From Nonomuraea jiangxiensis (GTDB lineage: Bacteria > Actinomycetota > Actinomycetes > Streptosporangiales > Streptosporangiaceae): a stretch of 64,000 nt of DNA. Made by a program: the position numbers and the translations under genes. The DNA is taken from contig NZ_FNDJ01000010.1 in assembly GCF_900099965.1 (NCBI RefSeq), forward strand, positions 124,001 through 188,000, read 5' to 3'. A model generated the notes under the pieces. It saw only the letters and a list, made by a program, of their open reading frames with translations. It did no database searches and was not told where the DNA came from. Shown here in pieces: positions 1-64,000 of this stretch; the stretch's first letter is position 1; the number at the start of each line of letters is the position of its first letter.

Positions 1-2394
1 AACCTGCTGGTGGAGGCGGCGAGCCGGACTCCGCTGCTGGTGCTCGCCGACGACGGCCAGTGGCTCGACCCGCCCACCGCCGGGGTGCTGTCGTTCGTCG
101 CCCGGCGGCTGGAGGCCGAGCCGGTGGCGCTGCTGGCCACGCTGCGTGACGGCGTGCCCTCCGCGCTGGCCGAGGCCGGGCTGCCCGAGCTCGTGCTGCT
201 GCCGCTGCCGGACGCGGACGCGGCGCGCCTGCTCGACGCGCGTGCCCCCGGCATGGATCCGCGGACCCGGCGGCGGCTGCTCGACGAGGGCGCCGGCAAC
301 CCGCTCGCGCTGGTGGAACTGACCGGCGAATGGCGCGACCAGGGGGCCGGCCTGCTCTCCTCGCCGTGGCTGCCGCTGACCGAGCGGCTGGAGAGGGCCT
401 TCGGCGCCCGGCTGGGCGACCTGCCCGACGCCACGCGGTCTCTCCTGCTCGTCGCGGCCCTCGACGACGGCACCGCGGTGGAGGAGGTGATCGCGGCCGC
501 CGCCGTCCTCACCGCCGGGCCCGTCGCGCACCACGACCTGGCGCCGGGGATCCGCGCCGGGCTGATCGAGCCGGACGCCGCCCAGATCCGGTTCCGGCAC
601 CCGCTCATGCGCTCAGCGATCTACCAGGCCGCGACGCTGCCGCAGCGCCGCGCGGGCCATGCCGCGCTCGCCGAGGCGCTCGCCCGGCAGAGTGGCGAAC
701 GCGCCGCCGACCGCCGGATCTGGCACCGGGCGTCCGCCGCCGCCCGGCCCGACGAGGAGATCGCGGCCGAGCTGGACACCATGGCCGCCCGCGTCGCGCA
801 GCGCGGCGCCCCGAGCGAGGCGGTGACCGCGCTGGAGCAGGCGGCCAAGCTCACCGAGGACGCGCGCCGGCGGGCCGACCGGCTGCTCCGGGCGGCGGAC
901 CAGGCCGTCGAACTGGGCGGCCGCGACGTCGTCGTGCGGCTGCTGCGCCAGACCGAGCTGCTGCCGCTCACCTCCCAGCAGCAGGCCCGGCTGCGATGGA
1001 TCCGGGGCACCCTCGACGACGGCTCGGACGGCCGGGCGACCGGCCCGCAGGTGCTCGCCGCCCTCGCCGAGTCGGTCGCCGCCGACGGCCGGCCCGAGGA
1101 GGCGCTGCGCATCCTGTGGAGCGCCGCGCTGCAGTGCTTCTGGATCGAGCCGGGCGCCGAGGCGCGCCGCCGGATCGTCGCGGTCGCCGAAAGCCTGCCG
1201 GTGCCGGCCGCGAACCCGCTGCTGCTGGCGATCCTCGCGTACGCCGCGCCGCTCGACCGCGGCGCCGTGGTCATCGACTGGTTGCGGGAGCTGGCCACGC
1301 AGCCCGTCATCGACCCGCAGGCGGCCCGGCTGCTGGGCTCCGCGGCGGTGATCGTCGGGGCGTTCGAACAGGTGGAGAGCTTCTCCGCGGCGGCGCTGCC
1401 CGGGCTGCGCGCCCAGGGACGGCTCTACCTGCTCACCCGCTCCCTCGCCCAGCAGGCGTGGAGCGCGGTACACCGGCCCAACCTGAACGTGGCGATCCCG
1501 GCGGCCGAGGAGGCGGCCCGGCTCGCCCTGGAGACGGGCCAGCCGCAGATGTACGGCACCGCCGTGTCCACCCAGGCGATGCTCGCGGCGCTGCGCGGCG
1601 AACCGGACCGCGCTCGGGAGCTCGCGGCGCAGGCGGAGGCGATGAGCGTCGCCGCCGGGGTGCGGCCGGTGCTCGCCACCGTCCAGATGGCCCGCGGCCT
1701 GGCAGCGCTGAGCGAAGGCCGGCACGCGGAGGCGTACGAGCACCTGCGCCGGCTGCACGACCCCGCCGATCCGTCGTACCAGCTCGCGCTGCGCTGCTAT
1801 GTGGCGGCCGCGTTCGCCGACGCCGCCGCCGGGAGCGGTAACGCGGGCGCGGCGCGGGCGGTGCTGCGCGGGCTGGAGGAGGTGGCGCGTACGACGCCCG
1901 CGCCCGCGCTGCACGTGGGCCTGCCGCTCGCCCGGGCGCTGCTCGCCGAGCCGGCGGACGCACGGGCCCGGTTCGCCGACGCGCTCGCCGCCGACCACGC
2001 CCGCTGGCCGTTCGCCCGGGCGTACGCGCAGGTGGCCTACGGTGAGTGGCTGCTGGATCAGGGCGATCCCGGCTCGGCCCGGCCGCTGCTGCGCACCGCC
2101 CGCGACACGTTCGACGCACTGGGCGTCGTGCCGTGGAGCGACCGGGCCCGGCGCGGGTTGAGCGCCTGCGGGGAGGCCAGCGCCGACCGCGTCCTGGCGG
2201 CCCGCGACAAGCTCACTCCGGTGGAGCTGCACATCGCCAGGCTCGCAGCCGAGGGCCTGTCGGACGAGGAGATCGGCGAGCAGGTCTACCTGTCCCGCCG
2301 GACGGTCGGCGCACACCTGGCGCAACTACTGCCCAAGCTCGGCATCGCCTCCCGGGCGGACCTGCCCGCCCTCCGCCGCGACCGGGCGGACTGA
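1..2394 (+). CDS. LuxR-family (LAL-type) transcriptional regulator, 5' end outside window
   Basis: The reading frame is open from base 1, so this is the 3' part of a large regulator. The first residues (LLVLADDGQWLD) look like the Walker B strand of an AAA/NACHT-like ATPase, so the P-loop lies upstream of the window. A long helical, Ala/Arg/Leu-rich TPR-like middle follows. The last ~60 residues form a LuxR/GerE helix-turn-helix (LTPVELHIARLAAEGLSDEE, then SRRTVGAHLAQLLPKLGI). Members are ATP-dependent cytoplasmic activators of about 900 residues, so roughly 100-150 residues are missing. The ligand cannot be inferred. No partner gene is visible downstream. Confidence 0.9.
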   Translation, partial: NLLVEAASRTPLLVLADDGQWLDPPTAGVLSFVARRLEAEPVALLATLRDGVPSALAEAGLPELVLLPLPDADAARLLDARAPGMDPRTRRRLLDEGAGNPLALVELTGEWRDQGAGLLSSPWLPLTERLERAFGARLGDLPDATRSLLLVAALDDGTAVEEVIAAAAVLTAGPVAHHDLAPGIRAGLIEPDAAQIRFRHPLMRSAIYQAATLPQRRAGHAALAEALARQSGERAADRRIWHRASAAARPDEEIAAELDTMAARVAQRGAPSEAVTALEQAAKLTEDARRRADRLLRAADQAVELGGRDVVVRLLRQTELLPLTSQQQARLRWIRGTLDDGSDGRATGPQVLAALAESVAADGRPEEALRILWSAALQCFWIEPGAEARRRIVAVAESLPVPAANPLLLAILAYAAPLDRGAVVIDWLRELATQPVIDPQAARLLGSAAVIVGAFEQVESFSAAALPGLRAQGRLYLLTRSLAQQAWSAVHRPNLNVAIPAAEEAARLALETGQPQMYGTAVSTQAMLAALRGEPDRARELAAQAEAMSVAAGVRPVLATVQMARGLAALSEGRHAEAYEHLRRLHDPADPSYQLALRCYVAAAFADAAAGSGNAGAARAVLRGLEEVARTTPAPALHVGLPLARALLAEPADARARFADALAADHARWPFARAYAQVAYGEWLLDQGDPGSARPLLRTARDTFDALGVVPWSDRARRGLSACGEASADRVLAARDKLTPVELHIARLAAEGLSDEEIGEQVYLSRRTVGAHLAQLLPKLGIASRADLPALRRDRAD

Positions 2395-2453
2395 TCCGAG
2401 CCGGCGGCAGGGGCGCCGGCTCGGATCACAGGCGCTGTCCTTAGAGTTGTGGG

Positions 2454-2476
2454 CTTGACCTTGCCCCTAGGTCAAG
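2454..2476 (+). promoter_or_regulatory. MerR-type operator/promoter upstream of the serine hydrolase gene
   Basis: CTTGACCT (2454-2461) and AGGTCAAG (2469-2476) form a perfect 8-bp inverted repeat with a 7-bp spacer. The left arm contains a -35-like TTGACC at 2455-2460. A weak -10 (GACGAT, about 2481-2486) lies some 20 bp downstream, which is the over-long spacing typical of MerR-activated promoters. The hydrolase start codon at 2494 is about 8 bp from that -10, so the transcript may be leaderless. A MerR gene follows the hydrolase gene and is the obvious regulator. Confidence 0.7.
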
Positions 2477-2493
2477 GTTCGACGATTCTCTGC

Positions 2494-3918
2494 ATGAACA
2501 ACAACGCACTGCACACCGTCGAAGCCCAGATCCGCGAGCAGGCCGCCGCCTACTGCGAGTCCAACAACGTCCCCGGGTTCGTCGCCGGCGTCTACCACGC
2601 CGGCGAGCAGATCGTCGTCGCTCACGGCACCGCGAACGTGGCCACCGGCGCACCGATGCGCGAAGACACTGGATTCCTCTTCGGCTCCGTCACCAAGGTC
2701 CTGACCACCACGCTGGTCCTGCAGCAGGTCGAGCGTGGACTGCTGGACCTCGACACGCCAGTGGTGAAGTACCTTCCCGAGTTCGCCCTGACCGAGCCGG
2801 GCGCGGCGGACAAGATCCTGGTCCGGCACCTGCTCTCCCACACCAACGGCATCGACGCGGACCTGTTCGTTCCCGACGCCAAGGGCCGCGACGCCCTGAA
2901 GTCCTACGTCACCGCTCTCGCGAGCAGCTGCGGCTCCCTGTTCGAACCCGGCGAGCAGCTCAGCTACTCCAACGGCGGCATGATCGTCGCGGGCCGCCTG
3001 CTGGAAGCGGTGACCGGCATGTCCTACCCCGAGCTGCTCAAGCGCGACGTCTATGCACCCATCGGCATGAAGGACTCCAGCACCTCAGCCGAGCAGGCCA
3101 TCCTGCGCAGCACGGCCGTCGGCCACTTCCTGGACCCCGAGACCATGGCGGCCAAGCCCGCCGGCATGTTCATGCTGCCCGACACCTGGGGGCCGGCCGG
3201 CGCCACGCCGATCGGCACCGTCGCCGACCTGCTGGCCTGCGGACGTACCCACCTCGCCGGCGGTGTGTCCCCCGCCGGCACACGCGTCCTGTCGGCCGCC
3301 TCGACCGCGCTGATGCAGCAGGTCGCGCATGACATGGCGACTCCGAACGTCCCGCCGATGGGCCTGGGCTGGGTGTTGTACCCGTTCGGCGACACGACCG
3401 TCCTGGCCATGTCGGGCGCGTCGCCCGGCGGCGTGTCCATCTTGTGCGTGCTGCCCGAACATGACCTGGTCTTCACCGCCTTCGGCAATGAATCGGGGGC
3501 GATCATGCTGCAGGACCAGATCCTGCAGTGGCTGCTGAGCGAGCATCTCGGTGTCCAGGTCCCTCCTGTGGTCACCGAAGTGCAGCAGGACGTCGACCTC
3601 ACCCCCTACGTGGGCACCTATCGTTCCGATCAGCTCCGCATCGACGTCAGCATCGTCGATGGTCAGCTCGAGGAGCGGGCGACCTATGAGCTGGCGGACG
3701 AATCGCAGGAGCGGATCTTCAGCGAGTTCGTCGGCGGTATGACCTCTGCCCCGCCGCAGCGCTACGTGCCGATCCGGCCCGGACTCTTCGCGCCCGCCGG
3801 ATACCCGCTGGAGACGTTCAACGGATACATGCGCCTGCTGCTCGTCTCCTACCACGATGTTCGCGACGGCCAGGCGCGTTTCCGCAATGGCGGCGGCCGC
3901 CTGAGCCGTCGGGCCTGA
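2494..3918 (+). CDS. serine hydrolase of the beta-lactamase / PBP4 family
   Basis: About 474 residues. It has the serine beta-lactamase-like (class C/esterase) fold signatures: SxxK in FGSVTKVLT near residue 62, and YxN in LSYSNGG near residue 160. It probably acts as an esterase, D-amino-acid hydrolase or beta-lactam hydrolase; the substrate cannot be deduced. No signal peptide is evident, so it looks cytoplasmic. ATG 2494 (MNNNALHT) is preferred over an in-frame start at 2449, because the earlier start would place coding sequence over the MerR operator. The last ~100 residues resemble the extra domain often found after the catalytic fold. A MerR gene follows 31 bp downstream. Confidence 0.88.
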   Translation: MNNNALHTVEAQIREQAAAYCESNNVPGFVAGVYHAGEQIVVAHGTANVATGAPMREDTGFLFGSVTKVLTTTLVLQQVERGLLDLDTPVVKYLPEFALTEPGAADKILVRHLLSHTNGIDADLFVPDAKGRDALKSYVTALASSCGSLFEPGEQLSYSNGGMIVAGRLLEAVTGMSYPELLKRDVYAPIGMKDSSTSAEQAILRSTAVGHFLDPETMAAKPAGMFMLPDTWGPAGATPIGTVADLLACGRTHLAGGVSPAGTRVLSAASTALMQQVAHDMATPNVPPMGLGWVLYPFGDTTVLAMSGASPGGVSILCVLPEHDLVFTAFGNESGAIMLQDQILQWLLSEHLGVQVPPVVTEVQQDVDLTPYVGTYRSDQLRIDVSIVDGQLEERATYELADESQERIFSEFVGGMTSAPPQRYVPIRPGLFAPAGYPLETFNGYMRLLLVSYHDVRDGQARFRNGGGRLSRRA

Positions 3919-3949
3919 CCGTTCCCCGCCGGGTGGAAGGATGTCCAGC

Positions 3950-4669
3950 ATGCTCACGATCGGCCAACTTGCGGACTACGCCGGAGTGACCATCAAAGCC
4001 ATCCGCCATTACCACGAGCGCGGTCTGCTGGCCGAGCCCGACCGCGACTCCTCCGGCTACCGGCGCTACACCGCCAAAGACGCCGTCGACCTCGTCAAGA
4101 TCAGGACCCTGGCCCATGCGGGCGTGCCACTGGCCCGCATCAAGGACCTTCTCGACGCCGACCCGGACACGCTCAGGTCGGCCATCGCCGGGATCGACCA
4201 GGACCTCGAAGCCCGCATCGCGCAGCTGCGGCGGACCCGCGATCAACTCGCCCAGCTGCGCGGCGGCGACCGGCTTTTCGTCTCCCCGGACGTCGCCGAC
4301 TATCTCGACGTTCTACGCGAACTCGGCGTCAGCGAGCGCCACATCCACCTGGAGCGCGACGGCTGGATCCTCATGCAAACCGCCTCACCCGAGGACGCCG
4401 ACGTGTGGATCGCCGAAAAACGCGAGCTCATGGCCGATCCCGAGTTCTGCGCCCTCTACCTCGAACATGACGCCGCCTACGACTGGTCGCCGGACGACCC
4501 CCGCCTCCCCGCCCTCGCCGACCGCACCCGAACCTGGTTCACCCAGCACCACAGCCGATCCGAAACCCACCCCTCCCAGAACCCGGCCATGGCCCGCTTG
4601 GCCGCCCAACCCCACCCCGGAGCCTCATCCCCAGCCTGGGACCGCTTGGCCCAACTCATGAAGGGCTAG
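3950..4669 (+). CDS. MerR-family transcriptional regulator
   Basis: 239 residues. The N-terminal winged helix is classical: LTIGQLADYAGVTIKAIRHYHERGLL, then SGYRRYTAKDAVDLVKI. A dimerisation coiled coil follows at about residues 75-105. The C-terminal ~130 residues form an uncharacterised, TipAS-like sensor region. ATG 3950 is preferred over ATG 3941 because GGAAGG (3935-3940) lies 9 nt before 3950 but directly abuts 3941. It sits 31 bp after the serine hydrolase gene in the same direction and probably binds the operator at 2454-2476. It would then activate the pair, including itself by read-through. Confidence 0.9.
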   Translation: MLTIGQLADYAGVTIKAIRHYHERGLLAEPDRDSSGYRRYTAKDAVDLVKIRTLAHAGVPLARIKDLLDADPDTLRSAIAGIDQDLEARIAQLRRTRDQLAQLRGGDRLFVSPDVADYLDVLRELGVSERHIHLERDGWILMQTASPEDADVWIAEKRELMADPEFCALYLEHDAAYDWSPDDPRLPALADRTRTWFTQHHSRSETHPSQNPAMARLAAQPHPGASSPAWDRLAQLMKG

Positions 4670-4735
4670 CCTCGATGGCGAGTCCTGATCGCTTGGTATG
4701 GCTCTGATCTCCTGTGAATCTGACCTCAATCTGAC

Positions 4736-4893
4736 CGGCCGAACGTGGTTGTCCGGCGGAAGGGTCTTTCGACCTCGCCGAGCCACTTGAATGCCGCCAG
4801 GTATCAGGGCGAGCTGCTGTCGGTGCACCCGCGTACCACGGTCAAGGAGGTGAACCGGCTGCGAGCCAGCGGCCATATCGACTACGAGGTCTA
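4736..4893 (+). pseudogene. possible gene remnant in a 470-bp gap
   Basis: The interval 4670-5142 holds no convincing gene. One open frame ends at a TAG at 4891-4893 and reads ...YQGELLSVHPRTTVKEV and on to SGHIDYEV. It has codon bias like a real C-terminus but no plausible start or known family. It may be the tail of a decayed gene. Nothing else was recognised in the interval. Confidence 0.2.
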
Positions 4894-5142
4894 GGCACGG
4901 TGTAAAGCATCAGCCGATGCCGAACCGTCAAGCATCAACTGAAGGTTGAAATCGATCTTTCACCGATCCCTCATGCCTCTGAGCTGGCCTGATGTCGTCT
5001 ATCGATCTTCGGTCGCTAGGTAAGCTCCCTCGGTCGGTAGAGCGGCGACGCAGGTTCGTCGCTGCCTCTCCTGGACGCTCTGCCTGGCCTGGGGCCTGGT
5101 GCCCATTGATCGACGCTGGGCGCAGCCTCACCATGTTCAGGC

Positions 5143-6372
5143 GTGACGCGTAAATACCGCAAACTGCGTTCGTATCTCCGGACCAGCGGGCTAGTTCGGA
5201 TCGACTTCAAGTTCGACCAGATCGAAGACATCATCGACGGCCGTCTGCCCGACCGTGCGCTCAAGGACGAGGACTGGTGGAAGGGGCGACGGCGCCCATG
5301 GGCCTCGACGGGTTTCCGGGTAACGCAACTGCACCTCCAGCAGCGAGCCGTCAGGTTCAGGAAGGAAGTCGACGCGCCCCGCCGCCGAGCGATCCTCGCA
5401 TATGTCGCTGTCGGTGCCGGCACCCTGCTGCTGTGCGCGCTGATCTTGTGGCTGCTGCCCGGCACGCTGGTGGACCCCAGCCTGAAACTGACCGGTCAGC
5501 CGCTCGCCGAGGTGCGCAACGACGCCCGGACAGCGCTCATCACCCTGCTGCTCGCGCTGGGCGCGGGCGGCTCCCTGACGTTCACCGCGCGCACCTACCT
5601 GTTGAGCAGGCAATCGCGCATCACCGACCGCTTCACCCAGACGATCACTCAACTGGGCAGCACGTCCCTGGCGGTGCGGCTCGGTGCGCTAAGCGCCCTT
5701 GGCCGGATCACCACCGACTCCCCGCGCGATGCGAAAGCGATCATGTCGATCCTGTGCCAATTCGTCAAGGACGAGAGCCGCCGTGCCTCTGCAATGTCCA
5801 GGCGAAGCCGGCTCCGCGGCCTCATCGACCCGGCCTCGGGGTTACGCGGTCCCAAGCTGCGCGCGGACATCGCGACCGCGTTCGGTTTGGCCGTGGAGTT
5901 GGCCGAAGGCCTCGGCCCGCTGTCGCTGCAGCTCAATTCCAGCCGCCTGGACGGCATCTACCTCAGCGGGGCGAGCTGTCCCGAGCCGGCCCTGGACGGC
6001 ACCTCCCTGCGGTATGCCTACCTCGAGGCCGCTCACCTTCCGCAAGCCTGGATAAGGTACGCCGACCTGCGCGATGCCTGGCTGGTCAGCGCCCGGCTGC
6101 GGGAGGCGTCTTTCGACGGCTCCCGTCTCGAGCGCGCCGACCTGAGCTACGCCGACCTGGAGGGGGCGGACTTCAGCCGCGCCGACATGACCGGGACGAT
6201 CTTGAAGAACGCCAATCTCAAGGGAGCCAACCTTCGCACCGCGCGAGGCCTGACACGCCGACAACTCGCCCAGGCGGTCGTGGACGAACACACCCGGCTG
6301 CCTGCCACGCTCGCGCGTCACCCGCCTCGATGGTTCACCGGACAGGCTCGCGTTCGTGGCTGGACAAGGTGA
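5143..6372 (+). CDS. DUF7662-like domain fused to a two-TM, pentapeptide-repeat protein
   Basis: 409 residues from a GTG start; no strong Shine-Dalgarno is seen. Residues 1-75 (YRKLRSYL, the FDQIEDII helix, LPDRA, then a WW pair followed by a GFRV strand) resemble the small DUF7662 domain, from memory. TM segments are at about 85-105 and 125-150. Residues ~270-375 are pentapeptide repeats of the A(D/N)LxxA type, such as ADLSYADLEGADFSRADM. Such repeats fold as a right-handed beta-helix, here attached to a membrane anchor and a possible nucleic-acid-binding head. Function unknown. Confidence 0.75.
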   Translation: MTRKYRKLRSYLRTSGLVRIDFKFDQIEDIIDGRLPDRALKDEDWWKGRRRPWASTGFRVTQLHLQQRAVRFRKEVDAPRRRAILAYVAVGAGTLLLCALILWLLPGTLVDPSLKLTGQPLAEVRNDARTALITLLLALGAGGSLTFTARTYLLSRQSRITDRFTQTITQLGSTSLAVRLGALSALGRITTDSPRDAKAIMSILCQFVKDESRRASAMSRRSRLRGLIDPASGLRGPKLRADIATAFGLAVELAEGLGPLSLQLNSSRLDGIYLSGASCPEPALDGTSLRYAYLEAAHLPQAWIRYADLRDAWLVSARLREASFDGSRLERADLSYADLEGADFSRADMTGTILKNANLKGANLRTARGLTRRQLAQAVVDEHTRLPATLARHPPRWFTGQARVRGWTR

Positions 6373-6498
6373 TGCCGCCCTTCTAGGGATCCTTGGTCGT
6401 TAGGTGTGTCGGTAGTGAGCCTGTGATCAAGAGCACGCCTGCCCAGGGACTTCCGTCCAACGCGGGAGAGGGCGTCCAGGTGTGACAGGGTCGTCACC

Positions 6499-7029
6499 AT
6501 GTTGATCGTGATTAGCGGGCTCCCCGGTGCCGGCAAGAGCTCCATCGCCGAGGCCCTCGGTCGGCAGCTCGGAACACCGGTCTTGTCCGTCGATCCAGTG
6601 GAGGCGGCGATGTGGCGCGCCGGAATCGACCGTGACCAGCCCACCGGATTGGCTGCATATGTCGTGGTGGAGGCACTCGCATCCGAGATGCTGGCTCTCG
6701 ACCAGACGGTCATCGTTGACGCGGTGAACGATGTGGCAGAGGCGCGCGAGCAGTGGCGCGGACTGGCCCTCCGGCGTGGCGTGGAACTGCGCTTCATCGA
6801 AGTCGCCTGTTCGGACCCCGTCCTACACCAGCGACGGCTTGAGAATCGCCGGCGCGGGATCGATGGCTTCCCGGAGCCGACGTGGGCATCGGTGCAAGCA
6901 CGCCGGGCAGGCTTCGAGGCATGGGACGAGGACCGTCTCGCACTCGACTCCACCGCACCGATCGCCCATAACGTGCAGGTGGTCATGGCTCATCTTGGTG
7001 AAGCTGGCGCTGAGCCTCCGTCCGGCTGA
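6499..7029 (+). CDS. AAA-family P-loop kinase-like ATPase
   Basis: 176 residues. Walker A is GLPGAGKSS at residues 7-15. Further kinase-like elements are VIVDAVND near residue 73, resembling a Walker B region, and the Arg-rich RRLENRRRG lid near residue 115. This is the general predicted-kinase fold shared with zeta toxins and chloramphenicol phosphotransferase-like proteins, so the substrate is probably a small molecule or nucleotide. No antitoxin-like partner is adjacent. It lies just outside the decayed integrative region and may be chromosomal. Confidence 0.8.
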   Translation: MLIVISGLPGAGKSSIAEALGRQLGTPVLSVDPVEAAMWRAGIDRDQPTGLAAYVVVEALASEMLALDQTVIVDAVNDVAEAREQWRGLALRRGVELRFIEVACSDPVLHQRRLENRRRGIDGFPEPTWASVQARRAGFEAWDEDRLALDSTAPIAHNVQVVMAHLGEAGAEPPSG

Positions 7030-7192
7030 CACAACTATCGATGACAGGCTGACCAGGGCCCAACCAATGCTTCCCGCGGGCCATCATTCAGTGCCTGTGT
7101 CTGCGCCGTCCTGATCGTTGGCCAGCCAGCGGTCATGAACTACGCGGGGCCGCCACGCAGGTGGGGCCTGCTGCGGGGTCATAACAGCTGAA

Positions 7193-7208
7193 AGTATCGG
7201 GCGATACT
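7193..7208. promoter_or_regulatory. 16-bp perfect palindrome (operator-like)
   Basis: AGTATCG-GG-CGATACT is a 7-2-7 perfect inverted repeat in the gene-free stretch 7030-7223. Its right arm contains GATACT, which could act as a -10. It may be an operator left from the older integrated element. No other feature was seen in this stretch. Confidence 0.35.
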
Positions 7209-7223
7209 CGCCGTGTCTGCACG

Positions 7224-7660
7224 CTAACCCGTCCGTGGGCGTGGCGCCTCCGGGCTGGAACCATTATGGGACTGTGGGCGCCGAGCGTCAGCGTACAAGT
7301 CCTGGGAGTAGGGCGTGCCATGTGGCGTAGCCTTGGCCTCATCCCAGCGGGACTCTTTCAAAGCTTCCCGCACCGCTTGCCCTTGTAGGAGGAGTTGCCG
7401 CAAGACATCGCCAACGACGGGGTCTTGAGCGTTCACATCGATCTCGAAGACCAGGCCTTCAAGATCGACAGTGACCGTGTTCAACTGCTCCGCGGCTAGG
7501 CGCATGGCGTTGCTGCCACTGGCTGCCGAAGCTATGGGGAGTTCGGCTATCGATTTGAGCTGCCGGTCGTGTGCTGCTGATCGTCGTAGCAAGGTGGCGT
7601 AGGTCTGGCGCCTCGCGTCGAGCCCTGAAGCGTGATGTCCCAAGTGCGATCATGCCCCCC
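7224..7660 (-). pseudogene. broken copy of the membrane/coiled-coil gene at 16605-17276
   Basis: The encoded product shares GLDARRQxYATLLRR, EELNT/EQLNT, LVFEIDVNAQ and GQAVREAL with the intact protein at 16605-17276. It lacks the N-terminal TM segment. A one-base frameshift separates a WDITLQG-like stretch from LDARRQ, and the C-terminal third is shortened. It is the decayed right-end gene of an older element integrated at the same tRNA site. Its missing 5' part is replaced by the ankyrin gene at 7650-8045. Confidence 0.65.
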
Positions 7661-8045
7661 GCGGGCTGTCAATGATCGCTGAGGTGCCAGTGGTCGATGT
7701 TGCTGTCGGGGCCTGCTCGGGGTGATCCCGCAGCCAGGCGTTGATCAGCCGCGTAGCCAGCCAATGACCGCGGACGAAGGCGAAGTGCTCCGCCGAAACG
7801 CCTGTGCCACCGTGGGAGCGCCGACGTGGATCTGCTCCGTTGGCGAGGAGGAGCGCCGTCATGTCGACATGAAGCCGATCACCTGTCTGCACGTGGCCGT
7901 CCGCTTCCACATCGATCGCGTGGTGAAGGAGTGTGAGCCCGGAATGTTCCTCATGAACACTCGCGCCATCATCGAGCAGCGCCTGAAGTCTCTCCGCATC
8001 CTCCAGCTCGACGGCGAGATGCGCGGGACTCATGTCCTGGTCCAT
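7650..8045 (-). CDS. small ankyrin-repeat protein
   Basis: 131 residues with two or three degenerate ankyrin repeats: SPAHLAVELEDAERLQALLD, GLTLLHHAID and VDMTALLLANGADP. Ankyrin repeats mediate protein-protein contacts; the partner is unknown. It ends next to the broken gene at 7224-7660 and begins ~80 bp from the tRNA-type att region. It appears to have been inserted into, or recombined with, the older element's right end. It may be expressed, but its context is a graveyard. Confidence 0.65.
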   Translation of the reverse strand: MDQDMSPAHLAVELEDAERLQALLDDGASVHEEHSGLTLLHHAIDVEADGHVQTGDRLHVDMTALLLANGADPRRRSHGGTGVSAEHFAFVRGHWLATRLINAWLRDHPEQAPTATSTTGTSAIIDSPRGA

Positions 8046-8084
8046 GGATGCTCCATCGCCCGGCGACGTTGCTGTCGCAGACGC

Positions 8085-8117
8085 GAAAACGCCCCGAAGC
8101 GATGATCGCTACGGGGC
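8085..8117 (-). terminator. duplicate of the tRNA-Phe terminator hairpin
   Basis: GCCCCG (8091-8096) pairs with CGGGGC (8112-8117), with inner pairs from AGCGAT and ATCGCT. On the minus strand the hairpin is followed by GTTTTCG. It is nearly identical to the hairpin at 17372-17404 downstream of the intact tRNA-Phe. It therefore marks the 3' flank of a former tRNA copy. Confidence 0.65.
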
Positions 8118-8125
8118 ATCTTGGG

Positions 8126-8185
8126 TGTTCAATGCTGGTGGTCAGGGGCAGGGTCGAACTGCCGACCTTCCGCTTTTCAGGCGGA
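8126..8185. other. attL: 60-bp repeat of the tRNA-Phe 3' region
   Basis: Bases 8126-8185 are identical to 17413-17472 by direct reading (constant offset of 9287). The repeat runs from the 3' flank through the CCA end and T-arm to the 5' strand of the anticodon stem of tRNA-Phe. Identity stops abruptly at 8186. The tRNA here has no 5' half, so it is not a gene. This is the typical footprint of tyrosine-integrase insertion at a tRNA. Confidence 0.85.
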
Positions 8186-8889
8186 GCAATCACCCTGCTC
8201 GCTTGATCGAGACCGTGGTCGGGCGCGTCCGTACGGTGGCGCGAATGCGTCGGCGTATGGGGACGTTGCTGTCAGCGCTGCTGTCACCTCAGCACTGATC
8301 ACCCGGTGGCGAGGTCCGACGGAGGAGGGCCTTGCCGGCGATCGCCCCAGCCCGTACGACGGGCACCGAAGTCCGCGATCGTCACGGCCTCAGCCACTGC
8401 GCCACCTCCTGATCCGTAGCTAACTCGAGTTCCTCTACGATCGTCCATGGCTACCTCAACATGCTGGTCGCCTGCCTATGGACTCGCAGTCGAGGCCGCA
8501 CAACTTCGAGGTTGTCCAGATTCGTTGTTAGCAACCTCGTTAGCGAGATCCGCTCAGCGAAGGACGATCCCGCCAGCGTGGCCGTCACCTCCAGCTATGG
8601 CCATCGGGTGCTAAGGCCCGACGGAGGAGGGGCTTGGCGGCGATCGCCCCCGTCAAGCACTGCGAGTACCGAAGCCCGCGCTCGTAACGGCATAGACTCA
8701 CTGATGCGCTGGGTCATGAGGACGCTAATCATATGGCCGCTTTCGTGCCGACGAGAGCTACTTCGATATCGTCGCACAGAGAACCAATGAATCCGAACCG
8801 TAGGACAATGTGATGCGTTCGAACAACATGGGCAAATTGTTCTCAGATCATTCATCTTTTGGGCATCATCACCTCGATGCGTTTTATGT
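8186..8889. other. gene-free left end of the element with a diverged direct repeat
   Basis: No gene is convincing over these ~700 bases. Two stretches, about 8300-8385 and 8605-8692, are alignable by eye. Both have CCGACGGAGGAGG, then GGCGATCGCC, then ACCGAAG(T/C)CCGCG, and end in TCACGG or TAACGG. They may be degenerate integrase or replication binding repeats, or remnants of a duplicated gene. Confidence 0.4.
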
Positions 8890-9462
8890 TTAGCTCTGAT
8901 TGCGAGTGAGTCCAAGCAGTTTCTCGGACAGTTGCAGCGCGTCCAATTGCGAAATATATACTCCGCTGGGAGTATTAGTCCGTTCCGCCTCATCAAGGAT
9001 ATATCCATCCCATAAGCATGCATCTATGCATGAGGGTTGTGGGAGATATGGAAATACATAATCGTGTTGAGATCTGGATTTGAACACGAGAGACGTCTTG
9101 GATACCAAAATCAGAGCGATGCCGTGAGTCTGGGCAAAACTTACAGCACCACTTTGATAAGGCGCGGTCGAAAACATAACTGCTTTATGAGCGCCGACGC
9201 TCTGCTGTTTTTGATGGAGTATCTGCACAAGCTCACGCTTGATTGGGTTAAGATGGCGCTTTGCCTCTGCGAGGACCAAGAAGGAAAGGCCGAACAGTTG
9301 ATACCGCACTGTGACGTCGAAATCATAAGTTCCATCCACGCCCCTTATGATTTCGTGCAAGGTGACTCTTAGGTCCTCGATGGCGGGGATCATCGATTGA
9401 AAGGTGCGTTGAACGAATTCCTCGAACTCGTCGGGCGTTGTAAGATCAGAACTCAAGTCCAC
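8890..9462 (-). CDS. Mrr-like restriction endonuclease (PD-(D/E)xK fold)
   Basis: 190 residues from a GTG start with GAGGGA upstream. The core reads GTYDFDVTVRY, then LVLAEAKRHLNPIKRE, then a VGAHKAVMFST strand, then GAVSFAQTHGIALILV. This is the D...ExK (AEAK) plus Q-helix layout of type IV Mrr-like nucleases, with Asp near residue 48 and Glu/Lys near residues 66-68. It lies 81 bp downstream of the caspase-kinase gene on the same strand, so the two are probably co-transcribed. Base composition is visibly AT-richer than the chromosome, suggesting transfer. It probably cleaves DNA in a conflict setting. Confidence 0.75.
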   Translation of the reverse strand: MDLSSDLTTPDEFEEFVQRTFQSMIPAIEDLRVTLHEIIRGVDGTYDFDVTVRYQLFGLSFLVLAEAKRHLNPIKRELVQILHQKQQSVGAHKAVMFSTAPYQSGAVSFAQTHGIALILVSKTSLVFKSRSQHDYVFPYLPQPSCIDACLWDGYILDEAERTNTPSGVYISQLDALQLSEKLLGLTRNQS

Positions 9463-9543
9463 GAACTATCCCTCGAAACCACTTCTATCAATCACCGCAT
9501 CGCTCTGTATTGCTGAGGCATGTTCAGGCAACGTACCACTTAC

Positions 9544-11790
9544 CTACGATGCCTGGAGGGTATCGATAACACTCCGAATTGCCTCACACAGCCGCAGCGC
9601 GTCAGTTCGACTCATATTCTTAGGGCGCCATTCGAGAAAGAAGGTGAATGCGCCTTGCCTCCCAGGATGTCGGGTCGCCTGATCTCTAAAAGGAGCCAAC
9701 GACGCATCAACCCTGCGATTTAGAATCAGTCGCATTCTCTCATTCGACATGTTCTCCATCGCCATACGAGTCGATGGTAGGAAGTGGAGAGACAGGAGCT
9801 GCCCTACCCCGGCGCGCAATCTTGGCGCATCCCGCCACTCGGGGGTTATCTCCCAATTACCAGTTGCGTTAAAGAATGAGCTGAAATGCTCTTCTGGCAC
9901 TCTACCTGTGATCTGGAACGCTACTTCATTTACGTATTCATCGGGCTCAAGCTTTTTGTCGTTGTCTGTGTAAGTGAGCTCTTGCATTACTTCGTTTAGG
10001 TAAGCAAGAATAGACTTGAAGTCGCTGACGCGATCCTCTGGAGCGAACTGAACACAACCCTTATAAAGGTCGACAATGAGCCGGGTGGCCTTTGCAGTGC
10101 ACGAGCTGAGGAGTCGCCTATGAAGCTTCTCGACATTCGTGCCAATGTTCAAAGGCTCAGGATCGGCGTTCATGAAGCAGAAGTACAGCAATTGGCCGAA
10201 AGAATAAACGTCAAGTGCAGGCGTTCTGCTGCGTGCCGCTTTGGGATTAAAAGCCACATACTGCTCCGGTGCAGCGTAATAGACTACACCCATTGCCGTT
10301 TTGGTTGCTTTCTGCGTTTGTGTACTGAACCATGCGAGATCGAAGTCAGTTAGAAAGGGCTCATAAACGCCATCTTCTCGGAGGGAACAGATGATATTCT
10401 CGGGCTTTATATCGCGATGAATGACTAGATGCTTATGCGCGTCGGCAATAGCGTCTGCGGATGCCTGCAAGATGTATAGGATAGAGACGGGGTCCATGAA
10501 GGTACCCGGTGCGAGATCACGTAAGTTGTCGCCCTCGATATAGTCCATCACGAAGCCTGGCGGGCAGCTACTGTAATCATGAACTTTGACGATACGGTCA
10601 TGATTCAGCATACGCATGGCGTCGTAGCCGTTTTTGAACCTCTTCACTTTCTCACGGTCTGACAGTTCGTTCACGTGATACAGCTTGTACGCCTGCCGCC
10701 TGTCTTTCCCATCGGCTATAAGCCAAACTTTACCAAATCCGCCGCCGCCAATTTCCTTCTCGAGCACACCCCAAGGGGTTCGGATACCCGGTTCAACTAG
10801 ACCTAGTTCGGTCTGATAGCGGATTAAAGTGTTCTTCGCACTCCTGAATCCTTCCCTCTGAGAAAGCCCTTGTATCTGCTCTTTACGGGCGAACCAATCG
10901 CTAATTGATTCAAGCCTTCTGCATGCGTCAGCGTAGCCGGAGGCACGCCATGTATCGATATTGGCACTACGGAGCCTGTTATACTCTTCGAGATGTACTT
11001 GAGCTTCCAGCTCTATCCGCTCATATTCTTGCTCAGGACGTGGTGGCGACAAAACTGGTGTTAGTCTGCTACCGAGTATTACTCGACCTGTAACCCGCCC
11101 TCCGAAGACAGGATCTTGATACCAAGTGTCAAGGCTGGCCATCTCGCGGGAGACAACTTCATACAAGCTATGGACGGTGACGTCCCCGGTGTGGTCGGCT
11201 GCATAGCCCAGAAGTGCTTCGAGAAGGTGGAATGTGAAAATGCCATGTCCGAGGTTAGTGGTTTCCCATGCACGTTGATCAGACGCACATGCCGCGATGA
11301 CTACAGCGGAGGGATCTGATTGTCTTAGAACGTTATTAATGTCTGTATTAGCTACTCGTCGCGTCGACCTTCCAGCTACTGGCGTGCTAGCTGCTTCCCC
11401 TGAATGGCAGCAATCCAGAATCACAACAGTGCTGGTACTCGATCCGGGAGCTGGCTGAAGCAACTGCATCAGCGTTGCCAGTGAAATTCCTTCGTCGAAC
11501 TCTTCATTGTCGAACGTGACAAGAAAAGTTCCGAGGTCGTTGACTGCTCCATGGCCAGCGAAGTAGAAAAGGATTAGATCTGCCCCTGAGGTCTTCGCAT
11601 CAACAAGCCAGCGCAGTATCGCCTGTCTTGTGACCTGTTGATCCACAATCGTGGTTACATCGAAGTCATATTCCGGCTCAGACAGAACTGCTGCAACTTG
11701 GTCAGCGTCATGCGCGCAGCTATCTAGCTGTTCCCATCGTCCCTTGTACGAGCCGACGCCAGCCACCAGCGCTATCTTTCTGGTCAACAA
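9544..11790 (-). CDS. caspase (C14) - Ser/Thr protein kinase fusion protein
   Basis: 748 residues. Residues 1-240 are a caspase-like peptidase, with His80 in FYFAGHGA and Cys128 in ILDCCHSG as the catalytic pair. After a helical linker (~255-335), residues ~342-590 form a protein kinase: GGGGFGKV loop at 348-355, Lys369 in AYKLY, catalytic HRD at 458-460 with KPEN following, and DFD (482-484) in place of DFG. The C-terminal ~130 residues are unassigned. The start is TTG 11790 or TTG 11787 after AAGGAG. The kinase may sense a signal and license the protease, as in NTPase/kinase-linked caspase conflict systems; this is inference. The Mrr-like gene follows. AT-rich composition suggests transfer. 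Confidence 0.85.
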   Translation of the reverse strand: MLTRKIALVAGVGSYKGRWEQLDSCAHDADQVAAVLSEPEYDFDVTTIVDQQVTRQAILRWLVDAKTSGADLILFYFAGHGAVNDLGTFLVTFDNEEFDEGISLATLMQLLQPAPGSSTSTVVILDCCHSGEAASTPVAGRSTRRVANTDINNVLRQSDPSAVVIAACASDQRAWETTNLGHGIFTFHLLEALLGYAADHTGDVTVHSLYEVVSREMASLDTWYQDPVFGGRVTGRVILGSRLTPVLSPPRPEQEYERIELEAQVHLEEYNRLRSANIDTWRASGYADACRRLESISDWFARKEQIQGLSQREGFRSAKNTLIRYQTELGLVEPGIRTPWGVLEKEIGGGGFGKVWLIADGKDRRQAYKLYHVNELSDREKVKRFKNGYDAMRMLNHDRIVKVHDYSSCPPGFVMDYIEGDNLRDLAPGTFMDPVSILYILQASADAIADAHKHLVIHRDIKPENIICSLREDGVYEPFLTDFDLAWFSTQTQKATKTAMGVVYYAAPEQYVAFNPKAARSRTPALDVYSFGQLLYFCFMNADPEPLNIGTNVEKLHRRLLSSCTAKATRLIVDLYKGCVQFAPEDRVSDFKSILAYLNEVMQELTYTDNDKKLEPDEYVNEVAFQITGRVPEEHFSSFFNATGNWEITPEWRDAPRLRAGVGQLLSLHFLPSTRMAMENMSNERMRLILNRRVDASLAPFRDQATRHPGRQGAFTFFLEWRPKNMSRTDALRLCEAIRSVIDTLQAS

Positions 11791-12189
11791 GTGCTCCTTG
11801 CCGTTGATCCCTGCTGTGCGGCATCTTAGACCAAAAGCGTCTAGTCAACACTGATATGCCGTGTATTCACCCTTTCGTGCGGTTCGGCATGTGAAGTTTG
11901 GTACGAGATGCGCCTTCCATACCTTTCGGGTGTGATCGAGAGTTTAGGCTGTGGCGATGATTCGGCACCACTTGAAAAGATATTAAGGTCAGTACAATTT
12001 AGGAAGATGGGTCAAGAACGTGCCTCGAGTTAGCAGTGATCGTCTTGAGCGCGCGATTCTGCGCGGGCCTCGCGGGCTGCGACCGGCCGAAGAGCCGCAG
12101 CGCAGACCGTGAGGGCCCGGCGCCCATGCCGCCAACGGCGGTACGGCCTTGATGACGTACAGATATTTAGCTTTCTGACCGCGGTCGCC
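11791..12189. other. intergenic stretch upstream of the caspase-kinase gene
   Basis: No gene was recognised. The half near 11,790 is AT-rich and probably carries the caspase-kinase promoter. The half near 12,190 is GC-rich and abuts the IS left end. Confidence 0.4.
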
Positions 12190-12193
12190 CTAG

Positions 12194-13712
12194 TACGGCA
12201 GCCGCCATTTGCTGTGTGAGCTGGGATGACGCGCGACTGGTTGCTGCGATCTTCTGATGGGATTCCCGGACAACGAGAGCAGCCGCTCGTGATCATGTCT
12301 GTGTGACGAGAACAAGATCCAAAGCGGCTGCTGCCCTCATCGTAGAGGCCACGCGTGTGCAACGGAACCTGGATGACCTGATGACCGCGCTGGCACCGAT
12401 GTTCACCCGGATCGAGCCCCGACTGCAGGCCGCCAAGTACATCCGAGCCGTGATGTCCGAGCTGCCCAGACGCAACGGCTGGACGATCGCCGAATGGATC
12501 GGCGATCGCCGCCTGGATGCCACCCAGCGCCTCTTGAACCGGGCCCGGTGGGACACCGCGGGCGCAATGAGCACGATCCGCCGGTTCGCCGCCACCCGGC
12601 TCGATGCCGCCGCCCGGCCGGGCAACCTGACCGTCGGCGTGCTGGACGAGTCCGGTCAGGAGAAGAAAGGCGTGGCCACAGCGGGCGTCAAGCGTCAGCA
12701 CATGGGCTGCGCCGGCGGCATCAGCAACGGCATCAACACGGTCTACCTGGCCTATGTCCGCGCCGGCGTGGGGCACGCGCTGATCGGCGCACGGCAATGG
12801 ATCCCCACTGAGCAGATCAGCGACCCCGTCACCGCGATCACCACCGGCCTGCCGCTGGACCTGACCTTCGCCACCAAGGGCGAACTGGCCATCGACCTGC
12901 TGCGCGAGGCCTACGCCGACGACGTGCGCCTGGACTTCGTGGCCGGTGACGAGGTGTACGGCGCCTGCACGCGGTTGCGTGCCTTCCTGGAAGAACGCGG
13001 TCAGGCCTACGTCCTGCGCATCCGCGCCACCTTCGCCCTCACGCTCGGCGGCGGCAGCTGCTTGACCTGCGAGCAGGCCGTGGCCAAGTACCTGAGGCAG
13101 AAGCGCACGTGGACCATCCGCTCGGCCGGTGACGGCTCCAAGGGCGAGCGCACCTACGCCTGGGCGTGGATCGCCACCGCCAGCCCCGACCACTTCCTGC
13201 TGGTCCGCAAGCACCGCACCACCGGTGAACTGGCCTTCTGCTACTGCTTTGTCCCCGATGGCCAGCCGGTCACGCTGCCTCGCCTCATCGCTGCCGCAGG
13301 GCTGAGGTGGCCGGTGGAGGAGAGTTTCGAGGCCGGCAAGAGCCTGTTCGGCCTGGCCGAATCCCAGGTCCGCCTCTATGAGGCTCTCCTACGGCACCTC
13401 GTCCTGGTCATGGCCGCCCTGGCCGTCTGCGTGACCAGCGCCGCGGCGGCCCGGCACCGCACCGACAGCCAGGCCGTGGAGCCCAGCCACCCCGATGAAA
13501 GGCCGCCCGAGGATCCCGGCCTGATCCCGCTGACGGTCGCCGAGATCAAGCACCTGTTCAACGCCGCGGACATCCGCATATCGTCGCTGGAACACGCCGC
13601 GCATTGGTCAGCCTGGAGACGCCGTCATCAAGCACGTGCCCGCTGGTTCCATCACCGAGCTCGCCTGACTACCGCATATATCCAGGTCAGCTAACAAATG
13701 GCGGCTGCCGTA
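12194..13712 (+). mobile_element. intact IS701-family insertion sequence
   Basis: The ends TACGGCAGCCGCCATTTG (12194-12211) and its exact complement (13695-13712) are perfect 18-bp inverted repeats. They are flanked by CTAG at 12190-12193 and 13713-13716, a 4-bp target duplication of the CTAG type known for IS701-family elements. A single transposase gene fills the element. The intact ORF and perfect ends indicate recent insertion. Confidence 0.9.
12303..13694 (+). CDS. IS701-family DDE transposase
   Basis: 463 residues, full length. The DDE-type residues read Asp in GVLDESGQEKKG near residue 118, Asp in VAGDEVYGACT near residue 220, and Glu in VEESFEAGKSLFGL near residue 342. It catalyses cut-and-paste transposition of its own IS. 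The stop codon lies next to the right inverted repeat. GTG 12303 is the start. Nothing suggests inactivation. Confidence 0.9.
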   Translation: MTRTRSKAAAALIVEATRVQRNLDDLMTALAPMFTRIEPRLQAAKYIRAVMSELPRRNGWTIAEWIGDRRLDATQRLLNRARWDTAGAMSTIRRFAATRLDAAARPGNLTVGVLDESGQEKKGVATAGVKRQHMGCAGGISNGINTVYLAYVRAGVGHALIGARQWIPTEQISDPVTAITTGLPLDLTFATKGELAIDLLREAYADDVRLDFVAGDEVYGACTRLRAFLEERGQAYVLRIRATFALTLGGGSCLTCEQAVAKYLRQKRTWTIRSAGDGSKGERTYAWAWIATASPDHFLLVRKHRTTGELAFCYCFVPDGQPVTLPRLIAAAGLRWPVEESFEAGKSLFGLAESQVRLYEALLRHLVLVMAALAVCVTSAAAARHRTDSQAVEPSHPDERPPEDPGLIPLTVAEIKHLFNAADIRISSLEHAAHWSAWRRRHQARARWFHHRARLTTAYIQVS

Positions 13713-14362
13713 CTAGTGATCTTGAGCGTGATTGCCGGTCAGCTTGGCACATGCCCAGATGTCTTCGAGGCTGCCCAAGTAGGTTGCTGCTGCTGCCGAT
13801 GGGCCATGGGCTCGCAGGTGGATGACTGGGGCTTGGGCTGCGGGGGTGCCGTAGGCGTGAGTGTTGATCAGTAGGTCGTCGTCTGCTCGGTAGATGGAGT
13901 TGTATAGCACGGTCTGGTGGGTGCGGATCTCGACGTTGTTGACGCTGGCGAGTTGGCCATACAGAACGAGGGCGTTCTTGGTGCGGGCGGCCATGACCTC
14001 AGGTCCAAGGCCCTCGTCGATGCCCCGGCTGGCTACTTGGGACGCCTCAGAGTCGCTGAGGAGGATTCGCGTCCTGACGCCTGCGCGGGCTCGGTCGGCG
14101 ATCAGGTGGAGGATGCCGGTGTCTTCAGCGAGGAAGAGACCGCTGTAAGTGAGGATGTCGATCCTTTGCAGCGCTGACCGGAAGAGTTGGTGCCACGCAG
14201 TCTGTGGGACGGCCCAACGATGTGGGTAGATCGCCTGGACCTCGTCGGGGATTGTGTGGCTCTGTCCACGGAGATGGGGCCAGAGATCGGCTTCATCTAC
14301 GTGGAGGAGGTCGGCGACGGCCCAGCGGTGGCGGGGGTGTGGGGTGCGGCCCTTGAGCCAGC
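13713..14362 (-). pseudogene. 5'-truncated XRE-type regulator with a PLD-like C-terminal domain
   Basis: Reading leftwards, the frame enters at WLKGRTPHPRHRWAVADLL, the recognition-helix end of an actinobacterial XRE regulator. It continues through HVDEADLWPH into a long C-terminal domain (FRSALQRIDILTYSGLFLAE, then RARAGVRTRILLSDSEASQV) that resembles a phospholipase-D-like sensor module. The N-terminal half of the HTH and the start codon are missing. They are replaced at ~14362 by the truncated rep gene running the other way. The TAG stop lies within the IS target duplication CTAG and was present before insertion. Confidence 0.65.
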
Positions 14363-14365
14363 CTC

Positions 14366-15155
14366 CGTACGCCGTCACCTGGCCAAACTCGGCGGCCTGT
14401 TCCTCAAAGACCTCCGCGAGCACCTCACCCTGTCCTTCGCCAAGGTCGCCGAATACCAGCGCCGCGGCGTCATCCACTTTCACGCCGTCATCCGCCTCGA
14501 CGGCCCCGGCGGACCTGAGGCACCGCCACCGCTCTGGGCCACGGCCGATGCCCTGACGCAAGCCATCCAGCACGCCGCCAAGGCCGTTTCCGCCAGCGCC
14601 CCGGCCTACGCCGACCAGCCCGAGCGCGCACTGCGCTGGGGCGACCAACTCGACATCCGCCCCATCACCCTGAACGGCGACCTCACCGACCAAGCTGTCG
14701 CCGGCTACATCGCCAAGTACGCCACCAAGGCCGCCGAATGCGTCGGCACCCTTGACCGCCGCATTAATCCCCTCGACGACCTGGAGCTGTACAACCTGCG
14801 CGATCACGCCCGCCGCCTCATCACCACCTGCATGCGCCTTGGCACCGAACCGGAACTGACCGGACTCCGCCTCACCAACTGGGCGCACATGCTCGGCTTC
14901 CGCGGCCACTTCTCCACCCGATCCCGCCACTACTCCACCACCCTCGGCGAACTCCGTGCCGACCGCGAACAACACGCCCGCGAGACCGACATCACCACCG
15001 GCCGTCTTCCCCTCTTCGACGAAGACACCGTCCTCGTGATTAGCCAATGGGAGTACGCAGGCAAGGGCCACTCTCTTGGGGAGGCGCTCCTCGCCGCCGC
15101 CATCACCGGCACGCCCCTCGCCCAGTTGACGCGCGGGGAGGCCCCGCATGAGTGA
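14366..15155 (+). pseudogene. 5'-truncated RepSA-type replication initiator
   Basis: The recognisable part begins near RRHLAKLGGLFLKDLREHL and includes LSFAKVAEYQRRGVIHFHAV, DQAVAGYIAKYATKAAE and WAHMLGFRGHFSTRSRHYST. These are hallmarks of the RepSA-type initiator of AICEs and related plasmids. HFH is the HUH-type histidine pair. About half of the usual ~450-residue protein, including the N-terminal zinc-finger region, is gone. Upstream residues in the same frame (14187-14365) are antisense of the XRE gene and are not rep. It overlaps the xis start by 8 nt. Confidence 0.75.
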
Positions 15156-15323
15156 CCTCGTACTCACCGTCGACGAGGCCGCCAACCGCCTCCGTGTCAG
15201 CCGGCGGACGCTCTACACCTGATCCGCTCCAACCAGCTCCGAACCATCAAGATCGGCCGTCGCCGCCTCGTTCCGGCCGACGCCCTGACCGAGTGCATCA
15301 GGACCCTCGTGGAGGTGGCGTGA
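15148..15323 (+). pseudogene. xis: excisionase (xis) with a one-base frameshift
   Basis: Codons 1-24 read MSDLVLTVDEAANRLRVSRR then TLYT and stop at TGA. One base later the sequence continues cleanly as LIRSNQLRTIKIGRRRLVPA and DALTECIRTLVEVA, ending at TGA 15321-15323. The whole is a classic ~58-residue MerR-like winged-helix excisionase with one base lost near 15217-15218. It normally directs integrase to excise the element. It overlaps rep (15148-15155) and int (ATG 15323), as in AICEs. Confidence 0.8.
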
Positions 15324-16593
15324 TGACCAAGACCATGCTTGGCACCCCGGAGGAAGAGCCCAAGCGCCGGACCGGCCGTCGCATCCGCAAGCGCTCCAAC
15401 GGCGAGGGAAGCATTTGGCTACGGAAGGATGGCCGCTACGGGTACGCCGCCTTCGTCCAGACCACCGCCGGAACCGTGAAGCGCGTTCAAGGTTCCGCAC
15501 GTACGCAAGAGGACGCCCGCAAGAAGCTGACCGAACTTCTCCGCCAGGCCGACGAGGGCATCCCCGTCTCCTCGGAGAACTGGACGGTGGCCGACTTCCT
15601 GAACCCTGGCTGAAGAACATCGTCAGCCAGGAACGCCGCCCCAAGACCTACCAGGGATACGAGGGCGTCGTTCGCCTCCACCTCATTCCCGGCCTGGGCA
15701 AGTAGCGCCTGGGCAAGCTCAACGCCCAAGACGTCCGCCTCTTCATCAACCGCGTCCGCTCCGAATGCCAATGCTGCCGGAACGGCTGGGACGCTTCGCG
15801 GGACAAGCCGGTGTGCTGCACCCTCAAGGGCGGTCAGTGCTGCGACTCCCCCCTGTCCACACGCATGGTGCAGTCCATCCATGCAGTCCTCCGGAACGCC
15901 CTGGAGTGCGCCGTACGCGAGGAGATCATCGCTCGCAACGTCGCCAAGCTCGTCAAGGTCCTAGTGCCCAAGTACAAGGTCAATCGCGGCCTGACCGTTC
16001 CACAGGCCCGCGCCGTCCTCAAGGCCGCTCGGAGCCACCGCCTGTATGCTCTGTACGTCTTGGCGCTCTGCCTCGGCCTGCGCCGTGGAGAACTTCTCGG
16101 GCTTCGCTGGACGGACGTCGACCTTGAGGCCGCCAAGCTGGAAGTGACTCGAAGCCTCCAGCGGGTCGCAGGCCGACTCCAGTTCGTCCGTCCCAAGACC
16201 TCGGACTCGGAGCGAACCGTCCCGCTGCCGCCCATCTGTGTGGAGGCCCTGCGGGAGCATCGAAGGAAGCTGTTCGCCGAACGCTCTGACCGCTGGGAGG
16301 AGTGGAAAGAACATGGCCTGGTCTTCCCCTCGCGCTGCGGAACGCCGATGGAGCCGGACAACCTACGGCGAAGCTGGGGAGACATTCGCAAGACCGCCGC
16401 TCTCGGAGAGATGCGGTTCCATGATCTGCGCCACACCTGTGTGACGCTTCTCCTGAACCTCGGCGTCCCGCCCCAGGTCGTCCGCGATATCGTCGGCCAC
16501 AGTGATATCGAGGTGACCATGACGATCTACGCTCACGCGTCACTCGATGACAAGCGGACAGCCCTGGGCAAGCTCAGTGATGCTCTCGGCTGA
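15323..16593 (+). pseudogene. int: AICE tyrosine integrase broken by a frameshift and a nonsense codon
   Basis: The N-terminal part (SNGEGSIWLRKDGRYGYAAF, then ARKKLTELLRQADEGIPV) ends by frameshift near 15600. One base appears lost where LEPWLKNIV is expected. The next frame carries an in-frame TAG at 15703-15705 within GLGK*RLGKLNAQDVR. From there it is open to the end with intact catalytic residues: Arg in LCLGLRRGELLGLRW, HDLRHTC, and GHSDIEVTMTIYAHAS with the Tyr nucleophile. A GTG at 15811 could restart a C-terminal fragment containing all catalytic residues, but without the core-binding domain. The product should be inactive. Confidence 0.85.
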
Positions 16594-16604
16594 TCTGTCC
16601 CTAC

Positions 16605-17276
16605 CTATTGCGCCTCAGCTCGTTTAGGCTGAGGCGCTTCCTTCTGCTCGACCGCCATCTCAGCAGAGGCCAACTCTGGCGCGCCATTCGAGTCCTCGTA
16701 CGGATCGGGCGCGTACAACCCGAGATCCCAACGGCACATATCCCGAAGCTTCGCCATTAAGGATCCTACGAGCGAAACCAACTCCCTCGCCCTACCCCAG
16801 TCTCCTGCTTCCAGGGCATCCTGAACCGCTTGGCCCTCTCGTAGCAATTGCCGCAGCCCATCGCCAACGAGGGGATGCTGCGCGTGAACATCAACCTCGA
16901 AGACGAGATCTTCAAGCTCTGCCCTGGCTGTATTGAGTTCCTCCCCGAGGAAACGTGGAGGCTGCTTTGCGTCAGCCGGAGTCGGAGCTTGATCGACGAT
17001 CACTTCGAGTTGCCGGCCGTATGCCGCGGCCCGCCGTAACAAGGTGGCGTAGTTCTGTCGCCTCGCGTCCAACCCCTGAACAGTGATGTCCCATTGTCGA
17101 TCACGAGCCCTACGGGCTTGCTCCCTCTTGTGCTGGCGCGCCTCGGCAGCGGCCTCCTGACGAGCCCGGAGAAAGACGGACCCGATCGCTACCAGGCTTC
17201 CGATCGCGGCGCCAAGAGCAGTCCCGATCACACCGATCCACTGAGGGGTCACAAATCCCGGAAGGTAGCTACGCAT
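16605..17276 (-). CDS. hypothetical single-TM protein with a coiled coil
   Basis: About 223 residues from ATG 17276; an in-frame start at 17336 would add 20. TM segment GVIGTALGAAIGSLVAIGSVF at about residues 14-34 is followed by a basic, Ala/Glu/Arg-rich coiled coil (~35-60) and an all-helical body. It lies between int and attR, a position occupied by cargo in AICEs. A broken relative is at 7224-7660, so the gene travels with this element family. Function unknown. Confidence 0.65.
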   Translation of the reverse strand: MRSYLPGFVTPQWIGVIGTALGAAIGSLVAIGSVFLRARQEAAAEARQHKREQARRARDRQWDITVQGLDARRQNYATLLRRAAAYGRQLEVIVDQAPTPADAKQPPRFLGEELNTARAELEDLVFEVDVHAQHPLVGDGLRQLLREGQAVQDALEAGDWGRARELVSLVGSLMAKLRDMCRWDLGLYAPDPYEDSNGAPELASAEMAVEQKEAPQPKRAEAQ

Positions 17277-17371
17277 CTTCAGCCGGTCAATGATCGCCAG
17301 CGCCACAGTGTGCCGTGATCCAACCCGATACCCCATCGCGACGTTGCTGCCAGCGTTGCTGTTACGGACAT

Positions 17372-17404
17372 GAAAACGCCCCGGAGCGATGGTCGCTACG
17401 GGGC
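17372..17404 (-). terminator. rho-independent terminator of the tRNA cluster
   Basis: GCCCCG (17378-17383) pairs with CGGGGC (17399-17404), with inner pairs AGCGA/TCGCT and a TGG loop. In the tRNA transcription direction (minus) it is followed by GTTTTC. It lies ~20 bp after the tRNA-Phe CCA end. Confidence 0.75.
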
Positions 17405-17412
17405 ATCTTGGC

Positions 17413-17472
17413 TGTTCAATGCTGGTGGTCAGGGGCAGGGTCGAACTGCCGACCTTCCGCTTTTCAGGCGGA
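17413..17472. other. attR: 60-bp tRNA-Phe repeat
   Basis: Identical to 8126-8185. Here it is continuous with the tRNA 5' half, so the tRNA stays functional after integration. Divergence from the left copy starts at 17473 and at 17412. Confidence 0.85.
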
Positions 17473-17499
17473 CGCTCGTACCAACTGAGCTACCTGACC
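17423..17499 (-). tRNA. tRNA-Phe (GAA)
   Basis: The acceptor arms GGTCAGG and CCTGACC pair perfectly. The D-arm is GCTC/GAGC. The anticodon stem TCCGC/GCGGA carries loop CTGAAAA with anticodon GAA. The T-arm is GGCAG/CTGCC with TTCGACC. CCA is encoded at 17425-17423. It is the integration target of the neighbouring element. Confidence 0.95.
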
Positions 17500-17504
17500 C
17501 AGAG

Positions 17505-17579
17505 CGGTCCTGACGGGACTTGAACCCGCGACCTCCACCTTGACAGGGTGGCGAGCACTCCAAACTGCTCTACAGGACC
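17505..17579 (-). tRNA. tRNA-Asp (GTC)
   Basis: Acceptor GGTCCTG/CAGGACC, anticodon stem CCACC/GGTGG with loop CTGTCAA (anticodon GTC), and T-arm GCGGG/CCCGT. CCA is not encoded. It lies 5 bp upstream of tRNA-Phe in the transcription direction. Confidence 0.94.
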
Positions 17580-17669
17580 TTGCGTTCTTGCTGTTTTGCG
17601 CTCGCTTAGCTTATCAGCTCTTCGGTGGTCTTCGACCAGCCATTTCGCTGACGCGCTAGGCGCTCGCGG

Positions 17670-17742
17670 TGCCCCCAACGGGATTCGAACCCGTGCCGCC
17701 GCCTTGAAAGGGCGGTGTCCTAGGCCGCTAGACGATGGGGGC
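17670..17742 (-). tRNA. tRNA-Glu (TTC)
   Basis: Acceptor GCCCCCA/TGGGGGC, anticodon loop CTTTCAA (anticodon TTC) on an ACCGCC/GGCGGC-type stem, and T-arm ACGGG/CCCGT. CCA is not fully encoded. It heads the Glu-Asp-Phe cluster common in actinomycetes. Confidence 0.94.
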
Positions 17743-19314
17743 TCAGGATTCCCTGTCGCCGTCCGTTGGAGACCTCTGAAGCATAGGGGACGATTGCCCC
17801 TGATGCCAAAGCGGCGGACCGGCGGACGGCGTCGAAGTCTCAGTGACCGATCCCGTTGGCGACGGGGCGGTCGTTGGCTCCGGTGAAATCATACGTTGCG
17901 GGTTGGGCTCCACGTGACGTTGGATGTACACCGACTGCTCCCCGAGTCCTCCCAGGGTGACGTTGTCCCAGGCGCGCAGGCGCTTCGACTCCTTGTCGAA
18001 GTACAGGACGGAGGCCTGTACGGGGGTGGGCTGGGCGTGTTCCAGGGCGCGCAGGCCGGCTCCGCCCGTCGAGCCCTGGACGAGCATGCGGGTGCGGGTG
18101 GGGAGCATGGTGGTCTTGCGCTCATGGGTGTGGCCCGCCAGGACCAGCGGGGTGGCACCGCTGAAGCCCTTGCCGACGTCGGGGTCGTGGACGGCGATCA
18201 CGTCCGGCTGGTCGCCCTGGGGCAGGTGGGCGCGGGCGAAGTCCGCCAGCGCGGCCGGGTCCGAGTCGACCGTGACGGACTTGTCGGGCGTGAAGCGCGG
18301 GTCTCCGAGTCCGTAAATAGTAAGACCTTCTACGGTTTGTGCCTTTTTGTCCAGAACTATGGCGTTTTTCTGTTTTTCGACCGCCTTTTGGGTGGTCATG
18401 GAGTCGTGGTTGCCGCGAACGTAGACGTACGGGACGCCGAGGGTGCCGATTTCGTCGACGAACTTGTTCTCCGCCTTGGTGCCATGGTCTGAAATGTCAC
18501 CCGTGTCGATGATGAAATCCACCGCGAACTGGTCTTTCAGGGAACGGATGACGTTCCAGGCGATGGGGTTGATGTGGATGTCGGAGACATGGAGCACCCG
18601 GATGGATTTGGGGTCGGCGTCGTACAGCGGCAGGGTGGAGAGGGTGTCGTAGAGCTTCGACACGTTCGTGACGAGTTTGGTGAGCTGCGACCGGTACGAC
18701 TCGAAGCGCGTCACGATCGACTCCGCGCTGCCGACTAGGGACGGCGCGGCGGCGACCAGCCCGGAGTAGCGCGGCTCGATGAGCGAGCTGGGGCGGAAGG
18801 TGGCGGCGGCCAGGACGCCCGTGCCGGCCAGGGCCACGGAGGCCGCCAGCAGGCCCAGGAGGGCCACCCGCGGCCGTCTGAACACCAGCAGGACGGCGAC
18901 CAGGGCCCCCGCCCCCGCGCACAGCAGCGAGCGGATGGCGAGCGCGCGTACGCCGTCGAGCAGGTCGCTCTCGATGAGCCCCGGCAGGCGGTCGGCCAGG
19001 CGCGGGTCCTCGATGAGGGCCTTGGCACGGTCCTGGTCGATGTTGTCGAGAGTGATGCGGAGCTGGAGCGGCGCGTCGTGCGTGCGGAAGGTGAGGGTGC
19101 CCAGCGGGCTGGCGTCCACGACCGTCTCGCCGTGCCACGACGGGCGCAGGGACATGCCGGTCTCCACCGGACCGATCTGGGCGCGTACGGTGCCGCTGAG
19201 GAAGATGCCCAGCCAGGCGCCGACCCCGGCCACGAGCAGCACCAACGCCAAGATCGCCACGGCCCTCGTGGGACGCGAGTGGACGACTGCCTTCGATCTC
19301 TGAACGAGCTTCAT
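17743..19314 (-). CDS. membrane metallophosphoesterase
   Basis: 523 residues. The N-terminal TM is at about 18-40; two further TM segments lie near 130-150 and 155-175. A calcineurin-like phosphoesterase domain follows, with all five metal motifs: VSDIHINP, DTGDISDHG, VRGNHDS, VHDPD and GHTHERK. The C-terminal tail is Pro/Ser/Thr-rich. The catalytic domain is probably extracytoplasmic; the substrate is unknown. The stop codon abuts the 5' end of tRNA-Glu with no gap, so the tRNA operon promoter must lie within or upstream of this gene. It is divergent from the metallopeptidase gene with only 33 bp between starts. Confidence 0.9.
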   Translation of the reverse strand: MKLVQRSKAVVHSRPTRAVAILALVLLVAGVGAWLGIFLSGTVRAQIGPVETGMSLRPSWHGETVVDASPLGTLTFRTHDAPLQLRITLDNIDQDRAKALIEDPRLADRLPGLIESDLLDGVRALAIRSLLCAGAGALVAVLLVFRRPRVALLGLLAASVALAGTGVLAAATFRPSSLIEPRYSGLVAAAPSLVGSAESIVTRFESYRSQLTKLVTNVSKLYDTLSTLPLYDADPKSIRVLHVSDIHINPIAWNVIRSLKDQFAVDFIIDTGDISDHGTKAENKFVDEIGTLGVPYVYVRGNHDSMTTQKAVEKQKNAIVLDKKAQTVEGLTIYGLGDPRFTPDKSVTVDSDPAALADFARAHLPQGDQPDVIAVHDPDVGKGFSGATPLVLAGHTHERKTTMLPTRTRMLVQGSTGGAGLRALEHAQPTPVQASVLYFDKESKRLRAWDNVTLGGLGEQSVYIQRHVEPNPQRMISPEPTTAPSPTGSVTETSTPSAGPPLWHQGQSSPMLQRSPTDGDRES

Positions 19315-19347
19315 ACAGTCTCTTGCCTACCTGAACAAGGGGGCAGA

Positions 19348-19698
19348 ATGGCAAGGGTGATCGAGGTTTCGCGGGAGAAGTTCGAGGAACTCGTGGCCGA
19401 GGCATTGGACACGATTCCTCCGGAGCTCACCCGAGCCATGAGCAACGTCGTCGTCACTGTCGTCGATGATCCGCCGGAGCCCCACCTGCTCGGCCTGTAC
19501 ACCGGTGTCCCCCTCACGGAACGCGGCGACTGGTACTCCGCAGTTCTGCCCGACCGCATCGAGATCTACCGCAATCCGATATGTCAGATTTGCGATACGG
19601 AGGAGGACGTGGTCGCCGAGGTGCGGATCACGGTCGTGCATGAGGTCGGCCACCATTTCGGCATCGATGACGAGCGCCTTCACGAGCTGGGCTGGTAA
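19348..19698 (+). CDS. minimal zinc metallopeptidase (HExxH, DUF1025/type 1 family)
   Basis: 116 residues, typical full length. The active site is VVHEVGHHFGIDDERLHELGW at the C-terminus: HEVGH supplies two zinc ligands, and the third ligand probably lies downstream in the same segment. ATG 19348 is preferred because AAGGGGG lies 5 nt upstream; the open frame further upstream overlaps the metallophosphoesterase gene. Cytoplasmic role unknown; this small family is common in actinobacteria. Confidence 0.88.
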   Translation: MARVIEVSREKFEELVAEALDTIPPELTRAMSNVVVTVVDDPPEPHLLGLYTGVPLTERGDWYSAVLPDRIEIYRNPICQICDTEEDVVAEVRITVVHEVGHHFGIDDERLHELGW

Positions 19699-19799
19699 CC
19701 CTTTGCTTTTGGTTAACTGCTTTGGGTTGCGGCTTGCTATCGTGATCGGGCACCTTAGGTGACATACCGAGCACATTAAGTGAGGCGCAGCGGAGTGCA

Positions 19800-21074
19800 A
19801 TGGGGGCCATGCGGGCGCGACGGCCGCACGGACGGCATCGCCGTGCCGACGCAGCACAAGCGACATATCGTGAAGTCATCGCCATCAGGGAGTTCAGGGC
19901 GCTCTGGTACGGCCAGGGCCTCTCGCTCCTTGGTGACCAACTCGCGCAGGTGGCGCTTGCCGTCCTCGTCTACGATCGCACGCGTTCGCCGCTGGCCACC
20001 GCTGCCGTCTACGCGCTGACCTACCTGCCGTCGATCGTCGGCGGGCCGCTGCTGGCGGGGCTGGCGGACCGGTTCGCGCGCAGGGGCGTCATGCTGACCT
20101 GCGACCTGATCCGGGCCGCGCTGGTGGGCGTGATGGCGCTGCCGGGCATGCCGTTCTGGGCGCTCTGCTCGCTGGTGTTCCTGGTGGTGCTGCTGAGCGC
20201 GCCGTTCTCGGCCGCCCGGGCGGCGTTGCTGCCCGAGGTCCTCGAAGGCGACCTCTACGTACTGGGCTCTGCCCTCCAGAACATGACGAACCAGGCGGTG
20301 CAGATGCTCGGTTTCGCGGCGGGCGGAGCCGTGATCGCGACCCTGGGCCCGTACCGCGCGCTCGCGCTGGACGCCGCGACGTTCCTGGCGTCCGCGCTGA
20401 TCCTTGTCTCCGGCGTGCGCCGCCGTCCACCCGCGAACCGTGACGGCTCGAAACCGTCCATGTGGACGATGACCAGGGCCGGGGCGCGGCTCGTCTTCCG
20501 GTCGCGGAGATTGCGGACGCTTGTCCTGTTCGCGTGGTTGTGTGGGTTCTACATCCTGCCCGAGGGAATCGCCGTGCCGTACGCGGCCAAGCTCTACACG
20601 GGTTCGCTGCCGGTGCCGGTGATCACCGGGTTGCTGATGGCGGCGATGCCGGCCGGGACGGTGGTGGGGGCGTTCCTGTTCAGCAGGTTCGTGTCGCCGC
20701 AGCGGCGGATGCGGCTGATGGGGTGGCTGGCCATACTGAGCTGCGCACCGCTGATCGTGACCGCGTTGCGGCCGCCGCTGGCCGTGGTGCTGGGGGCGTG
20801 GTTCTTGTCGGGGGTCGGGGGTGCCTACCAGCTCGCGGCCAATGCGGCTTTCGTCCAGTGGGTGCCGCCGGAGCAGCGTGCCCAGGCGTTCGGCCTCGTA
20901 CAGTCGGGGTTGATGGCCGTACAGGGGATCGGGATCCTGATCGGCGGGTTCGCGGCGGAGAGGCTCGGCCCGGAGCCGGTGGTCGCGCTGGCCGGGATCT
21001 CGGGAGTGATCAGCGCGGCCGTGCTCGCCATGATCTGGGCCGGGCCCCGGAAGCCGGTGCCCGCCACTGCCTGA
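19800..21074 (+). CDS. MFS transporter
   Basis: 424 residues with about 12 hydrophobic segments. The first (EFRALWYGQGLSLLGDQLAQ) and the loop 2-3 motif GGPLLAGLADRFARRGVM are typical of the enterobactin exporter (EntS)/multidrug MFS group. Probably a proton-driven drug or siderophore exporter in the plasma membrane. The start could be ATG 19800 or 19809; both precede a basic, non-membrane leader. It is convergent with the PspC gene, whose coding region begins on the next base. Confidence 0.9.
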   Translation: MGAMRARRPHGRHRRADAAQATYREVIAIREFRALWYGQGLSLLGDQLAQVALAVLVYDRTRSPLATAAVYALTYLPSIVGGPLLAGLADRFARRGVMLTCDLIRAALVGVMALPGMPFWALCSLVFLVVLLSAPFSAARAALLPEVLEGDLYVLGSALQNMTNQAVQMLGFAAGGAVIATLGPYRALALDAATFLASALILVSGVRRRPPANRDGSKPSMWTMTRAGARLVFRSRRLRTLVLFAWLCGFYILPEGIAVPYAAKLYTGSLPVPVITGLLMAAMPAGTVVGAFLFSRFVSPQRRMRLMGWLAILSCAPLIVTALRPPLAVVLGAWFLSGVGGAYQLAANAAFVQWVPPEQRAQAFGLVQSGLMAVQGIGILIGGFAAERLGPEPVVALAGISGVISAAVLAMIWAGPRKPVPATA

Positions 21075-21353
21075 TCACGCGTGGGGCTTGTGCTCGCTGC
21101 CCCAGTCCGTCCGGCTCCGCTGCTTGGCGATCAGGTCCTGAACGATCGAGGTGTCGCTGTTCTCGTCGGGCATGAGGAGCCAGCCGATCGCGTACACGCC
21201 GACGCCCGCCCCGCCGAACAGCGTCGCGATGGCCAGCGCGATCCGCACCAGGTTGGCGTCGATCCCGACGTATTCACCGATGCCGGAGCAGACACCCGCG
21301 ATGATCCGACCCTTGTGCGTCCGGCGCAGCTTCTTGACGTTGTATTCGCTCAT
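21075..21353 (-). CDS. PspC-domain membrane protein
   Basis: 92 residues. The PspC domain reads KLRRTHKGRIIAGVCSGIGEY, then DANLVRIALAIATLFGGAG and VYAIGWLLMPDE, giving two hydrophobic segments. The family links envelope stress to phage-shock-type responses or to two-component kinases. No PspA or kinase gene is adjacent. It ends head-on against the MFS gene. Confidence 0.9.
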   Translation of the reverse strand: MSEYNVKKLRRTHKGRIIAGVCSGIGEYVGIDANLVRIALAIATLFGGAGVGVYAIGWLLMPDENSDTSIVQDLIAKQRSRTDWGSEHKPHA

Positions 21354-21444
21354 GCCTCAAGACTGCCCTTGGCCCGGGTGTTCGCACATCAGGATTCCCC
21401 CTGGTAGAACCCTGGTAGTCCCTTACTAACCGGAAGGACCCGTG

Positions 21445-22599
21445 ATGGACGATCTGATGCGCCTGGACGACCGGCTCAACGCCGACCAGCGGCTGATCCG
21501 CGACACGGTCAGATCCTTCGTCGCCGACCACGTCCTGCCGCAGGTGGGGGACTGGTTCGAGGAGGCACGTTTCCCGGCGCGCGAGCTCGCGCCGGCTCTC
21601 GGTGCTCTCGGGGTGCTCGGGATGCATCTGGAGGGGTACGGCTGCGCCGGGACGGACGCGGTGTCGTACGGGGTGGCGTGCCGGGAGCTGGAGGCGGGCG
21701 ATTCGGGCGTCAGGTCCTTCGTGTCCGTCCAAGGGTCGCTGGCCATGTTCCCTATCTGGCGATACGGCTCGGACGAGCAGAAGGAAGAATGGCTGCCCCG
21801 GATGGCGGCCGGCTCGGCGATCGGCTGCTTCGGCCTGACGGAGCCGGACCACGGTTCCGACCCCGCCAACATGCGGACTTACGCCAAGAAAGACGGATCC
21901 GACTGGATCCTGAACGGCGCCAAGATGTGGATCACCAACGGCTCGATCGCCGACGTCGCCGTGGTCTGGGCCCAGACCGACGAAGGCATCCGCGGCTTCG
22001 TCGTCCCCACCTCCACCCCCGGCTTCTCCGCCCCTGAGATCCACAAGAAGCTGTCCCTCAGGGCCTCGGTGACCTCATCCCTCTATTTCGACGACGTACG
22101 CCTGCCCGCCTCCGCCGTCCTCCCCGGCGTCACCGGCCTGCGCGGCCCGCTTTCCTGCCTCTCGGAAGCCCGCTACGGCATCGTCTGGGGCGTCGTGGGC
22201 GCGGCCCGCGCCTGCCTGGAGGCCGCCGTCTCGTACGCGAAGACCCGGGTCCAGTTCGACAAGCCGATCGGCGCCTTCCAGCTGACCCAGGAGAAACTCG
22301 CCTGGATGTACGTCGGCACCGCCCAGGCCGGCCTCACCGCCCTCCACCTGGGCCAGTTGAAGGACGCCGGCCAGCTGGATCCCCGGCAGATCAGCTTCGG
22401 CAAGCTGGCGAACGTACGAGCCGCACTCGACATCGCCCGCCAGGCCCGCACTATTCTGGGTGGGAACGGGATCACGCTGGAGTACCCTGTGATCAGGCAC
22501 ATGAACAACCTCGAAAGTGTCCTGACATACGAGGGGACGCAGGAGATCCACACGCTGGTGCTGGGGGAGGCGCTGACCGGCCTGAGCGCGTACCGGTGA
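21445..22599 (+). CDS. acyl-CoA dehydrogenase, glutaryl-CoA dehydrogenase-like
   Basis: 384 residues. FAD-dependent acyl-CoA dehydrogenase with signatures CFGLTEPDHGSDPANM, WITNG, and a C-terminal catalytic Glu in LTYEGTQEIHTLVLG. The overall pattern matches glutaryl-CoA dehydrogenase, which converts glutaryl-CoA to crotonyl-CoA in Lys/Trp degradation; the exact substrate is uncertain. ATG 21445 (GGAAGGA 6 nt upstream) is preferred over the overlapping GTG 21442. Monocistronic, ending just before tRNA-Lys. Confidence 0.88.
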   Translation: MDDLMRLDDRLNADQRLIRDTVRSFVADHVLPQVGDWFEEARFPARELAPALGALGVLGMHLEGYGCAGTDAVSYGVACRELEAGDSGVRSFVSVQGSLAMFPIWRYGSDEQKEEWLPRMAAGSAIGCFGLTEPDHGSDPANMRTYAKKDGSDWILNGAKMWITNGSIADVAVVWAQTDEGIRGFVVPTSTPGFSAPEIHKKLSLRASVTSSLYFDDVRLPASAVLPGVTGLRGPLSCLSEARYGIVWGVVGAARACLEAAVSYAKTRVQFDKPIGAFQLTQEKLAWMYVGTAQAGLTALHLGQLKDAGQLDPRQISFGKLANVRAALDIARQARTILGGNGITLEYPVIRHMNNLESVLTYEGTQEIHTLVLGEALTGLSAYR

Positions 22600-22648
22600 T
22601 GGAGGCGTCGCGGGCGGCGCGGTAATCTCTGTACCCTTGCTGTTGCGA

Positions 22649-22724
22649 GGGGCGTTAGCTCAATTGGCAGAGCTGCGGACTTTTAATCCGTAGGTTCCGG
22701 GTTCGAGCCCCGGGCGCCCTACCA
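22649..22724 (+). tRNA. tRNA-Lys (TTT)
   Basis: Acceptor GGGGCGT/GCGCCCT (with wobble pairs), D-arm GCTC/GAGC, anticodon stem GCGGA/TCCGT with loop CTTTTAA (anticodon TTT), T-arm CCGGG/CCCGG, discriminator A at 22721 and encoded CCA. A tyrosine integrase gene begins ~190 bp beyond its 3' end, so it is the likely insertion site of the following island. No second copy of its 3' end was spotted further right in this window. Confidence 0.93.
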
Positions 22725-22915
22725 CTCATAACCCATGTCGAAAGCGCTTTCTCGAGGTGGCAACACGGCCTGGCGGGACCGTCACGAAGATCATGTTCCC
22801 CCGATGTTCCCGCATATCACCACGCGATGGTGAAAGTCCGTTTGTTGATGCGAGTCGTGGCCGTCTGTGCCAGCTCTTTCCTCCACCATGCGTCTTCGGA
22901 CAGTTAGGGGGAGTT

Positions 22916-24319
22916 GTGGCGCGGATCATCGAACGCATGGCCAAGAACGGCGCGAGATCGTGGCTGGTGAAGCGGCGTATCGGTGGGGGAAGAGGCGGAA
23001 AGGAAGACTTCGAGACCTGCTACGAGCGGCAGACCGCCGAAGACTTCGCGACCTTGGTCGAGCTCAGCGGCGAGAATCGTCCGCACGGCTACCCTAAAGG
23101 CTGCCACGGCATCGAGGACCCGCACTTCGACGGCACCCTCGACGCCGAAATGCCGACCTTCGAGAAGTACGCCCGCCACGACTATGCCACCCGACTCGGC
23201 GCCGCTCCCACCCAGCGCTTCGTCTACCTGACCGAGGCCGAACGGCATGTCTTCCCCTTCTTCGGCCACCTGCCCCTGGACCGGGTCACCCGTCGAGTGC
23301 TGCGCGAATGGGCGGAATGGATGCTCGCCAAACCATCCGCACGCAACGAACACCAGCCCACCCCTCCCATGTCGGATGAGCAGGCGGCACGACGATGGGC
23401 ACGAGCCAATGACATTGCGGTCAAGAAGACCGGACGCGTGCCGCCCGGCGTGCTGCGGCAGTGGCGGGACGCAGGCTCTCCCCGACCCGCACCATCGACC
23501 CCCGGGACGCTCTCTCCGGCCACAGCGGCGAAGGTTTATCGGGGCGCGATCAAGCCGGTCTTCAAGGCGGCAATGCAGCAGGGAGAGAACGGTGAACCAC
23601 CGTTTCTCAGCTCATCTCCTTGTGACGGCTTTCGCCTGCCGACCGGCCCAGTGACTTCCCGGGCTATCCTGTACGGAGCCGAGGTCGGCATCTACCTCCA
23701 GGCAGTCCACGACGTCGACCCCGACACCGGTCTGTTCATCGTGACCGAGATGGCCACCGGCCTGCGCTGGGGCGAGATCGCCGGGCTCCATGTGTCCGGC
23801 CTGGACCCGGCCGGATGCGTGATCCATGTGACTCAGGCGTACGCCTACCTGCTGAACGAGACGACCAGCCGCCGGCAATGGCAGCTCAGGCTCTACCCGA
23901 AGGGCAAGAAGCAGCGCGACATACCCATCTGCCATGAGTTGGCCATACTCCTGGCGCACCACGCGAACGGTAAAAACCCTGGCCAGCCTCTCTTTCAGAG
24001 AAACAGCGGCGGCTACATCGACTACGCCAACCAGCGCAACAACGTGCTCCAACCCGCCCTCGAACTCGCCCGCCAACGCGGGCTGGCCAAACACATCACC
24101 CCGCACGCACTTCGCCACACCATGATCACCATGCTCCGCGACGGCGGCGTAGCACGAGGCGTCATGCAACTCATCGCCGGACACGAGTCCTACCAGACAA
24201 CCGCCGGATACTCCGGCCGACATACCCCTGCCCAACGCGCACTCGTCCTCAACTCCGTCCACCCTGTCATCAAGGCAGCAGAAATCTTGTTCAACAATCC
24301 AAGAATCGATCACGAATGA
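22916..24319 (+). CDS. tyrosine site-specific recombinase (integrase)
   Basis: About 467 residues from GTG 22916 with AGGGGGAG upstream; an in-frame start at 22757 is less likely. The catalytic set is complete: Arg in TEMATGLRWGEIAGLHV, LYPKGKKQRDIPI (beta-hairpin Lys), HALRHTMITML, and GHESYQTTAGYSGRHTPA with the Tyr nucleophile. The N-terminal region has an AP2-like/SAM-like binding domain. Position just downstream of tRNA-Lys indicates integration of the following region there. No xis was recognised next to it. Confidence 0.88.
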   Translation: MARIIERMAKNGARSWLVKRRIGGGRGGKEDFETCYERQTAEDFATLVELSGENRPHGYPKGCHGIEDPHFDGTLDAEMPTFEKYARHDYATRLGAAPTQRFVYLTEAERHVFPFFGHLPLDRVTRRVLREWAEWMLAKPSARNEHQPTPPMSDEQAARRWARANDIAVKKTGRVPPGVLRQWRDAGSPRPAPSTPGTLSPATAAKVYRGAIKPVFKAAMQQGENGEPPFLSSSPCDGFRLPTGPVTSRAILYGAEVGIYLQAVHDVDPDTGLFIVTEMATGLRWGEIAGLHVSGLDPAGCVIHVTQAYAYLLNETTSRRQWQLRLYPKGKKQRDIPICHELAILLAHHANGKNPGQPLFQRNSGGYIDYANQRNNVLQPALELARQRGLAKHITPHALRHTMITMLRDGGVARGVMQLIAGHESYQTTAGYSGRHTPAQRALVLNSVHPVIKAAEILFNNPRIDHE

Positions 24320-24353
24320 CGGAACTCCCTGCCGCCAGATCCAAAGGCCTCAC

Positions 24354-24796
24354 GTGAATTCGTCCACGCCTCTTCGTGAGAGTACCTGTCAAGCACTGCC
24401 ACGTTCAGCGTCTGCTTGGCTGCATGAGAGAATCACGCAGGATAGGTCCGTGGACCTGTGGGCCGATTGGGACGACGCGGTCGAACTACGGATGCAGTTG
24501 GACGCCACATTGGTCGAGATCACAGAGCTACGTGAGGAGAACGACTAGCTCAAGCAGCTGCTCCTGCCGCTAACCACGGCCTCGGCGATCGCGGCACGTA
24601 AATCCTGTCCAGCCCCCTCCATTCCCGTCGATTGGCCACAGGATGGCTTGCCGTATATGGACGCATCATCGTCTCCGGCCGAGAAGCTGGCGTTGTTCAA
24701 AGCGATGTTCGTCGGCCACCACGACGTGTACGCGACCCGCTTCTTTATCCGCAAGTCCGCAGGGACGGGTGAAGCCCGGCAAAAAGGGAGTTCTGA
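24354..24796 (+). pseudogene. N-terminal fragment of a TOTE conflict-system primase-like protein
   Basis: One frame, interrupted by TAG at 24546-24548, reads a coiled N-terminus (LRMQLDATLVEITELREEND then stop, then LKQLLLPL) followed by SSPAEKLALFKAMFVGHHDV and YATRFFIRK. The latter matches the start of the archaeo-eukaryotic primase domain that Pfam names after TOTE conflict systems (SPxEKIALFRSLFRGRxDVY, from memory). The rest of the primase and the helicase are absent. It is a remnant of an earlier defence gene inserted behind the integrase. Confidence 0.55.
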
Positions 24797-25117
24797 GTGT
24801 TGCCGCTGCCGTCGGTCTTGATCACAGCTCCGCGAGCACGCGAGCTCGTCCTCCGAGTCCATGACAACGGGCCCGGCATCTCCCCATCGGCGGCGTCCTC
24901 GATCTTCGGCCGCTCACCTGCGGCGAGGCCTGGCGTTCCTGCCAAGCTGACAGCACGGACGTGGGACTCTCCATCGTCACGGCGGTCACCGAGCGCACGG
25001 GCGCGTCGAGGTGACGAGTTTCCCGGCGACATCGTCTTCGCGGTAAGACTCCTTGCCGTCCCAGATGGAACGCCCCTGCCCGAGGATGACGACGAACCCG
25101 GCCGGGACCGATTGTGA
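24797..25117 (+). pseudogene. C-terminal fragment of a sensor histidine kinase (HATPase)
   Basis: ELVLRVHDNGPGISPSAASSIF is the N/G1-box of a HATPase_c domain. The G2 region follows in a shifted frame (VGLSIVTAVTERTG), and the original frame resumes as GDIVFAVRLLAVPDGTPLPEDDDEPGR. At least two frameshifts are present, and everything before the ATP-binding domain is missing. This is a decayed DcuS/CitA-type kinase tail with no response regulator beside it. Confidence 0.6.
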
Positions 25118-25157
25118 GATGCTCCGATCAGTGGATCTGCGAGGCGGCGGGGAGGCC

Positions 25158-27911
25158 ATGGACGAGTCCCATCACCAGGCCGCGGCCAGATCATCAGCCG
25201 GTGGGGCGAGAGCTGCGCGTGGCCTCACCTTCCAGGCTCAGGTTTTCGCCTGGTGGGCCGTGCGCGCCATCGTGGAGATGCCGCTGACCGAGCTCGGGCT
25301 CGGCGCCGCCGTCCGGATAGAAGCGGTGGGGTGCGAGACCGGACTCCCCGTCGACGATGTGGGCGTCACCGTGTCCGGCGGCGGGTTCATCCTCATACAG
25401 GCGAAGGCCGGGATGAGACGGCTGGACGCGCAGACCGAAGATCTGGTGAAGGCCATCGACCAGATAGTGCGCGCCTTCGTCGGCGGTATCCACACGAGTT
25501 CGGGCGTCCGCCCTGTCGACCTCTCGCGAGACCGGCTCGTGATCGCCACGAACCATGATGGGAGCCGCGCCTTCGACCAGCTGGGCATCGTGCTCCTGCG
25601 CCTCCGTGGACACCCGGCCGACCTCCCCCTCCGGGCAGCGGCGTCGACGATCGCCCAGCGGAGGGCGCTCGAAACCTTCGTCGAGGTCGTCGTAACCCGT
25701 TGGACGGCCATCATCGGTCGCAAGCCCTCCGATTCCGACTTGCGAGCGTTCCTGCGGTGCGCCGAGGTCATCCGGCTGGATCTCAAGAAGCCCGACGGAA
25801 TCGACCTCTTCCGCAGCGAGCAGGCTCTGCGCGCGGCTCTGGGTGACTCGCTCATCGACGAACCCTTCAGCAAGCTCGCCGGGCGCGGCGGCGAAGCAGC
25901 GGCGGCCCAGCGGTGGTGGCGGCGGCAGGAACTGGTCCAGGCCGTGCTTCGCGAGGAAGCGCCGATGCAGCCCGCGGCCGGTCCGCGACGCAACTGCCTT
26001 CCTGTCCTCCCTCAGCCGTACGTGCGCCGCGGCGACTACGATCTGCTCGACGCCGGACCGACGGCGGAGCGTCGCTGCATTGCTGTCACCGGCGGCCCCG
26101 GCTTGGGAAAAACCACTCTCGCCATCAACATGGCCAACGAGGCTGCCCAGGACTTCCCCGACGGGCAGTTGTTCGTCGACTTCCGAGGCTTCGGTCCGAC
26201 CGCCCCCATGTCGTCCGCCGAGGCGGTCGAGGTGCTCCTGGAACAGATGGGCGAGGCCGATGCGGCCGCAGGAAAGGACCCGGAAGGCCGCCGACTGCAC
26301 TACCTAGACGCGGTGGGGGCGAGGCGGTTCGTCATCGTCATGGACAACGTCCGGGACAGCGAGAGCGTCCTCCACCTGCTCCCGCGCCACGGGCCTTCCG
26401 CCATCATCGCTACCAGCCGCACCAGGTTGGGGACCCTCCTGCGGGGAACCGACGTCACGCACCTCCACCTGACTCCACTACCGACCCACGAATCCCAGGA
26501 TCTGCTGATCCGGCACATAGGCGCCGACCGAGCAGCCGCCGAGCCCGCCGCGATCGCCACCGTTCTGGCCGCCTGCGGTGGCAATCCTCTAGCCCTGGCA
26601 ATCGCCGGATCCCACATCCGGCACCTACCCGGGCTGTCACTGGACCAGATCGTGTCCGTTCTGACCGACGCCGACAGCCGACTGGACTTCCTCGACCTGC
26701 ACGAGCCGAACTCCGCGCTCCGCACCGTCTTCTCCTGGACGTATCTCGCACTTCCTGCCGAGCTGCGGGATTTCTTCGTCCTGGTCGGCGCGGCCCCGGG
26801 CCCTGACATCGACAGCACGGGAGCCGCCGCGCTCGCCAGCCTCGAGGACGCTCGAACAGGGTTGGCCCTGCTCCGCCGGTTACGCCATTTCCACCTGCTC
26901 CAAGAGAACGCGCACGGCGGCTTCCAGATGCACGAGCTCCTCCGTGACTACGCCCTCTCCCTCTGCCGTGGGGATCGGCGCCTCCAAGACGTCCACGACC
27001 GTGCCTGCGAAAGGCTCATCAAGCACTACGCCGACCTGGCCGCCGCCACAAGCCCCGGCACCCGTCTCGCTAGCCAGGACTCGCCGCGTTTCCTCGCCGC
27101 CGTGCGGTACGCCGAGGAACATGGTTTGGAGGGCAAGGCCCAGGCAATCGTGGACTCTCTCATCGAGAACATGTGGTACCACGGGCGATGGAACGACTGC
27201 GCGACGATGTTGCGCTCGATCACGGACGATCCATCGAAGCCCGAGGACCCAGAGATCCGGTCCTACTTCCTCCGCCAGTTGGCCATCACCCTGCGCCGGC
27301 TGGGAGCCCACGCCGAGAGCGTCGAGTACGGCCGGCAAGCCTTGACGACGCTGGGGCCGGGACGTTCGGCACGCGCGGAAGCCGACTGCCGCTATGTCTT
27401 GGCGGTCAGTCACTCCTACGCGGAGGATCACGAGGCGGCCCTGAAGCAGTACGGCCTCGCCGCCAACGGATTCCGGGAGGCTGGAGCCCATAGCGCGCTC
27501 GCGGACGCCCTGAACGGCATCGGCTGGAGCCTGGCCATGCGGGGAGAACACCAGGAGGCCCTGATGTACTGTACGCGGGCCGCCGACCTGCACGGCGAGC
27601 TGAACGTCCCCAACAGCCGGGCAGCCGATCTCGACAGCATCGCTTGCATCTACCAGTTCCTCGGCGATCACAAGGCCGCGCTCGGCTATTTCGAGCAATG
27701 CCTTCGCCTGTACAGGGAGATCGGCTACCGCGCCAACGAGGTCCGTACGCTGGACAGCATGGGTAACAGCGCGCTGGCGACAGGCGACCGGAACAGCGCC
27801 GTCGAGCACTGGCTCCTCGCCATCGCCATTCTTGAGGACATTGGTCTCGGGGACACCGACCAGGTCCGCGAGATACGCGCCAAGGAGGCGGCGGCATTGT
27901 TCCAGAAATAG
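25158..27911 (+). CDS. STAND NTPase with N-terminal nuclease-like domain and TPR sensor
   Basis: 917 residues from ATG 25158 (GGGGAGG upstream). Residues ~20-110 contain LTFQAQVFAWWAVRAI, PVDDVGV and FILIQAKAG. This D...QxK layout is that of a Cap4/DUF4297-like PD-(D/E)xK nuclease. The NB-ARC-type STAND core follows: Walker A GGPGLGKTT near 311, Walker B RRFVIVMDN near 390, sensor IIATSRTRLG, and CGGNPLALAIAG. A winged-helix and TPR repeats fill ~680-917. TPRs usually sense the trigger and the N-terminus is the effector, as in antiviral STANDs. It is convergent with a protein kinase gene. Probable antiphage or abortive-infection protein. Confidence 0.8.
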   Translation: MDESHHQAAARSSAGGARAARGLTFQAQVFAWWAVRAIVEMPLTELGLGAAVRIEAVGCETGLPVDDVGVTVSGGGFILIQAKAGMRRLDAQTEDLVKAIDQIVRAFVGGIHTSSGVRPVDLSRDRLVIATNHDGSRAFDQLGIVLLRLRGHPADLPLRAAASTIAQRRALETFVEVVVTRWTAIIGRKPSDSDLRAFLRCAEVIRLDLKKPDGIDLFRSEQALRAALGDSLIDEPFSKLAGRGGEAAAAQRWWRRQELVQAVLREEAPMQPAAGPRRNCLPVLPQPYVRRGDYDLLDAGPTAERRCIAVTGGPGLGKTTLAINMANEAAQDFPDGQLFVDFRGFGPTAPMSSAEAVEVLLEQMGEADAAAGKDPEGRRLHYLDAVGARRFVIVMDNVRDSESVLHLLPRHGPSAIIATSRTRLGTLLRGTDVTHLHLTPLPTHESQDLLIRHIGADRAAAEPAAIATVLAACGGNPLALAIAGSHIRHLPGLSLDQIVSVLTDADSRLDFLDLHEPNSALRTVFSWTYLALPAELRDFFVLVGAAPGPDIDSTGAAALASLEDARTGLALLRRLRHFHLLQENAHGGFQMHELLRDYALSLCRGDRRLQDVHDRACERLIKHYADLAAATSPGTRLASQDSPRFLAAVRYAEEHGLEGKAQAIVDSLIENMWYHGRWNDCATMLRSITDDPSKPEDPEIRSYFLRQLAITLRRLGAHAESVEYGRQALTTLGPGRSARAEADCRYVLAVSHSYAEDHEAALKQYGLAANGFREAGAHSALADALNGIGWSLAMRGEHQEALMYCTRAADLHGELNVPNSRAADLDSIACIYQFLGDHKAALGYFEQCLRLYREIGYRANEVRTLDSMGNSALATGDRNSAVEHWLLAIAILEDIGLGDTDQVREIRAKEAAALFQK

Positions 27912-27936
27912 CCGTCGCCGGGCAAGCGGAAGCGAT

Positions 27937-28057
27937 ATACTGGCGCAGTAGCTCAGCTGGCCGAACGCTCCGCGGTTTCCCGCGGAAACTCCGAGAATCG
28001 GGAGGCGCCATGGCGAAGAAAAAGCGACCCACGAATCCGAAGCGGCCGATTCGATAG
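27937..28057 (+). other. structured tRNA-like leader plus a 15-codon basic mini-ORF
   Basis: After a -10-like ATATAC/TATACT (about 27935-27941), GGCGC (27942-27946) can pair with GCGCC (28005-28009). Between them lie AGTAGCTCAGCTGG, resembling a tRNA D-arm, and a perfect 7-bp hairpin (27969-27975 with 27980-27986). The segment runs into GGAGG and ATG 28010, encoding MAKKKRPTNPKRPIR and ending TAG 28055-28057. It may be a decayed tRNA, a regulatory leader, or a tiny basic peptide gene; none is established. Confidence 0.3.
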
Positions 28058-28063
28058 TATACA

Positions 28064-28091
28064 GACGGGCGAGCAGACTTCCTCGCCCGTC
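28064..28091. terminator. bidirectional terminator hairpin
   Basis: GACGGGCGAG (28064-28073) and CTCGCCCGTC (28082-28091) form a perfect 10-bp stem with an 8-nt loop, followed on the plus strand by ATTCTTTCC. It sits between the convergent STAND and kinase genes. The right arm overlaps the kinase stop codon. Confidence 0.75.
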
Positions 28092-29406
28092 ATTCTTTCC
28101 CCGACTCGTATCTCCTGAGCAGCTCACGCACTTCCAATGCCCGTTTGTCCCGTCTGCCCAGTTTGAGGTCGAAAACCCGGAGCATGTCCCTGAGCTCGCC
28201 GACCGCCGCGCCCACGCGCCCCGCGGCGTGGAGCCACTCCGCGTAAAGCAGCCAGGCCCGTACGGCCCCTTTCCCCACATCGCCCTGCTCCCGCCTGGCC
28301 TCCTCCATCACGTGCTCAACAAGACGGAGTGCCGCGTCACGGTCACCCAAGTCCCAGAGCTCGCGCGCGCGTCCCAGCTGTGCATCTCCCACCGACATGG
28401 CGACCCCCGCCACCGCGACCATCGGCGGCCGGAAGCTATCGTCCGGTCGCGCGAGCGGAGCGAACGGCGTCCTGAACGGCAGCGTGACATCGAACTTCGC
28501 GGGATGGCCGATACCCGGAGAACCTGCCGCGGGGACATGCCTCCTCATCAGGGCCGACACCTCACGGGCGCCGACGAGGCGCTCCGCCGGATCCTTGATC
28601 AGCAACCGGTCGACCGCCTCACCCAGATCTCGCGGAACCGTCGGCCTCCGTTCGCACAAGGGCTGCGGGTCCTTGTACAGATGCGCGGCGTCGAGGTCCG
28701 TAGCTGTGGCCGCGCGGAACACAGGTCCCCCCAGCAGCTCGTATACGACGATTCCCAGCGCGTATAGATCGGCCGCCGTGCCTCCCGGGCTAGCTCCCTT
28801 CAGAACCTCCGGCGCCACGTATCCACTCGTTCCCGGGCTGGAGTACCTACTCCTGGTAATCCTCGACTTCTCGGAGTCGACGATGAACGCCACACCGAAA
28901 TCGATGATTTTGATCATTCCCGAGGGACCGACCATGAGGTTCGCCGGCTTGAGATCGCGGTGCACGACGTTCGCGTCATGCGCCACTGCGAGCGCCGAAC
29001 ACAACTGCACGGCCAGACACGCCGCCTCCTCCGGTTCAAGGAAGCCACCCCGCTCCTCCTGCAGGTCCTCGACGGTCTTGCCCTCGATGTACTGCATCAC
29101 GAGGTAGGGCATCTCCCCTCCCGAGGAGCCGCGCCAGACGCCCCGGTGGTGAACGGCCGGGATCGCCGGGTGATCGAGAGCAGCCGTCGCCAGGCCCTCC
29201 CGTTCGAATCGTCGGCGCAGGTCGTGGTAGTCCTCCGTCGAGATCACATCAGTCTCGCCGATGACGGACTTCTCGATCATGAACTTGATCGCGACCTTCC
29301 GCTCGAAGTCCTCGTCCCATGCGAGCCAGACGTCGCCCATCCCTCCGCGCCCCAGCCTGCGTTTGAGTTCGAAACGGTCGTGGATTGTGTCCCCGACGTC
29401 CACCAC
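28090..29406 (-). CDS. soluble Ser/Thr protein kinase with a helical C-terminal domain
   Basis: 438 residues. Kinase motifs: glycine loop LGRGGMGDVW, Lys in VAIKF, catalytic VVHRDLKPANLMV, DFGV, and GYVAPEVLKG. The C-terminal ~120 residues are TPR-like helices with no TM segment, unlike the PknB/PASTA kinases. The start is GTG 29406 or 29403 behind AGGAGG. It is convergent with the STAND gene and divergent from the pPIWI_RE operon (107 bp between starts), so it could control either. Defence-associated kinases are known, but a role here is inference. Confidence 0.85.
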   Translation of the reverse strand: MVDVGDTIHDRFELKRRLGRGGMGDVWLAWDEDFERKVAIKFMIEKSVIGETDVISTEDYHDLRRRFEREGLATAALDHPAIPAVHHRGVWRGSSGGEMPYLVMQYIEGKTVEDLQEERGGFLEPEEAACLAVQLCSALAVAHDANVVHRDLKPANLMVGPSGMIKIIDFGVAFIVDSEKSRITRSRYSSPGTSGYVAPEVLKGASPGGTAADLYALGIVVYELLGGPVFRAATATDLDAAHLYKDPQPLCERRPTVPRDLGEAVDRLLIKDPAERLVGAREVSALMRRHVPAAGSPGIGHPAKFDVTLPFRTPFAPLARPDDSFRPPMVAVAGVAMSVGDAQLGRARELWDLGDRDAALRLVEHVMEEARREQGDVGKGAVRAWLLYAEWLHAAGRVGAAVGELRDMLRVFDLKLGRRDKRALEVRELLRRYESGKE

Positions 29407-29513
29407 ACCTCCTGTGCGGCTGCCCCAAGCAGCCAGAAAGCCTTTTGGCCGGTAAATTAATCGGCTCTTATGTGCAGCGAAAGCTATGCTAACCTGACGT
29501 CCCCGGAGGTCAA
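29407..29513. promoter_or_regulatory. divergent promoter region of the kinase and pPIWI_RE operon
   Basis: An AT-rich 107-bp spacer. Plus-strand -10 candidates are TATGCT (29485-29490) and TAACCT (29490-29495). GGAGG (about 29503-29507) precedes ATG 29514. No clear -35 or operator was recognised. Confidence 0.4.
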
Positions 29514-31241
29514 ATGAGCCCGTCGAACCACGAGCGCGACAACGCCGTCATCCGTATTTACAGCAGCTCGGCCACAACTTCTCCGAAGAGTTGTCCGACC
29601 TACCTGGCCGCCAAAACTGACTACTCCGTGAAACGGTCGGAAAGAAAAAAGTCTTCACGTTTCGCCAGCATGGCTTTCTCGCCCTTCAGTGCCGTCCTCG
29701 AACTCGTCGAAAACTACCAGGTCCCGCTGGATGAAGCCTTCTCGCATCTTCCCCTCCGCGGCGACGCGGCGCGTGACATCGCTGGCGAGCTGATTGCCCC
29801 GCTACACGAGGGGCTGCTGGCGTGGACACATGACGCGGTGCGCAACTACCTTCGCGCGCTCGAAGAGGACCGGCACCTCCAGGCCGCGGTCGGTCTCCGG
29901 CCAGCCGGGCCCTGGGTGCGGCAGTATCCATCCAGCGACGCCGTCGTCAACTCCCGTACCCGTGAGCTCTGCGCGTGGGGACGCGGCTACATCTATCGCC
30001 ACGGAAACGACACCGTCCGCGAGCTCCGCATCCCGGCCATGGGCAAGGCGGGCGCCAAGCGACGAGCCGACGCGGAGCTGGCCACCGCCGCCCACGTGCT
30101 GGCGACGGGATCGTGTGTCGACCGGGATGTCGTGGACAGGAAACGGGGCCCATACCGCGGCGGCAAGCCGTTCCCGCTCCTTCCGTTTACCGCTTCGTCC
30201 CCTGCCGCCGCGCTCCCGAGCCGGGTCCGCCTCGTGGAGATCGGATGCGTGGACGGGCTACCGCAGGTGCTCTACGACGATACGACCGAAGCCGCCGAAT
30301 CCTTCTTCATTTCGAAGGCCGCCGACACTCTGAGCGCGCTCCACCGTCCGGTCACGGAGATTGCGGGACGAGACTGCCTTGACTGCAAAATCCGGTCGGA
30401 GTGCCGTCGGCTCCACAGCGCTCCCGGGTTCTTGGACATCCGAGACTCGTCCCACCCGAGACGGATCTGGTCGGCGACGACCGGGAGATACTTCGACGAC
30501 TGTCCCGCCAAGGCGCATTTCCGCGCGCTAAGCCTCCCACCCGACGAGGAGTCCGAGAAGACCGCGTTCGTACGCCGGGGTGATGCCGTCCACGCGTGGC
30601 TGAAGCGGCTGCACAGCAGGAAACCCAGAAGGCCATGCGCTCCAGACGACCTCCCGGAGAGCCCTGACTCCTGGTCGGCGGGCGAGTGGACTTTGGAAGG
30701 CGAGCACGCGCGGCATGGAGCGGCGATGCTCGCGGCCCACTTGGAGGTGTGCCCCTTCCTGGACACGGCGCCCGACAGCATCGCCTACCCCGAGCAGACA
30801 GTAGCCGCCGACGACCGGCATGCGGACGTCCTCATCGTGGCGGACGCCGATCTACTCTATCGGCGCGACGGTTCGTGGGTGTACCGCGAGCTGAAGACCA
30901 CGGCAGGCGATTTCGTGGCCGACGGCGCCGACCTGCTGACCCGGTACCAGCAGCTCGCGCTCGCCGTGCTTCTGTTCAAGGCCGGGGCGATTCCCGCGGG
31001 CCCACGCTCCGCCGTCGAGCTGGAGCTGCTCACCCCTGTCGGACCCGACATCCGGGTGATTGACCCAAACTCGACGTCGGTTCAGGAACGGGCCAGAGAT
31101 ACGATCCACGGCCTCACCCGGCGCTGGCACGCGGACGAGGAATATCTCCCGACGCCCAGCGAGAAGGCCTGCGGCCGTTGCTCCTACCAGCGATGGTGCC
31201 CGGTCTCGCCGAGGAACACACCGGACCGGAGCGCTCCATGA
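29514..31241 (+). CDS. RecB/Cas4-like PD-(D/E)xK nuclease with Fe-S-type cysteines, pPIWI_RE operon gene 1
   Basis: 575 residues, ATG 29514 behind GGAGG. The C-terminal half holds the nuclease core: ADVLIVADADLLYRRDGSWV then YRELKTTAGDF, giving D...ExK with Glu/Lys near 458-460, and the helix DLLTRYQQLALAVLLF. Two Cys clusters, CLDCKIRSEC (~285-294) and CGRCSYQRWC (~551-560), resemble the 4Fe-4S ligands of Cas4/AddB/RecB-like nucleases. The N-terminal half (~1-280) is unassigned. The stop overlaps the next start (ATGA, 31238-31241), showing translational coupling. It probably supplies a DNA nuclease to the system. Confidence 0.8.
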   Translation: MSPSNHERDNAVIRIYSSSATTSPKSCPTYLAAKTDYSVKRSERKKSSRFASMAFSPFSAVLELVENYQVPLDEAFSHLPLRGDAARDIAGELIAPLHEGLLAWTHDAVRNYLRALEEDRHLQAAVGLRPAGPWVRQYPSSDAVVNSRTRELCAWGRGYIYRHGNDTVRELRIPAMGKAGAKRRADAELATAAHVLATGSCVDRDVVDRKRGPYRGGKPFPLLPFTASSPAAALPSRVRLVEIGCVDGLPQVLYDDTTEAAESFFISKAADTLSALHRPVTEIAGRDCLDCKIRSECRRLHSAPGFLDIRDSSHPRRIWSATTGRYFDDCPAKAHFRALSLPPDEESEKTAFVRRGDAVHAWLKRLHSRKPRRPCAPDDLPESPDSWSAGEWTLEGEHARHGAAMLAAHLEVCPFLDTAPDSIAYPEQTVAADDRHADVLIVADADLLYRRDGSWVYRELKTTAGDFVADGADLLTRYQQLALAVLLFKAGAIPAGPRSAVELELLTPVGPDIRVIDPNSTSVQERARDTIHGLTRRWHADEEYLPTPSEKACGRCSYQRWCPVSPRNTPDRSAP

Positions 31242-32164
31242 CGGACGATCCATTCCCCTCGTCCGCGCCCACCGCCTTCGACCACGCCACAGGCGAGGCG
31301 TACGACGAGGCTGAGTCCCGGCGCATCATCGGCATGGTGGCCGCGACGGTGGCGCAGCTGGCGGACTGGCCGAAGGAGGAGGCTTTCAGCGTTCCTTACC
31401 CGCCGCTGGCCCAGCGCGTGCTCGACCGCATCGCCCTCATCGGCGTCCTGAGACACCCCGGTGGATTTCACCTGACCCCCTACCGCGAGCACCTGAGCTG
31501 CCCCCGGACCCTCGCCGATCTCATGGCCCTCTGCTGGAGCAGCCCCATCGACGCGTGGCCGTTTCTCAGTCTTCCCGACGGCGAAGACCTGACCGGGCTG
31601 CTCGTCGAGCTCGATCCGATCCGGCCGTCGAAGCTCTGCCTCAGGCTCGCCCTGAAGTTTGCCCACCCGGACGCCCACGACAGAAGCCTGGAACGGCTCG
31701 CCCTGCTGGAGGCGCGTTCACTCTACGAAGAGTCCGGCTACCCCGGCGGCTTCCCGGAGTTGCGCGAATGGTTGATCGCCCATCCCGTCTTGTCCAGCCA
31801 GGAGATCGCCTTCCTGAAGCTGGAGCGAATCGGCGGCGTCCAGGTGACCGACGAACTGATCAACATCCTCTACCTCCGTGTTCACGAGCGATACTTCAGC
31901 CTCACAGACGAGATAGCCGTCTGTGGCCACTGCGGCCTGGTCCTGGTGCCCGTCAGAGGCGGCTCCGGAGAAGGCTGGCAGTGCGAGACCACGCAGTGCC
32001 GCAGTCGGCGCAACGTACTGGTCGGCGCCGTGCGCCATGTTGCCGAGAACCTCCACCACGCTGCCCGGCCGATCCGCGAGTTTGTTATCGCAGGCCCCCG
32101 GCTCCGCGCCTCGGAAGACTCCAGCCGCCAAGCCCCAAGCCCACTCAGGGACGTCGAATGCTGA
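31238..32164 (+). CDS. pPIWI_RE-island zinc-ribbon protein (restriction-endonuclease-related), short form
   Basis: 308 residues from ATG 31238. Sequence blocks such as YPPLAQRVLDRIALIGVLRH, LTPYREHLSCPRTLADLMAL and RPSKLCLRLALKFAHP lead to a zinc ribbon: CGHCG near 228-231 and C...TTQC near 248-253. I associate this with domain Y of the pPIWI_RE three-gene island, usually followed by a REase domain. Here the protein stops ~40 residues after the ribbon in an unremarkable tail (GPRLRASEDSSRQ...). The REase core is therefore missing, either by natural architecture or truncation. Its role may be DNA binding or complex assembly. It sits between the nuclease and helicase genes. Confidence 0.7.
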   Translation: MTDDPFPSSAPTAFDHATGEAYDEAESRRIIGMVAATVAQLADWPKEEAFSVPYPPLAQRVLDRIALIGVLRHPGGFHLTPYREHLSCPRTLADLMALCWSSPIDAWPFLSLPDGEDLTGLLVELDPIRPSKLCLRLALKFAHPDAHDRSLERLALLEARSLYEESGYPGGFPELREWLIAHPVLSSQEIAFLKLERIGGVQVTDELINILYLRVHERYFSLTDEIAVCGHCGLVLVPVRGGSGEGWQCETTQCRSRRNVLVGAVRHVAENLHHAARPIREFVIAGPRLRASEDSSRQAPSPLRDVEC

Positions 32165-32173
32165 AAGACTCGC

Positions 32174-35100
32174 ATGCGTAACCTTCGCGACCACCTCCGT
32201 GAGGCGTTGTCGGTCATCCCTGCTGCGGAAGCCTCCGAATACGACGATCTACGCAAGAGGCTCGACTACACCGTCGAGCTCGGGCTCCATGTCATCGAGC
32301 TGGTCAGCCCGCAGCTCGCTCCCATCGACGGATGGGCCTTGTTCGGCGGGTATCCCTTCTCCCGCGCTCGAGGCCTTGTCGCGAGCCGCCCGGACGACAG
32401 GCTTCGCCGTATCCTGCGCGCGGCCCGGTACCACCTGGAGTCCATGCACCGGCGGGAGGTCTGGCGTTCCGCCCTGCTGAGGTACCGGCACCTGCCGGAG
32501 CGGCACCGCATGTACGACTTCGCAGAAAGCCTGGCCTGGCCAGCGGTTCAGAGACAACCCTCGCTCGCAGCGCATCGCCTGGAGCTGTACGACGCCCTTC
32601 TGAGCTCTGCGCCGCCCTTCACCACGAGCCGAATCACCATTGCGGATCCGGGTCCGCATCTCTTCCACGGGCGCACCATCGGTGCTCAGCACATCACCAT
32701 CCCCGAAGACTTGCCGCCGCAGGTGGACTCCCGTCTTCCTATGGAGGCCCAGCACCTCCGGGAGCCCTTCAACCAACCCGTGGAATCGCTCCGGCAGACC
32801 GCCAAGAAGATGGCGAAGCTCGACCAGCCGAATCAGGGCCAGTCCAAGGCACTCACCGACTGGGAATCACGGTATCTCGGCATGGAGCTCTCCACGCTGG
32901 ACGAGGAGAGCGGGCGCTTTGCCAAAGCCGATCGGCTGGTCGTCGACGGTCTGCTCAACCTCATCGGGATTCCAGGAGTGGGCAAGAGCACACTGCGCGA
33001 CATCCTCGCCACGCACGCAGTGGCTGAACTGGGACAGCGCGTCGTCCTCGTCGTCGGCGACGTCGCCGAGGCGCTCCGTGTGGCACAGGTCTTCAACAAG
33101 TTGCGTGAGGCGGCCGACCGAAAGATCGAGGAAGGCGACAAGACGTACGCCGGATGGGACAGGCTGCACGCGATTCCCCTCATCGGAGCATCCACCCGTG
33201 ACCAGCACACCAGACGGCTGCACCGGCGGCTCCGGCAGGTCTCTCCGCTGCCCCTCCTGCATCAGGATGCCGCGTTCGCCTACCTGAGCACCGCCTGCCC
33301 GCTCAGCGCGCTGCGGGGTGCGGAGGCGGACGGGCCTCTGCCGTACCTTGAGGCTCCATGCCAGTCACTGATCCCACTGGACCAACCCCCCCAAGGGGGC
33401 GAGTCCGCGGCCGACCTCGCGGAGGAGAAGCGGAAGCCCCGGCGGGGATGTCCGATCTGGAGCCACTGTCCGAGGCATGATGCCGCACGAGGGCTCCGTG
33501 AGGCGACCATCTGGGTCGCCACTCCGGAGGCGCTCACGGTCTCGTCGGTGCCCGTTCAGCAGAACCCTGAACGCATCCGCTACCTGGAGCTGGCCTGTAG
33601 GACCGCAGACCTACTGATCGTCGATGAAGCCGACCAGGTCCAGATCAGGTTGGATCACCTGTTCGCCCCGACCGCGACGTTGTACAAGCGGGGCGACGAC
33701 TCCTGGCTGGACGAGATCAACCGGCACAATGTCGCCGAGTTGGCACGCGAGGGGCGCATCCAGCTCTCAAACGAGATGGTCCAGCAATGGACCGCCGCGC
33801 TGGACACCGTATCGACCGCGGCCAATCGCATCTACGCCATGATCGTGAGTGATGACGAACTTCGCGAGTGGCTGGGGTCGGATCTCTTCACCGTCTGGTC
33901 GCTCCAGCTCGAGCTCGTCGGCCAGTGGCCCGCGACCCGGCTGCCCGACCGGGTTCCGTCAGCAGCCGAGTGGGTGAACCCCAAGCACGAAACGAGGCAG
34001 GAGGCGAGCGCGAAGCTGCTGGCCTACCTGAGCCAGGACCCTGGCGTCGCTCAGGAGTCCCGCGACAAGCGGCGCGAAGCGATCCTGAAGATACTCGACG
34101 GCTTCCGAGACGATCCGGTTGGCGACAATGACGAGACCGAGCTCTCCGACGACGCGCCGGCCAGGGAGACACTCCAGCTCGCGGAGCTCGCCCGACGCCT
34201 GGTCACCAGCAGGCCGGGCAGCCCGAGGGTAGCCGAGGAGCTCAATGGCCTTCTTGCCCAGCTCGCGGGCTTGCGTGACCCTGAGGAGCTTTCCGGCAAC
34301 GATCTGAACGCCGAGGTGAGGGAAAACGTCAAAGAGGAGCTCCGTCGGGAACGTCGCAGGTTCGAGTTCACGCTGCTTGTGGCAATCCTGCATGACCGGC
34401 TGAACCTACTGACGACGCTCTGGCCCAGAGTGGAGATCGCGCTCAATCTCGATCCCTCCGCCAACGCGCTCTACCACAGCTCCCCGACCGACTACGCTCC
34501 GGTGATCCCCGAGTCCCCCATGGGCAACATCCTGGCGTTCCAGTTCGTCCCCGACGCCAGGGACGTATATACCAAGACGGGCGAGCTGAGGTTCATCCGG
34601 TGCACAGGGGTGGGCCGCGAGCTTCTGTCCGTCCTTCCCACCCTGCACACCGTGGACGGCAGCCATGGACCCAACGTGGTGCTGATGTCCGGGACGAGCT
34701 GGGCAGGCGCATCCACCCGCTATCACCTGGCCGAGCCGGTGAAGGCGGTGCTGCATGCCAAGGCACGCGTAGAGGAGCCGAAGAAGCCCTCCAACCCGGA
34801 GATCGCCATGTTCACGTCCTTCGTCTATGACGCCGTCGAGGGTGCCTCATCACGCGACCCCATGAGACCGCTGCAGCTCTCCGGCACGTCGTCCGATCGG
34901 AACGACGTGTTATGGAAGATGCTTCGCGGCCTCGCCGATCCGGATCCGGCGGACCAAGGTGGGCGTTCCAGGTTCACGCAAGAACTCGGAAACCTACCGC
35001 CCGGCCGTCAGCACCTGCTCATACTCACCGGCAGCTATAAGGACGCCAAAGAAGCGGGCCGGGCTCTCCAGAGCTTCAGAGAGTGGAGGGACAGGATCTG

Positions 35101-35899
35101 CGTCCTCATCTCAGATGACGAAGAGGCCGCCGACGTCCCGCGCCACGACCAGGACAGGAGCCGAGACGCTCCCACGCTCCGTCGCGGCGACCTCGCCACC
35201 TTCGGCGCGACCAAGTACACCATCCTCGTCGCACCGCTCCAGTCGGTCGAACGAGGACACAACATTCTCAACGATCAGGAGAAGGCGCTCTTCGGATCGG
35301 TCTACTTCCTGGCCCGTCCCCTTCCCACGCCTAGCGACGTCAGCGTACTCATCCACGCGCTCAACGACCTGACCGTCCGCCGTACCCGTCCCGGCGGTAC
35401 CTTCGACGAGCTCGTCCAGAGCGCCATGTCGCTGGACGCCGCCGGCCTGGAATGGCGGAAGCAGGCGCGCAGGGAACTGCACTGGCTGGCCAACCGGCAT
35501 CTGATGTGGAAGCGACTGAGCGACAGCGACCGCGAGTACCTCACGTGGGATCTGCTCGTGGTGATGTGGCAGGTGATCGGCCGGTTGACCCGGGGTGGCG
35601 TGGGTGCTCGCGTGCATTTCGTGGACGCGGCCTTCGCTCCCCAGCGCGCCGCCGGACTTCGCGGGGATAGCCCGCGCTCCAGTCTGCTGGTCAGCATGCG
35701 CGACGTCCTGGCCCCGTACTTCGGGGACGCGCCGGATTGGCAGCGCCGTCCCGCTCCTCCACACCGGCTCCCAGCGACCGAGGCGAACATCTATCTCGCG
35801 GGTGCCCTCTACCGGCCGCTCTACGACGGCCTGAAAGAGCTTCTGCTGGGGTCTCCCGAGGCCGCCCCCCTCCATGGCGACGAGAGGAGATGGCGATGA
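32174..35899 (+). CDS. DinG-like Fe-S superfamily 2 helicase of the pPIWI_RE island
   Basis: 1241 residues, ATG 32174, 9 bp after the previous gene. Residues ~1-255 are an island-specific N-terminal domain (pPIWI_RE domain Z, from memory). Walker A is GIPGVGKST near 265. A Cys set (C in STACPLSALRG, APCQSL, and RRGCPIWSHCPRHDAARG near 425-431) fits an XPD/DinG 4Fe-4S cluster. DEAD-like LLIVDEADQV is near 482. The motif VI-like QVIGRLTRGG is near 1133. DinG/XPD enzymes unwind DNA or R-loops 5' to 3', which could expose single strands to the PIWI protein and nuclease. The stop overlaps the pPIWI start (ATGA at 35896-35899). Confidence 0.82.
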   Translation: MRNLRDHLREALSVIPAAEASEYDDLRKRLDYTVELGLHVIELVSPQLAPIDGWALFGGYPFSRARGLVASRPDDRLRRILRAARYHLESMHRREVWRSALLRYRHLPERHRMYDFAESLAWPAVQRQPSLAAHRLELYDALLSSAPPFTTSRITIADPGPHLFHGRTIGAQHITIPEDLPPQVDSRLPMEAQHLREPFNQPVESLRQTAKKMAKLDQPNQGQSKALTDWESRYLGMELSTLDEESGRFAKADRLVVDGLLNLIGIPGVGKSTLRDILATHAVAELGQRVVLVVGDVAEALRVAQVFNKLREAADRKIEEGDKTYAGWDRLHAIPLIGASTRDQHTRRLHRRLRQVSPLPLLHQDAAFAYLSTACPLSALRGAEADGPLPYLEAPCQSLIPLDQPPQGGESAADLAEEKRKPRRGCPIWSHCPRHDAARGLREATIWVATPEALTVSSVPVQQNPERIRYLELACRTADLLIVDEADQVQIRLDHLFAPTATLYKRGDDSWLDEINRHNVAELAREGRIQLSNEMVQQWTAALDTVSTAANRIYAMIVSDDELREWLGSDLFTVWSLQLELVGQWPATRLPDRVPSAAEWVNPKHETRQEASAKLLAYLSQDPGVAQESRDKRREAILKILDGFRDDPVGDNDETELSDDAPARETLQLAELARRLVTSRPGSPRVAEELNGLLAQLAGLRDPEELSGNDLNAEVRENVKEELRRERRRFEFTLLVAILHDRLNLLTTLWPRVEIALNLDPSANALYHSSPTDYAPVIPESPMGNILAFQFVPDARDVYTKTGELRFIRCTGVGRELLSVLPTLHTVDGSHGPNVVLMSGTSWAGASTRYHLAEPVKAVLHAKARVEEPKKPSNPEIAMFTSFVYDAVEGASSRDPMRPLQLSGTSSDRNDVLWKMLRGLADPDPADQGGRSRFTQELGNLPPGRQHLLILTGSYKDAKEAGRALQSFREWRDRICVLISDDEEAADVPRHDQDRSRDAPTLRRGDLATFGATKYTILVAPLQSVERGHNILNDQEKALFGSVYFLARPLPTPSDVSVLIHALNDLTVRRTRPGGTFDELVQSAMSLDAAGLEWRKQARRELHWLANRHLMWKRLSDSDREYLTWDLLVVMWQVIGRLTRGGVGARVHFVDAAFAPQRAAGLRGDSPRSSLLVSMRDVLAPYFGDAPDWQRRPAPPHRLPATEANIYLAGALYRPLYDGLKELLLGSPEAAPLHGDERRWR

Positions 35900-38622
35900 A
35901 GTACGAATCGATCACCCTGACCGCCTACCAGCCCTCAGAGAACTCACTGGTCAAGCCCTTCCAGGTTCTGCATGTCCCGAAAGAGCTACGGGCGGCGTTC
36001 GAGAAGGCCCATCGGTCCGGGCTCGGCGACACCCCTGCCGACAAGGTGAAGACCTTTCCTATCAGGTCACTCAATGCGCTCCTTCCCCTGGCCGCACCGG
36101 ATGTGATCTCGGTGGGCCGGCGGGTCTCCATGGAGGACGACGTCCCTTGGCTCTACGCGCATCACCCCGTGGACGACCGGATCGTCCGAGGGCTGCTGGG
36201 AGTCTGGCTCCTCGGCATGCGCGGCGACGAGGACCTCCGTAAGCACGCCTACAGCCTGCTCAGGAGGACCGCCCTGCCATGGCGGACCAAGTTCGTCGAT
36301 CTGGCCGGGCACGTCTTGAGCGACGGGGAGACCGCCCAGCCCGAGCCACCCTTGTACCACCTGCTTCCCGACTACTTGGCCCGCCTCATCCAGCGGCATG
36401 GCGAGTTCAGGGGAGCGAACGGACGTTCCTGGTCGTTTCTCGAGACCCCGATCACCGACCGGCGAGCGCAACTCGTTTCATGGCCCCCGCGTGGCGATCT
36501 GTCGGAAACGCCAGGGGCGCTGTTCTCCTACGTCATTACCATCACGGTGCAGACCGTGCCGTTCACCTCGCAGTTCCGGCTGCACGTGCGGACGGGCGTC
36601 CGGCGCTGGGTGACCGAAGTGAACGCCCAGGGCACCGTCTACACAGCAGGCCGGTCGGCGTCCGTGCACGTGATCACTGACACGCAGTGGCCCGGAGTAT
36701 CGGGAGACAGCACCCGGATCGCGATCCACCAGCTTCGCTACGACTCCAGGAGAGCCGAGCACACGTGGCGGGCCATCGACAGGCCGGACCTGCTCCCAGC
36801 AGCCAGCCTGGTGCGCTCCGCGGTGGACGCGGCGGATCTGGGGAGGAACCCCAGAAAATACCTTGAGGGACTCGCGGGCATCAGGGCTGGAATTCCCCAC
36901 CACACGACCATGGGAACCCACGGAGTGGGCGCCGGGCTCATGTCCGCGGACAGAGTACCGCTCATGGCGTGGATCGACGAGGCAATCTCCCCCGAGTTCA
37001 CCCGTACCCCCGTTTGCCATCGCGCTCTTTGGCCCGCCAAGCCGTCCAACGCGCCGACGAAGCTCCTGGCACCCAGAAAGGTAAACGAGGCCGATCGCGT
37101 GCGGATCCTGGAGCACAAGAAGGTAGAGCAGGCGGCCAAGGAGGCCGTCGAACGACGCCGACTGCTCCGGGAGGCACTCGATGGCGCACCGCTGGTCGCC
37201 CGCGTCCATTGGCAGGAGGAAGGGACCCGCGACGCCCTGGTCTCGTCCCTGAGCGGATTGCTCGGCCTGCCCGCGCCGGACAGCGCGAAAGAAACCCTCA
37301 CATGGCGAACGCCAGAGCTCGACGTGATCCTGCAAGTACGGCCCACCGGGGACATCGGCGCCGCGCTGGAGGTCAGCGCTACCAAGACACCCAGCAGCGA
37401 ACAGTTGGGCGAGGCCATCGCCAAGCGGCGGAGCGAGATCGCGGACGCCATGAACGACGAAGCCGGACCCAGGCCGCTGGTCGCGCTGGTAGAGATCGAG
37501 AAAGATTTCAAGATCAAGCGTTCCGACTCGAAGTTCGCCGCCCGGCTGGGCTACGCCGATGCCGGAGTGATCACGCAGTTCCTCCAAACCGCCGTAGACA
37601 AGGCTCTGATAAAGAACCGTCCCCACCGCGCGAAGATGGCGTGGATCGACGCGTTCCGACAGCTCGGAGCCTCACGCGTCCCGCGGCACACCTTCGTGGA
37701 CACATTCCCAGGGGACCTGCAGTACGTCGCGGTATGGATGGCGAAACGCAGGAAGGACGGCCCCACCCGCCAGGCCATCCGGCAACTGCTCGCCATCAGA
37801 GTGCGTCCGGCCGACGGCGTACGTGGAGTGTCGGGCTGGATCGAGGACGAACGCCGCTGGGCGCCCTACCCCGAGTATCTGCTGTGGCTGGCCAAAGGCG
37901 TCGACTCCCACGCCTCCGCAGACGAGATCGCGGCGGACGACGAAGCTGCTGAGGACGGCACCCAGAGCTCCTTCTCCCAGTGGGACAAAGAGCAGAAGAA
38001 CTTGCAGAGGAGAACGGCGGCCTTTCTCCGGCCGCTGCTGGCGCAGCTACGCGATCGGCCGACGCTCTTCATGGTGCATGCGCAGAATCTCCGTGGGGGC
38101 TGGCCGTGGCTGAACAACGGCATGGTCATGCGGGACCACATCTGGGTCGACGACGGTGACCCCGTGCCCGTCGCCCTTTGGGGCAACCGGCTGCGCCTCC
38201 TGCGGGTGAGGGACAGCAGCCGCGACGAGACCCCTCAGTGGTACGCCACGGACGGCAACCACGGCATCCCGGCCGGCCTCTGGCCCCTCACCGAGGCGCA
38301 TGGCGAACGGGTCTTCTACAGCTCCACGGATAGACCCAGCACCGCGAAGAAGGCGTCCATCAAGGCACGGAAGGAGGGTGTGCGGATTGACCGGACGGGC
38401 AAGGAAGTCCGGGACACCGACAAGAACGCCTTCAACCCCAATCTGCTGGAGATCGCGGTCCTCGCCTGCCAACGCGGAGAAGAGCCCGGCGAGTGGGCCG
38501 CCTGCGTCCACCAGTTGCGCCACGCACCCGACATCGACGCGCCCCTGGCCCTTCCCTTCCCTCTTCACCTAGCGAAGAAGGCCGTGGAGTATGTGCTTCC
38601 CAACACCAAGGACGATGCCTGA
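35896..38622 (+). CDS. pPIWI_RE protein (X domain, MID, RNase H-like PIWI)
   Basis: 908 residues. ATG 35896 is preferred over ATG 35890, as GAGGAG lies 6 nt upstream and it makes an ATGA overlap with the helicase stop. The N-terminal ~400 residues match the pPIWI_RE X region; the middle (~480-640) is MID-like. The C-terminal third carries the family's conserved blocks: GWIEDERRWAPYPEYLLWLA, FSQWDKEQKNLQRRTAAFLR, HAQNLRGGWPWLNNG, DETPQWYATDG and FNPNLLEIAVLACQ. The family is named for conserved Arg and Glu in the PIWI domain. By family knowledge it should bind nucleic acid, possibly guide-loaded, and act with the helicase and nuclease against foreign DNA or R-loops. Confidence 0.85.
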   Translation: MKYESITLTAYQPSENSLVKPFQVLHVPKELRAAFEKAHRSGLGDTPADKVKTFPIRSLNALLPLAAPDVISVGRRVSMEDDVPWLYAHHPVDDRIVRGLLGVWLLGMRGDEDLRKHAYSLLRRTALPWRTKFVDLAGHVLSDGETAQPEPPLYHLLPDYLARLIQRHGEFRGANGRSWSFLETPITDRRAQLVSWPPRGDLSETPGALFSYVITITVQTVPFTSQFRLHVRTGVRRWVTEVNAQGTVYTAGRSASVHVITDTQWPGVSGDSTRIAIHQLRYDSRRAEHTWRAIDRPDLLPAASLVRSAVDAADLGRNPRKYLEGLAGIRAGIPHHTTMGTHGVGAGLMSADRVPLMAWIDEAISPEFTRTPVCHRALWPAKPSNAPTKLLAPRKVNEADRVRILEHKKVEQAAKEAVERRRLLREALDGAPLVARVHWQEEGTRDALVSSLSGLLGLPAPDSAKETLTWRTPELDVILQVRPTGDIGAALEVSATKTPSSEQLGEAIAKRRSEIADAMNDEAGPRPLVALVEIEKDFKIKRSDSKFAARLGYADAGVITQFLQTAVDKALIKNRPHRAKMAWIDAFRQLGASRVPRHTFVDTFPGDLQYVAVWMAKRRKDGPTRQAIRQLLAIRVRPADGVRGVSGWIEDERRWAPYPEYLLWLAKGVDSHASADEIAADDEAAEDGTQSSFSQWDKEQKNLQRRTAAFLRPLLAQLRDRPTLFMVHAQNLRGGWPWLNNGMVMRDHIWVDDGDPVPVALWGNRLRLLRVRDSSRDETPQWYATDGNHGIPAGLWPLTEAHGERVFYSSTDRPSTAKKASIKARKEGVRIDRTGKEVRDTDKNAFNPNLLEIAVLACQRGEEPGEWAACVHQLRHAPDIDAPLALPFPLHLAKKAVEYVLPNTKDDA

Positions 38623-38889
38623 CCGCAGCTCAGACCGAGAAGGAGATCCGGATGGACGTTTGCTGTCGGCGTCGCGGTGCCCGTGGGGCTTCGTGTGACG
38701 ACGGTGGGGGGCGAGCCTGGGTTCGTCGTCGAGCCTCACGTCCCGTCTTCGGCCGTGGATCCAGATACCAGCTCCCGCGGAGATGAAGGAACGGCAAAAT
38801 GAGAACGGTCAAGGGACGGCGCCCACCCTGTCGTTGCTCGTTGGATGCTCTTCAGCATGTGGTACGGCGCACCACTGGCTGGAGCACGG

Positions 38890-39230
38890 GTGGCCAAGCC
38901 GAAGCCGTGGGAGGTCAGCGACGAGCTTTGGGCGATGATCGAGCCGCTTCTACCTCAGCGTCAGCGGAGGTTCCGACATCCGGGACGTAAGCGGCTGGAT
39001 GACCGGCTGGCGTTGCAGGGCATCATGTTCGTGTTGCACACCGGGAGCGCGGGGGAGTACCTGCCCCAAGAGCTGGGCTACGGCTCGGGCATGACGTGCT
39101 GGCGGCGGCTGGCCGAGTGGAACGCCTCCGGCGTCTGGCAGCGTTTGCACGAGGTCCTGCTCGATCGTCTGCGCGCGGCGGACGCGCTCGACCTCTCCCA
39201 GGCGGCGGTGGACTCCTCGCAGGCCGATCA
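38890..39230 (+). pseudogene. IS5-family transposase, N-terminal fragment
   Basis: From GTG 38890 the product reads AKPKPWEVSDELWAMIEPLL, then GRKRLDDRLALQGIMFVLHT and YLPQELGYGSGMTCWRRLAEW, the N-terminal OrfA part of actinobacterial IS5 elements. It is lost after AVDSSQAD, where normal members continue into the catalytic OrfB. No inverted repeats were found. It marks the right edge of the pPIWI_RE segment. Upstream 38623-38889 holds no recognisable gene. Confidence 0.7.
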
Positions 39231-39339
39231 TCATGCCGCATGGCTTCCCTGCGGCGGCTGAAGATCCCGGATATTGCGCAGAACACTACAACCGGGCCAA
39301 GACCTGGGCGGATGGAATTATCGGCAGACGCGCTGCCAG

Positions 39340-39509
39340 GAATCTTTGACCTGATGGTGCAGCAGGTCGGCGAATTGGTAGTCGAGTTCGCCGGCCGCGC
39401 GCGCCACGATGTAGTCCTCGTGCACGGCGATGGAGACGGTGAAGCGCTCGGGGGAGCCGTGGTCCTCGGTCACGGGACGTCCTTCTCGGAGAAGGGTGGT
39501 CAGCTTCAA
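39340..39509 (-). pseudogene. fragment of a STAS anti-sigma-factor antagonist
   Basis: The coding start reads MKLTTLLREGRPVTEDHGSP, then IVARAAGELDYQFADLLHHQ, the first beta-strand/helix unit of a STAS domain (GELDxxxADLL). It ends after ~60 residues in unrelated sequence (DSWQRVCR), lacking the phosphorylatable Ser motif. Truncated and presumably non-functional. Confidence 0.45.
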
Positions 39510-39607
39510 CGGCCGACGCCGCGCGGGCCTCGCTGTCGTGGGGGTGTCCGGCGTTTCGGGCGCGGCCGGTCCTGATGCCCCCGGGTGTGGCCGGGGGCCG
39601 GAAGCGG

Positions 39608-40015
39608 TCAGTGGCGCTGGCGGAGTTCTTCGTTGATGCGCAGCGCCTCGGCGAGCTGGTCTTCCAAGATGATGATGCGGCAGGCCGCTTCCAGCTGGGT
39701 GCCGGCGTCTACGAGTTCGCGGGCGCGCGCGGCCAGGCGCAGCTGGTAGCGGGAGAAGCGACGGTGCCCGCCCTCGCTGCGTAGCGGCTCGATCAGCTTG
39801 GCGGCGCCGAGGCTGCGCAGGAACGCCGGGGTGACGCCGAGGATCTCGGCAGCCCGGCCCATGCTGTAGGCGGGATAGTCCTCGTCATCGAGCCGCTGCC
39901 CGAGACTGCCGGCCGCTTCGACCGCCTGGACCGGGTGATCGGCTGGGTGAGCGCCGGTGGGGCGGGGCTGGTCCTGCCTGGAGGCGGCGACCGTTGCCTG
40001 AGGTGTTTGATCCAT
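39608..40015 (-). CDS. MerR-family (HspR-like) regulator
   Basis: 135 residues. A ~50-residue polar leader is followed by YSMGRAAEILGVTPAFLRSL, LIEPLRSEGGHRRFSRYQL, and a C-terminal coiled coil (IIILEDQLAEALRINEELRQR). This is the short MerR form typical of actinobacterial hsp20 loci. A second, similar regulator lies at 41295. It is divergent from hsp20, and may repress the heat-shock cluster. Confidence 0.82.
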   Translation of the reverse strand: MDQTPQATVAASRQDQPRPTGAHPADHPVQAVEAAGSLGQRLDDEDYPAYSMGRAAEILGVTPAFLRSLGAAKLIEPLRSEGGHRRFSRYQLRLAARARELVDAGTQLEAACRIIILEDQLAEALRINEELRQRH

Positions 40016-40794
40016 TCAACCTTCCTGAACGCGGACAGGGGCCCCGGCGTCATGATGCGCCGGGGCCCAGAGGTTTAACACCATCGACCGGCCCTGCCTG
40101 CGTGCTGCAGGGGCGGTTCACTTATGCCGCACCAGCCGCCCGATGCGGGGGTGCGGGGATCGCGTAAGCGTGACCGTAGACCACCGTCCTCTTCGTGGAG
40201 CTGCGGTACCCGTGCGGCGACATGCGGCCGGCGACGGGCGATCCTGATGGCGTTCAACACTCCCTTCCAGTTATCCGTACCTCGGCGCCCCGATTGCTGG
40301 CGCCGACTTCCTGCAAGCGGCAGCGCGTCCACCGCCCCGGCCCTCTTGCTCAACCACACTGGCCGCGGCAGTCCGACCTTCTGCCCTCTACTTCGTTCTG
40401 TACTGCTGTGTTCTGTACTGCTGTCCACGTCCGTCCGGGCAGCCCCATCGTGGTGCTCGTGCTGCGCTGCCCTCGTGGATCCGTCCCTTTTGATAGCAGG
40501 AACTCTAGCTGCCCACAGCGCGAATGTCTACCGTGGCGACTGCAGATTTTCTTTCGCATTTGAGGCAAGGACCCGCCGCCATGCCACGTGATCGATGCGA
40601 AAGCGGGCAGAGCCGGGGGTGAGGTGATGGCGATGGGCCAGCATGACCAGGACCACGACGGGCACGGCTCCTGGGTGCCCGGTTCATCCGAGGTACCTCA
40701 ACGTCCTTCGGTAGCTTGCATCCAGTAATAGATGTAGATAACATGCAAATCAAATTGGAGGTTCTTCTCGGAGAGCTCGCGAAGGGAGCTGGAC
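40016..40794. other. long gene-poor interval upstream of hsp20
   Basis: No established gene. A 33-codon ORF at 40627-40728 begins MAMGQHDQDHDGHGSWVPGS and resembles a His/Asp-rich small-protein N-terminus; its stop overlaps the hsp20 promoter. A tandem 15-bp duplication of TTCTGTACTGCTGTG type lies near 40395-40425. Confidence 0.35.
40716..40744 (+). promoter_or_regulatory. hsp20 promoter with overlapping inverted repeat
   Basis: -35 TTGCAT (40716-40721) and -10 TAACAT (40739-40744) are separated by 17 bp. TTGCAT is repeated inversely as ATGCAA at 40743-40748, flanking the promoter. A MerR/HspR-like protein binding across the promoter is plausible. The start codon is at 40795. Confidence 0.55.
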
Positions 40795-41229
40795 ATGCTG
40801 CTCACGTCCCTCGACCCGTTCATCCAGGAGTTCGAGCGCCAGTTCGGCCAGCAGACGCGCCGGACCTTCGGCACCGGCACGGGCGCCCTCATGCCGATGG
40901 ACGGCCTGCGCCGCGACGACGACGTGCTGCTGACGTTCGACCTGCCCGGCATCGACCCCGAGTCCATCGAGGTCACCGTCGACCGCGGAGTGCTGAGCGT
41001 CAGCGCTCGCCGTGAGGAGGAGATCCCCGAGGGCGAGCGGGTCTTCGTCCGCGAACGCCCCATGGGCACCTTCACCCGCCGCGTCTACCTGTCGGAGTAC
41101 CTCGACAGCGACAAGATCGACGCTGGGTACGCCAACGGCGTGCTGAAGGTTCGTATCCCTGTGCTGGAGCGGGCCAAGCCCCGCAAGGTCGAGATCCAGC
41201 AGGGCGACGTCAAAGCCATCCGGGCCTGA
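40795..41229 (+). CDS. hsp20: Hsp20/alpha-crystallin small heat-shock protein
   Basis: 144 residues, ATG 40795 behind GAAGGGAG. The alpha-crystallin domain includes DDDVLLTFDLPGIDPESIEV, GVLSVSARREEE and the C-terminal ANGVLKVRIPV signature. It is an ATP-independent cytoplasmic holdase. It heads a stress cluster with a MerR regulator (41295) and a GSP17M-like protein. Confidence 0.93.
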   Translation: MLLTSLDPFIQEFERQFGQQTRRTFGTGTGALMPMDGLRRDDDVLLTFDLPGIDPESIEVTVDRGVLSVSARREEEIPEGERVFVRERPMGTFTRRVYLSEYLDSDKIDAGYANGVLKVRIPVLERAKPRKVEIQQGDVKAIRA

Positions 41230-41294
41230 TACGCACGTCCATGGCAAGGGCGGGTGCCGACGGGCCCGCCCTTGCCATTCGAGAGGAGGTCCGG

Positions 41295-41603
41295 ATGGTC
41301 GGCATGCCGTTCGACGATGAGCACGCCCCGCTGTACTCCCTGGGTCAGGTCGCGGAGATGCTGCAGGTGCAGCAGGCCTTCCTACGCCGGCTCGACCAGC
41401 ACGACGTGGTCAGCCCGCACCGCTCCCCCGGCGGGCAGCGCCGCTACTCCCGCCACGACATCGGGCTGCTGCAGCACGTCACCACGATGACCGGCCAGGG
41501 AATGACGCTCAACGCCATCCGCCGCATCCTCGAGCTGGAGCAGGAAGTCCGCGAACTGCGTGCGGCCCTGAAGGCCCACCAAGGAAGGAGGCACTTACCA
41601 TGA
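41295..41603 (+). CDS. MerR/HspR-like regulator in the hsp20 operon
   Basis: 102 residues, ATG 41295 behind GAGGAGG. Contains APLYSLGQVAEMLQVQQAFL, SPGGQRRYSRHDIGLL and a short coiled coil (LELEQEVRELRAALKAHQ). It is 65 bp after hsp20 and overlaps the next gene by ATGA (41600-41603), giving an operon hsp20-merR-gsp17M. Probably autoregulates the operon. Confidence 0.85.
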   Translation: MVGMPFDDEHAPLYSLGQVAEMLQVQQAFLRRLDQHDVVSPHRSPGGQRRYSRHDIGLLQHVTTMTGQGMTLNAIRRILELEQEVRELRAALKAHQGRRHLP

Positions 41604-42082
41604 TCGAGACCGCTCCGGCAATCGCATCTGCGGCCGCGGGCGGCGACCGGCCGATGGTCGGCTCCTACGACACCCGCGAACAGGCCCGTGAGGCGGTCGC
41701 CTTCCTGGCCGACAACGGTATTCCGGCGCACCGAGTCGGCATCGTCGGGGAGAACCTGCGCCTGATGGAGGACGTCCTGGGCCGGATGACCACTCCCCGT
41801 GCGGCGGGCATGGGCGCTGCGCTCGGCGCCTGGTTTGGCCTGCCTTCCAGCCTGATGGTCCTACTGGTCGCGGGCCCATGGGCGGCGCTGCTGGCGGGGA
41901 TGGCCTTCGGCGCGCTGCTCGGCGCCGCCTTCGGCGTGACCGCGTACTGGACCGCGCGCGGCCGAGGCGACCTGGTGACCAACCAGTCGCTGGTAGCCGC
42001 CCGCTACGCTGTCGTGGCCGACGTGGCCATCGCCGACGACGCGCGCAACCTCTTGATCAAGCACGGCTGGCGCACCGGCTGA
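41600..42082 (+). CDS. general stress protein 17M-like membrane protein
   Basis: 160 residues. The N-terminal half matches the GSP17M-like fold (VGSYDTREQAREAVAFLADN, GIPAHRVGIVGENLRLMEDV). A glycine-rich hydrophobic hairpin follows (ALGAWFGLPSSLMVLLVAGP and LLAGMAFGALLGAAFGV). It ends with a small DARNLLIKHGW motif. The exact role is unknown; members are induced by stress. Translationally coupled to the MerR gene. Confidence 0.8.
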   Translation: MIETAPAIASAAAGGDRPMVGSYDTREQAREAVAFLADNGIPAHRVGIVGENLRLMEDVLGRMTTPRAAGMGAALGAWFGLPSSLMVLLVAGPWAALLAGMAFGALLGAAFGVTAYWTARGRGDLVTNQSLVAARYAVVADVAIADDARNLLIKHGWRTG

Positions 42083-42139
42083 GCCGGCAGGCGCCTCCCT
42101 GCCGATGTCCGTGCCCCATCGGGCCCGGCGAGACATCGT

Positions 42140-42600
42140 ACGCGGGAACAGCCCCGGAGGGGGTCAGCCCGTCCGGGGCTGTTCCCGCCGGGGTGCCGAA
42201 TCTCCCACACCGTGAAGGCCGCGATCCTGTAGCCCAGGCGGGCCGACTCGCCTTGGATCCGCCGATGCCCCAGGTCGGATTCTCCCGCGCCATCCGCACG
42301 ATCAGTGCCTTGACCGGCCGGCGGGTGCCGGGCCGTCCCGGGCGCCGCCTGTCAGTGAAGGTCCACTCACGTGCTACGAGGTTGTTGTGCCAGCGCAAGA
42401 TCGTCGCCGGGGTGACCGGGAACACCTCCGGCCACCGACGGCGGTGGATCAGCCGCTACAACGCCGCGAGCCAGAGCCGGTCGCGGTGATCCCACCGCGA
42501 CCGGCCACCGAGTTGACGGCGGAGGATCTGGTTCTCGTGACGGAGCACCAGCAGTTCAACATCCTTGGACCAGCCTCTTGTGGTCAGCTTCACGACCCGA
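42140..42600 (-). pseudogene. IS3/integrase-core transposase fragment with frameshifts
   Basis: Minus-strand reading gives VELLVLRHENQILRRQLGGR, DRLWLAAL, stop, RLIHRRRWPEVFPVTPATIL, RWHNNLVAREWTFTDRRRPG and IVRMARENPTWG. Then in another frame it gives RRIQGESARLGYRIAAFTVW. This is the start of an IS3/IS481-like transposase, interrupted by a stop and a frameshift and lost before the catalytic core. Confidence 0.65.
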
Positions 42601-42878
42601 CGCCCGGCAGGGCGGGCCACACCACGGAGTTCCTGCAGAACGAAGACGCGTCGTCAGAGCTGAGCAGCGCATTGGACGGACTCATCCATGACGCGCCCTC
42701 TGGCGGGCCCCGTCAGGTGGCGTTTCACGGCGCTCGGGAAGCCGATTTTGCCCCCTCCTGACCATAAGGCCCCACTCCTCGGCGGTGACGCATTTCTCGA
42801 CGAGAGGAAGGATTTCCCGCTCCTCCAGGGCCGTGTGCTCGTTGAGCAGCGGGACCATGCGGTCAAGGGCGTGGGCGG

Positions 42879-43060
42879 TTGTCCACGACGGCCTATGCCA
42901 AGGTCGACCAGCATGCGCTGCGGGTCAGGGCGGAGGAGTACCTGGCCATGCGCCGCGCGCTGGGGTTCAAACTCACTACCCAGGGCCGGTACGTGATGAG
43001 TTTCGTCCGCTTCTGTGAGGAACGCGGCCGGGTGACGGCGCGCCGGTTCGGCCTACATCA
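42879..43060 (+). pseudogene. tyrosine recombinase N-terminal fragment
   Basis: STTAYAKVDQHALRVRAEEY and LAMRRALGFKLTTQGRYVMS, then FVRFCEERGRVTA, match the N-terminal SAM-like core-binding domain of XerC-type recombinases found in transposon-associated integrase sets. The sequence loses similarity at ~43050 and the catalytic domain is absent. Confidence 0.6.
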
Positions 43061-43289
43061 AGGAGCTGATGCCCGACATCTGGATGGCACCATCGAGCCG
43101 GGGCAAATGTTCGACGCCACGACCGATGCGATGTCCCGCGACCGGCCGTCGCGGTGAGGCGTGCCGATGCATCACGACGAGCTCGGAATACCGAGTCTGC
43201 GTCGGGGTGGATTTGTGGCTGGTCGATGAGTTTGGGATGCTGCGCAGGTCTGCCTGCCGATACCACCTGACTGGAAGGGGATCACCGCG

Positions 43290-43904
43290 ATGGCGAAGGT
43301 CATCTCTACGTTGTTCATCTCTGCTGACGGTGTGGCCGAGATCGACCCCGATTGGCACTTCCCGTACTTCGACGAGAACATGGGCCGCGCCGTCGGCGAG
43401 GACTATGACACCGCTGACGTGCTGTTGATCGGTCGCGAGACCTTCGACAGCTTCGCCGGAGCGTGGCCCGACCGCGAGGCGGCGGGTGGGGACGACGCAC
43501 CGTTCGCCAAGCAACTCGGGGACATGCGCAAGGTGGTCGTCTCCCGCCAGCCGCTGGAGTTCTCCTGGCGCAACTGCGAACTGATCACGGGCGATCTCCT
43601 CGATGCCGTCACCTCGCTCAAGGCCGATGCCGGCATCAGGGGCATCCTCATCCCCGGTTCGATCTCCGTGGTGCAGCAGTTGCTCGCCGCGGGGCTGGTC
43701 GACGAGTTGCGCCTGCTGGTGCACCCGGTGGCGGCGCGTAAGGGCCGCAGGCTGTTCGACGACGGCGACGCGCCGTACCACCTGAGCGTGACGGCGACGG
43801 AGACGTTTCCGACGGGCGTGATCCGCGTGATCTACTCGCCGACCGAGGCACCCACCAAAGTCGGCTACGACGAGGTCAAGGCCCAGGTGTCCACCGGGGA
43901 ATAG
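43290..43904 (+). CDS. dihydrofolate reductase / RibD C-terminal family protein
   Basis: 204 residues. Motifs: KVISTLFISADGVAE at the start, DVLLIGRETFDSFAGAWP, VVSRQPLEFSW and GSISVVQQLLAAGLVDELRL. They form the NADPH-binding DHFR-like fold of the RibD C-terminal family. Probably a reductase of unknown substrate; these orphan proteins are common in actinomycetes. It is an intact gene among fragments. A short spacer of no note (43905-44074) follows. Confidence 0.87.
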   Translation: MAKVISTLFISADGVAEIDPDWHFPYFDENMGRAVGEDYDTADVLLIGRETFDSFAGAWPDREAAGGDDAPFAKQLGDMRKVVVSRQPLEFSWRNCELITGDLLDAVTSLKADAGIRGILIPGSISVVQQLLAAGLVDELRLLVHPVAARKGRRLFDDGDAPYHLSVTATETFPTGVIRVIYSPTEAPTKVGYDEVKAQVSTGE

Positions 43905-44074
43905 GCGCCTTCTCCGGGAGGATCGCCGCAACGGCGCCACATCCGCCGGTCGGCAACGTGATCGTCTGATAGCGCCCCACGTGGATGTGGATCCGTCAGG
44001 GCGATCGGTAGCCGCCCTTCGGGCGGAGTATGGACAACTGGTCCGTGCATGGTCATGTCGCTATGGGCGGTCTG

Positions 44075-44695
44075 TCAGCCTGGCGGTGGTTCGGGCGTCA
44101 AGTCGAGATCGACGACAACAGGGGCGTGATCACTGCCCGCGGCGATGCCCTCGTCGTAGAGGTGCTGGATTCGGCGTACCGTCCAGTGGTGGCTGATCCA
44201 GACGGAGTCGAAGCGGCGCGCGGTTCCGGGGGATGTCTTTCTGCGCCCAGTGCGGTGGGTGACCGCGAGCGGGCCCTGTGGGCGGGCCATCTGGAGCGCG
44301 GAGACATCCTCCGGGCAGCCGCGAAGCCAACGCCGCAGCGCATCGTCGAGGGGGTGCACCTTGCCCGGCCCGAACAGGCGATCGTCCCCCGGCTCCCCAT
44401 GCAGGTGCCAGTCCCCGGTATGCCAGTGCGTTCGTGTATCGGCGAACTGAAGCGCATCCACCAAAGGGGTGTTGGCGTCCGCCCCGAACAGCAACGGCCC
44501 TGACTGAGTGGCCAGCCATGCGGCGAATGCGACGGCCTGGCGCGGTTTCACCAGGCCATAGGTAACCCCCGGCGGGGCGTGGTAGGACCCCACGGTCAAT
44601 GGCATCCCGTCAAGGGTCGTCTCGGCCAGCAGGGTGCGCTCGGGTTGCGGCCCGTCCGTGAGCAGCCAGGTGGAGCGCGGTGACGAGCCCTTACC
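44075..44695 (-). pseudogene. 5'-truncated endonuclease/exonuclease/phosphatase family gene
   Basis: The frame carries the C-terminal two thirds of a DNase I-like enzyme: VGSYHAPPGVTYGL, LLFGADANTPLVDALQFADT, RRFDSVWISHHW and the terminal AGSDHAPVVVDLDL catalytic motif. Upstream of ~44695 the frame runs antisense through a phosphoketolase fragment. The start and first metal-binding motifs are therefore missing. Confidence 0.6.
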
Positions 44696-44697
44696 GG

Positions 44698-45062
44698 CGA
44701 TCCCGACGAGACCATCAGCAACCGGCTCGGGGCGGTGTTCGAGGCGTCCGGCCGGGCGTTCGCCGAGCGCGTGACCGAGGAGATGTCGCGATATCGCGGG
44801 ATGGCCGGGTGATGGAGGTGCTCTCGGAGCACGCCTGCCACGGCTGGCTTGAGGGGTACACGTTGACCGGCCGGCACGGCTGGTTCGCCACCTACGAGGC
44901 GTTCGCCATGGTGTCGTGCAGCATGCGAAGTGGTTGCAGGAGGCGCACGACCTGGCGTGGCGGGCGCCGATGCCGAGTCTGAACATCCTGCTGACCTCGA
45001 CCCTGGCGACAGGATCACAACGGTTTCAGCCACCAACGGCCCGGCCTGATCCAGAACATGAT
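44698..45062 (+). pseudogene. phosphoketolase (XFP) fragment with frameshifts
   Basis: Read across frames it gives [80 protein letters not shown] and LNILLTS, then RQDHNGFSHQRPGLIQNMI. This is the mid-section of xylulose-5-phosphate/fructose-6-phosphate phosphoketolase. At least two indels occur, and both ends of the ~800-residue enzyme are missing. Confidence 0.75.
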
Positions 45063-45071
45063 CATCCACCG

Positions 45072-45225
45072 CGCGGCGGCCGGCTCTGGTCGAAGGCGTC
45101 CAGGAACCAGCCGAGGAAGACATCGGCCTCTCCACCGAAGCCGATGCGGCGCATGGCGAACACGGCATAGGCGGCGTCGCGGATCAGCTCGGGGCGGCCA
45201 ACGGCGGCGCCGGATCCGGCGCCTC
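45072..45225 (-). pseudogene. GH15 glucoamylase-like fragment
   Basis: ELIRDAAYAVFAMRRIGFGG and EADVFLGWFLDAFDQSR correspond to the (W)IRDAxYxLxALxRLGFxxEAxxFxxW helix-loop of GH15 glucoamylase-like proteins. Only ~50 residues survive. This is the third metabolic-gene scrap in under 1.2 kb. Confidence 0.45.
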
Positions 45226-45445
45226 TAGGGGCAGGTGAGATGAAGCCGTCCGCGCAGGGTATCCAGCTCGTATGGCTACGGGCGGCATTCTTGGACGTTG
45301 AGGCGCCGACCGTGGACTTTCCGGGCAGTCGCGGGTGCGGTGGCCGGTACCAGCCGGGCGGGCGTCGCGCAGGCGGTCGTTCAGCTCGCACCATGACCGG
45401 TCAGGGGCCCGCCGTTGCGGGCGGGCCCCGTTTGTCAGGTCAGGA

Positions 45446-48052
45446 TCAGCCGGAGGGTGTGAACTGGGCGACCCAGTACGCGGTGCGGTCCAGGTAGGCG
45501 GTTTGGGCGGAGGTGCCGGTGCGGCCGTAGGCTCCCTCGTAGTTCTGGTAGCCCGTCCGCGGGACCGCGGGCTCGATCACGCTGCCCTCGTGCCACTCGT
45601 TGAAGGACGTGATGGACACCCAGGTGGGATTGGTCCGTAGGGCGTTGGACCACTCCCTGTCGTAGGTGGCTCCGTTGTCCCGGGCGAGGGTGGGGGTGGT
45701 GTTGCCCGGCACCGCGCGGTCGTCGATGTAGCCGGGGCCCACGGACGGGGCCCACACGAGCCCGCGCTGGCGTGCGTAGTCGGCGGCCTGCTGCCAGCCG
45801 GGTGCGGTGGCGCCGGCGATCGCGTCGTAGGTGTACATGCCGTTGAAGTTCGCGATCTTCGTGGTGTCGGTGGTCTGGGCCAGGATGACGTTGCTCTGGT
45901 TGACCTGGCTCAGGGGGGACCAGTCGGTGATGCGCAGGCTCTCGAAGACGTAGAAGGCGTTGCGGAAGGCCGGATGCGATCCGTAGGTCTGGTTGATGTA
46001 GCGGATGTCGTCCACGGTGGAGGCGGCGGTCCGGCCGGAGTACGGCTCCAGGTGCCAGGCCACCTTGAGCCCTTCCCGCGCCGCCGCGTCCATGACCCCT
46101 CTGGCGAGGTTGTCCTCATAGCTGCCGCGGCCCCACCAGCTGAACACCAGCACCCCGGCGCCCGACTGTCTGATCCACTTCATGTGCTGGGGCACCGTGC
46201 CGGCGAAGTCCCCGGAGTCGTACGCGCCCAGCGCGGGGTAGAAGTCCGCGCCGATGTCGTTGGGCGGGGTGCGCCCGCCCTGCTGCCAGTGCCGCCAGCC
46301 GCCGTTGACCTGCGGCGAGCCGTACCAGGGGTAGTAGAAGATGTGCACCTTGTCCGACAGCGGCGTGCCGCCGCCGGTCGAGCTCTCCAGGGTGAGGGTG
46401 TCGATGTCGAAGAGGCTGCCGCTGCCGCCGGTGAAGACCAGGAAGAGTGGTCCGCTGGCGGAGCCGGTCAGTGTGGTGGAGACGTTCTGGAAGGTCTCCC
46501 ATCCGCCGGTGGACGGTACGGGCACCGAGCCGAGCAGGGTGCCGGTGGCCGAGCCTGAACGCACCTGGATCGTGCCGCCCGGCCCGCCTGAGGAGATGCG
46601 GGCGGAGAAGGTCGTGGCGCCTGCCGTGGTGACGTTCGAGTAGCCCGCCCAGTCGCCGTTGTCGATGTAGCCGAGTGTCCGGCCGCCGCTGGCCGGTGTG
46701 TGGGTCGCGACCTGGACGCCCGAGCCGGAGGTGTAGGACTCGCCTTCGACGGTGACGGTGCCGGCGGCGGCGCCGCTCAACTCCTTGATCCGGATGTTGC
46801 GGAAGGCGGCCTGGTCGGAGGCGCCGTGGTTCTGGATGCCGACGTAGCCTTGGCGCAGCGAGCGCCGCGGGTCGGTGTTGGTGAAGTCGTTGATCTTCGC
46901 GCCGTTCAGGAACACTTGCAGGCGCTCGCCCTCCACCAGCAGCTCGTAGGTGTTCCACTCGCCGGGCGGGTTCAGCGCCGCGTCGCGGGCGGCCTGGTCG
47001 GCGGCCTTGTAGCCGTAGATCGCTCCGGTCGTGCGGTCCGAGGCGTCGGTGGCATCGATCTGCACCTCGTAGCCGTTGTCCACGGCCGACTGCGGATCGG
47101 AGGAGGCCGGGAAGCCGACGAAGACCCCGGAGTTGCTGTCGCCGGTCAGTTTCCAGTCCAGCTTCAGCGAGTAGGAGCCGAATTCCTTGGCGCTGTGCCA
47201 CAGCAGGCCCATCCCGCCCTGCGAGCTCAGGGTGGCGTCGGTGTTGGCGAAGCTGCCCGGGCCCGCCTGTGACCAGCCGCTGGTGGAGCCGTTGTACAGC
47301 GTGGTGTAGCCGGTCTCCGGCCGGCAGTCCGCCCTGGCGACCCCGGCCGCGTACCTGATGCCGCCGAGGAGCTCGTTACGGAAGGCGGGATCGGCGTACG
47401 ACTCGATGGTGTGGCCGAGGCCGGTGTAGAACGCACGCCCCCGGCCCTGCGGGTGGCACCAGGTGATGGGGTGGTCGCCCATGTCGCCGCCGCTGTAGCT
47501 GCTTTCGTCGAGGCTCTGCAGCACGCGTACCGAGAGGCGGGGGTTGGTGCGGTAGTTGTACCACTCGTCGGTCCGCCTCCATGTCGGGCCGAGGTGGCTG
47601 GTCGCGGGGTGCGTGCGGTCCTCGTTGCGTACGGTGGCCTGCTGGATGGCGGGGTGGCCCTTGAAGTAGGCGCCGGCCAGCTTCTCGTAGTACGGCCAGT
47701 TGTATTCGGTGTCGGCGGCTGCGTGGACGCCCACGTACCCGCCGCCCGAGTCGACGTAGGACTGGAAGGCCGCCTGCTGGGCGTCGTTGAGCACGTCGCC
47801 GGTGGTGTTGAGGAAGACGACGGCCTTGTAGCCGGCCAGGTTGGCGCCGGTGAAGGCGCCGCCGTCCTCGGTGGCGGTCACGGTGAAGTTGTTCGCCGCG
47901 CCGAGGTCGCGGATGGCCTGGATGCCGGCCGGGATCGAGTCATGGCGGAACCCGGCGGTCTTGGAGAAGACCAGCACCTGGTAGGCCGGGTCCGCGGGAG
48001 CGGCGGTCAGGCTCGCCGCCACGAGCACGAGGCTCAGGAGTTTGTGGAGCAT
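45446..48052 (-). CDS. secreted ThuA - DUF1080 - CBM6 - GH99-like multidomain glycosidase
   Basis: 868 residues with a signal peptide (MLHKLLSLVLVAASLTAAPA). Domains: ThuA-like (~22-235; VLVFSKTAGFRHDSI, VGVHAAADTEYNWPYYEKL), DUF1080/3-keto-disaccharide-hydrolase-like lectin fold (~245-420; NSGVFVGFP, GYVGIQNHG), CBM6 (~430-550; EGESYTSGSG, GYIDNGDWAGY), and GH99-like (~565-868; VHIFYYPWYG, VAWHLEPYSGRTAAST, SFNEWHEGSVIEP). It probably degrades an alpha-mannoside-like or uronic polysaccharide outside the cell. It starts 9 bp after the dehydrogenase gene, in one operon. The CBM6 sequence is almost the same as the last CBM6 of its neighbour. Confidence 0.85.
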   Translation of the reverse strand: MLHKLLSLVLVAASLTAAPADPAYQVLVFSKTAGFRHDSIPAGIQAIRDLGAANNFTVTATEDGGAFTGANLAGYKAVVFLNTTGDVLNDAQQAAFQSYVDSGGGYVGVHAAADTEYNWPYYEKLAGAYFKGHPAIQQATVRNEDRTHPATSHLGPTWRRTDEWYNYRTNPRLSVRVLQSLDESSYSGGDMGDHPITWCHPQGRGRAFYTGLGHTIESYADPAFRNELLGGIRYAAGVARADCRPETGYTTLYNGSTSGWSQAGPGSFANTDATLSSQGGMGLLWHSAKEFGSYSLKLDWKLTGDSNSGVFVGFPASSDPQSAVDNGYEVQIDATDASDRTTGAIYGYKAADQAARDAALNPPGEWNTYELLVEGERLQVFLNGAKINDFTNTDPRRSLRQGYVGIQNHGASDQAAFRNIRIKELSGAAAGTVTVEGESYTSGSGVQVATHTPASGGRTLGYIDNGDWAGYSNVTTAGATTFSARISSGGPGGTIQVRSGSATGTLLGSVPVPSTGGWETFQNVSTTLTGSASGPLFLVFTGGSGSLFDIDTLTLESSTGGGTPLSDKVHIFYYPWYGSPQVNGGWRHWQQGGRTPPNDIGADFYPALGAYDSGDFAGTVPQHMKWIRQSGAGVLVFSWWGRGSYEDNLARGVMDAAAREGLKVAWHLEPYSGRTAASTVDDIRYINQTYGSHPAFRNAFYVFESLRITDWSPLSQVNQSNVILAQTTDTTKIANFNGMYTYDAIAGATAPGWQQAADYARQRGLVWAPSVGPGYIDDRAVPGNTTPTLARDNGATYDREWSNALRTNPTWVSITSFNEWHEGSVIEPAVPRTGYQNYEGAYGRTGTSAQTAYLDRTAYWVAQFTPSG

Positions 48053-48061
48053 CGCCTTCCC

Positions 48062-50842
48062 CTACCTGGTGATCGTGAGGGTGTCGATGTCGAAGAGGCT
48101 GCCGCTGCCGCCGGTGAAGACCAGGAAGAGTGGTCCGCCGGCGGAGCCGGTCAGTGTGGTGGAGACGTTCTGGAAGGTCTCCCATCCGCCGGTGGACGGT
48201 ACGGATACCGAGCCGAGCAGGGTGCCGGTGGCCGAGCCTGAACGCACCTGGATCGTGCCGCCCGGCCCGCCTGAGGAGATGCGGGCGGAGAAGGTCTTGG
48301 CGCCTGCCGTGGTGACGTTCGAGTAGCCCGCCCAGTCGCCGTTGTCGATGTAGCCGAGCGTCCGGCCGCCGCTGGCCGGTGTGTGGGCCGCAGGCTGCAC
48401 CCCCGAGCCGGAGGTGTAGGACTCGCCCTCGACGGTGGTGCTCGGCGCCGATCCGGTGGTGAAGGTGAAGGCGTCCAGGTCGAGTAGGTTGCCCTGTCCC
48501 GACACGCCCTTGAAGACCAGGAACAGCTTCGTCGTGCCGGCGGGGGCGTTGCTCAGCGCGGCGGAGACGTCGGTGAAGGTGTCCCAGCCTCCGGTGTTCG
48601 GCACGGTCAGCGTGCCGAGCAGCGTGCCGGTCGATGAGCCGGATCGCACCTCGATCGTGCCGCCGGGGCCGCCGGAGGAGACCCGGGCGGTCACCCTGGA
48701 GGCTCCGGCCAGCACGTAGGGCTCGAAGGAGATCCAGTCGCCGTTGTCGGTGAAGCCGACCGTCGCTCCGCCCTCGGCCCCGCCGTGATTGGCGACCTGG
48801 ATGCCCTGCTGGGCGCCGAAGTGCTCGGCCTGGCGGTGCGCCGGCTGCAGCTTGCGCGGGCTGTGGCTGGTGAGCCCGCCCTTGTCGGTGTACTCGGCGT
48901 CGAAGACGCCGTAGAGGTTGGCCGCCGCGTCGTGCTCACCGTCGACCGGGATGGTGATCGATCCCTCGCAGCCGTTCTTGGAGGTGATCTCGTGGGTGTG
49001 GCTGTCGTGTCCCACCAGGTACGTCACCTTGACGGCGGCGCAGTCCACCGTGCCGTCCTCGGGGTCGGTGACAGTTACCTTGAAGGCCACGGCCTGACCG
49101 TAGGAGAAGAGCTGTCCGTCGATCGGGGTCGTCAGCGTCACGGTGGGCGCGGCGTTGCCGACCGTGATCACCAGGCTGGCCGTCCCGGTCAGGCCCTGCG
49201 GGTCACGCACGGTCAGGGTCGGCCGGAAGGTGCCGTTGGAGCTGTAGGTGTGCGTCGGGTTCGCCTGCGTGGAGGTGGCGCCGTCGCCGAAGTTCCACGA
49301 GTAGCTGAGCGCGCCGCCCTCGGGGTCCGAGCTGCCGGCCGAGGAGAAGGCCACGGTCAGCGGCGCCTTCCCCGAGGTCTTGTCGGCCGCGGCCCTGGCG
49401 ACGGGGTTGCGGTTGGCGCCGCCGAGGTACTCGATCCGGTAGAGCGCCTGGTTGCCGCTGTTCGTGCCGTAGTCCAGCACGTACAGGGCGCCGTCGGGGC
49501 CGAACTTCGAGTCGATGATCTGCGTGCCGTCCCATGGGAAGTCCTCGATCACGCCGGGGGTGCCGTCGCCCTTGACCTCGATCGCCTTGATCCACTGGCG
49601 CCCGAACTCCGTGGCGAAGTAGCGGCCGCTGAGCGACTGCGGGAACTTGACCGACGAGGTCGAGCTCGCGTCGTAGCGGTAGACGTCGCCGCCCATGGGC
49701 GACTCGGAGCCGCCGCCGAACTCGGGAGGCGAGCCCGCGTCGCCGTACTTGATCCAGCTCGGCTTGGCGGGCGGCAGCGTGGCGAGCCCGGTGTTGCGGA
49801 AGGAGTTGTTCGCCGGTCCGCCCGCGCAGTTGTACTTGGCTCCGGAGGGGCCGCTGGGGAAGGTGTACTCGTTGTAGGTCTCGGCGGTGGTGTTGGTGCC
49901 GGTGCAGTACGGCCAGCCGTAGTTGCCCGGGGCGGTGATGCGGTCGAACTCCACCTGCCCGCCCGGGCCCCGGTTGGGGTCGGTGGTGCCCGCGTCCGGC
50001 CCGTAGTCGCCCAGATAGATCGTGCCCGTCTGCTTGTCGACCGACATGCGGAAGGGGTTGCGGAAGCCCATGGCGTAGATCTCGGGCCGGGTCCTGGCCG
50101 TGCCGGGCGGGAAGAGGTTGCCCGCCGGGATGGTGTAGGTCCCGTCCGGCTGCGGCTTGATGCGCAGCAGCTTGCCGCGCAGGTCGTTGGTGTTGCCCGA
50201 GGAGCGCTGCGCGTCGAACTGCGGGTTGCGGTTGGTGCGCTCGTCGATCGGCGAGAATCCGCTGGAGTCGAAGGGGTTGGTGTCGTCACCGGTGGTCAGG
50301 TAGAGGTTGCCCGCGGCGTCGAAGTCGATGTCGCCGCCCACGTGGCAGCATTGGCCACGGTCGTTGGGCACCTCGAGTACGACCTTCTCGCTGGCCAGGT
50401 CGAGGGTGTTGTCGGCCTTGAGGGTGAAGCGCGACAGGTTCAGGTGGCCCTTCCAGGCCGCGAAGTCGGCCTCGGTGCCGGTCACGGGGGCGTCCCCGGC
50501 CGGGGTGCTCAGCTTGGGCGAGTAGTACAGGTAGACGAAGCGGTTCGTGGCGAAGCCGGGATCGAGGGCGATGCCCTGCAGCCCCTCCTCGTCGTGGGTG
50601 TAGACATCGAGTTTGCCCGCCACCTTGGTCGCGCCGGAGGCGTCGGTGTGGCGGACCGTGCCGTCTCGGGCGGTGTGCAGCACCGACCTGTCAGGCAGGA
50701 CCGTGAGCGACATCGGTTCGCCCAGCTCGGCCGGCCCGAAGGCCAACTGCACCTGCTGGTAGTCGCCGGGTGGGATGTCCGTCGCCGCCGCGCTGGTGAG
50801 CACCAGCGACGCCGCGACGAGGAGCTTGGACCACGCGGACAT
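48062..50842 (-). CDS. secreted PQQ-type sugar dehydrogenase with PKD and two CBM6 modules
   Basis: About 926 residues from ATG 50842 (AAAGGA upstream; an in-frame start at 50899 lacks a signal peptide). Signal peptide MSAWSKLLVAASLVLTSAAA. Residues ~30-440 are a six-bladed glucose/sorbosone dehydrogenase propeller (GLQGIALDPGFATNRFVYLY, GDYGPDAGTTDPNRGPGGQV, GPDGALYVLDYG). A PKD domain follows at ~455-550 (GDGATSTQANPTHTYSSNGT), then an Ig-like linker and two CBM6 domains (~645-770, ~790-926). It probably oxidises sugars on a carbohydrate surface. First gene of a two-gene operon. Confidence 0.87.
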   Translation of the reverse strand: MSAWSKLLVAASLVLTSAAATDIPPGDYQQVQLAFGPAELGEPMSLTVLPDRSVLHTARDGTVRHTDASGATKVAGKLDVYTHDEEGLQGIALDPGFATNRFVYLYYSPKLSTPAGDAPVTGTEADFAAWKGHLNLSRFTLKADNTLDLASEKVVLEVPNDRGQCCHVGGDIDFDAAGNLYLTTGDDTNPFDSSGFSPIDERTNRNPQFDAQRSSGNTNDLRGKLLRIKPQPDGTYTIPAGNLFPPGTARTRPEIYAMGFRNPFRMSVDKQTGTIYLGDYGPDAGTTDPNRGPGGQVEFDRITAPGNYGWPYCTGTNTTAETYNEYTFPSGPSGAKYNCAGGPANNSFRNTGLATLPPAKPSWIKYGDAGSPPEFGGGSESPMGGDVYRYDASSTSSVKFPQSLSGRYFATEFGRQWIKAIEVKGDGTPGVIEDFPWDGTQIIDSKFGPDGALYVLDYGTNSGNQALYRIEYLGGANRNPVARAAADKTSGKAPLTVAFSSAGSSDPEGGALSYSWNFGDGATSTQANPTHTYSSNGTFRPTLTVRDPQGLTGTASLVITVGNAAPTVTLTTPIDGQLFSYGQAVAFKVTVTDPEDGTVDCAAVKVTYLVGHDSHTHEITSKNGCEGSITIPVDGEHDAAANLYGVFDAEYTDKGGLTSHSPRKLQPAHRQAEHFGAQQGIQVANHGGAEGGATVGFTDNGDWISFEPYVLAGASRVTARVSSGGPGGTIEVRSGSSTGTLLGTLTVPNTGGWDTFTDVSAALSNAPAGTTKLFLVFKGVSGQGNLLDLDAFTFTTGSAPSTTVEGESYTSGSGVQPAAHTPASGGRTLGYIDNGDWAGYSNVTTAGAKTFSARISSGGPGGTIQVRSGSATGTLLGSVSVPSTGGWETFQNVSTTLTGSAGGPLFLVFTGGSGSLFDIDTLTITR

Positions 50843-50919
50843 GGGGGTTCCTTTCCTGACCGGGGGGACGTCAGGGAGGTTGGAGGCGCCTGCTCCCATT
50901 GCGCTTGACGTTTTGTGAA

Positions 50920-50948
50920 GACTTATCTCGCTGTAATGCGGCTGTCAA
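50920..50948 (-). promoter_or_regulatory. promoter of the sugar dehydrogenase operon
   Basis: Read on the minus strand: -35 TTGACA (50948-50943), 17-bp spacer, -10 TAAGTC (50925-50920). The expected transcript start is near 50913, ~70 nt before ATG 50842. It is divergent from the promoter at 51058. Confidence 0.6.
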
Positions 50949-51057
50949 GAACCTCAATGTTCAGTGGGTGAACGGTGAGGTGCGACGAAAATCCGCAACT
51001 TCTCAACTGACTTGCGTAATTCCGCTTCATGCGAAACTTACAGCCGCTATACCGATC

Positions 51058-51086
51058 TTGACACGGGCGCGGCTGCCCGGCATGCT
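51058..51086 (+). promoter_or_regulatory. promoter of the oxidoreductase / dehydratase / regulator genes
   Basis: -35 TTGACA (51058-51063), 17-bp spacer, -10 CATGCT (51081-51086). GGGGAG lies before ATG 51121. Confidence 0.55.
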
Positions 51087-51120
51087 GCGGATCACAAATC
51101 GATTTGCAAGTGGGGAGTAC

Positions 51121-51972
51121 ATGACCGACTTACCGCGGCGAGTGCTGGTGACGGGGGCGGCGGGGAGCGTTGGCCTGGCCACCCTCGATCTCCTCGCGCG
51201 CCATCAGGTTGCGGCGACCGGGCTGGACCTGCGCGACCCCGGCGGCCTGCCCGCCGATCGCATGGTGGTGGGCGACGCGGGCGATCCGGAGGTGGTCCGG
51301 CGGGCGCTGGACGGCGTGGAGGCCGTGATCCACCTCGCCGCGCTCCCGGCGCCCGTGCTCGGCACGCCGGAGGAGGTGTTCTGCGGCAACACCAGGGCCA
51401 CGTTCGTGGTGCTGGAGGAGGCCGGCCGGGCGGGAGTGCGGCGCGCCGCCATCGCCAGCAGCATGTCGGCTCTGGGACTGGCCTGGGCGGACAGAGCGCT
51501 TCACCCGGCCTACGTGCCCGTCGACGAGCAGATCCCGCTGCAGGTCGAGGACCCGTACGGGCTGTCCAAACAGGCCGACGAGCTCACGGCGGCGATGATG
51601 AGCCGCAGGCACGGCATGACCACCGTCGCGCTGCGCTTCCCCCGGCTGGGCGGTCCGGAGGACAAGCTCCAGCACACCGCCGAGGAGTGGGCCGTCGACC
51701 GGTCGGCGGGCGCCAAGGAGCTGTGGAGCTACCTGGACGTACGGGACGCCGCCTGGGCCGCCTGGCTGGCGGTCACCCAGCCGATCGAGGGTCACCACGT
51801 GCTGGCCGTGGCCGCGCCCAACACGCTGATGTCCGATCCGACCGAGGAGCTGCTGGACGTGTTCCACCCCGACAGCGAGCGGCGGGCGCCGCTGCCCGAC
51901 CGCACCGTGCCGCTCGACCTGCGCGCCGCTGAGCGGGTGCTCGGCTTCACCGCGAGGCACGTGCTGCCATGA
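51121..51972 (+). CDS. NAD-dependent epimerase/dehydratase-family oxidoreductase
   Basis: 283 residues. Rossmann motif VLVTGAAGSVGLATL, D in GLDLRDP, and an extended-SDR YxxxK in DPYGLSKQADEL near residue 143. The overall layout resembles uronate dehydrogenase, which oxidises uronic acids to aldarolactones; the identity is uncertain. ATG 51121 has GGGGAG upstream. It overlaps the next gene by ATGA (51969-51972), so the two probably act in one sugar-acid pathway. Confidence 0.82.
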   Translation: MTDLPRRVLVTGAAGSVGLATLDLLARHQVAATGLDLRDPGGLPADRMVVGDAGDPEVVRRALDGVEAVIHLAALPAPVLGTPEEVFCGNTRATFVVLEEAGRAGVRRAAIASSMSALGLAWADRALHPAYVPVDEQIPLQVEDPYGLSKQADELTAAMMSRRHGMTTVALRFPRLGGPEDKLQHTAEEWAVDRSAGAKELWSYLDVRDAAWAAWLAVTQPIEGHHVLAVAAPNTLMSDPTEELLDVFHPDSERRAPLPDRTVPLDLRAAERVLGFTARHVLP

Positions 51973-53231
51973 CGAGCCCGATGGAAGAGACCCAGGCGCC
52001 CTGGCCCGCCCGCGACAGGCTCCGCATCACGCGGGTCCGCCCCATCGTCACCGCGCCCGAGGGGCCGCCGCTGGTCGTGGTGAAGGTCGAGACCAACGAG
52101 CCCGGCCTGTACGGCCTGGGATGCGCCACCTTCACCCAGCGCTGTCATGCCGTGGCCGCCGCCGTCGAGCAGCATGTGGCGCCCATGCTCGTGGGCCGCC
52201 ACCCGGCCGACATCGAGGACATCACCCGGATGATCCACCTGTCGTCGTACTGGCGCGACGGGCCGGTGCTGAACAACGCGCTGTCCGGCGTGGACATGGC
52301 GCTGTGGGACATCGCCGGCAAGCGCGCGGGCATGCCGGTGTACGAGCTGCTCGGCGGCAGGGTCCGCGCCGCGGCCGACACCTACCTGCACGCGGGCGGG
52401 GCCACCGTCGAGGAGACCCTTGAGCATGCCCGGACGATCCTGGCCGCGGGCTACCGCAACGTCCGGCTCCAGACCGGGGCGCCTGGCCTGGGGCACTACG
52501 GCGCTCCCGGCACGCCGGGCGGCTACCCCGGGCAGCCGTACCCGGACGGCTGGGACGTCCAGCGGTACCTGCGTGACACCCCCAAGCTGTTCGAGCGTGC
52601 CCGGGAGGAGCTCGGGGAGGAGCCGGGCCTCATGCACGACGTGCACTCCAGGCTCACTCCCAAGCAGGCGATCGGGCTGGCGCGGGCGCTGGAGCCGTAC
52701 CGGCTGTTCTTCCTGGAGGACCCCATCGCGCCGGAGTTCTACGACCGGCTTCCTGAGGTGCGGCGGGCGGCGCCGATGCCGATCGCGGCGGGCGAGCAGC
52801 TCAGCTCCGTCACCGACGCGGCCAGGGTCGTCAAGCTGGGCGGGGTGGACCTGCTCCGCCTGCACATCTCCTCGATCGGCGGCCTCACCCCGGCGCGCAA
52901 ACTGGTGGCGATGTGCGAGCTGACGGGCGTCGGCACGGCGTGGCACGCGCCCGCGGACGTCTCGCCGGTCGGCGCCGCGGCCAATCTCGCGCTCGACGTG
53001 ACCACGGCGGCCTTCCAGATCCAGGAGGGCCACGTCTACCCCGACGCGGTCCTGGAGACGTTCCCCGGCACGATCAACCCGAGCCAGGGCTACCTCTACC
53101 CTCATGACGCACCCGGCTGGGGCGTCGACCTGGACGAGAAACAGGCGGCCAAGCACCCGCCGGTCACCCACCAGCACGAGCGGTGGGCCGCCCGGGTGCG
53201 CAGGCCCGACGGAGGGCTGGAGGCGCCCTGA
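51969..53231 (+). CDS. enolase-superfamily sugar-acid dehydratase (mannonate dehydratase-like)
   Basis: 420 residues. Mandelate racemase/muconate lactonizing group with VDMALWDIAGKRAGMPVYEL, metal-ligand region LMHDVHSRLTP (Asp), FFLEDPIAPE (Glu), IAAGEQLSS (Glu) and the C-terminal WHAPADVSPVGAAANL. This pattern matches the ManD/RspA subgroup, which dehydrates D-mannonate or D-gluconate. Together with the upstream oxidoreductase it suggests catabolism of a uronic/aldonic acid released by the secreted enzymes. Confidence 0.85.
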   Translation: MTSPMEETQAPWPARDRLRITRVRPIVTAPEGPPLVVVKVETNEPGLYGLGCATFTQRCHAVAAAVEQHVAPMLVGRHPADIEDITRMIHLSSYWRDGPVLNNALSGVDMALWDIAGKRAGMPVYELLGGRVRAAADTYLHAGGATVEETLEHARTILAAGYRNVRLQTGAPGLGHYGAPGTPGGYPGQPYPDGWDVQRYLRDTPKLFERAREELGEEPGLMHDVHSRLTPKQAIGLARALEPYRLFFLEDPIAPEFYDRLPEVRRAAPMPIAAGEQLSSVTDAARVVKLGGVDLLRLHISSIGGLTPARKLVAMCELTGVGTAWHAPADVSPVGAAANLALDVTTAAFQIQEGHVYPDAVLETFPGTINPSQGYLYPHDAPGWGVDLDEKQAAKHPPVTHQHERWAARVRRPDGGLEAP

Positions 53232-53274
53232 CGTAAAGGTTCAGCAAGTGAAAGGATTAGGTCGATGTAATATC

Positions 53275-53286
53275 TCGACATGTCGA
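53275..53286. promoter_or_regulatory. 12-bp palindrome over the TetR-LacI start codon, with -10
   Basis: TCGACATGTCGA is a perfect palindrome spanning ATG 53280-53282. TAATAT (53268-53273) 6 bp upstream of the ATG is a good -10, predicting a leaderless transcript. The palindrome is a candidate autoregulatory operator. Confidence 0.45.
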
Positions 53287-54941
53287 CCCAGCAGCCCCCT
53301 GCCAGGCGCGAACGCAAGAAGGCCGAGACCCGGCGCTCCATCGCCGACGCGGCCCTGCGCCTGTTCGCCCTGCGCGGGTTCGACGCGGTGACGGTCAACG
53401 AGATCGCCGAGGCGGCGGACGTGTCGGCCAAGACCGTGTTCAACTACTTTCCCGTCAAGGAGCAGCTCTTCTTCGAGCATGAGCCGCTGCTGCCGGGCGA
53501 CCCGGCCGAGACCGTGCGGCAGCGCACGCCGGGCGGGCGGGGGCCGGTCGCGCTGGACCGGCTCCTGCGTGCCGATCCGGTCGGCGACCTGGCGCTCTTC
53601 GGCCGGATCTACCGCGGGAGCGAGACCCTGCGCGCCTACGGTCGCGAGCTGTTCGCGGCGCGCGAGCACGCGCTGGCCGAGGCGCTGGCGGAGGAGACGG
53701 ACGGCCTCAGGCCGCGGATCCTGGCGGCCTCCGTGCTCGGGCCTCTGCGTCAGGTGTGGGAGTCGATCCTGCTGGAGGCCGCCGAGCGGGTGCCCCCCGG
53801 CGAGGCCGTCGCGCGGGGTGTGCGCACCCTGGAGGAGGCGTACGCGGTGCTGGGCGGCGCGTTCGAGAGCTTCCTGCGCCGCCAGGCTCCGGCGCCGCAC
53901 CACGCTCCGCCGATCCCCGAGGAGCAGCCGCGAGCGCACCGCGGCGAGCGGCCGAGCATCAGACGGGTCGCCGATCTCGCGGGGGTGAGCGCGACGACCG
54001 TGTCCCACACGCTCAACGGCCGCCGCCCCGTGGCGGAGGAGACGCGGCGGCGCGTGCTGCGGGCCATCGAGGAGCTCGGTTACCGGCCCAACGTCCTGGC
54101 CCGCGGCCTGCGCACCAGCCGCAGCCAGACGATCGGGCTGATCATTCCCGACATCACCAACCCGTTCTACCCCGCGCTGGCCCGCGGCCTGCAGGACGTG
54201 CTCGGCCCGGCGGGCTACGACCAGATCATCAGCAACACCGACGGCGTCCGGCGCGTCGAGCAGGCCGCGATCGAGCACATGATCGCCCGTCAGGTCGACG
54301 GCCTGGCCTTCGCCGTGTTCCACACCCACGCCGAGGACCTGCTGCCGGCCATCGAGGCCGGCATCCCGGTGGTCCGGCTGGGCGGCAGACTGGTCCAGCG
54401 CGGCGTGGACCTGGTGCACAGCGACGACGAGGGCGGCGCGGCCGAGGCCACCCGCTACCTGCTCTCCTGCGGCTACCGCAGGATCGCCTTCGTGTGCGGC
54501 CCGGCCGCCGAGGGCCCGGCCGCCGAGCGCGTGGCGGGCTATCGCGGCGCGCTCGCCGACGCCGGCGTGGCACCTGACCGGGCCCTCGTGGCGCACACCC
54601 ACTTCAGCCGTGCGGGCGGCGCGGAGGGCGTCGCACGGCTGCTGGAGCTCGCCGAGCCGCCCGACGCCGTCCTGTGCGCGAACGACGTCATGGCGATCGG
54701 GGCGCTGGACGTGGCAGCGCAGCGGGGCCTGCGGGTTCCCGACGACCTGGCCGTGATGGGCTTCGACGACATCGACGCCGCCGGCATGGTCTCGCCCGGC
54801 CTGACCACCATGGCCAACCCGGCACTCGAGATCGGCCAGGCCACGGCGGTACGGCTGCTCGAACGGCTGCGCGGCGCCGTCGACGAGCCGTCCACCGAGC
54901 TGGTCGTCCCGGCGCGCCTCGTACGCCGTCAATCCGCCTGA
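53280..54941 (+). CDS. TetR - LacI fusion transcriptional regulator
   Basis: 553 residues, one uninterrupted frame. Residues ~10-205 are a TetR-type regulator: RRSIADAALRLFALRGFDAV, TVNEIAEAADVSAKTVFNYF, then a helical ligand domain. Residues ~222-553 are a full LacI regulator: IRRVADLAGVSATTVSHTLN, TRRRVLRAIEELGYRPN, a periplasmic-binding-like core (IGLIIPDITNPFYPALARGL) and GFDDIDAAG. Two DNA-binding domains and two ligand domains in one chain are unusual. It lies between the dehydratase gene and the GH99/ABC operon, and probably controls both. A sequencing error joining two genes is unlikely, because no start or RBS precedes the LacI part. Confidence 0.85.
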   Translation: MSTQQPPARRERKKAETRRSIADAALRLFALRGFDAVTVNEIAEAADVSAKTVFNYFPVKEQLFFEHEPLLPGDPAETVRQRTPGGRGPVALDRLLRADPVGDLALFGRIYRGSETLRAYGRELFAAREHALAEALAEETDGLRPRILAASVLGPLRQVWESILLEAAERVPPGEAVARGVRTLEEAYAVLGGAFESFLRRQAPAPHHAPPIPEEQPRAHRGERPSIRRVADLAGVSATTVSHTLNGRRPVAEETRRRVLRAIEELGYRPNVLARGLRTSRSQTIGLIIPDITNPFYPALARGLQDVLGPAGYDQIISNTDGVRRVEQAAIEHMIARQVDGLAFAVFHTHAEDLLPAIEAGIPVVRLGGRLVQRGVDLVHSDDEGGAAEATRYLLSCGYRRIAFVCGPAAEGPAAERVAGYRGALADAGVAPDRALVAHTHFSRAGGAEGVARLLELAEPPDAVLCANDVMAIGALDVAAQRGLRVPDDLAVMGFDDIDAAGMVSPGLTTMANPALEIGQATAVRLLERLRGAVDEPSTELVVPARLVRRQSA

Positions 54942-54968
54942 GGCCTGAGGGGGCCGCAAGGTGAACCC

Positions 54969-54996
54969 TTGACACCGCATCCGTTACGTGTAGATT
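54969..54996 (+). promoter_or_regulatory. promoter of the GH99-ABC importer operon
   Basis: -35 TTGACA (54969-54974), 16-bp spacer, -10 TAGATT (54991-54996). ATCTTAACGAT just downstream (55005-55015) is an imperfect palindrome with LacI-like character. ATG 55067 follows. Confidence 0.55.
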
Positions 54997-55066
54997 TCGG
55001 GATCATCTTAACGATTTGCGCGCGCAGCCGATCCTACGGAGCATCCTTCACCCCCGAGAGGACGCC

Positions 55067-56134
55067 ATGATCGCAAAACGTCGGGTTCTCGCTCTCGCCC
55101 TCGTTTCCATACTGGCGGCCCTGGCGTGGCTGCCTCAGGTCACGCCGGCCACGGCGACGACCGCGGCCGCGAAGCTGTCGAGAAACGTACATCTGTTCTA
55201 CTACCCCTGGTACGGCACGCCCTCCGGCAGCGGTGAGTGGCGTCATTGGCAGCAGGGCGGCCACACCCCGCCCGAGGACGTCGGCGCGGACCTCTACCCA
55301 GCCCTGGGCGCCTACGACTCCGGCGACTCCCGGGTCCTGGCCCAGCACATGAAGTGGATCAGGCAGACCGGCGCCGGAGTGATCGTCTACAGCTGGTGGG
55401 GCCAGGGCAGCTACGAGGACGGCCTCGTCGAGCGCGTCATGGACGCCGCGGCCAAGCGGGGCATCAAGGTCGCCTGGCACCTGGAGCCGTACGAGGGCCG
55501 TACGGCTGCCTCGACCGTCGAGGACATCCGCTACCTGCACGAGCGGTACGGCTCGCACCCGGCCTTCGACACCGTCTTCTACGTGTTCTGGAGCCTGCAG
55601 ATCGCCGACTGGTCCGCGCTGGAGGCGGTGAACAAGGACAACGTCATCCTCGCCCAGACCACCGATACCACCAAGATCGCGCACTTCAACGGCATGTACA
55701 CCTATGACGGCATCGCCGGGGCCACCGCGCCGGGCTGGAAGCAGGCCGGCGAATACGCGAAGGCCAACGGGCTGATCTGGGCGCCCTCGGTCGCGCCCGG
55801 CTACATCGACGACCGCGCCGTCCCCGGCAACACCACGCCGACGATCGCCCGCGACAACGGCGCCGCCTACGACAGGCAGTGGACCAACGCCCTGGACCCG
55901 ACCATCGGTGGCTCGCCGACCTGGGTATCCGTCACCTCCTTCAACGAGTGGCATGAGGGCTCGGTCCTCGAGCCGGCCGACGGCACCCCGCCGGCCGGCC
56001 ACGGTTACCAGACCTTCCAGGGCGCCTACGGCAAGCAGGGCAAGGCCGCCGAGTCGGCCTACCTGGACCGCACGCGGTACTGGGTCGAGAAGTTCGAGAG
56101 CGTGCGCCGGTCGTACGGGAAGGAAGGCCGATGA
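55067..56134 (+). CDS. secreted GH99-like glycoside hydrolase
   Basis: 355 residues, ATG 55067 with GAGAGGA upstream. Signal peptide ~1-34 (VLALALVSILAALAWL). The catalytic region is colinear with the GH99-like domain of the protein at 45446-48052: NVHLFYYPWYG, KWIRQTGAGVIVYSWWGQGS, KVAWHLEPYEGRTAAST, YIDDRAVPGNTTPT and SFNEWHEGSVLEP. GH99 enzymes are endo-alpha-mannosidases/mannanases. It is coupled to the binding-protein gene by ATGA (56131-56134), so its products are probably imported by the ABC system. Confidence 0.87.
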   Translation: MIAKRRVLALALVSILAALAWLPQVTPATATTAAAKLSRNVHLFYYPWYGTPSGSGEWRHWQQGGHTPPEDVGADLYPALGAYDSGDSRVLAQHMKWIRQTGAGVIVYSWWGQGSYEDGLVERVMDAAAKRGIKVAWHLEPYEGRTAASTVEDIRYLHERYGSHPAFDTVFYVFWSLQIADWSALEAVNKDNVILAQTTDTTKIAHFNGMYTYDGIAGATAPGWKQAGEYAKANGLIWAPSVAPGYIDDRAVPGNTTPTIARDNGAAYDRQWTNALDPTIGGSPTWVSVTSFNEWHEGSVLEPADGTPPAGHGYQTFQGAYGKQGKAAESAYLDRTRYWVEKFESVRRSYGKEGR

Positions 56135-57504
56135 CAACGGTGGGCAAGCGCGTGCTCGGCCTGGCCGCGGCGCTCGTGATGGGATTGGCGGCCTGCTCGA
56201 GCGGTGGCGGCGGAGGCGGGCAGGAGCAGGCCGGGCAGTCGTTGCGGATGTGGACGTTCAAGAAGTCGCACGCCGACGCGTTGAACAAGGCGGCTGCGCA
56301 GTTCAAGGCCAAGACGGGCATCAGCGTCACGGTCGAGGCTGTCACCCCCGACGACGTGTTCGTCAGCAAGGTCCAGAGCGCCGCGCAGACCAACGGCCTG
56401 CCGGACGTGCTGGAGGTGCACGCGTCCGGCGAGGACTTCGAGATGGGCTCGTCGGGCCTGCTGCAGGACCTCGCGGCCGATGTCACCGGCGACTGGAAGC
56501 AGCGTCTGCTGCCCTCCACGCAGGAGAGCGGCGTGCTGACACAGAGGAAGATCGACTCGGTGGCCGCCGACTCGCCCATCAAGAACGGCAAGGCCGGGCA
56601 GCGGTTCTCCGTACCGTTCACGGCGGGCGCCTTCGGCATCGTCTACGCCAACAAGGACAAGCTCCGGGCGGCAGGGCTGGATCCGGACACCCCGCCGAAG
56701 TCATGGGAGGAGTTCCTGAAGGCGCTGGAGGCCACGACCGGTAAGAACCAGGGCGGGCTGTCGCTGGGGCTGAAGATCTCCCAGACCGGCTTCAACTGGA
56801 TCTATCAGCCACTGGCCTTCGCCTACTTGGGCAAGGAGCGGTTCCACGCGCTGTTCGGCAAGGGCACCACGCAGGGCTTCGGCTCGCCGGACGGCGTCAA
56901 GACGCTGGAGACGTATGCCAAGCTGACGCCGTACTGGATGCCCGGCGCCACGACGCTCGGCATCGACGAGGCCGACATCGCCTTCGCGCAGGGCAAGTCG
57001 GCCTTCAACGTGGGCGGCACGTTCACGCTGGCCTTCCTCGTACAGAACGGGATGACCCCCGACAAGCTGCTTGCCTTCCCCATCCCGCCGTCGGCCGAGG
57101 GCACGCACAAGCAGATCTCGATGGCGCCGCTGGCGCTGACCGGGCTCAGCGTGACGGCCACCACACAGAACCGCGAGGCGGCGATCAAGTGGATCGACTG
57201 GGTGACCTCGCCCGAGGGCGCGGGCATGGTGGCCAAGGAGTCGCTCGACCTGCCCGCGACCGACCTGGGCACGCAGGCCGAGGCCCTGCTCGGCAAGGAC
57301 CTGGCCGCGCTGCAGAAGTATTTCACCGGGCCGCCGGAGAGCGCCTACGAGGCCGGCGACGACAGCTTCTTCCCCTCCGACTGGGACCAGGTCAAGCCCG
57401 GTGACCTCACCGTGCGGCTGACGCCGCTGAAGGAGTACGGCCCGCAGCAGGCGGGCACGGAGCTGGACAAGGTCATGGCGTCGATGTGGAAGTCCACCAA
57501 GTGA
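56131..57504 (+). CDS. ABC sugar-binding lipoprotein
   Basis: 457 residues. Lipoprotein signal with lipobox LAAC (Cys22), followed by a Gly/Ser linker. Family 1 extracellular solute-binding fold: VFVSKVQSAAQTNGLPDVLE, FSVPFTAGAFGIVYANKDKL, PPKSWEEFLKALE and FAQGKSAFNVGGTF. It captures an oligosaccharide at the membrane surface. First of three coupled importer genes; GTGA overlap with the permease gene. Confidence 0.92.
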   Translation: MTTVGKRVLGLAAALVMGLAACSSGGGGGGQEQAGQSLRMWTFKKSHADALNKAAAQFKAKTGISVTVEAVTPDDVFVSKVQSAAQTNGLPDVLEVHASGEDFEMGSSGLLQDLAADVTGDWKQRLLPSTQESGVLTQRKIDSVAADSPIKNGKAGQRFSVPFTAGAFGIVYANKDKLRAAGLDPDTPPKSWEEFLKALEATTGKNQGGLSLGLKISQTGFNWIYQPLAFAYLGKERFHALFGKGTTQGFGSPDGVKTLETYAKLTPYWMPGATTLGIDEADIAFAQGKSAFNVGGTFTLAFLVQNGMTPDKLLAFPIPPSAEGTHKQISMAPLALTGLSVTATTQNREAAIKWIDWVTSPEGAGMVAKESLDLPATDLGTQAEALLGKDLAALQKYFTGPPESAYEAGDDSFFPSDWDQVKPGDLTVRLTPLKEYGPQQAGTELDKVMASMWKSTK

Positions 57505-58466
57505 GCACGACGTCCGTCGAACTGCCCGCCCGGCGGCTGCGCGAGCAGCCGCCGCGGCGGGCAGTGGCGGCGCGTTGGCGACGCCGGCTGGTCGGATGGG
57601 CCTTCGTCGCGCCCGCGGTCGCGCTGTTCCTGCTGATGGGCGCCTACACGATCGCCAGCGGGTTCCTGCTGAGCTTCGCCAAGTGGAACGGCTTCACCCC
57701 CTCATGGCGCTGGGTCGGACTCGGCAACTACGCCGACCTGCTGTACGCGGATCCGTCGCTCGCCGCCGACCTGCGCCGGGCCGTGGGGAACACAGCGCAG
57801 ATCATGGTCGCCGTGCCGCTGCTGACGGTGGCGGTCTCGCTGCCGCTCGCGGTGATGCTGAACTCCATCACCCGCCTGCGCGCCGTTCTCCGCTCCGTCT
57901 ACTTCCTGCCGTACGTGACCAGCGGCATCGCCGTCTACTACGCCTGGCGTTACGTGCTGGCGCCCGACGGCGCGATCAACCTGCTGCTCGGCTCGCTGGG
58001 CCTGGGCAGCCTGCGGCAGCCGCAGGGTTTCCTCGGCAACCCGGACACCGCGCTGCCGACGCTGATCGTCATCCTGGTGTGGTCGAGCGTGCCGGTGGCC
58101 ACGCTGCTCTACCTCAGCGGGCTGCAGGCCATCGACCGGGGCATCGTCGAGGCCGCCCACATCGACGGCGCCGGCTCCTGGCACGTGATGCGGCGTATCA
58201 TCTGGCCGCTGCTGCGGCCCATGACCGTGGCCATCGCGCTGCTCGGCGTCCGCGACGCGCTGCACGGCTTCCAGATCTTCCTGATCATGACCAACGGCGG
58301 GCCCGGGGGGCACACCGACGTGCTGGGGCTGATGGCGTACCGGCTGGCGTTCATGAAGGGCCTGGCGCCCTCGCTCGGCCACGCGAGCGCGCTGGGCTGG
58401 CTGCTGTTCGCCGGAGCCGTCCTGCTGACCCTGGCCAACGCGCGCCTGCTCCGGAGGGTCCAGTGA
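57501..58466 (+). CDS. ABC sugar permease 1 (MalF/UgpA type)
   Basis: 321 residues. GTG 57501 forms a GTGA overlap with the binding-protein stop. Six TM segments after a ~40-residue basic cytoplasmic leader. The EAA loop reads VEAAHIDGAGSWHVMRRIIW. It pairs with the next gene to form the channel. No ATPase gene is present, so a shared MsiK-type ATPase encoded elsewhere is expected. Confidence 0.9.
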   Translation: MSTTSVELPARRLREQPPRRAVAARWRRRLVGWAFVAPAVALFLLMGAYTIASGFLLSFAKWNGFTPSWRWVGLGNYADLLYADPSLAADLRRAVGNTAQIMVAVPLLTVAVSLPLAVMLNSITRLRAVLRSVYFLPYVTSGIAVYYAWRYVLAPDGAINLLLGSLGLGSLRQPQGFLGNPDTALPTLIVILVWSSVPVATLLYLSGLQAIDRGIVEAAHIDGAGSWHVMRRIIWPLLRPMTVAIALLGVRDALHGFQIFLIMTNGGPGGHTDVLGLMAYRLAFMKGLAPSLGHASALGWLLFAGAVLLTLANARLLRRVQ

Positions 58467-59266
58467 GGCGTTTCGCCTACGCCGGCCTGATCGCGTACGC
58501 CCTGATCAGCGTGTATCCGTTCCTGTGGATGGTGACGGGCGCCTTCAAGACCCGCACGGAGATCCTCGAGGGCAACCTGCTGCCACGCGAGCCCACGCTC
58601 GACACCCTCATCGCCACGTGGAGCCGCCTGCACTTCCTGGACTACTTCCTCAACAGCCTCAAGGTCACGGCGATGACGGTGATCGGCGTGCTGGTGGTGT
58701 ACAGCCTGGCCTCCTACGCGTTCGCCGTCCTGGACTTCCCGGGCCGCCGGTTCCTGTACTGGTTCTTCGTGGCGCTGCTGTTCGTGCCGGGCATCACGGT
58801 GCTGCTGCCGGTGGTGATCCTGGAGAAGAACCTCGGGCTGCTGGGCGGCCACCTGGGGCTGGTGCTGCCCTTCGTCAACGGCACCGCGCCGCTGACGGTG
58901 CTGCTGCTGACCAACAGCTACAGTTCCATCCCCCGCGAGCTGCGCGAGGCCGCCAGGTCGGACGGCGCGGGCGAGGCGCGGATCTTCTGGTCGGTGTATC
59001 TACCGCTGGCCAGACCGGCGCACATCACCGTCGCCGTGCTGACGGCGGTGCCGACGTGGAACGAGTACGTGCTGACGCGGGTGTCGCTCTCGGACCGGTC
59101 GCTGTTCACGCTGCCGCTGGGGCTCGAGTCGCTCATCTCCGGCGACGTGCCGAGCTACAACGAGGTCATGGCCGCCTCGCTGATCATCGTGCTCCCGGTG
59201 ATCGCGCTCTTCCTGCTCCTGCAGCGGTACTTCATCAACGGGCTGACGGGAGCGATCAAGGGCTGA
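58463..59266 (+). CDS. ABC sugar permease 2 (MalG/UgpE type)
   Basis: 267 residues. GTG 58463 overlaps the previous stop as GTGA. Six TM segments and EAA loop REAARSDGAGEARIFWSVYL. The long open frame upstream (from 57575) is antisense/out-of-frame to permease 1 and is not part of the protein. It ends 11 bp inside the convergent gene at 59256. Confidence 0.9.
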   Translation: MRRFAYAGLIAYALISVYPFLWMVTGAFKTRTEILEGNLLPREPTLDTLIATWSRLHFLDYFLNSLKVTAMTVIGVLVVYSLASYAFAVLDFPGRRFLYWFFVALLFVPGITVLLPVVILEKNLGLLGGHLGLVLPFVNGTAPLTVLLLTNSYSSIPRELREAARSDGAGEARIFWSVYLPLARPAHITVAVLTAVPTWNEYVLTRVSLSDRSLFTLPLGLESLISGDVPSYNEVMAASLIIVLPVIALFLLLQRYFINGLTGAIKG

Positions 59267-59651
59267 TCCTCCATGACTCGTCGAGCCTGTGGGGTGCGGA
59301 GTCTCGGTAGCGGGGATATCCCCCGTGGTCGGGAAGTTCGTCTTCATAGTCACAGGCAGCGACTGCGTCAAGGCCCGCCTGCCAGGCGCGGGTGAGGATC
59401 TTGGACACCGTCTCGATGACCTGACGGCTGGTGGCGTTCCCTCTTTCGATCTCCATCTTGATCGGCCAGGTGGGGAAGTCGGCCCCGTCCTGGGGCCAGT
59501 GGTCATTGCGCCGGACCTCGATCTCCATGGTGCCGACGCGCAGCAGACAGCCATCACGTGTCGCGCCGGTGGCGCGGGCGGTCAGCTCGATCGCGGCCTC
59601 TTGGCCGGCGCCGCGTAGGTAGAGCCCGCAGTAGTCGTAGCGGTCGGTCAT
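59256..59651 (-). CDS. hypothetical protein
   Basis: 131 residues, no family recognised. The N-terminus is beta-rich (YDYCGLYLRGAGQEAAIEL, CLLRVGTMEIEVRRNDHW). A helix IETVSKILTRAWQAGLDAVA is near 80-100, followed by an acidic/aromatic tail (DYEDELPDHGGYPRYRD). It looks like a small cytoplasmic protein, possibly immunity-like by size and acidity, but no toxin gene is adjacent. It overlaps the permease gene tail by 11 bp. Confidence 0.6.
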   Translation of the reverse strand: MTDRYDYCGLYLRGAGQEAAIELTARATGATRDGCLLRVGTMEIEVRRNDHWPQDGADFPTWPIKMEIERGNATSRQVIETVSKILTRAWQAGLDAVAACDYEDELPDHGGYPRYRDSAPHRLDESWRISP

Positions 59652-59736
59652 GCGGCGTCCTCTGCGCGTCGGCGAATATGGAGTGGTTGGAGGCGGGCCT
59701 GGACGTGCTCGCCAGGGTGGTCATCGGGTAGGCGGG

Positions 59737-60348
59737 CTAGAGCCAGCCGCGTTCCTCGGCCACCAGTGCGGCCTCGCCGCGGCTGCCGGTGCCCGTCTTT
59801 CCCATCGCCGCGGAAAGGTGGTTGCGGACCGTTCCCTCCGCCAGGTGGAGGATCTTCGCGACCTCGGCGATGCTCCTGCCCCGGCCGACGGCGCTCAGCA
59901 CCTCACGCTCGCGCAGGGTCAGCGGGTTGAGGCCATGGATGAGGGATTCGGCGGCCAGAGCGGGATCGACCTCGATCACCCGCAGGCCCGCATGTACTTT
60001 GCGGACGGCCTCGACCAGCGTCTCCGGCGGTGAGTCCTTCACGATGAACCCGCTCGCCCCGACGGCCATGGCCCGGGTCAGGTAGCCGGGGCGGCCGAAG
60101 GTGGTGCACATGAGCACGCGGCATCGGGGGAGGGCGGTGCGTAGTTCGGCCGCGACGGTGAGGCCGTCCTTGCCGGGCATCTGGATGTCGAGCAGGACGA
60201 CGTCGGGCATGGTCTCGCGGGCCGCGACGAGCACCTCGTCCCCGGATCCGACCTGGGCCACGACCGCCAGGTCCGGTTCCAGATCCAGCATGGTCGCCAG
60301 CGCGCCCCGTACCAGCGCCTGGTCGTCAGCGAGCAGGACCTTGATCAT
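59737..60348 (-). CDS. NarL/LuxR-type response regulator
   Basis: 203 residues. The receiver domain has the phospho-acceptor Asp in VVLLDIQMPGKDG near 54 and Lys in GFIVKDSPPETL. The C-terminal LuxR HTH reads LNPLTLREREVLSAVGRGRS, IAEVAKILHLAEGTVRNHLS. Coupled to the histidine kinase gene by ATGA (60345-60348). Probably regulates the linked ABC exporter. Confidence 0.93.
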   Translation of the reverse strand: MIKVLLADDQALVRGALATMLDLEPDLAVVAQVGSGDEVLVAARETMPDVVLLDIQMPGKDGLTVAAELRTALPRCRVLMCTTFGRPGYLTRAMAVGASGFIVKDSPPETLVEAVRKVHAGLRVIEVDPALAAESLIHGLNPLTLREREVLSAVGRGRSIAEVAKILHLAEGTVRNHLSAAMGKTGTGSRGEAALVAEERGWL

Positions 60349-61535
60349 CCGTTGCCTCCCGAGGTGCCGGCGGCCTCGTGCTGTTCCACCGGCGCCGCGG
60401 CCCGTACGGCGTAGCCGCCTCCCGGCCGCGGCCCCGCTTCCAACACTCCTCCCACCGCCTGCATCCTCTCCTTCAGCCCGCGCAGCCCGTTCCCTTCTGT
60501 GGGCTGGTCCGTCCCCTGCCCGTCGTCCTCGACCAGCAGCCAGTCGTGGCCCAGCCGGACGCTGACCCGGCCTGCCCGGGAGTGCCTGACGACGTTGGTG
60601 ACGGCCTCCCGCAGCACGTAGCCGAAGACCTGCTGCAGTTCCGGGGCGACGTCGTCCACCGCGAGCGGCAGCCGGGCCTCGATGCCGGCGGTACGCAGTG
60701 CCTCGCCTACGGCGGCCAGCTCGGCGGAGAGTGTGACGGTTCGGTAGTCCGAGACGGCCGCCCGCACGTCCACCAGGGCCTGGCGGGCCAGGCGTTCCAC
60801 GTCGCGGACCTCTGCGATCGCGATGGCAGGGTCGCGCCCGCTCTCCAGCAGGCGGCGGACGAGCCCCGCCTTGACCGTGATCGTGGTGACGCTGTGGCCG
60901 AGCAGGTCGTGGAGGTCCCTGGCGAAACGCTCACGCTCGCGGTCCACGGCCAGCGTGGCGATCTGGTCACGCGCGTGCCGCAACTCGTTGTTGACGTCGA
61001 AGAGCCAGGCCAGCAGGCCGATGGCCACGCTCACAGAACCGAGCACGACCAAATTCGGCAGCGCCTCGGCGAGGCCGCCGGTCACCCATCCCGCCAGGGT
61101 GATCCCGAGGAGAGAGAGGGCGACGACGACGAGCGAGACCGCCCTGTGGGTGAAGGTGAGGATGACGCACAGGGCGAACATCAGCAGCCAGGCGTTCTCC
61201 AGGCCCATGAGCACGACCAGAGCCGTGCCCAGAGCGATCGTGGCGACGCAGAGCAGCGCGCGGGGCAGCCACGCTTCCAACCGGCCGATCAGCACGAACA
61301 CCATGTACGCGGCGGCGTACGCCACCCCGATGATCTTCGACCAGGACGCGGTCCCGGGATCGAGCTTCGCCAGCGCGTCCAGCCAGTTCGGCACCATGAG
61401 GGCGGTGAACAGCAGGCTGAGACCGACCGACAACACCAGGGCACGCCGGTCGGTGAACAGCGAGGCAGGCAGGAAGAGGCGCCTGACCGTTCTCATCAGC
61501 CCGTGCCCGAAGACGCCGTCGGCCAGATTGACCAC
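60345..61535 (-). CDS. DesK-type sensor histidine kinase
   Basis: 396 residues (383 if it starts at 61496). The N-terminal region has several TM segments (~30-150). A HisKA_3 dimerisation helix has the phospho-His in RFARDLHDLLGHSVTTITVK. The C-terminal HATPase carries VLREAVTNVVRHSRAG, VEDDGQGTDQPTEGNGLRGL. Senses an envelope or membrane signal and phosphorylates the downstream regulator. The ABC genes immediately upstream make a Bce/Drr-like sensing-export unit. Confidence 0.92.
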   Translation of the reverse strand: MVNLADGVFGHGLMRTVRRLFLPASLFTDRRALVLSVGLSLLFTALMVPNWLDALAKLDPGTASWSKIIGVAYAAAYMVFVLIGRLEAWLPRALLCVATIALGTALVVLMGLENAWLLMFALCVILTFTHRAVSLVVVALSLLGITLAGWVTGGLAEALPNLVVLGSVSVAIGLLAWLFDVNNELRHARDQIATLAVDRERERFARDLHDLLGHSVTTITVKAGLVRRLLESGRDPAIAIAEVRDVERLARQALVDVRAAVSDYRTVTLSAELAAVGEALRTAGIEARLPLAVDDVAPELQQVFGYVLREAVTNVVRHSRAGRVSVRLGHDWLLVEDDGQGTDQPTEGNGLRGLKERMQAVGGVLEAGPRPGGGYAVRAAAPVEQHEAAGTSGGNG

Positions 61536-61545
61536 TCCATGTCGA

Positions 61546-62283
61546 TCAATTGCGGGCGGAGTCGTGACGGTAGCGCCAGATGACGGCGCCTGCCAGCACC
61601 ACTGTCCATGCTAAAAGGATCAACCCCGCCCGCATAGGGTCGCCGCCCATCTCGATCCCGGCCCGGCCCAGGTCGATGAGCCAGTAACTGGGCGTGGCAT
61701 AGCCGACGTAGGTGAACCACGGAGGCAGCGAGTCCAGCGGTATGAAGATGCCGCCGAAGATGGCCAGCACGAGCATCCCGATGATGATGATCTGCTGGGT
61801 GTTCTTCTTGTTCCCGAATTGACCGATCAGCAGGCCGAGGACGGCGAACGGCGTGCCGCCCAGCGTGATGACGAGCGTCACGAAGAGCCAGCCACCCAGA
61901 TCCAGGCGCACGTCCCGGAACAGGGCCGCGGCCAGGGCGACGACGATGGGAGGCGGGATCGAGACGAGCAGGCCCACTGCGGCCTTGCCCAGCAGGTAGC
62001 CGCCACCGGTCAGTGGCGTCAGCCGGAGTTGGCGCTGCCAGCCTGCCTCCCTCTCGTTCATCACGCGGGCGCCGACCAACATCCCGGAGATGAGCACGCC
62101 CCAGCCGGCCATGGCGGGTAACAGGACGGCTCCAGGGTCGATCGCCGACCGCGCAGGCCACTGGGATTCGAAGATGACCGCCTCCAGCAGGTAAAAAGCG
62201 CCGGGAAACCCGATGATGAACAGGAGGGTCCCGGGCTCACGCAGCACTCTGCGCAGCTCCAGCGCCAGATAACCGAGGTTCAT
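61546..62283 (-). CDS. ABC-2 type exporter permease (DrrB-like)
   Basis: 245 residues with six TM segments. The ABC-2 signature region is VMNEREAGWQRQLRLTPLTG then LLGKAAVGLLVSI, and the late segment is LPPWFTYVGYATPSYWLIDL. Partner of the ATPase gene, with which it overlaps by ATGA (62280-62283). It exports a drug or lipid-like molecule. Confidence 0.9.
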   Translation of the reverse strand: MNLGYLALELRRVLREPGTLLFIIGFPGAFYLLEAVIFESQWPARSAIDPGAVLLPAMAGWGVLISGMLVGARVMNEREAGWQRQLRLTPLTGGGYLLGKAAVGLLVSIPPPIVVALAAALFRDVRLDLGGWLFVTLVITLGGTPFAVLGLLIGQFGNKKNTQQIIIIGMLVLAIFGGIFIPLDSLPPWFTYVGYATPSYWLIDLGRAGIEMGGDPMRAGLILLAWTVVLAGAVIWRYRHDSARN

Positions 62284-63269
62284 GACAGCTCGCCTTCGCT
62301 TGTGCGCGTTCTGCTGGTGAGGGCGAGGAACGCCTCGTCCAGGCCCACGCCGACCACCTCGACGTCACGCGCGTGCGGGAACCGGGACAGGAGCGCCCGG
62401 AGCGTGGTGTCGGAATCGGAGCTGAGCACGGCGACCTTGTCCTGGCGGATCTCCACGTTCACCACGGAGGGGAGCGCGCGCATCGCGGGCTCGCTCACCC
62501 CGGAGATCGTGGCACGCAGTGTGCGGCCGGCCGCCAGTGACCGCACCTGCGCCACCGAGCCGTCCGCGACGATACGCCCGTCGCGCAGGAACACGACTCG
62601 GTCGGCGAACTCCTCGGCCTCCTCCAGATAGTGCGTCGCGAACATGACGGTCCGGCCGGACGCGGTGAACTCCTGCATGGAGTGCCAGAACTCGTGTCGT
62701 CGCCGTACGTCCATCCCCGCCGTGGGTTCGTCGAGCAGCAGCAGGTCGGGGTCGGCCACCAGGGCGACGGCGAACCGCACCCGCTGCTTCTGACCCGTCG
62801 ACAGCTTGGTGGATCTGCGCCGCGCAAGCTCTTCGATGCCCGCCTTGCGCAGTGCCTCCCGGACCGGGAGGGGGTTCTTGTGCAGAGATGCCACCATGCC
62901 CACCATCTCGATCACGGTGGCATCGTCGAGCAGCGCACCCTCCTGGAGCATGGCGCCGATGACGCCCTCCAGGACGGCCTGACGAGGCGGGAGCCCGAAG
63001 ACCCGCACGATGCCGGAGTCGGGCGTCGTCAGCCCGACGATCATGTCCACCATGGTCGACTTGCCGGCGCCGTTCGGCCCGAGGAGCGCGACGACCTCGC
63101 CCGCCTTGATGGTCAGGTCCACTTCCTTGACGGCGTGGACCTCGCCGTAGTGTTTGCGTAAACCCTGGACGTGAACTGCGGTGTCCCGCCGTTCCGCCTT
63201 GGAAAGCAACGTCTCGTCCATGCCTTCAGGGTTCTTCACCTGGCCGAGGTTTTCTCGGCCACCTGTCAT
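62280..63269 (-). CDS. ABC exporter ATP-binding protein (DrrA-like)
   Basis: 329 residues (313 if started at the in-frame ATG 63221). Walker A LLGPNGAGKSTM, signature KLSTGQKQRVRFAVAL, Walker B DLLLLDEPTAGMD and H-loop MFATHYLEEAEE, followed by the C-terminal ~70-residue regulatory extension of DrrA-type ATPases. First gene of a four-gene operon: ATPase, permease, kinase, response regulator. Confidence 0.92.
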   Translation of the reverse strand: MTGGRENLGQVKNPEGMDETLLSKAERRDTAVHVQGLRKHYGEVHAVKEVDLTIKAGEVVALLGPNGAGKSTMVDMIVGLTTPDSGIVRVFGLPPRQAVLEGVIGAMLQEGALLDDATVIEMVGMVASLHKNPLPVREALRKAGIEELARRRSTKLSTGQKQRVRFAVALVADPDLLLLDEPTAGMDVRRRHEFWHSMQEFTASGRTVMFATHYLEEAEEFADRVVFLRDGRIVADGSVAQVRSLAAGRTLRATISGVSEPAMRALPSVVNVEIRQDKVAVLSSDSDTTLRALLSRFPHARDVEVVGVGLDEAFLALTSRTRTSEGELS

Positions 63270-63278
63270 GACCTTGGC

Positions 63279-63292
63279 GTGACAGCTGTCAC
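63279..63292. promoter_or_regulatory. 14-bp perfect palindrome upstream of the ABC exporter operon
   Basis: GTGACAGCTGTCAC lies 10 bp upstream of the first possible ATPase start codon (63269), in the divergent region shared with the YciI gene. It is a good candidate operator for the NarL-type regulator or a local repressor. Confidence 0.5.
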
Positions 63293-63500
63293 GGATATCG
63301 CCCAGACGCTTGGAGGTTGCCGGCGACGATAAGCTTTCTGATCAGCAGGGTGTCCGCGTCTCACGGGCGAAACGCGGGGTCGGAGGGATCGGCCGCGTCG
63401 CGGCGAGAGATTTTTCCGGGGCCGTGTTGATCCGTGGGCCGCTCGTTCGACGTGTGGGTGCGAGGGCCGAGAGGCGGCCCCGCCGGACGAGGAGAACGCG

Positions 63501-63872
63501 ATGGCGAAATACCTGCTGATCATGCGGGGCACCGACGAGTCGAACGCGGCCATGATGGCCGACATCGACGAGATGATGGCCACGACCCGCCAGTTCATCG
63601 AGGAGATGGTCAAGGCCGGCGTTCTCCTCGCGGCGGAGGGGCTGGACGATCCGGGCCAGGGCGTCGTGGTCGACTTCAGCGGCGAGGCCCCGGTGGTCAC
63701 GGACGGGCCGTACGGCGAGACCAAGGAGCTGTTCGGGGGCTTCTTCCTGCTCGACGTCGCCTCGAAACAGGAGGCGGTCGAGTGGGCCAAGCGGGTCCCG
63801 GCGGCCCCCGGGGCCAAGGTCGAGGTCCGGCGGGTGCCCGGCAGCGACGAGGTCCCGCAGGTCGGCGAGTGA
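63501..63872 (+). CDS. YciI/DGPF-family protein
   Basis: 123 residues, ATG 63501 with GAGGAGAACG upstream. Contains KYLLIMRGTDESNAAM, VVTDGPYGETKELFGGFFLL (the DGPF-like DGPY motif) and WAKRVPAAPGAKVEVRRV. This is a ferredoxin-like dimeric fold of unknown reaction, commonly paired with ECF sigma factors in actinomycetes, as here. Confidence 0.9.
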   Translation: MAKYLLIMRGTDESNAAMMADIDEMMATTRQFIEEMVKAGVLLAAEGLDDPGQGVVVDFSGEAPVVTDGPYGETKELFGGFFLLDVASKQEAVEWAKRVPAAPGAKVEVRRVPGSDEVPQVGE

Positions 63873-63915
63873 TCATCAAGGACCGGGCCGGGCGCGACGG
63901 CAACGGCCGGATCTG

Positions 63916-64000
63916 ATGGGTACGGCCGATGTCGAGGCCGTCTGGCGGATCGAGTCGGCGCGGATCGTCGCCGCGCTGACCCGGTTCACCGGCGATTTCG
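63916..64000 (+). CDS. ECF RNA polymerase sigma factor, 5' end only
   Basis: From ATG 63916 the frame reads GTADVEAVWRIESARIVAAL then TRFTGDF and runs off the window. This is the conserved start of the large ECF sigma factors with a SnoaL/DUF6596-like C-terminus that partner YciI-type proteins. It begins 43 bp after the YciI stop. Confidence 0.75.
   Translation, partial: MGTADVEAVWRIESARIVAALTRFTGDF

What the first reader, a model, noticed from the sequence alone, without database searches (positions are those of the whole stretch)
29514..38622. Complete pPIWI_RE operon with a separate Cas4/RecB-like Fe-S nuclease gene
Four genes are packed with ATGA or 9-bp junctions and a single upstream promoter region: Fe-S PD-(D/E)xK nuclease, zinc-ribbon protein, DinG-like Fe-S helicase, pPIWI_RE. 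Established: pPIWI_RE proteins with a DinG-type helicase and a REase were described computationally as a three-gene conflict island. Seen here: all catalytic motifs of helicase and nuclease, and the conserved pPIWI_RE blocks. Inference: a guide-dependent or R-loop-directed DNA interference system in which the first-gene nuclease replaces the usual linked REase. A four-component version with a Cas4-like enzyme may be a distinct subtype.
Basis: partly seen in the sequence, partly recalled or inferred. Interest (0 to 1): 0.92.

Follow-up and report, generated by a model that had tools for sequence, protein, structure and literature searches.

The report
Argonaute-helicase defence island with swapped effector
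This bacterial DNA segment carries an Argonaute-like protein, a helicase, an adaptor and a Cas4-like nuclease next to a protein kinase and an alarm-type ATPase, and its relatives suggest that such probable antivirus systems come in two forms: one with a DNA-cutting domain plus, often, a DNA methylase, and one in which both are replaced by the ATPase.

Summary
The four-gene operon is real: Cas4/AdnA-like Fe-S nuclease, pPIWI_RE_Y-zinc-ribbon protein, DinG-type helicase, pPIWI_RE. All four match PADLOC-DB "Ppr" models, so a separate nuclease gene is already catalogued. That it replaces the linked REase is not general: 75 of 104 distinct loci with this nuclease keep an intact REase; the window belongs to five loci where that domain is deleted. 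What tracks REase state lies outside the reported interval. A divergent Ser/Thr kinase adjoins the nuclease gene in 62 of 95 assessable loci of this lineage, and lies upstream in none of 31 loci without the nuclease. REase-intact loci often carry an N6-methylase (35 of 38 that have a kinase); REase-dead loci carry an NB-ARC/TPR (STAND) protein (26 of 29, against 0 of 68 intact, 64 of them with enough flank). The nuclease site is invariant in 104 of 104; the window's pPIWI_RE lacks both catalytic aspartates. Best reading: a six-gene mobile defence unit whose restriction arm was exchanged for a kinase-linked STAND protein. Few independent events support this; nothing was tested at the bench.

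The parts
29514..31241 (+). gene 1, 575-aa Fe-S PD-(D/E)xK nuclease (PprPDDEXK): C-terminal AdnA/AddB/Cas4-like nuclease (D446, E459, K461; C330/C553/C556/C562), plus an N-terminal half with a second cysteine set (C27/C288/C291/C297)
   Evidence: Pfam/PADLOC; motifs invariant in 97 of 97 near and 7 of 7 distant loci, C27 in 96 of 97 (the other row is truncated) and 7 of 7; AlphaFold pLDDT 92.7; VIA-align Z 15.0 AdnA, 13.8 ACE1
31238..32164 (+). gene 2, pPIWI_RE_Y + zinc ribbon, REase domain deleted
   Evidence: PF18156; PprRE only over profile 4-231/340; alignment shows the domain missing in WIN, L016, L017, L018, L073; zinc ribbon cysteines kept in 5 of 5
32174..35899 (+). gene 3, DinG-type Fe-S helicase with Z domain
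   Evidence: PF18155, PprDinG; invariant motifs in 5 rows
35896..38622 (+). gene 4, pPIWI_RE (X, MID, RNaseH); predicted catalytically inactive (H728, and no Asp in the first RNase H strand)
   Evidence: AlphaFold pLDDT 87.1; Argonaute/PIWI and SPARTA/SPARDA fold matches
28090..29406 (-). divergent Ser/Thr protein kinase, PD-T4-6/mad6-like
   Evidence: Pkinase 1e-40; PADLOC PD-T4-6 1e-68, mad6 4e-57; adjacent and divergent in 62 of 95 assessable near loci
25053..27911 (+). STAND protein: N-terminal domain with an E..DD..QxK motif (PDC-M54A-like), NB-ARC, TPR; start codon uncertain
   Evidence: HMM match in 26 of 29 near loci with lost or deleted REase, 0 of 68 REase-intact
24295..38879 (.). 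block collinear at 90% DNA identity with Nonomuraea solani (L016), probably one mobile unit
   Evidence: blastn
22649..22724 (+). tRNA-Lys, possible attachment site; its last 47 bases plus 10 more recur at 95% just after the block in N. solani
22757..24319 (+). tyrosine recombinase (phage integrase) next to the tRNA
   Evidence: PF00589 2.8e-12

Best explanation
The window holds a six-gene, ~14-kb mobile defence unit, an actinobacterial variant of the pPIWI_RE (Ppr) system: STAND> <kinase | nuclease> Y-ZnR> DinG> pPIWI_RE>. SHOWN by sequence comparison: the parts, their conserved linkage, the deleted REase, the invariant nuclease active site, and the association of lost REase with STAND and of intact REase with (often) a methylase. 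INFERRED: pPIWI_RE, without catalytic aspartates, holds a short guide and recognises invading nucleic acid; DinG opens the DNA or R-loop around it; Y-ZnR bridges them; the Cas4/AdnA-like nuclease trims or cuts DNA (guide supply or target resection). In REase-intact relatives recognition leads to cutting by the Y-linked REase, from which a linked methylase, where present, would shield the host. In this branch the REase was inactivated and then deleted, no methylase is found, and output passes instead to the kinase and the STAND protein, which here has a nuclease-like N-terminus and would act as the effector.
For: Linkage: kinase adjacent and divergent in 62 of 95 assessable near loci; none upstream in 31 of 31 loci without the nuclease nor in 6 of 6 assessable distant-lineage loci. 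The host genome has 75 kinase-domain matches in 11.8 Mb, so by simple arithmetic a kinase within 600 bp by chance is expected in under 1% of loci (that one genome as guide). Exchange: STAND in 26 of 29 non-intact near loci, 0 of 68 intact (64 with at least 800 bp of flank in the slot); all 26 have the adjacent kinase. Methylase in 35 of 38 intact loci that hold a kinase and 0 of 26 STAND loci. In 32 of the 35 the methylase, and in 24 of the 26 the STAND, lies in the same slot, convergent to the kinase. REase catalytic loss arose 3 times on the 103-row helicase tree; the window's 5-row deletion clade (100*) lies inside a 25-row REase-lost clade (SH-aLRT 99). L126/L157, a separate loss, carry STAND on the other side, beyond the pPIWI_RE gene. 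REase intact in 31 of 31 loci without the nuclease gene. Nuclease motifs invariant. pPIWI_RE catalytic positions lost. Fold: AdnA, ACE1, AddB, Cas4.
Against: Counts are nested in phylogeny: only two independent STAND/REase-loss associations. The third REase-loss clade (L040, L043, L156) has a methylase, no STAND, and partly kept motifs (E-G-D-K, E-G-D-R, E-G-E-K). The earlier 90-row tree left open whether the deleted clade joins the degenerate one, so 'inactivated then deleted' rests alone. The two STANDs scanned from the larger REase-lost group have BTAD and a sub-threshold Trans_reg_C match, which suggests a transcription regulator rather than an effector. 25 of 68 REase-intact loci show no kinase, methylase or STAND in reach (L009 and L029 among them lack flank), so none is obligatory and a REase without a visible methylase is common. 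Three of 31 loci without the nuclease have a generic methylase match over 110 bits and one a weak STAND match. HRD motif in 52 and DFG in 48 of 66 kinases, so some may be inactive. The host carries another methylase-kinase pair beside a PP2C phosphatase, with no pPIWI_RE core. No defence phenotype is known to me for any locus here; a published PIWI-RE deletion in Pseudomonas stutzeri changed ciprofloxacin sensitivity and cell division (PMC10991935, abstract and passages).
Confidence: 0.5

Rival explanations
1. One reading: the Cas4-like nuclease of gene 1 is itself the effector that replaced the REase; kinase and STAND are passengers.
For: REase loss is seen only in loci that have gene 1 (29 of 104 against 0 of 31; Fisher 2.8e-4, not phylogeny-corrected; L046, also lost, cannot be judged for gene 1). 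Gene 1's active site is invariant and is the only predicted nuclease site left in the window's four-gene operon.
Against: 68 of 97 near and 7 of 7 distant loci have both nucleases; within the sampled near lineage gene 1 is present on both sides of each REase loss; loss tracks STAND more tightly.
Confidence: 0.25
2. Kinase and STAND form an AfsK/AfsR-like regulatory pair (names recalled) that controls expression of the operon; the core acts without a STAND effector.
For: All 26 STAND loci have the adjacent kinase; the two STANDs scanned from the larger REase-lost group have BTAD plus a sub-threshold Trans_reg_C, and N-termini of L126 and L157 look similar by eye (no Pfam match there). Kinase and gene 1 share a divergent 107-bp gap.
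Against: The window clade's STAND has a different N-terminus with an E..DD..QxK motif, related to a candidate defence protein. Regulation alone does not explain the link with REase loss and methylase absence.
Confidence: 0.3
3. The pPIWI_RE operon serves replication or DNA repair rather than defence.
For: PsPIWI-RE deletion mutant: ciprofloxacin sensitivity and division phenotype (PMC10991935, abstract and passages).
Against: Patchy occurrence (6 of 396 phylum, 17 of 394 class, 49 of 250 family genomes), mobile setting, matches of the kinase and of relatives' methylases to defence-family models, plasmid-borne relatives.
Confidence: 0.1

Closest known systems
pPIWI_RE three-gene island (Burroughs, Iyer and Aravind 2013, PMC3702460; abstract and section 6 read)
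   Same: pPIWI_RE, DinG-type helicase and Y-domain protein in the same order, overlapping or close ends
   Different: Adds a first-gene Fe-S nuclease; the REase is deleted; kinase and STAND adjoin. The paper describes a REase without an associated methylase; here 40 of 68 REase-intact near relatives have one in reach
PADLOC-DB 2.0.0 'Ppr' models (PprPDDEXK, PprRE, PprDinG, PprPIWI)
   Same: All four operon proteins match
   Different: The PprRE match lacks the REase part; among the hits shown for kinase, methylase and STAND no model bears a Ppr name
Argonaute-associated Cas4 family protein ACE1 (PDB 9iac, 9iab; seen as PDB titles only)
   Same: Cas4-type nuclease linked to an Argonaute; Z 13.8 over 233 residues
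   Different: 12% identity; the window protein has an extra N-terminal half and a pPIWI_RE partner
AdnA/AddB/Cas4/Dna2 nuclease domains
   Same: Fold and cysteine/PD-(D/E)xK pattern
   Different: No fused helicase; the helicase is a separate DinG-type protein
MADS and PD-T4-6 (PADLOC names)
   Same: Kinase like PD-T4-6/mad6; relatives' methylase matches mad2 and, weakly, mad1
   Different: Best methylase match is a type I MTase model; other MADS components not sought; linked here to pPIWI_RE
SPARTA/SPARDA short Argonaute systems
   Same: PIWI-type protein with a separate effector (recalled); fold match Z about 12.5
   Different: Different partner proteins; here a DinG helicase and Cas4-like nuclease

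Membership tests
pPIWI_RE (Ppr) system | pPIWI_RE protein with X, MID and RNaseH domains | tested here: met
   PF13111, PF18157, PF13032 above cut-off
pPIWI_RE (Ppr) system | conserved Arg and Glu that name the family | tested here: inconclusive
   R770 and E852 lie where spacing to PsPIWI-RE R639/E718 predicts; not aligned to PsPIWI-RE itself; R in 62 of 81 and E in 75 of 81 four-gene rows
pPIWI_RE (Ppr) system | DinG-type Fe-S helicase with Z domain | tested here: met
   PF18155, PprDinG; motifs
pPIWI_RE three-gene island sensu Burroughs 2013 | Y-ZnR protein carrying a REase domain | tested here: not met
   Y and zinc ribbon present, REase deleted
pPIWI_RE three-gene island sensu Burroughs 2013 | REase/Y gene is first in the operon | tested here: not met
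   the Fe-S nuclease gene precedes it
PADLOC Ppr set | matches to PprPDDEXK, PprRE, PprDinG, PprPIWI | tested here: met
   PprRE partial
Cas4/AddB-type Fe-S nuclease fold | D..ExK site and four cysteines, one upstream and three C-terminal (arrangement recalled) | tested here: met
   (104 of 104); fold; iron itself not testable
CRISPR Cas4 proper (TIGR00372) | score over the curated cut-off | tested here: not met
   18.7 bits against 65
ACE1 (Argonaute-associated Cas4) | sequence family membership | tested here: inconclusive
   fold similar, no family model at hand
restriction-modification | nuclease with linked methylase | tested here: not met
   no methylase found next to the window's operon; found in reach of 40 of 68 REase-intact near relatives
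STAND NTPase (25053-27911) | NB-ARC domain plus repeat sensor | tested here: met
   PF00931 4e-9, TPR_12 7e-19
anti-phage defence | interference with phage or plasmid | not testable with these tools
   needs bench work

The most novel reading that the evidence does not exclude
Actinobacterial pPIWI_RE systems are kinase-linked and two-mode: a core of mostly inactive PIWI, DinG, Y adaptor and Cas4-like nuclease is coupled either to a REase guarded by its own methylase (restriction mode) or, after REase and methylase loss, to a STAND protein (alarm mode). The swap happened at least twice, and the window's clade is its end point, with the REase domain deleted and the STAND armed with its own nuclease-like domain: Argonaute-type recognition feeding a kinase and a STAND effector.
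Probability: 0.35. Interest if true: 0.88.

Novelty: new variant of a known kind. Interest (0 to 1): 0.7.

Why it matters
pPIWI_RE systems were proposed in 2013 as RNA-dependent restriction (PMC3702460), and a 2022 study reports nuclease activity and a division phenotype (PMC10991935); I found no settled role. The linked kinase, methylase and STAND genes, and their relation to REase state, turn the operon into testable wiring: does the methylase protect from the REase, and does STAND take over when the REase dies? It also shows which nuclease is always kept in this lineage (the Cas4-like one). I found none of this linkage in the searches made, but the held library lacks most subscription papers.

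Tried and rejected
Rejected: 'gene 1 replaces the REase' as a general rule (one search already showed both nucleases in L009 and L010). Rejected: minus-strand ORFs 24745-28280 as genes; they overlap the 952-aa plus-strand ORF, whose NB-ARC and TPR domains are recognised. Set aside before counts: L046 (gene 1 would lie off the contig), L112 (truncated helicase, no Y), L145, L150, L160, L162 (no helicase hit), L013 and L015 (partial PIWI hits; L013 overlaps L014), L009 and L029 (no room for the kinase test), duplicates L025, L108, L109, L111, L113, L119, L131, L134, L135, L158. L010 and L025 are the same locus. Of 56 places, 48 were fetched; the window itself and seven short or broken matches were not.

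A first classification of the truncated Y proteins as 'degenerate' (four of the five) came from stray alignment of short tails; one search shows the domain absent, so they were recoded 'deleted'. Seven loci that my REase HMM missed (L048, L052, L054, L055, L056, L067, L081) do have a degenerate domain and were counted as lost. Against the reading: one of 31 loci without the nuclease, L143, gave a weak STAND match (21 bits, at the edge of the stretch); L014, L132, L143 gave generic methylase matches over 110 bits and L128 one of 27.5; L021 and L090, counted as without methylase, have matches of 67 and 150 bits. HMMs were built from these same loci, so sensitivity is best inside the lineage. Flank beyond the kinase or gene 1 is under 800 bp in L009, L029, L079, L080, and 800-2500 bp in 15 of 97 near loci.

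No sequence match of note in solved structures for the STAND N-terminus (best E 0.44). Literature on ACE1 was not found (one search gave one paper, on Synechococcus Argonaute); what I say of ACE1 rests on PDB titles. The last paper search listed plant and fungal MADS-box and kinase papers only. In one search the twelve passages shown did not concern pPIWI_RE. Clustering of neighbours also gave groups confined to, or nearly confined to, loci without a kinase; those I did not identify.

Statistics: Fisher values treat related loci as independent and overstate the evidence; the tree gives three REase losses and two STAND associations.

Full report
1. What is there. The four reported genes exist with the stated packing; gene 2 probably starts at 31238, giving an ATGA overlap. 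Pfam and PADLOC identify them as Fe-S PD-(D/E)xK nuclease (PprPDDEXK), pPIWI_RE_Y protein (PprRE, without its last third), DinG-type helicase with Z domain (PprDinG) and pPIWI_RE. The nuclease is not a CRISPR Cas4 by the curated model (18.7 bits, cut-off 65). The genome has one pPIWI_RE RNaseH match.

2. Gene 1 in relatives. A scan of the genome collection with a helicase alignment found 276 relatives and kept the best 80 loci, all actinobacterial by title; 79 have gene 1 upstream and the 80th is cut by its contig end. These were chosen for similarity. A less biased sample, 48 pPIWI_RE regions from the window's taxonomic family, has gene 1 in 28 (at least two of the other 20, L112 and L135, cannot be judged). 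After removal of duplicates 104 loci have gene 1: 97 in the window's lineage and 7 in a distant pPIWI_RE lineage. In 31 loci no gene 1 was detected, including nine plasmid loci from Streptomyces, cyanobacteria, proteobacteria and Hymenobacter.

3. Gene 1 anatomy. Invariant in 97 of 97 and 7 of 7: D446, E459, K461, Q480; C330, C553, C556, C562 (the AddB/Cas4 arrangement, recalled); C288, C291, C297; H367, C375, H409, C413; C27 in all but one truncated row. The AlphaFold model (pLDDT 92.7) matches AdnA (Z 15.0, 222 residues, 4.2 A), the Argonaute-associated Cas4 protein ACE1 (Z 13.8, 233, 4.1 A), AddB, Cas4 and Dna2. The N-terminal cysteine set suggests a second, degenerate Fe-S domain; that is inference. 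Two relatives on plasmids stand without a detected pPIWI_RE core.

4. The REase. Relatives L009 and L010 have gene 1 and an intact REase on the Y protein, so gene 1 does not by itself replace it. Scoring E, D, D, K of the REase: intact in 31 of 31 loci without gene 1, 7 of 7 distant and 68 of 97 near loci; lost in 24 and deleted in 5 near loci. The five are the window, Nonomuraea solani, Nocardiopsis chromatogenes and two Actinomadura; their zinc-ribbon cysteines are kept. On a helicase tree (103 rows, quick method) losses occur three times; the deleted clade (100*) lies in a 25-row REase-lost clade (SH-aLRT 99), in line with inactivation before deletion. An earlier 90-row tree supported the deleted clade (100*) but left its join to the degenerate clade open.

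5. pPIWI_RE. In the window the strand-4 catalytic position is H728 and no aspartate stands in the first RNase H strand. Asp at the strand-4 position occurs in 7 of 81 four-gene and 6 of 12 other aligned rows; in columns 609-618 (strand 1) in 0 of 81 and 0 of 12. The position was assigned by alignment and by spacing to PsPIWI-RE D610 (PMC10991935, abstract and passages), not by direct alignment to that protein. Fold matches are Argonautes and SPARTA/SPARDA.

6. The neighbours. A collinear 14.6-kb block (24295-38879, 90%) is shared with N. solani. It includes a kinase (28090-29406, minus) and a 952-aa NB-ARC/TPR ORF (25053-27911, plus). The kinase is adjacent and divergent to gene 1 in 62 of 95 assessable near loci, about 2.2 kb away in 4, and not found upstream in 29; none was found upstream in 31 of 31 loci without gene 1 and in 6 of 6 assessable distant loci. 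The genome has 75 kinase matches in 11.8 Mb. HRD-type motif in 52 and DFG in 48 of 66 kinases, so some may be inactive.

7. The exchange. NB-ARC/TPR protein: 5 of 5 deleted, 21 of 24 lost, 0 of 68 intact near loci (its table also lists L046, not assessable); 64 of the 68 have at least 800 bp of flank in the slot. N6-methylase family (PF02384): 35 of 38 REase-intact loci with kinase (two of the other three end at the kinase), 5 of 30 without kinase, adjacent to gene 1, 0 of 26 STAND loci, 3 of 3 of the partly degenerate clade L040/L043/L156. Layouts: methylase> <kinase nuclease> in 32 REase-intact loci; STAND> <kinase nuclease> in 24 REase-lost loci; <kinase nuclease> ... pPIWI_RE> <STAND in L126 and L157; none of the three accessory genes in 25 REase-intact loci. 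The slot beyond the kinase thus holds a methylase or a STAND according to REase state, and L126/L157 are an independent case.

8. STAND types. The two scanned members of the larger REase-lost group (L067, L049) carry BTAD, and Trans_reg_C below its cut-off, before NB-ARC/TPR; the window clade instead has a domain with invariant E59, D65, D66, Q80, K82 (numbering of the piece aligned) in four members, related to the N-terminus of PADLOC PDC-M54A (2e-34). I read it as a PD-(D/E)xK-like nuclease by eye; no structure or Pfam match supports it.

9. Mechanism. Shown: parts, linkage, exchange, motif loss. Inferred: guide-directed recognition by inactive pPIWI_RE; DinG unwinding (Burroughs et al. 2013 propose DNA-RNA hybrid recognition, PMC3702460 abstract and section 6); DNA processing by gene 1, for which a Cas4-like nuclease that, like the Argonaute, reduces plasmid transfer or maintenance in Synechococcus gives a loose precedent (PMC10653904, abstract and passages); output by REase with methylase protection, or by kinase and STAND.

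10. Novelty. The triad is known since 2013 and the separate nuclease is in PADLOC-DB. The kinase, methylase and STAND linkage and its relation to REase state I did not find in the searches made. It is a new variant of a known kind. Limits: related loci, self-built HMMs, few independent events, no bench data.

Noticed in passing
window 22649-24319; L016:16798-16854: tRNA-Lys followed by a tyrosine recombinase; a 57-bp near-copy of the tRNA 3' end region lies just past the shared block in N. solani. An 86-base query found only one copy in the window's genome.
   Followed up: partly
L164:7059-10907 (G000:C24): In the same genome a methylase-kinase gene pair of the kinds seen beside pPIWI_RE lies divergent from a PP2C phosphatase, with no pPIWI_RE core in the 19.9 kb looked at.
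   Followed up: partly
L096:10989-14691, L097:10536-14107: Relatives of gene 1 on Streptomyces and Rhodococcus plasmids without a detected pPIWI_RE core, next to a PIN_4-like protein (scanned in L096 only, below cut-off) and an ImmA/IrrE-type protease gene: perhaps another conflict module.
   Followed up: partly
L102:9257-17173, L105:9364-17332: RNaseH/pPIWI_RE-type annotated proteins of over 3000 residues on Bradyrhizobium and Microvirga plasmids; an AAA_22 domain in the C-terminal part of the L102 piece scanned, none found in L105.
   Followed up: partly
L137, L139, L141, L142, L147, L148, L151: A distant pPIWI_RE lineage with gene 1 upstream, intact REase, and no kinase upstream (6 of 7 assessable), methylase or STAND found.
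   Followed up: partly
L017 and L075; L023 and L058; L048 and L071: Nocardiopsis chromatogenes, Lentzea sp. NEAU-D7 and Streptomyces pinistramenti each carry two Ppr loci; the last two pair a REase-intact with a REase-lost type.
   Followed up: no
window 38845-39261: IS4/5-type transposase fragment (DUF4096) directly at the right end of the block shared with N. solani.
   Followed up: no
gene 1 residue 360: The position is His in 59 and Asp in 38 of 97 near-lineage nucleases, although the catalytic and cysteine positions are invariant.
   Followed up: no
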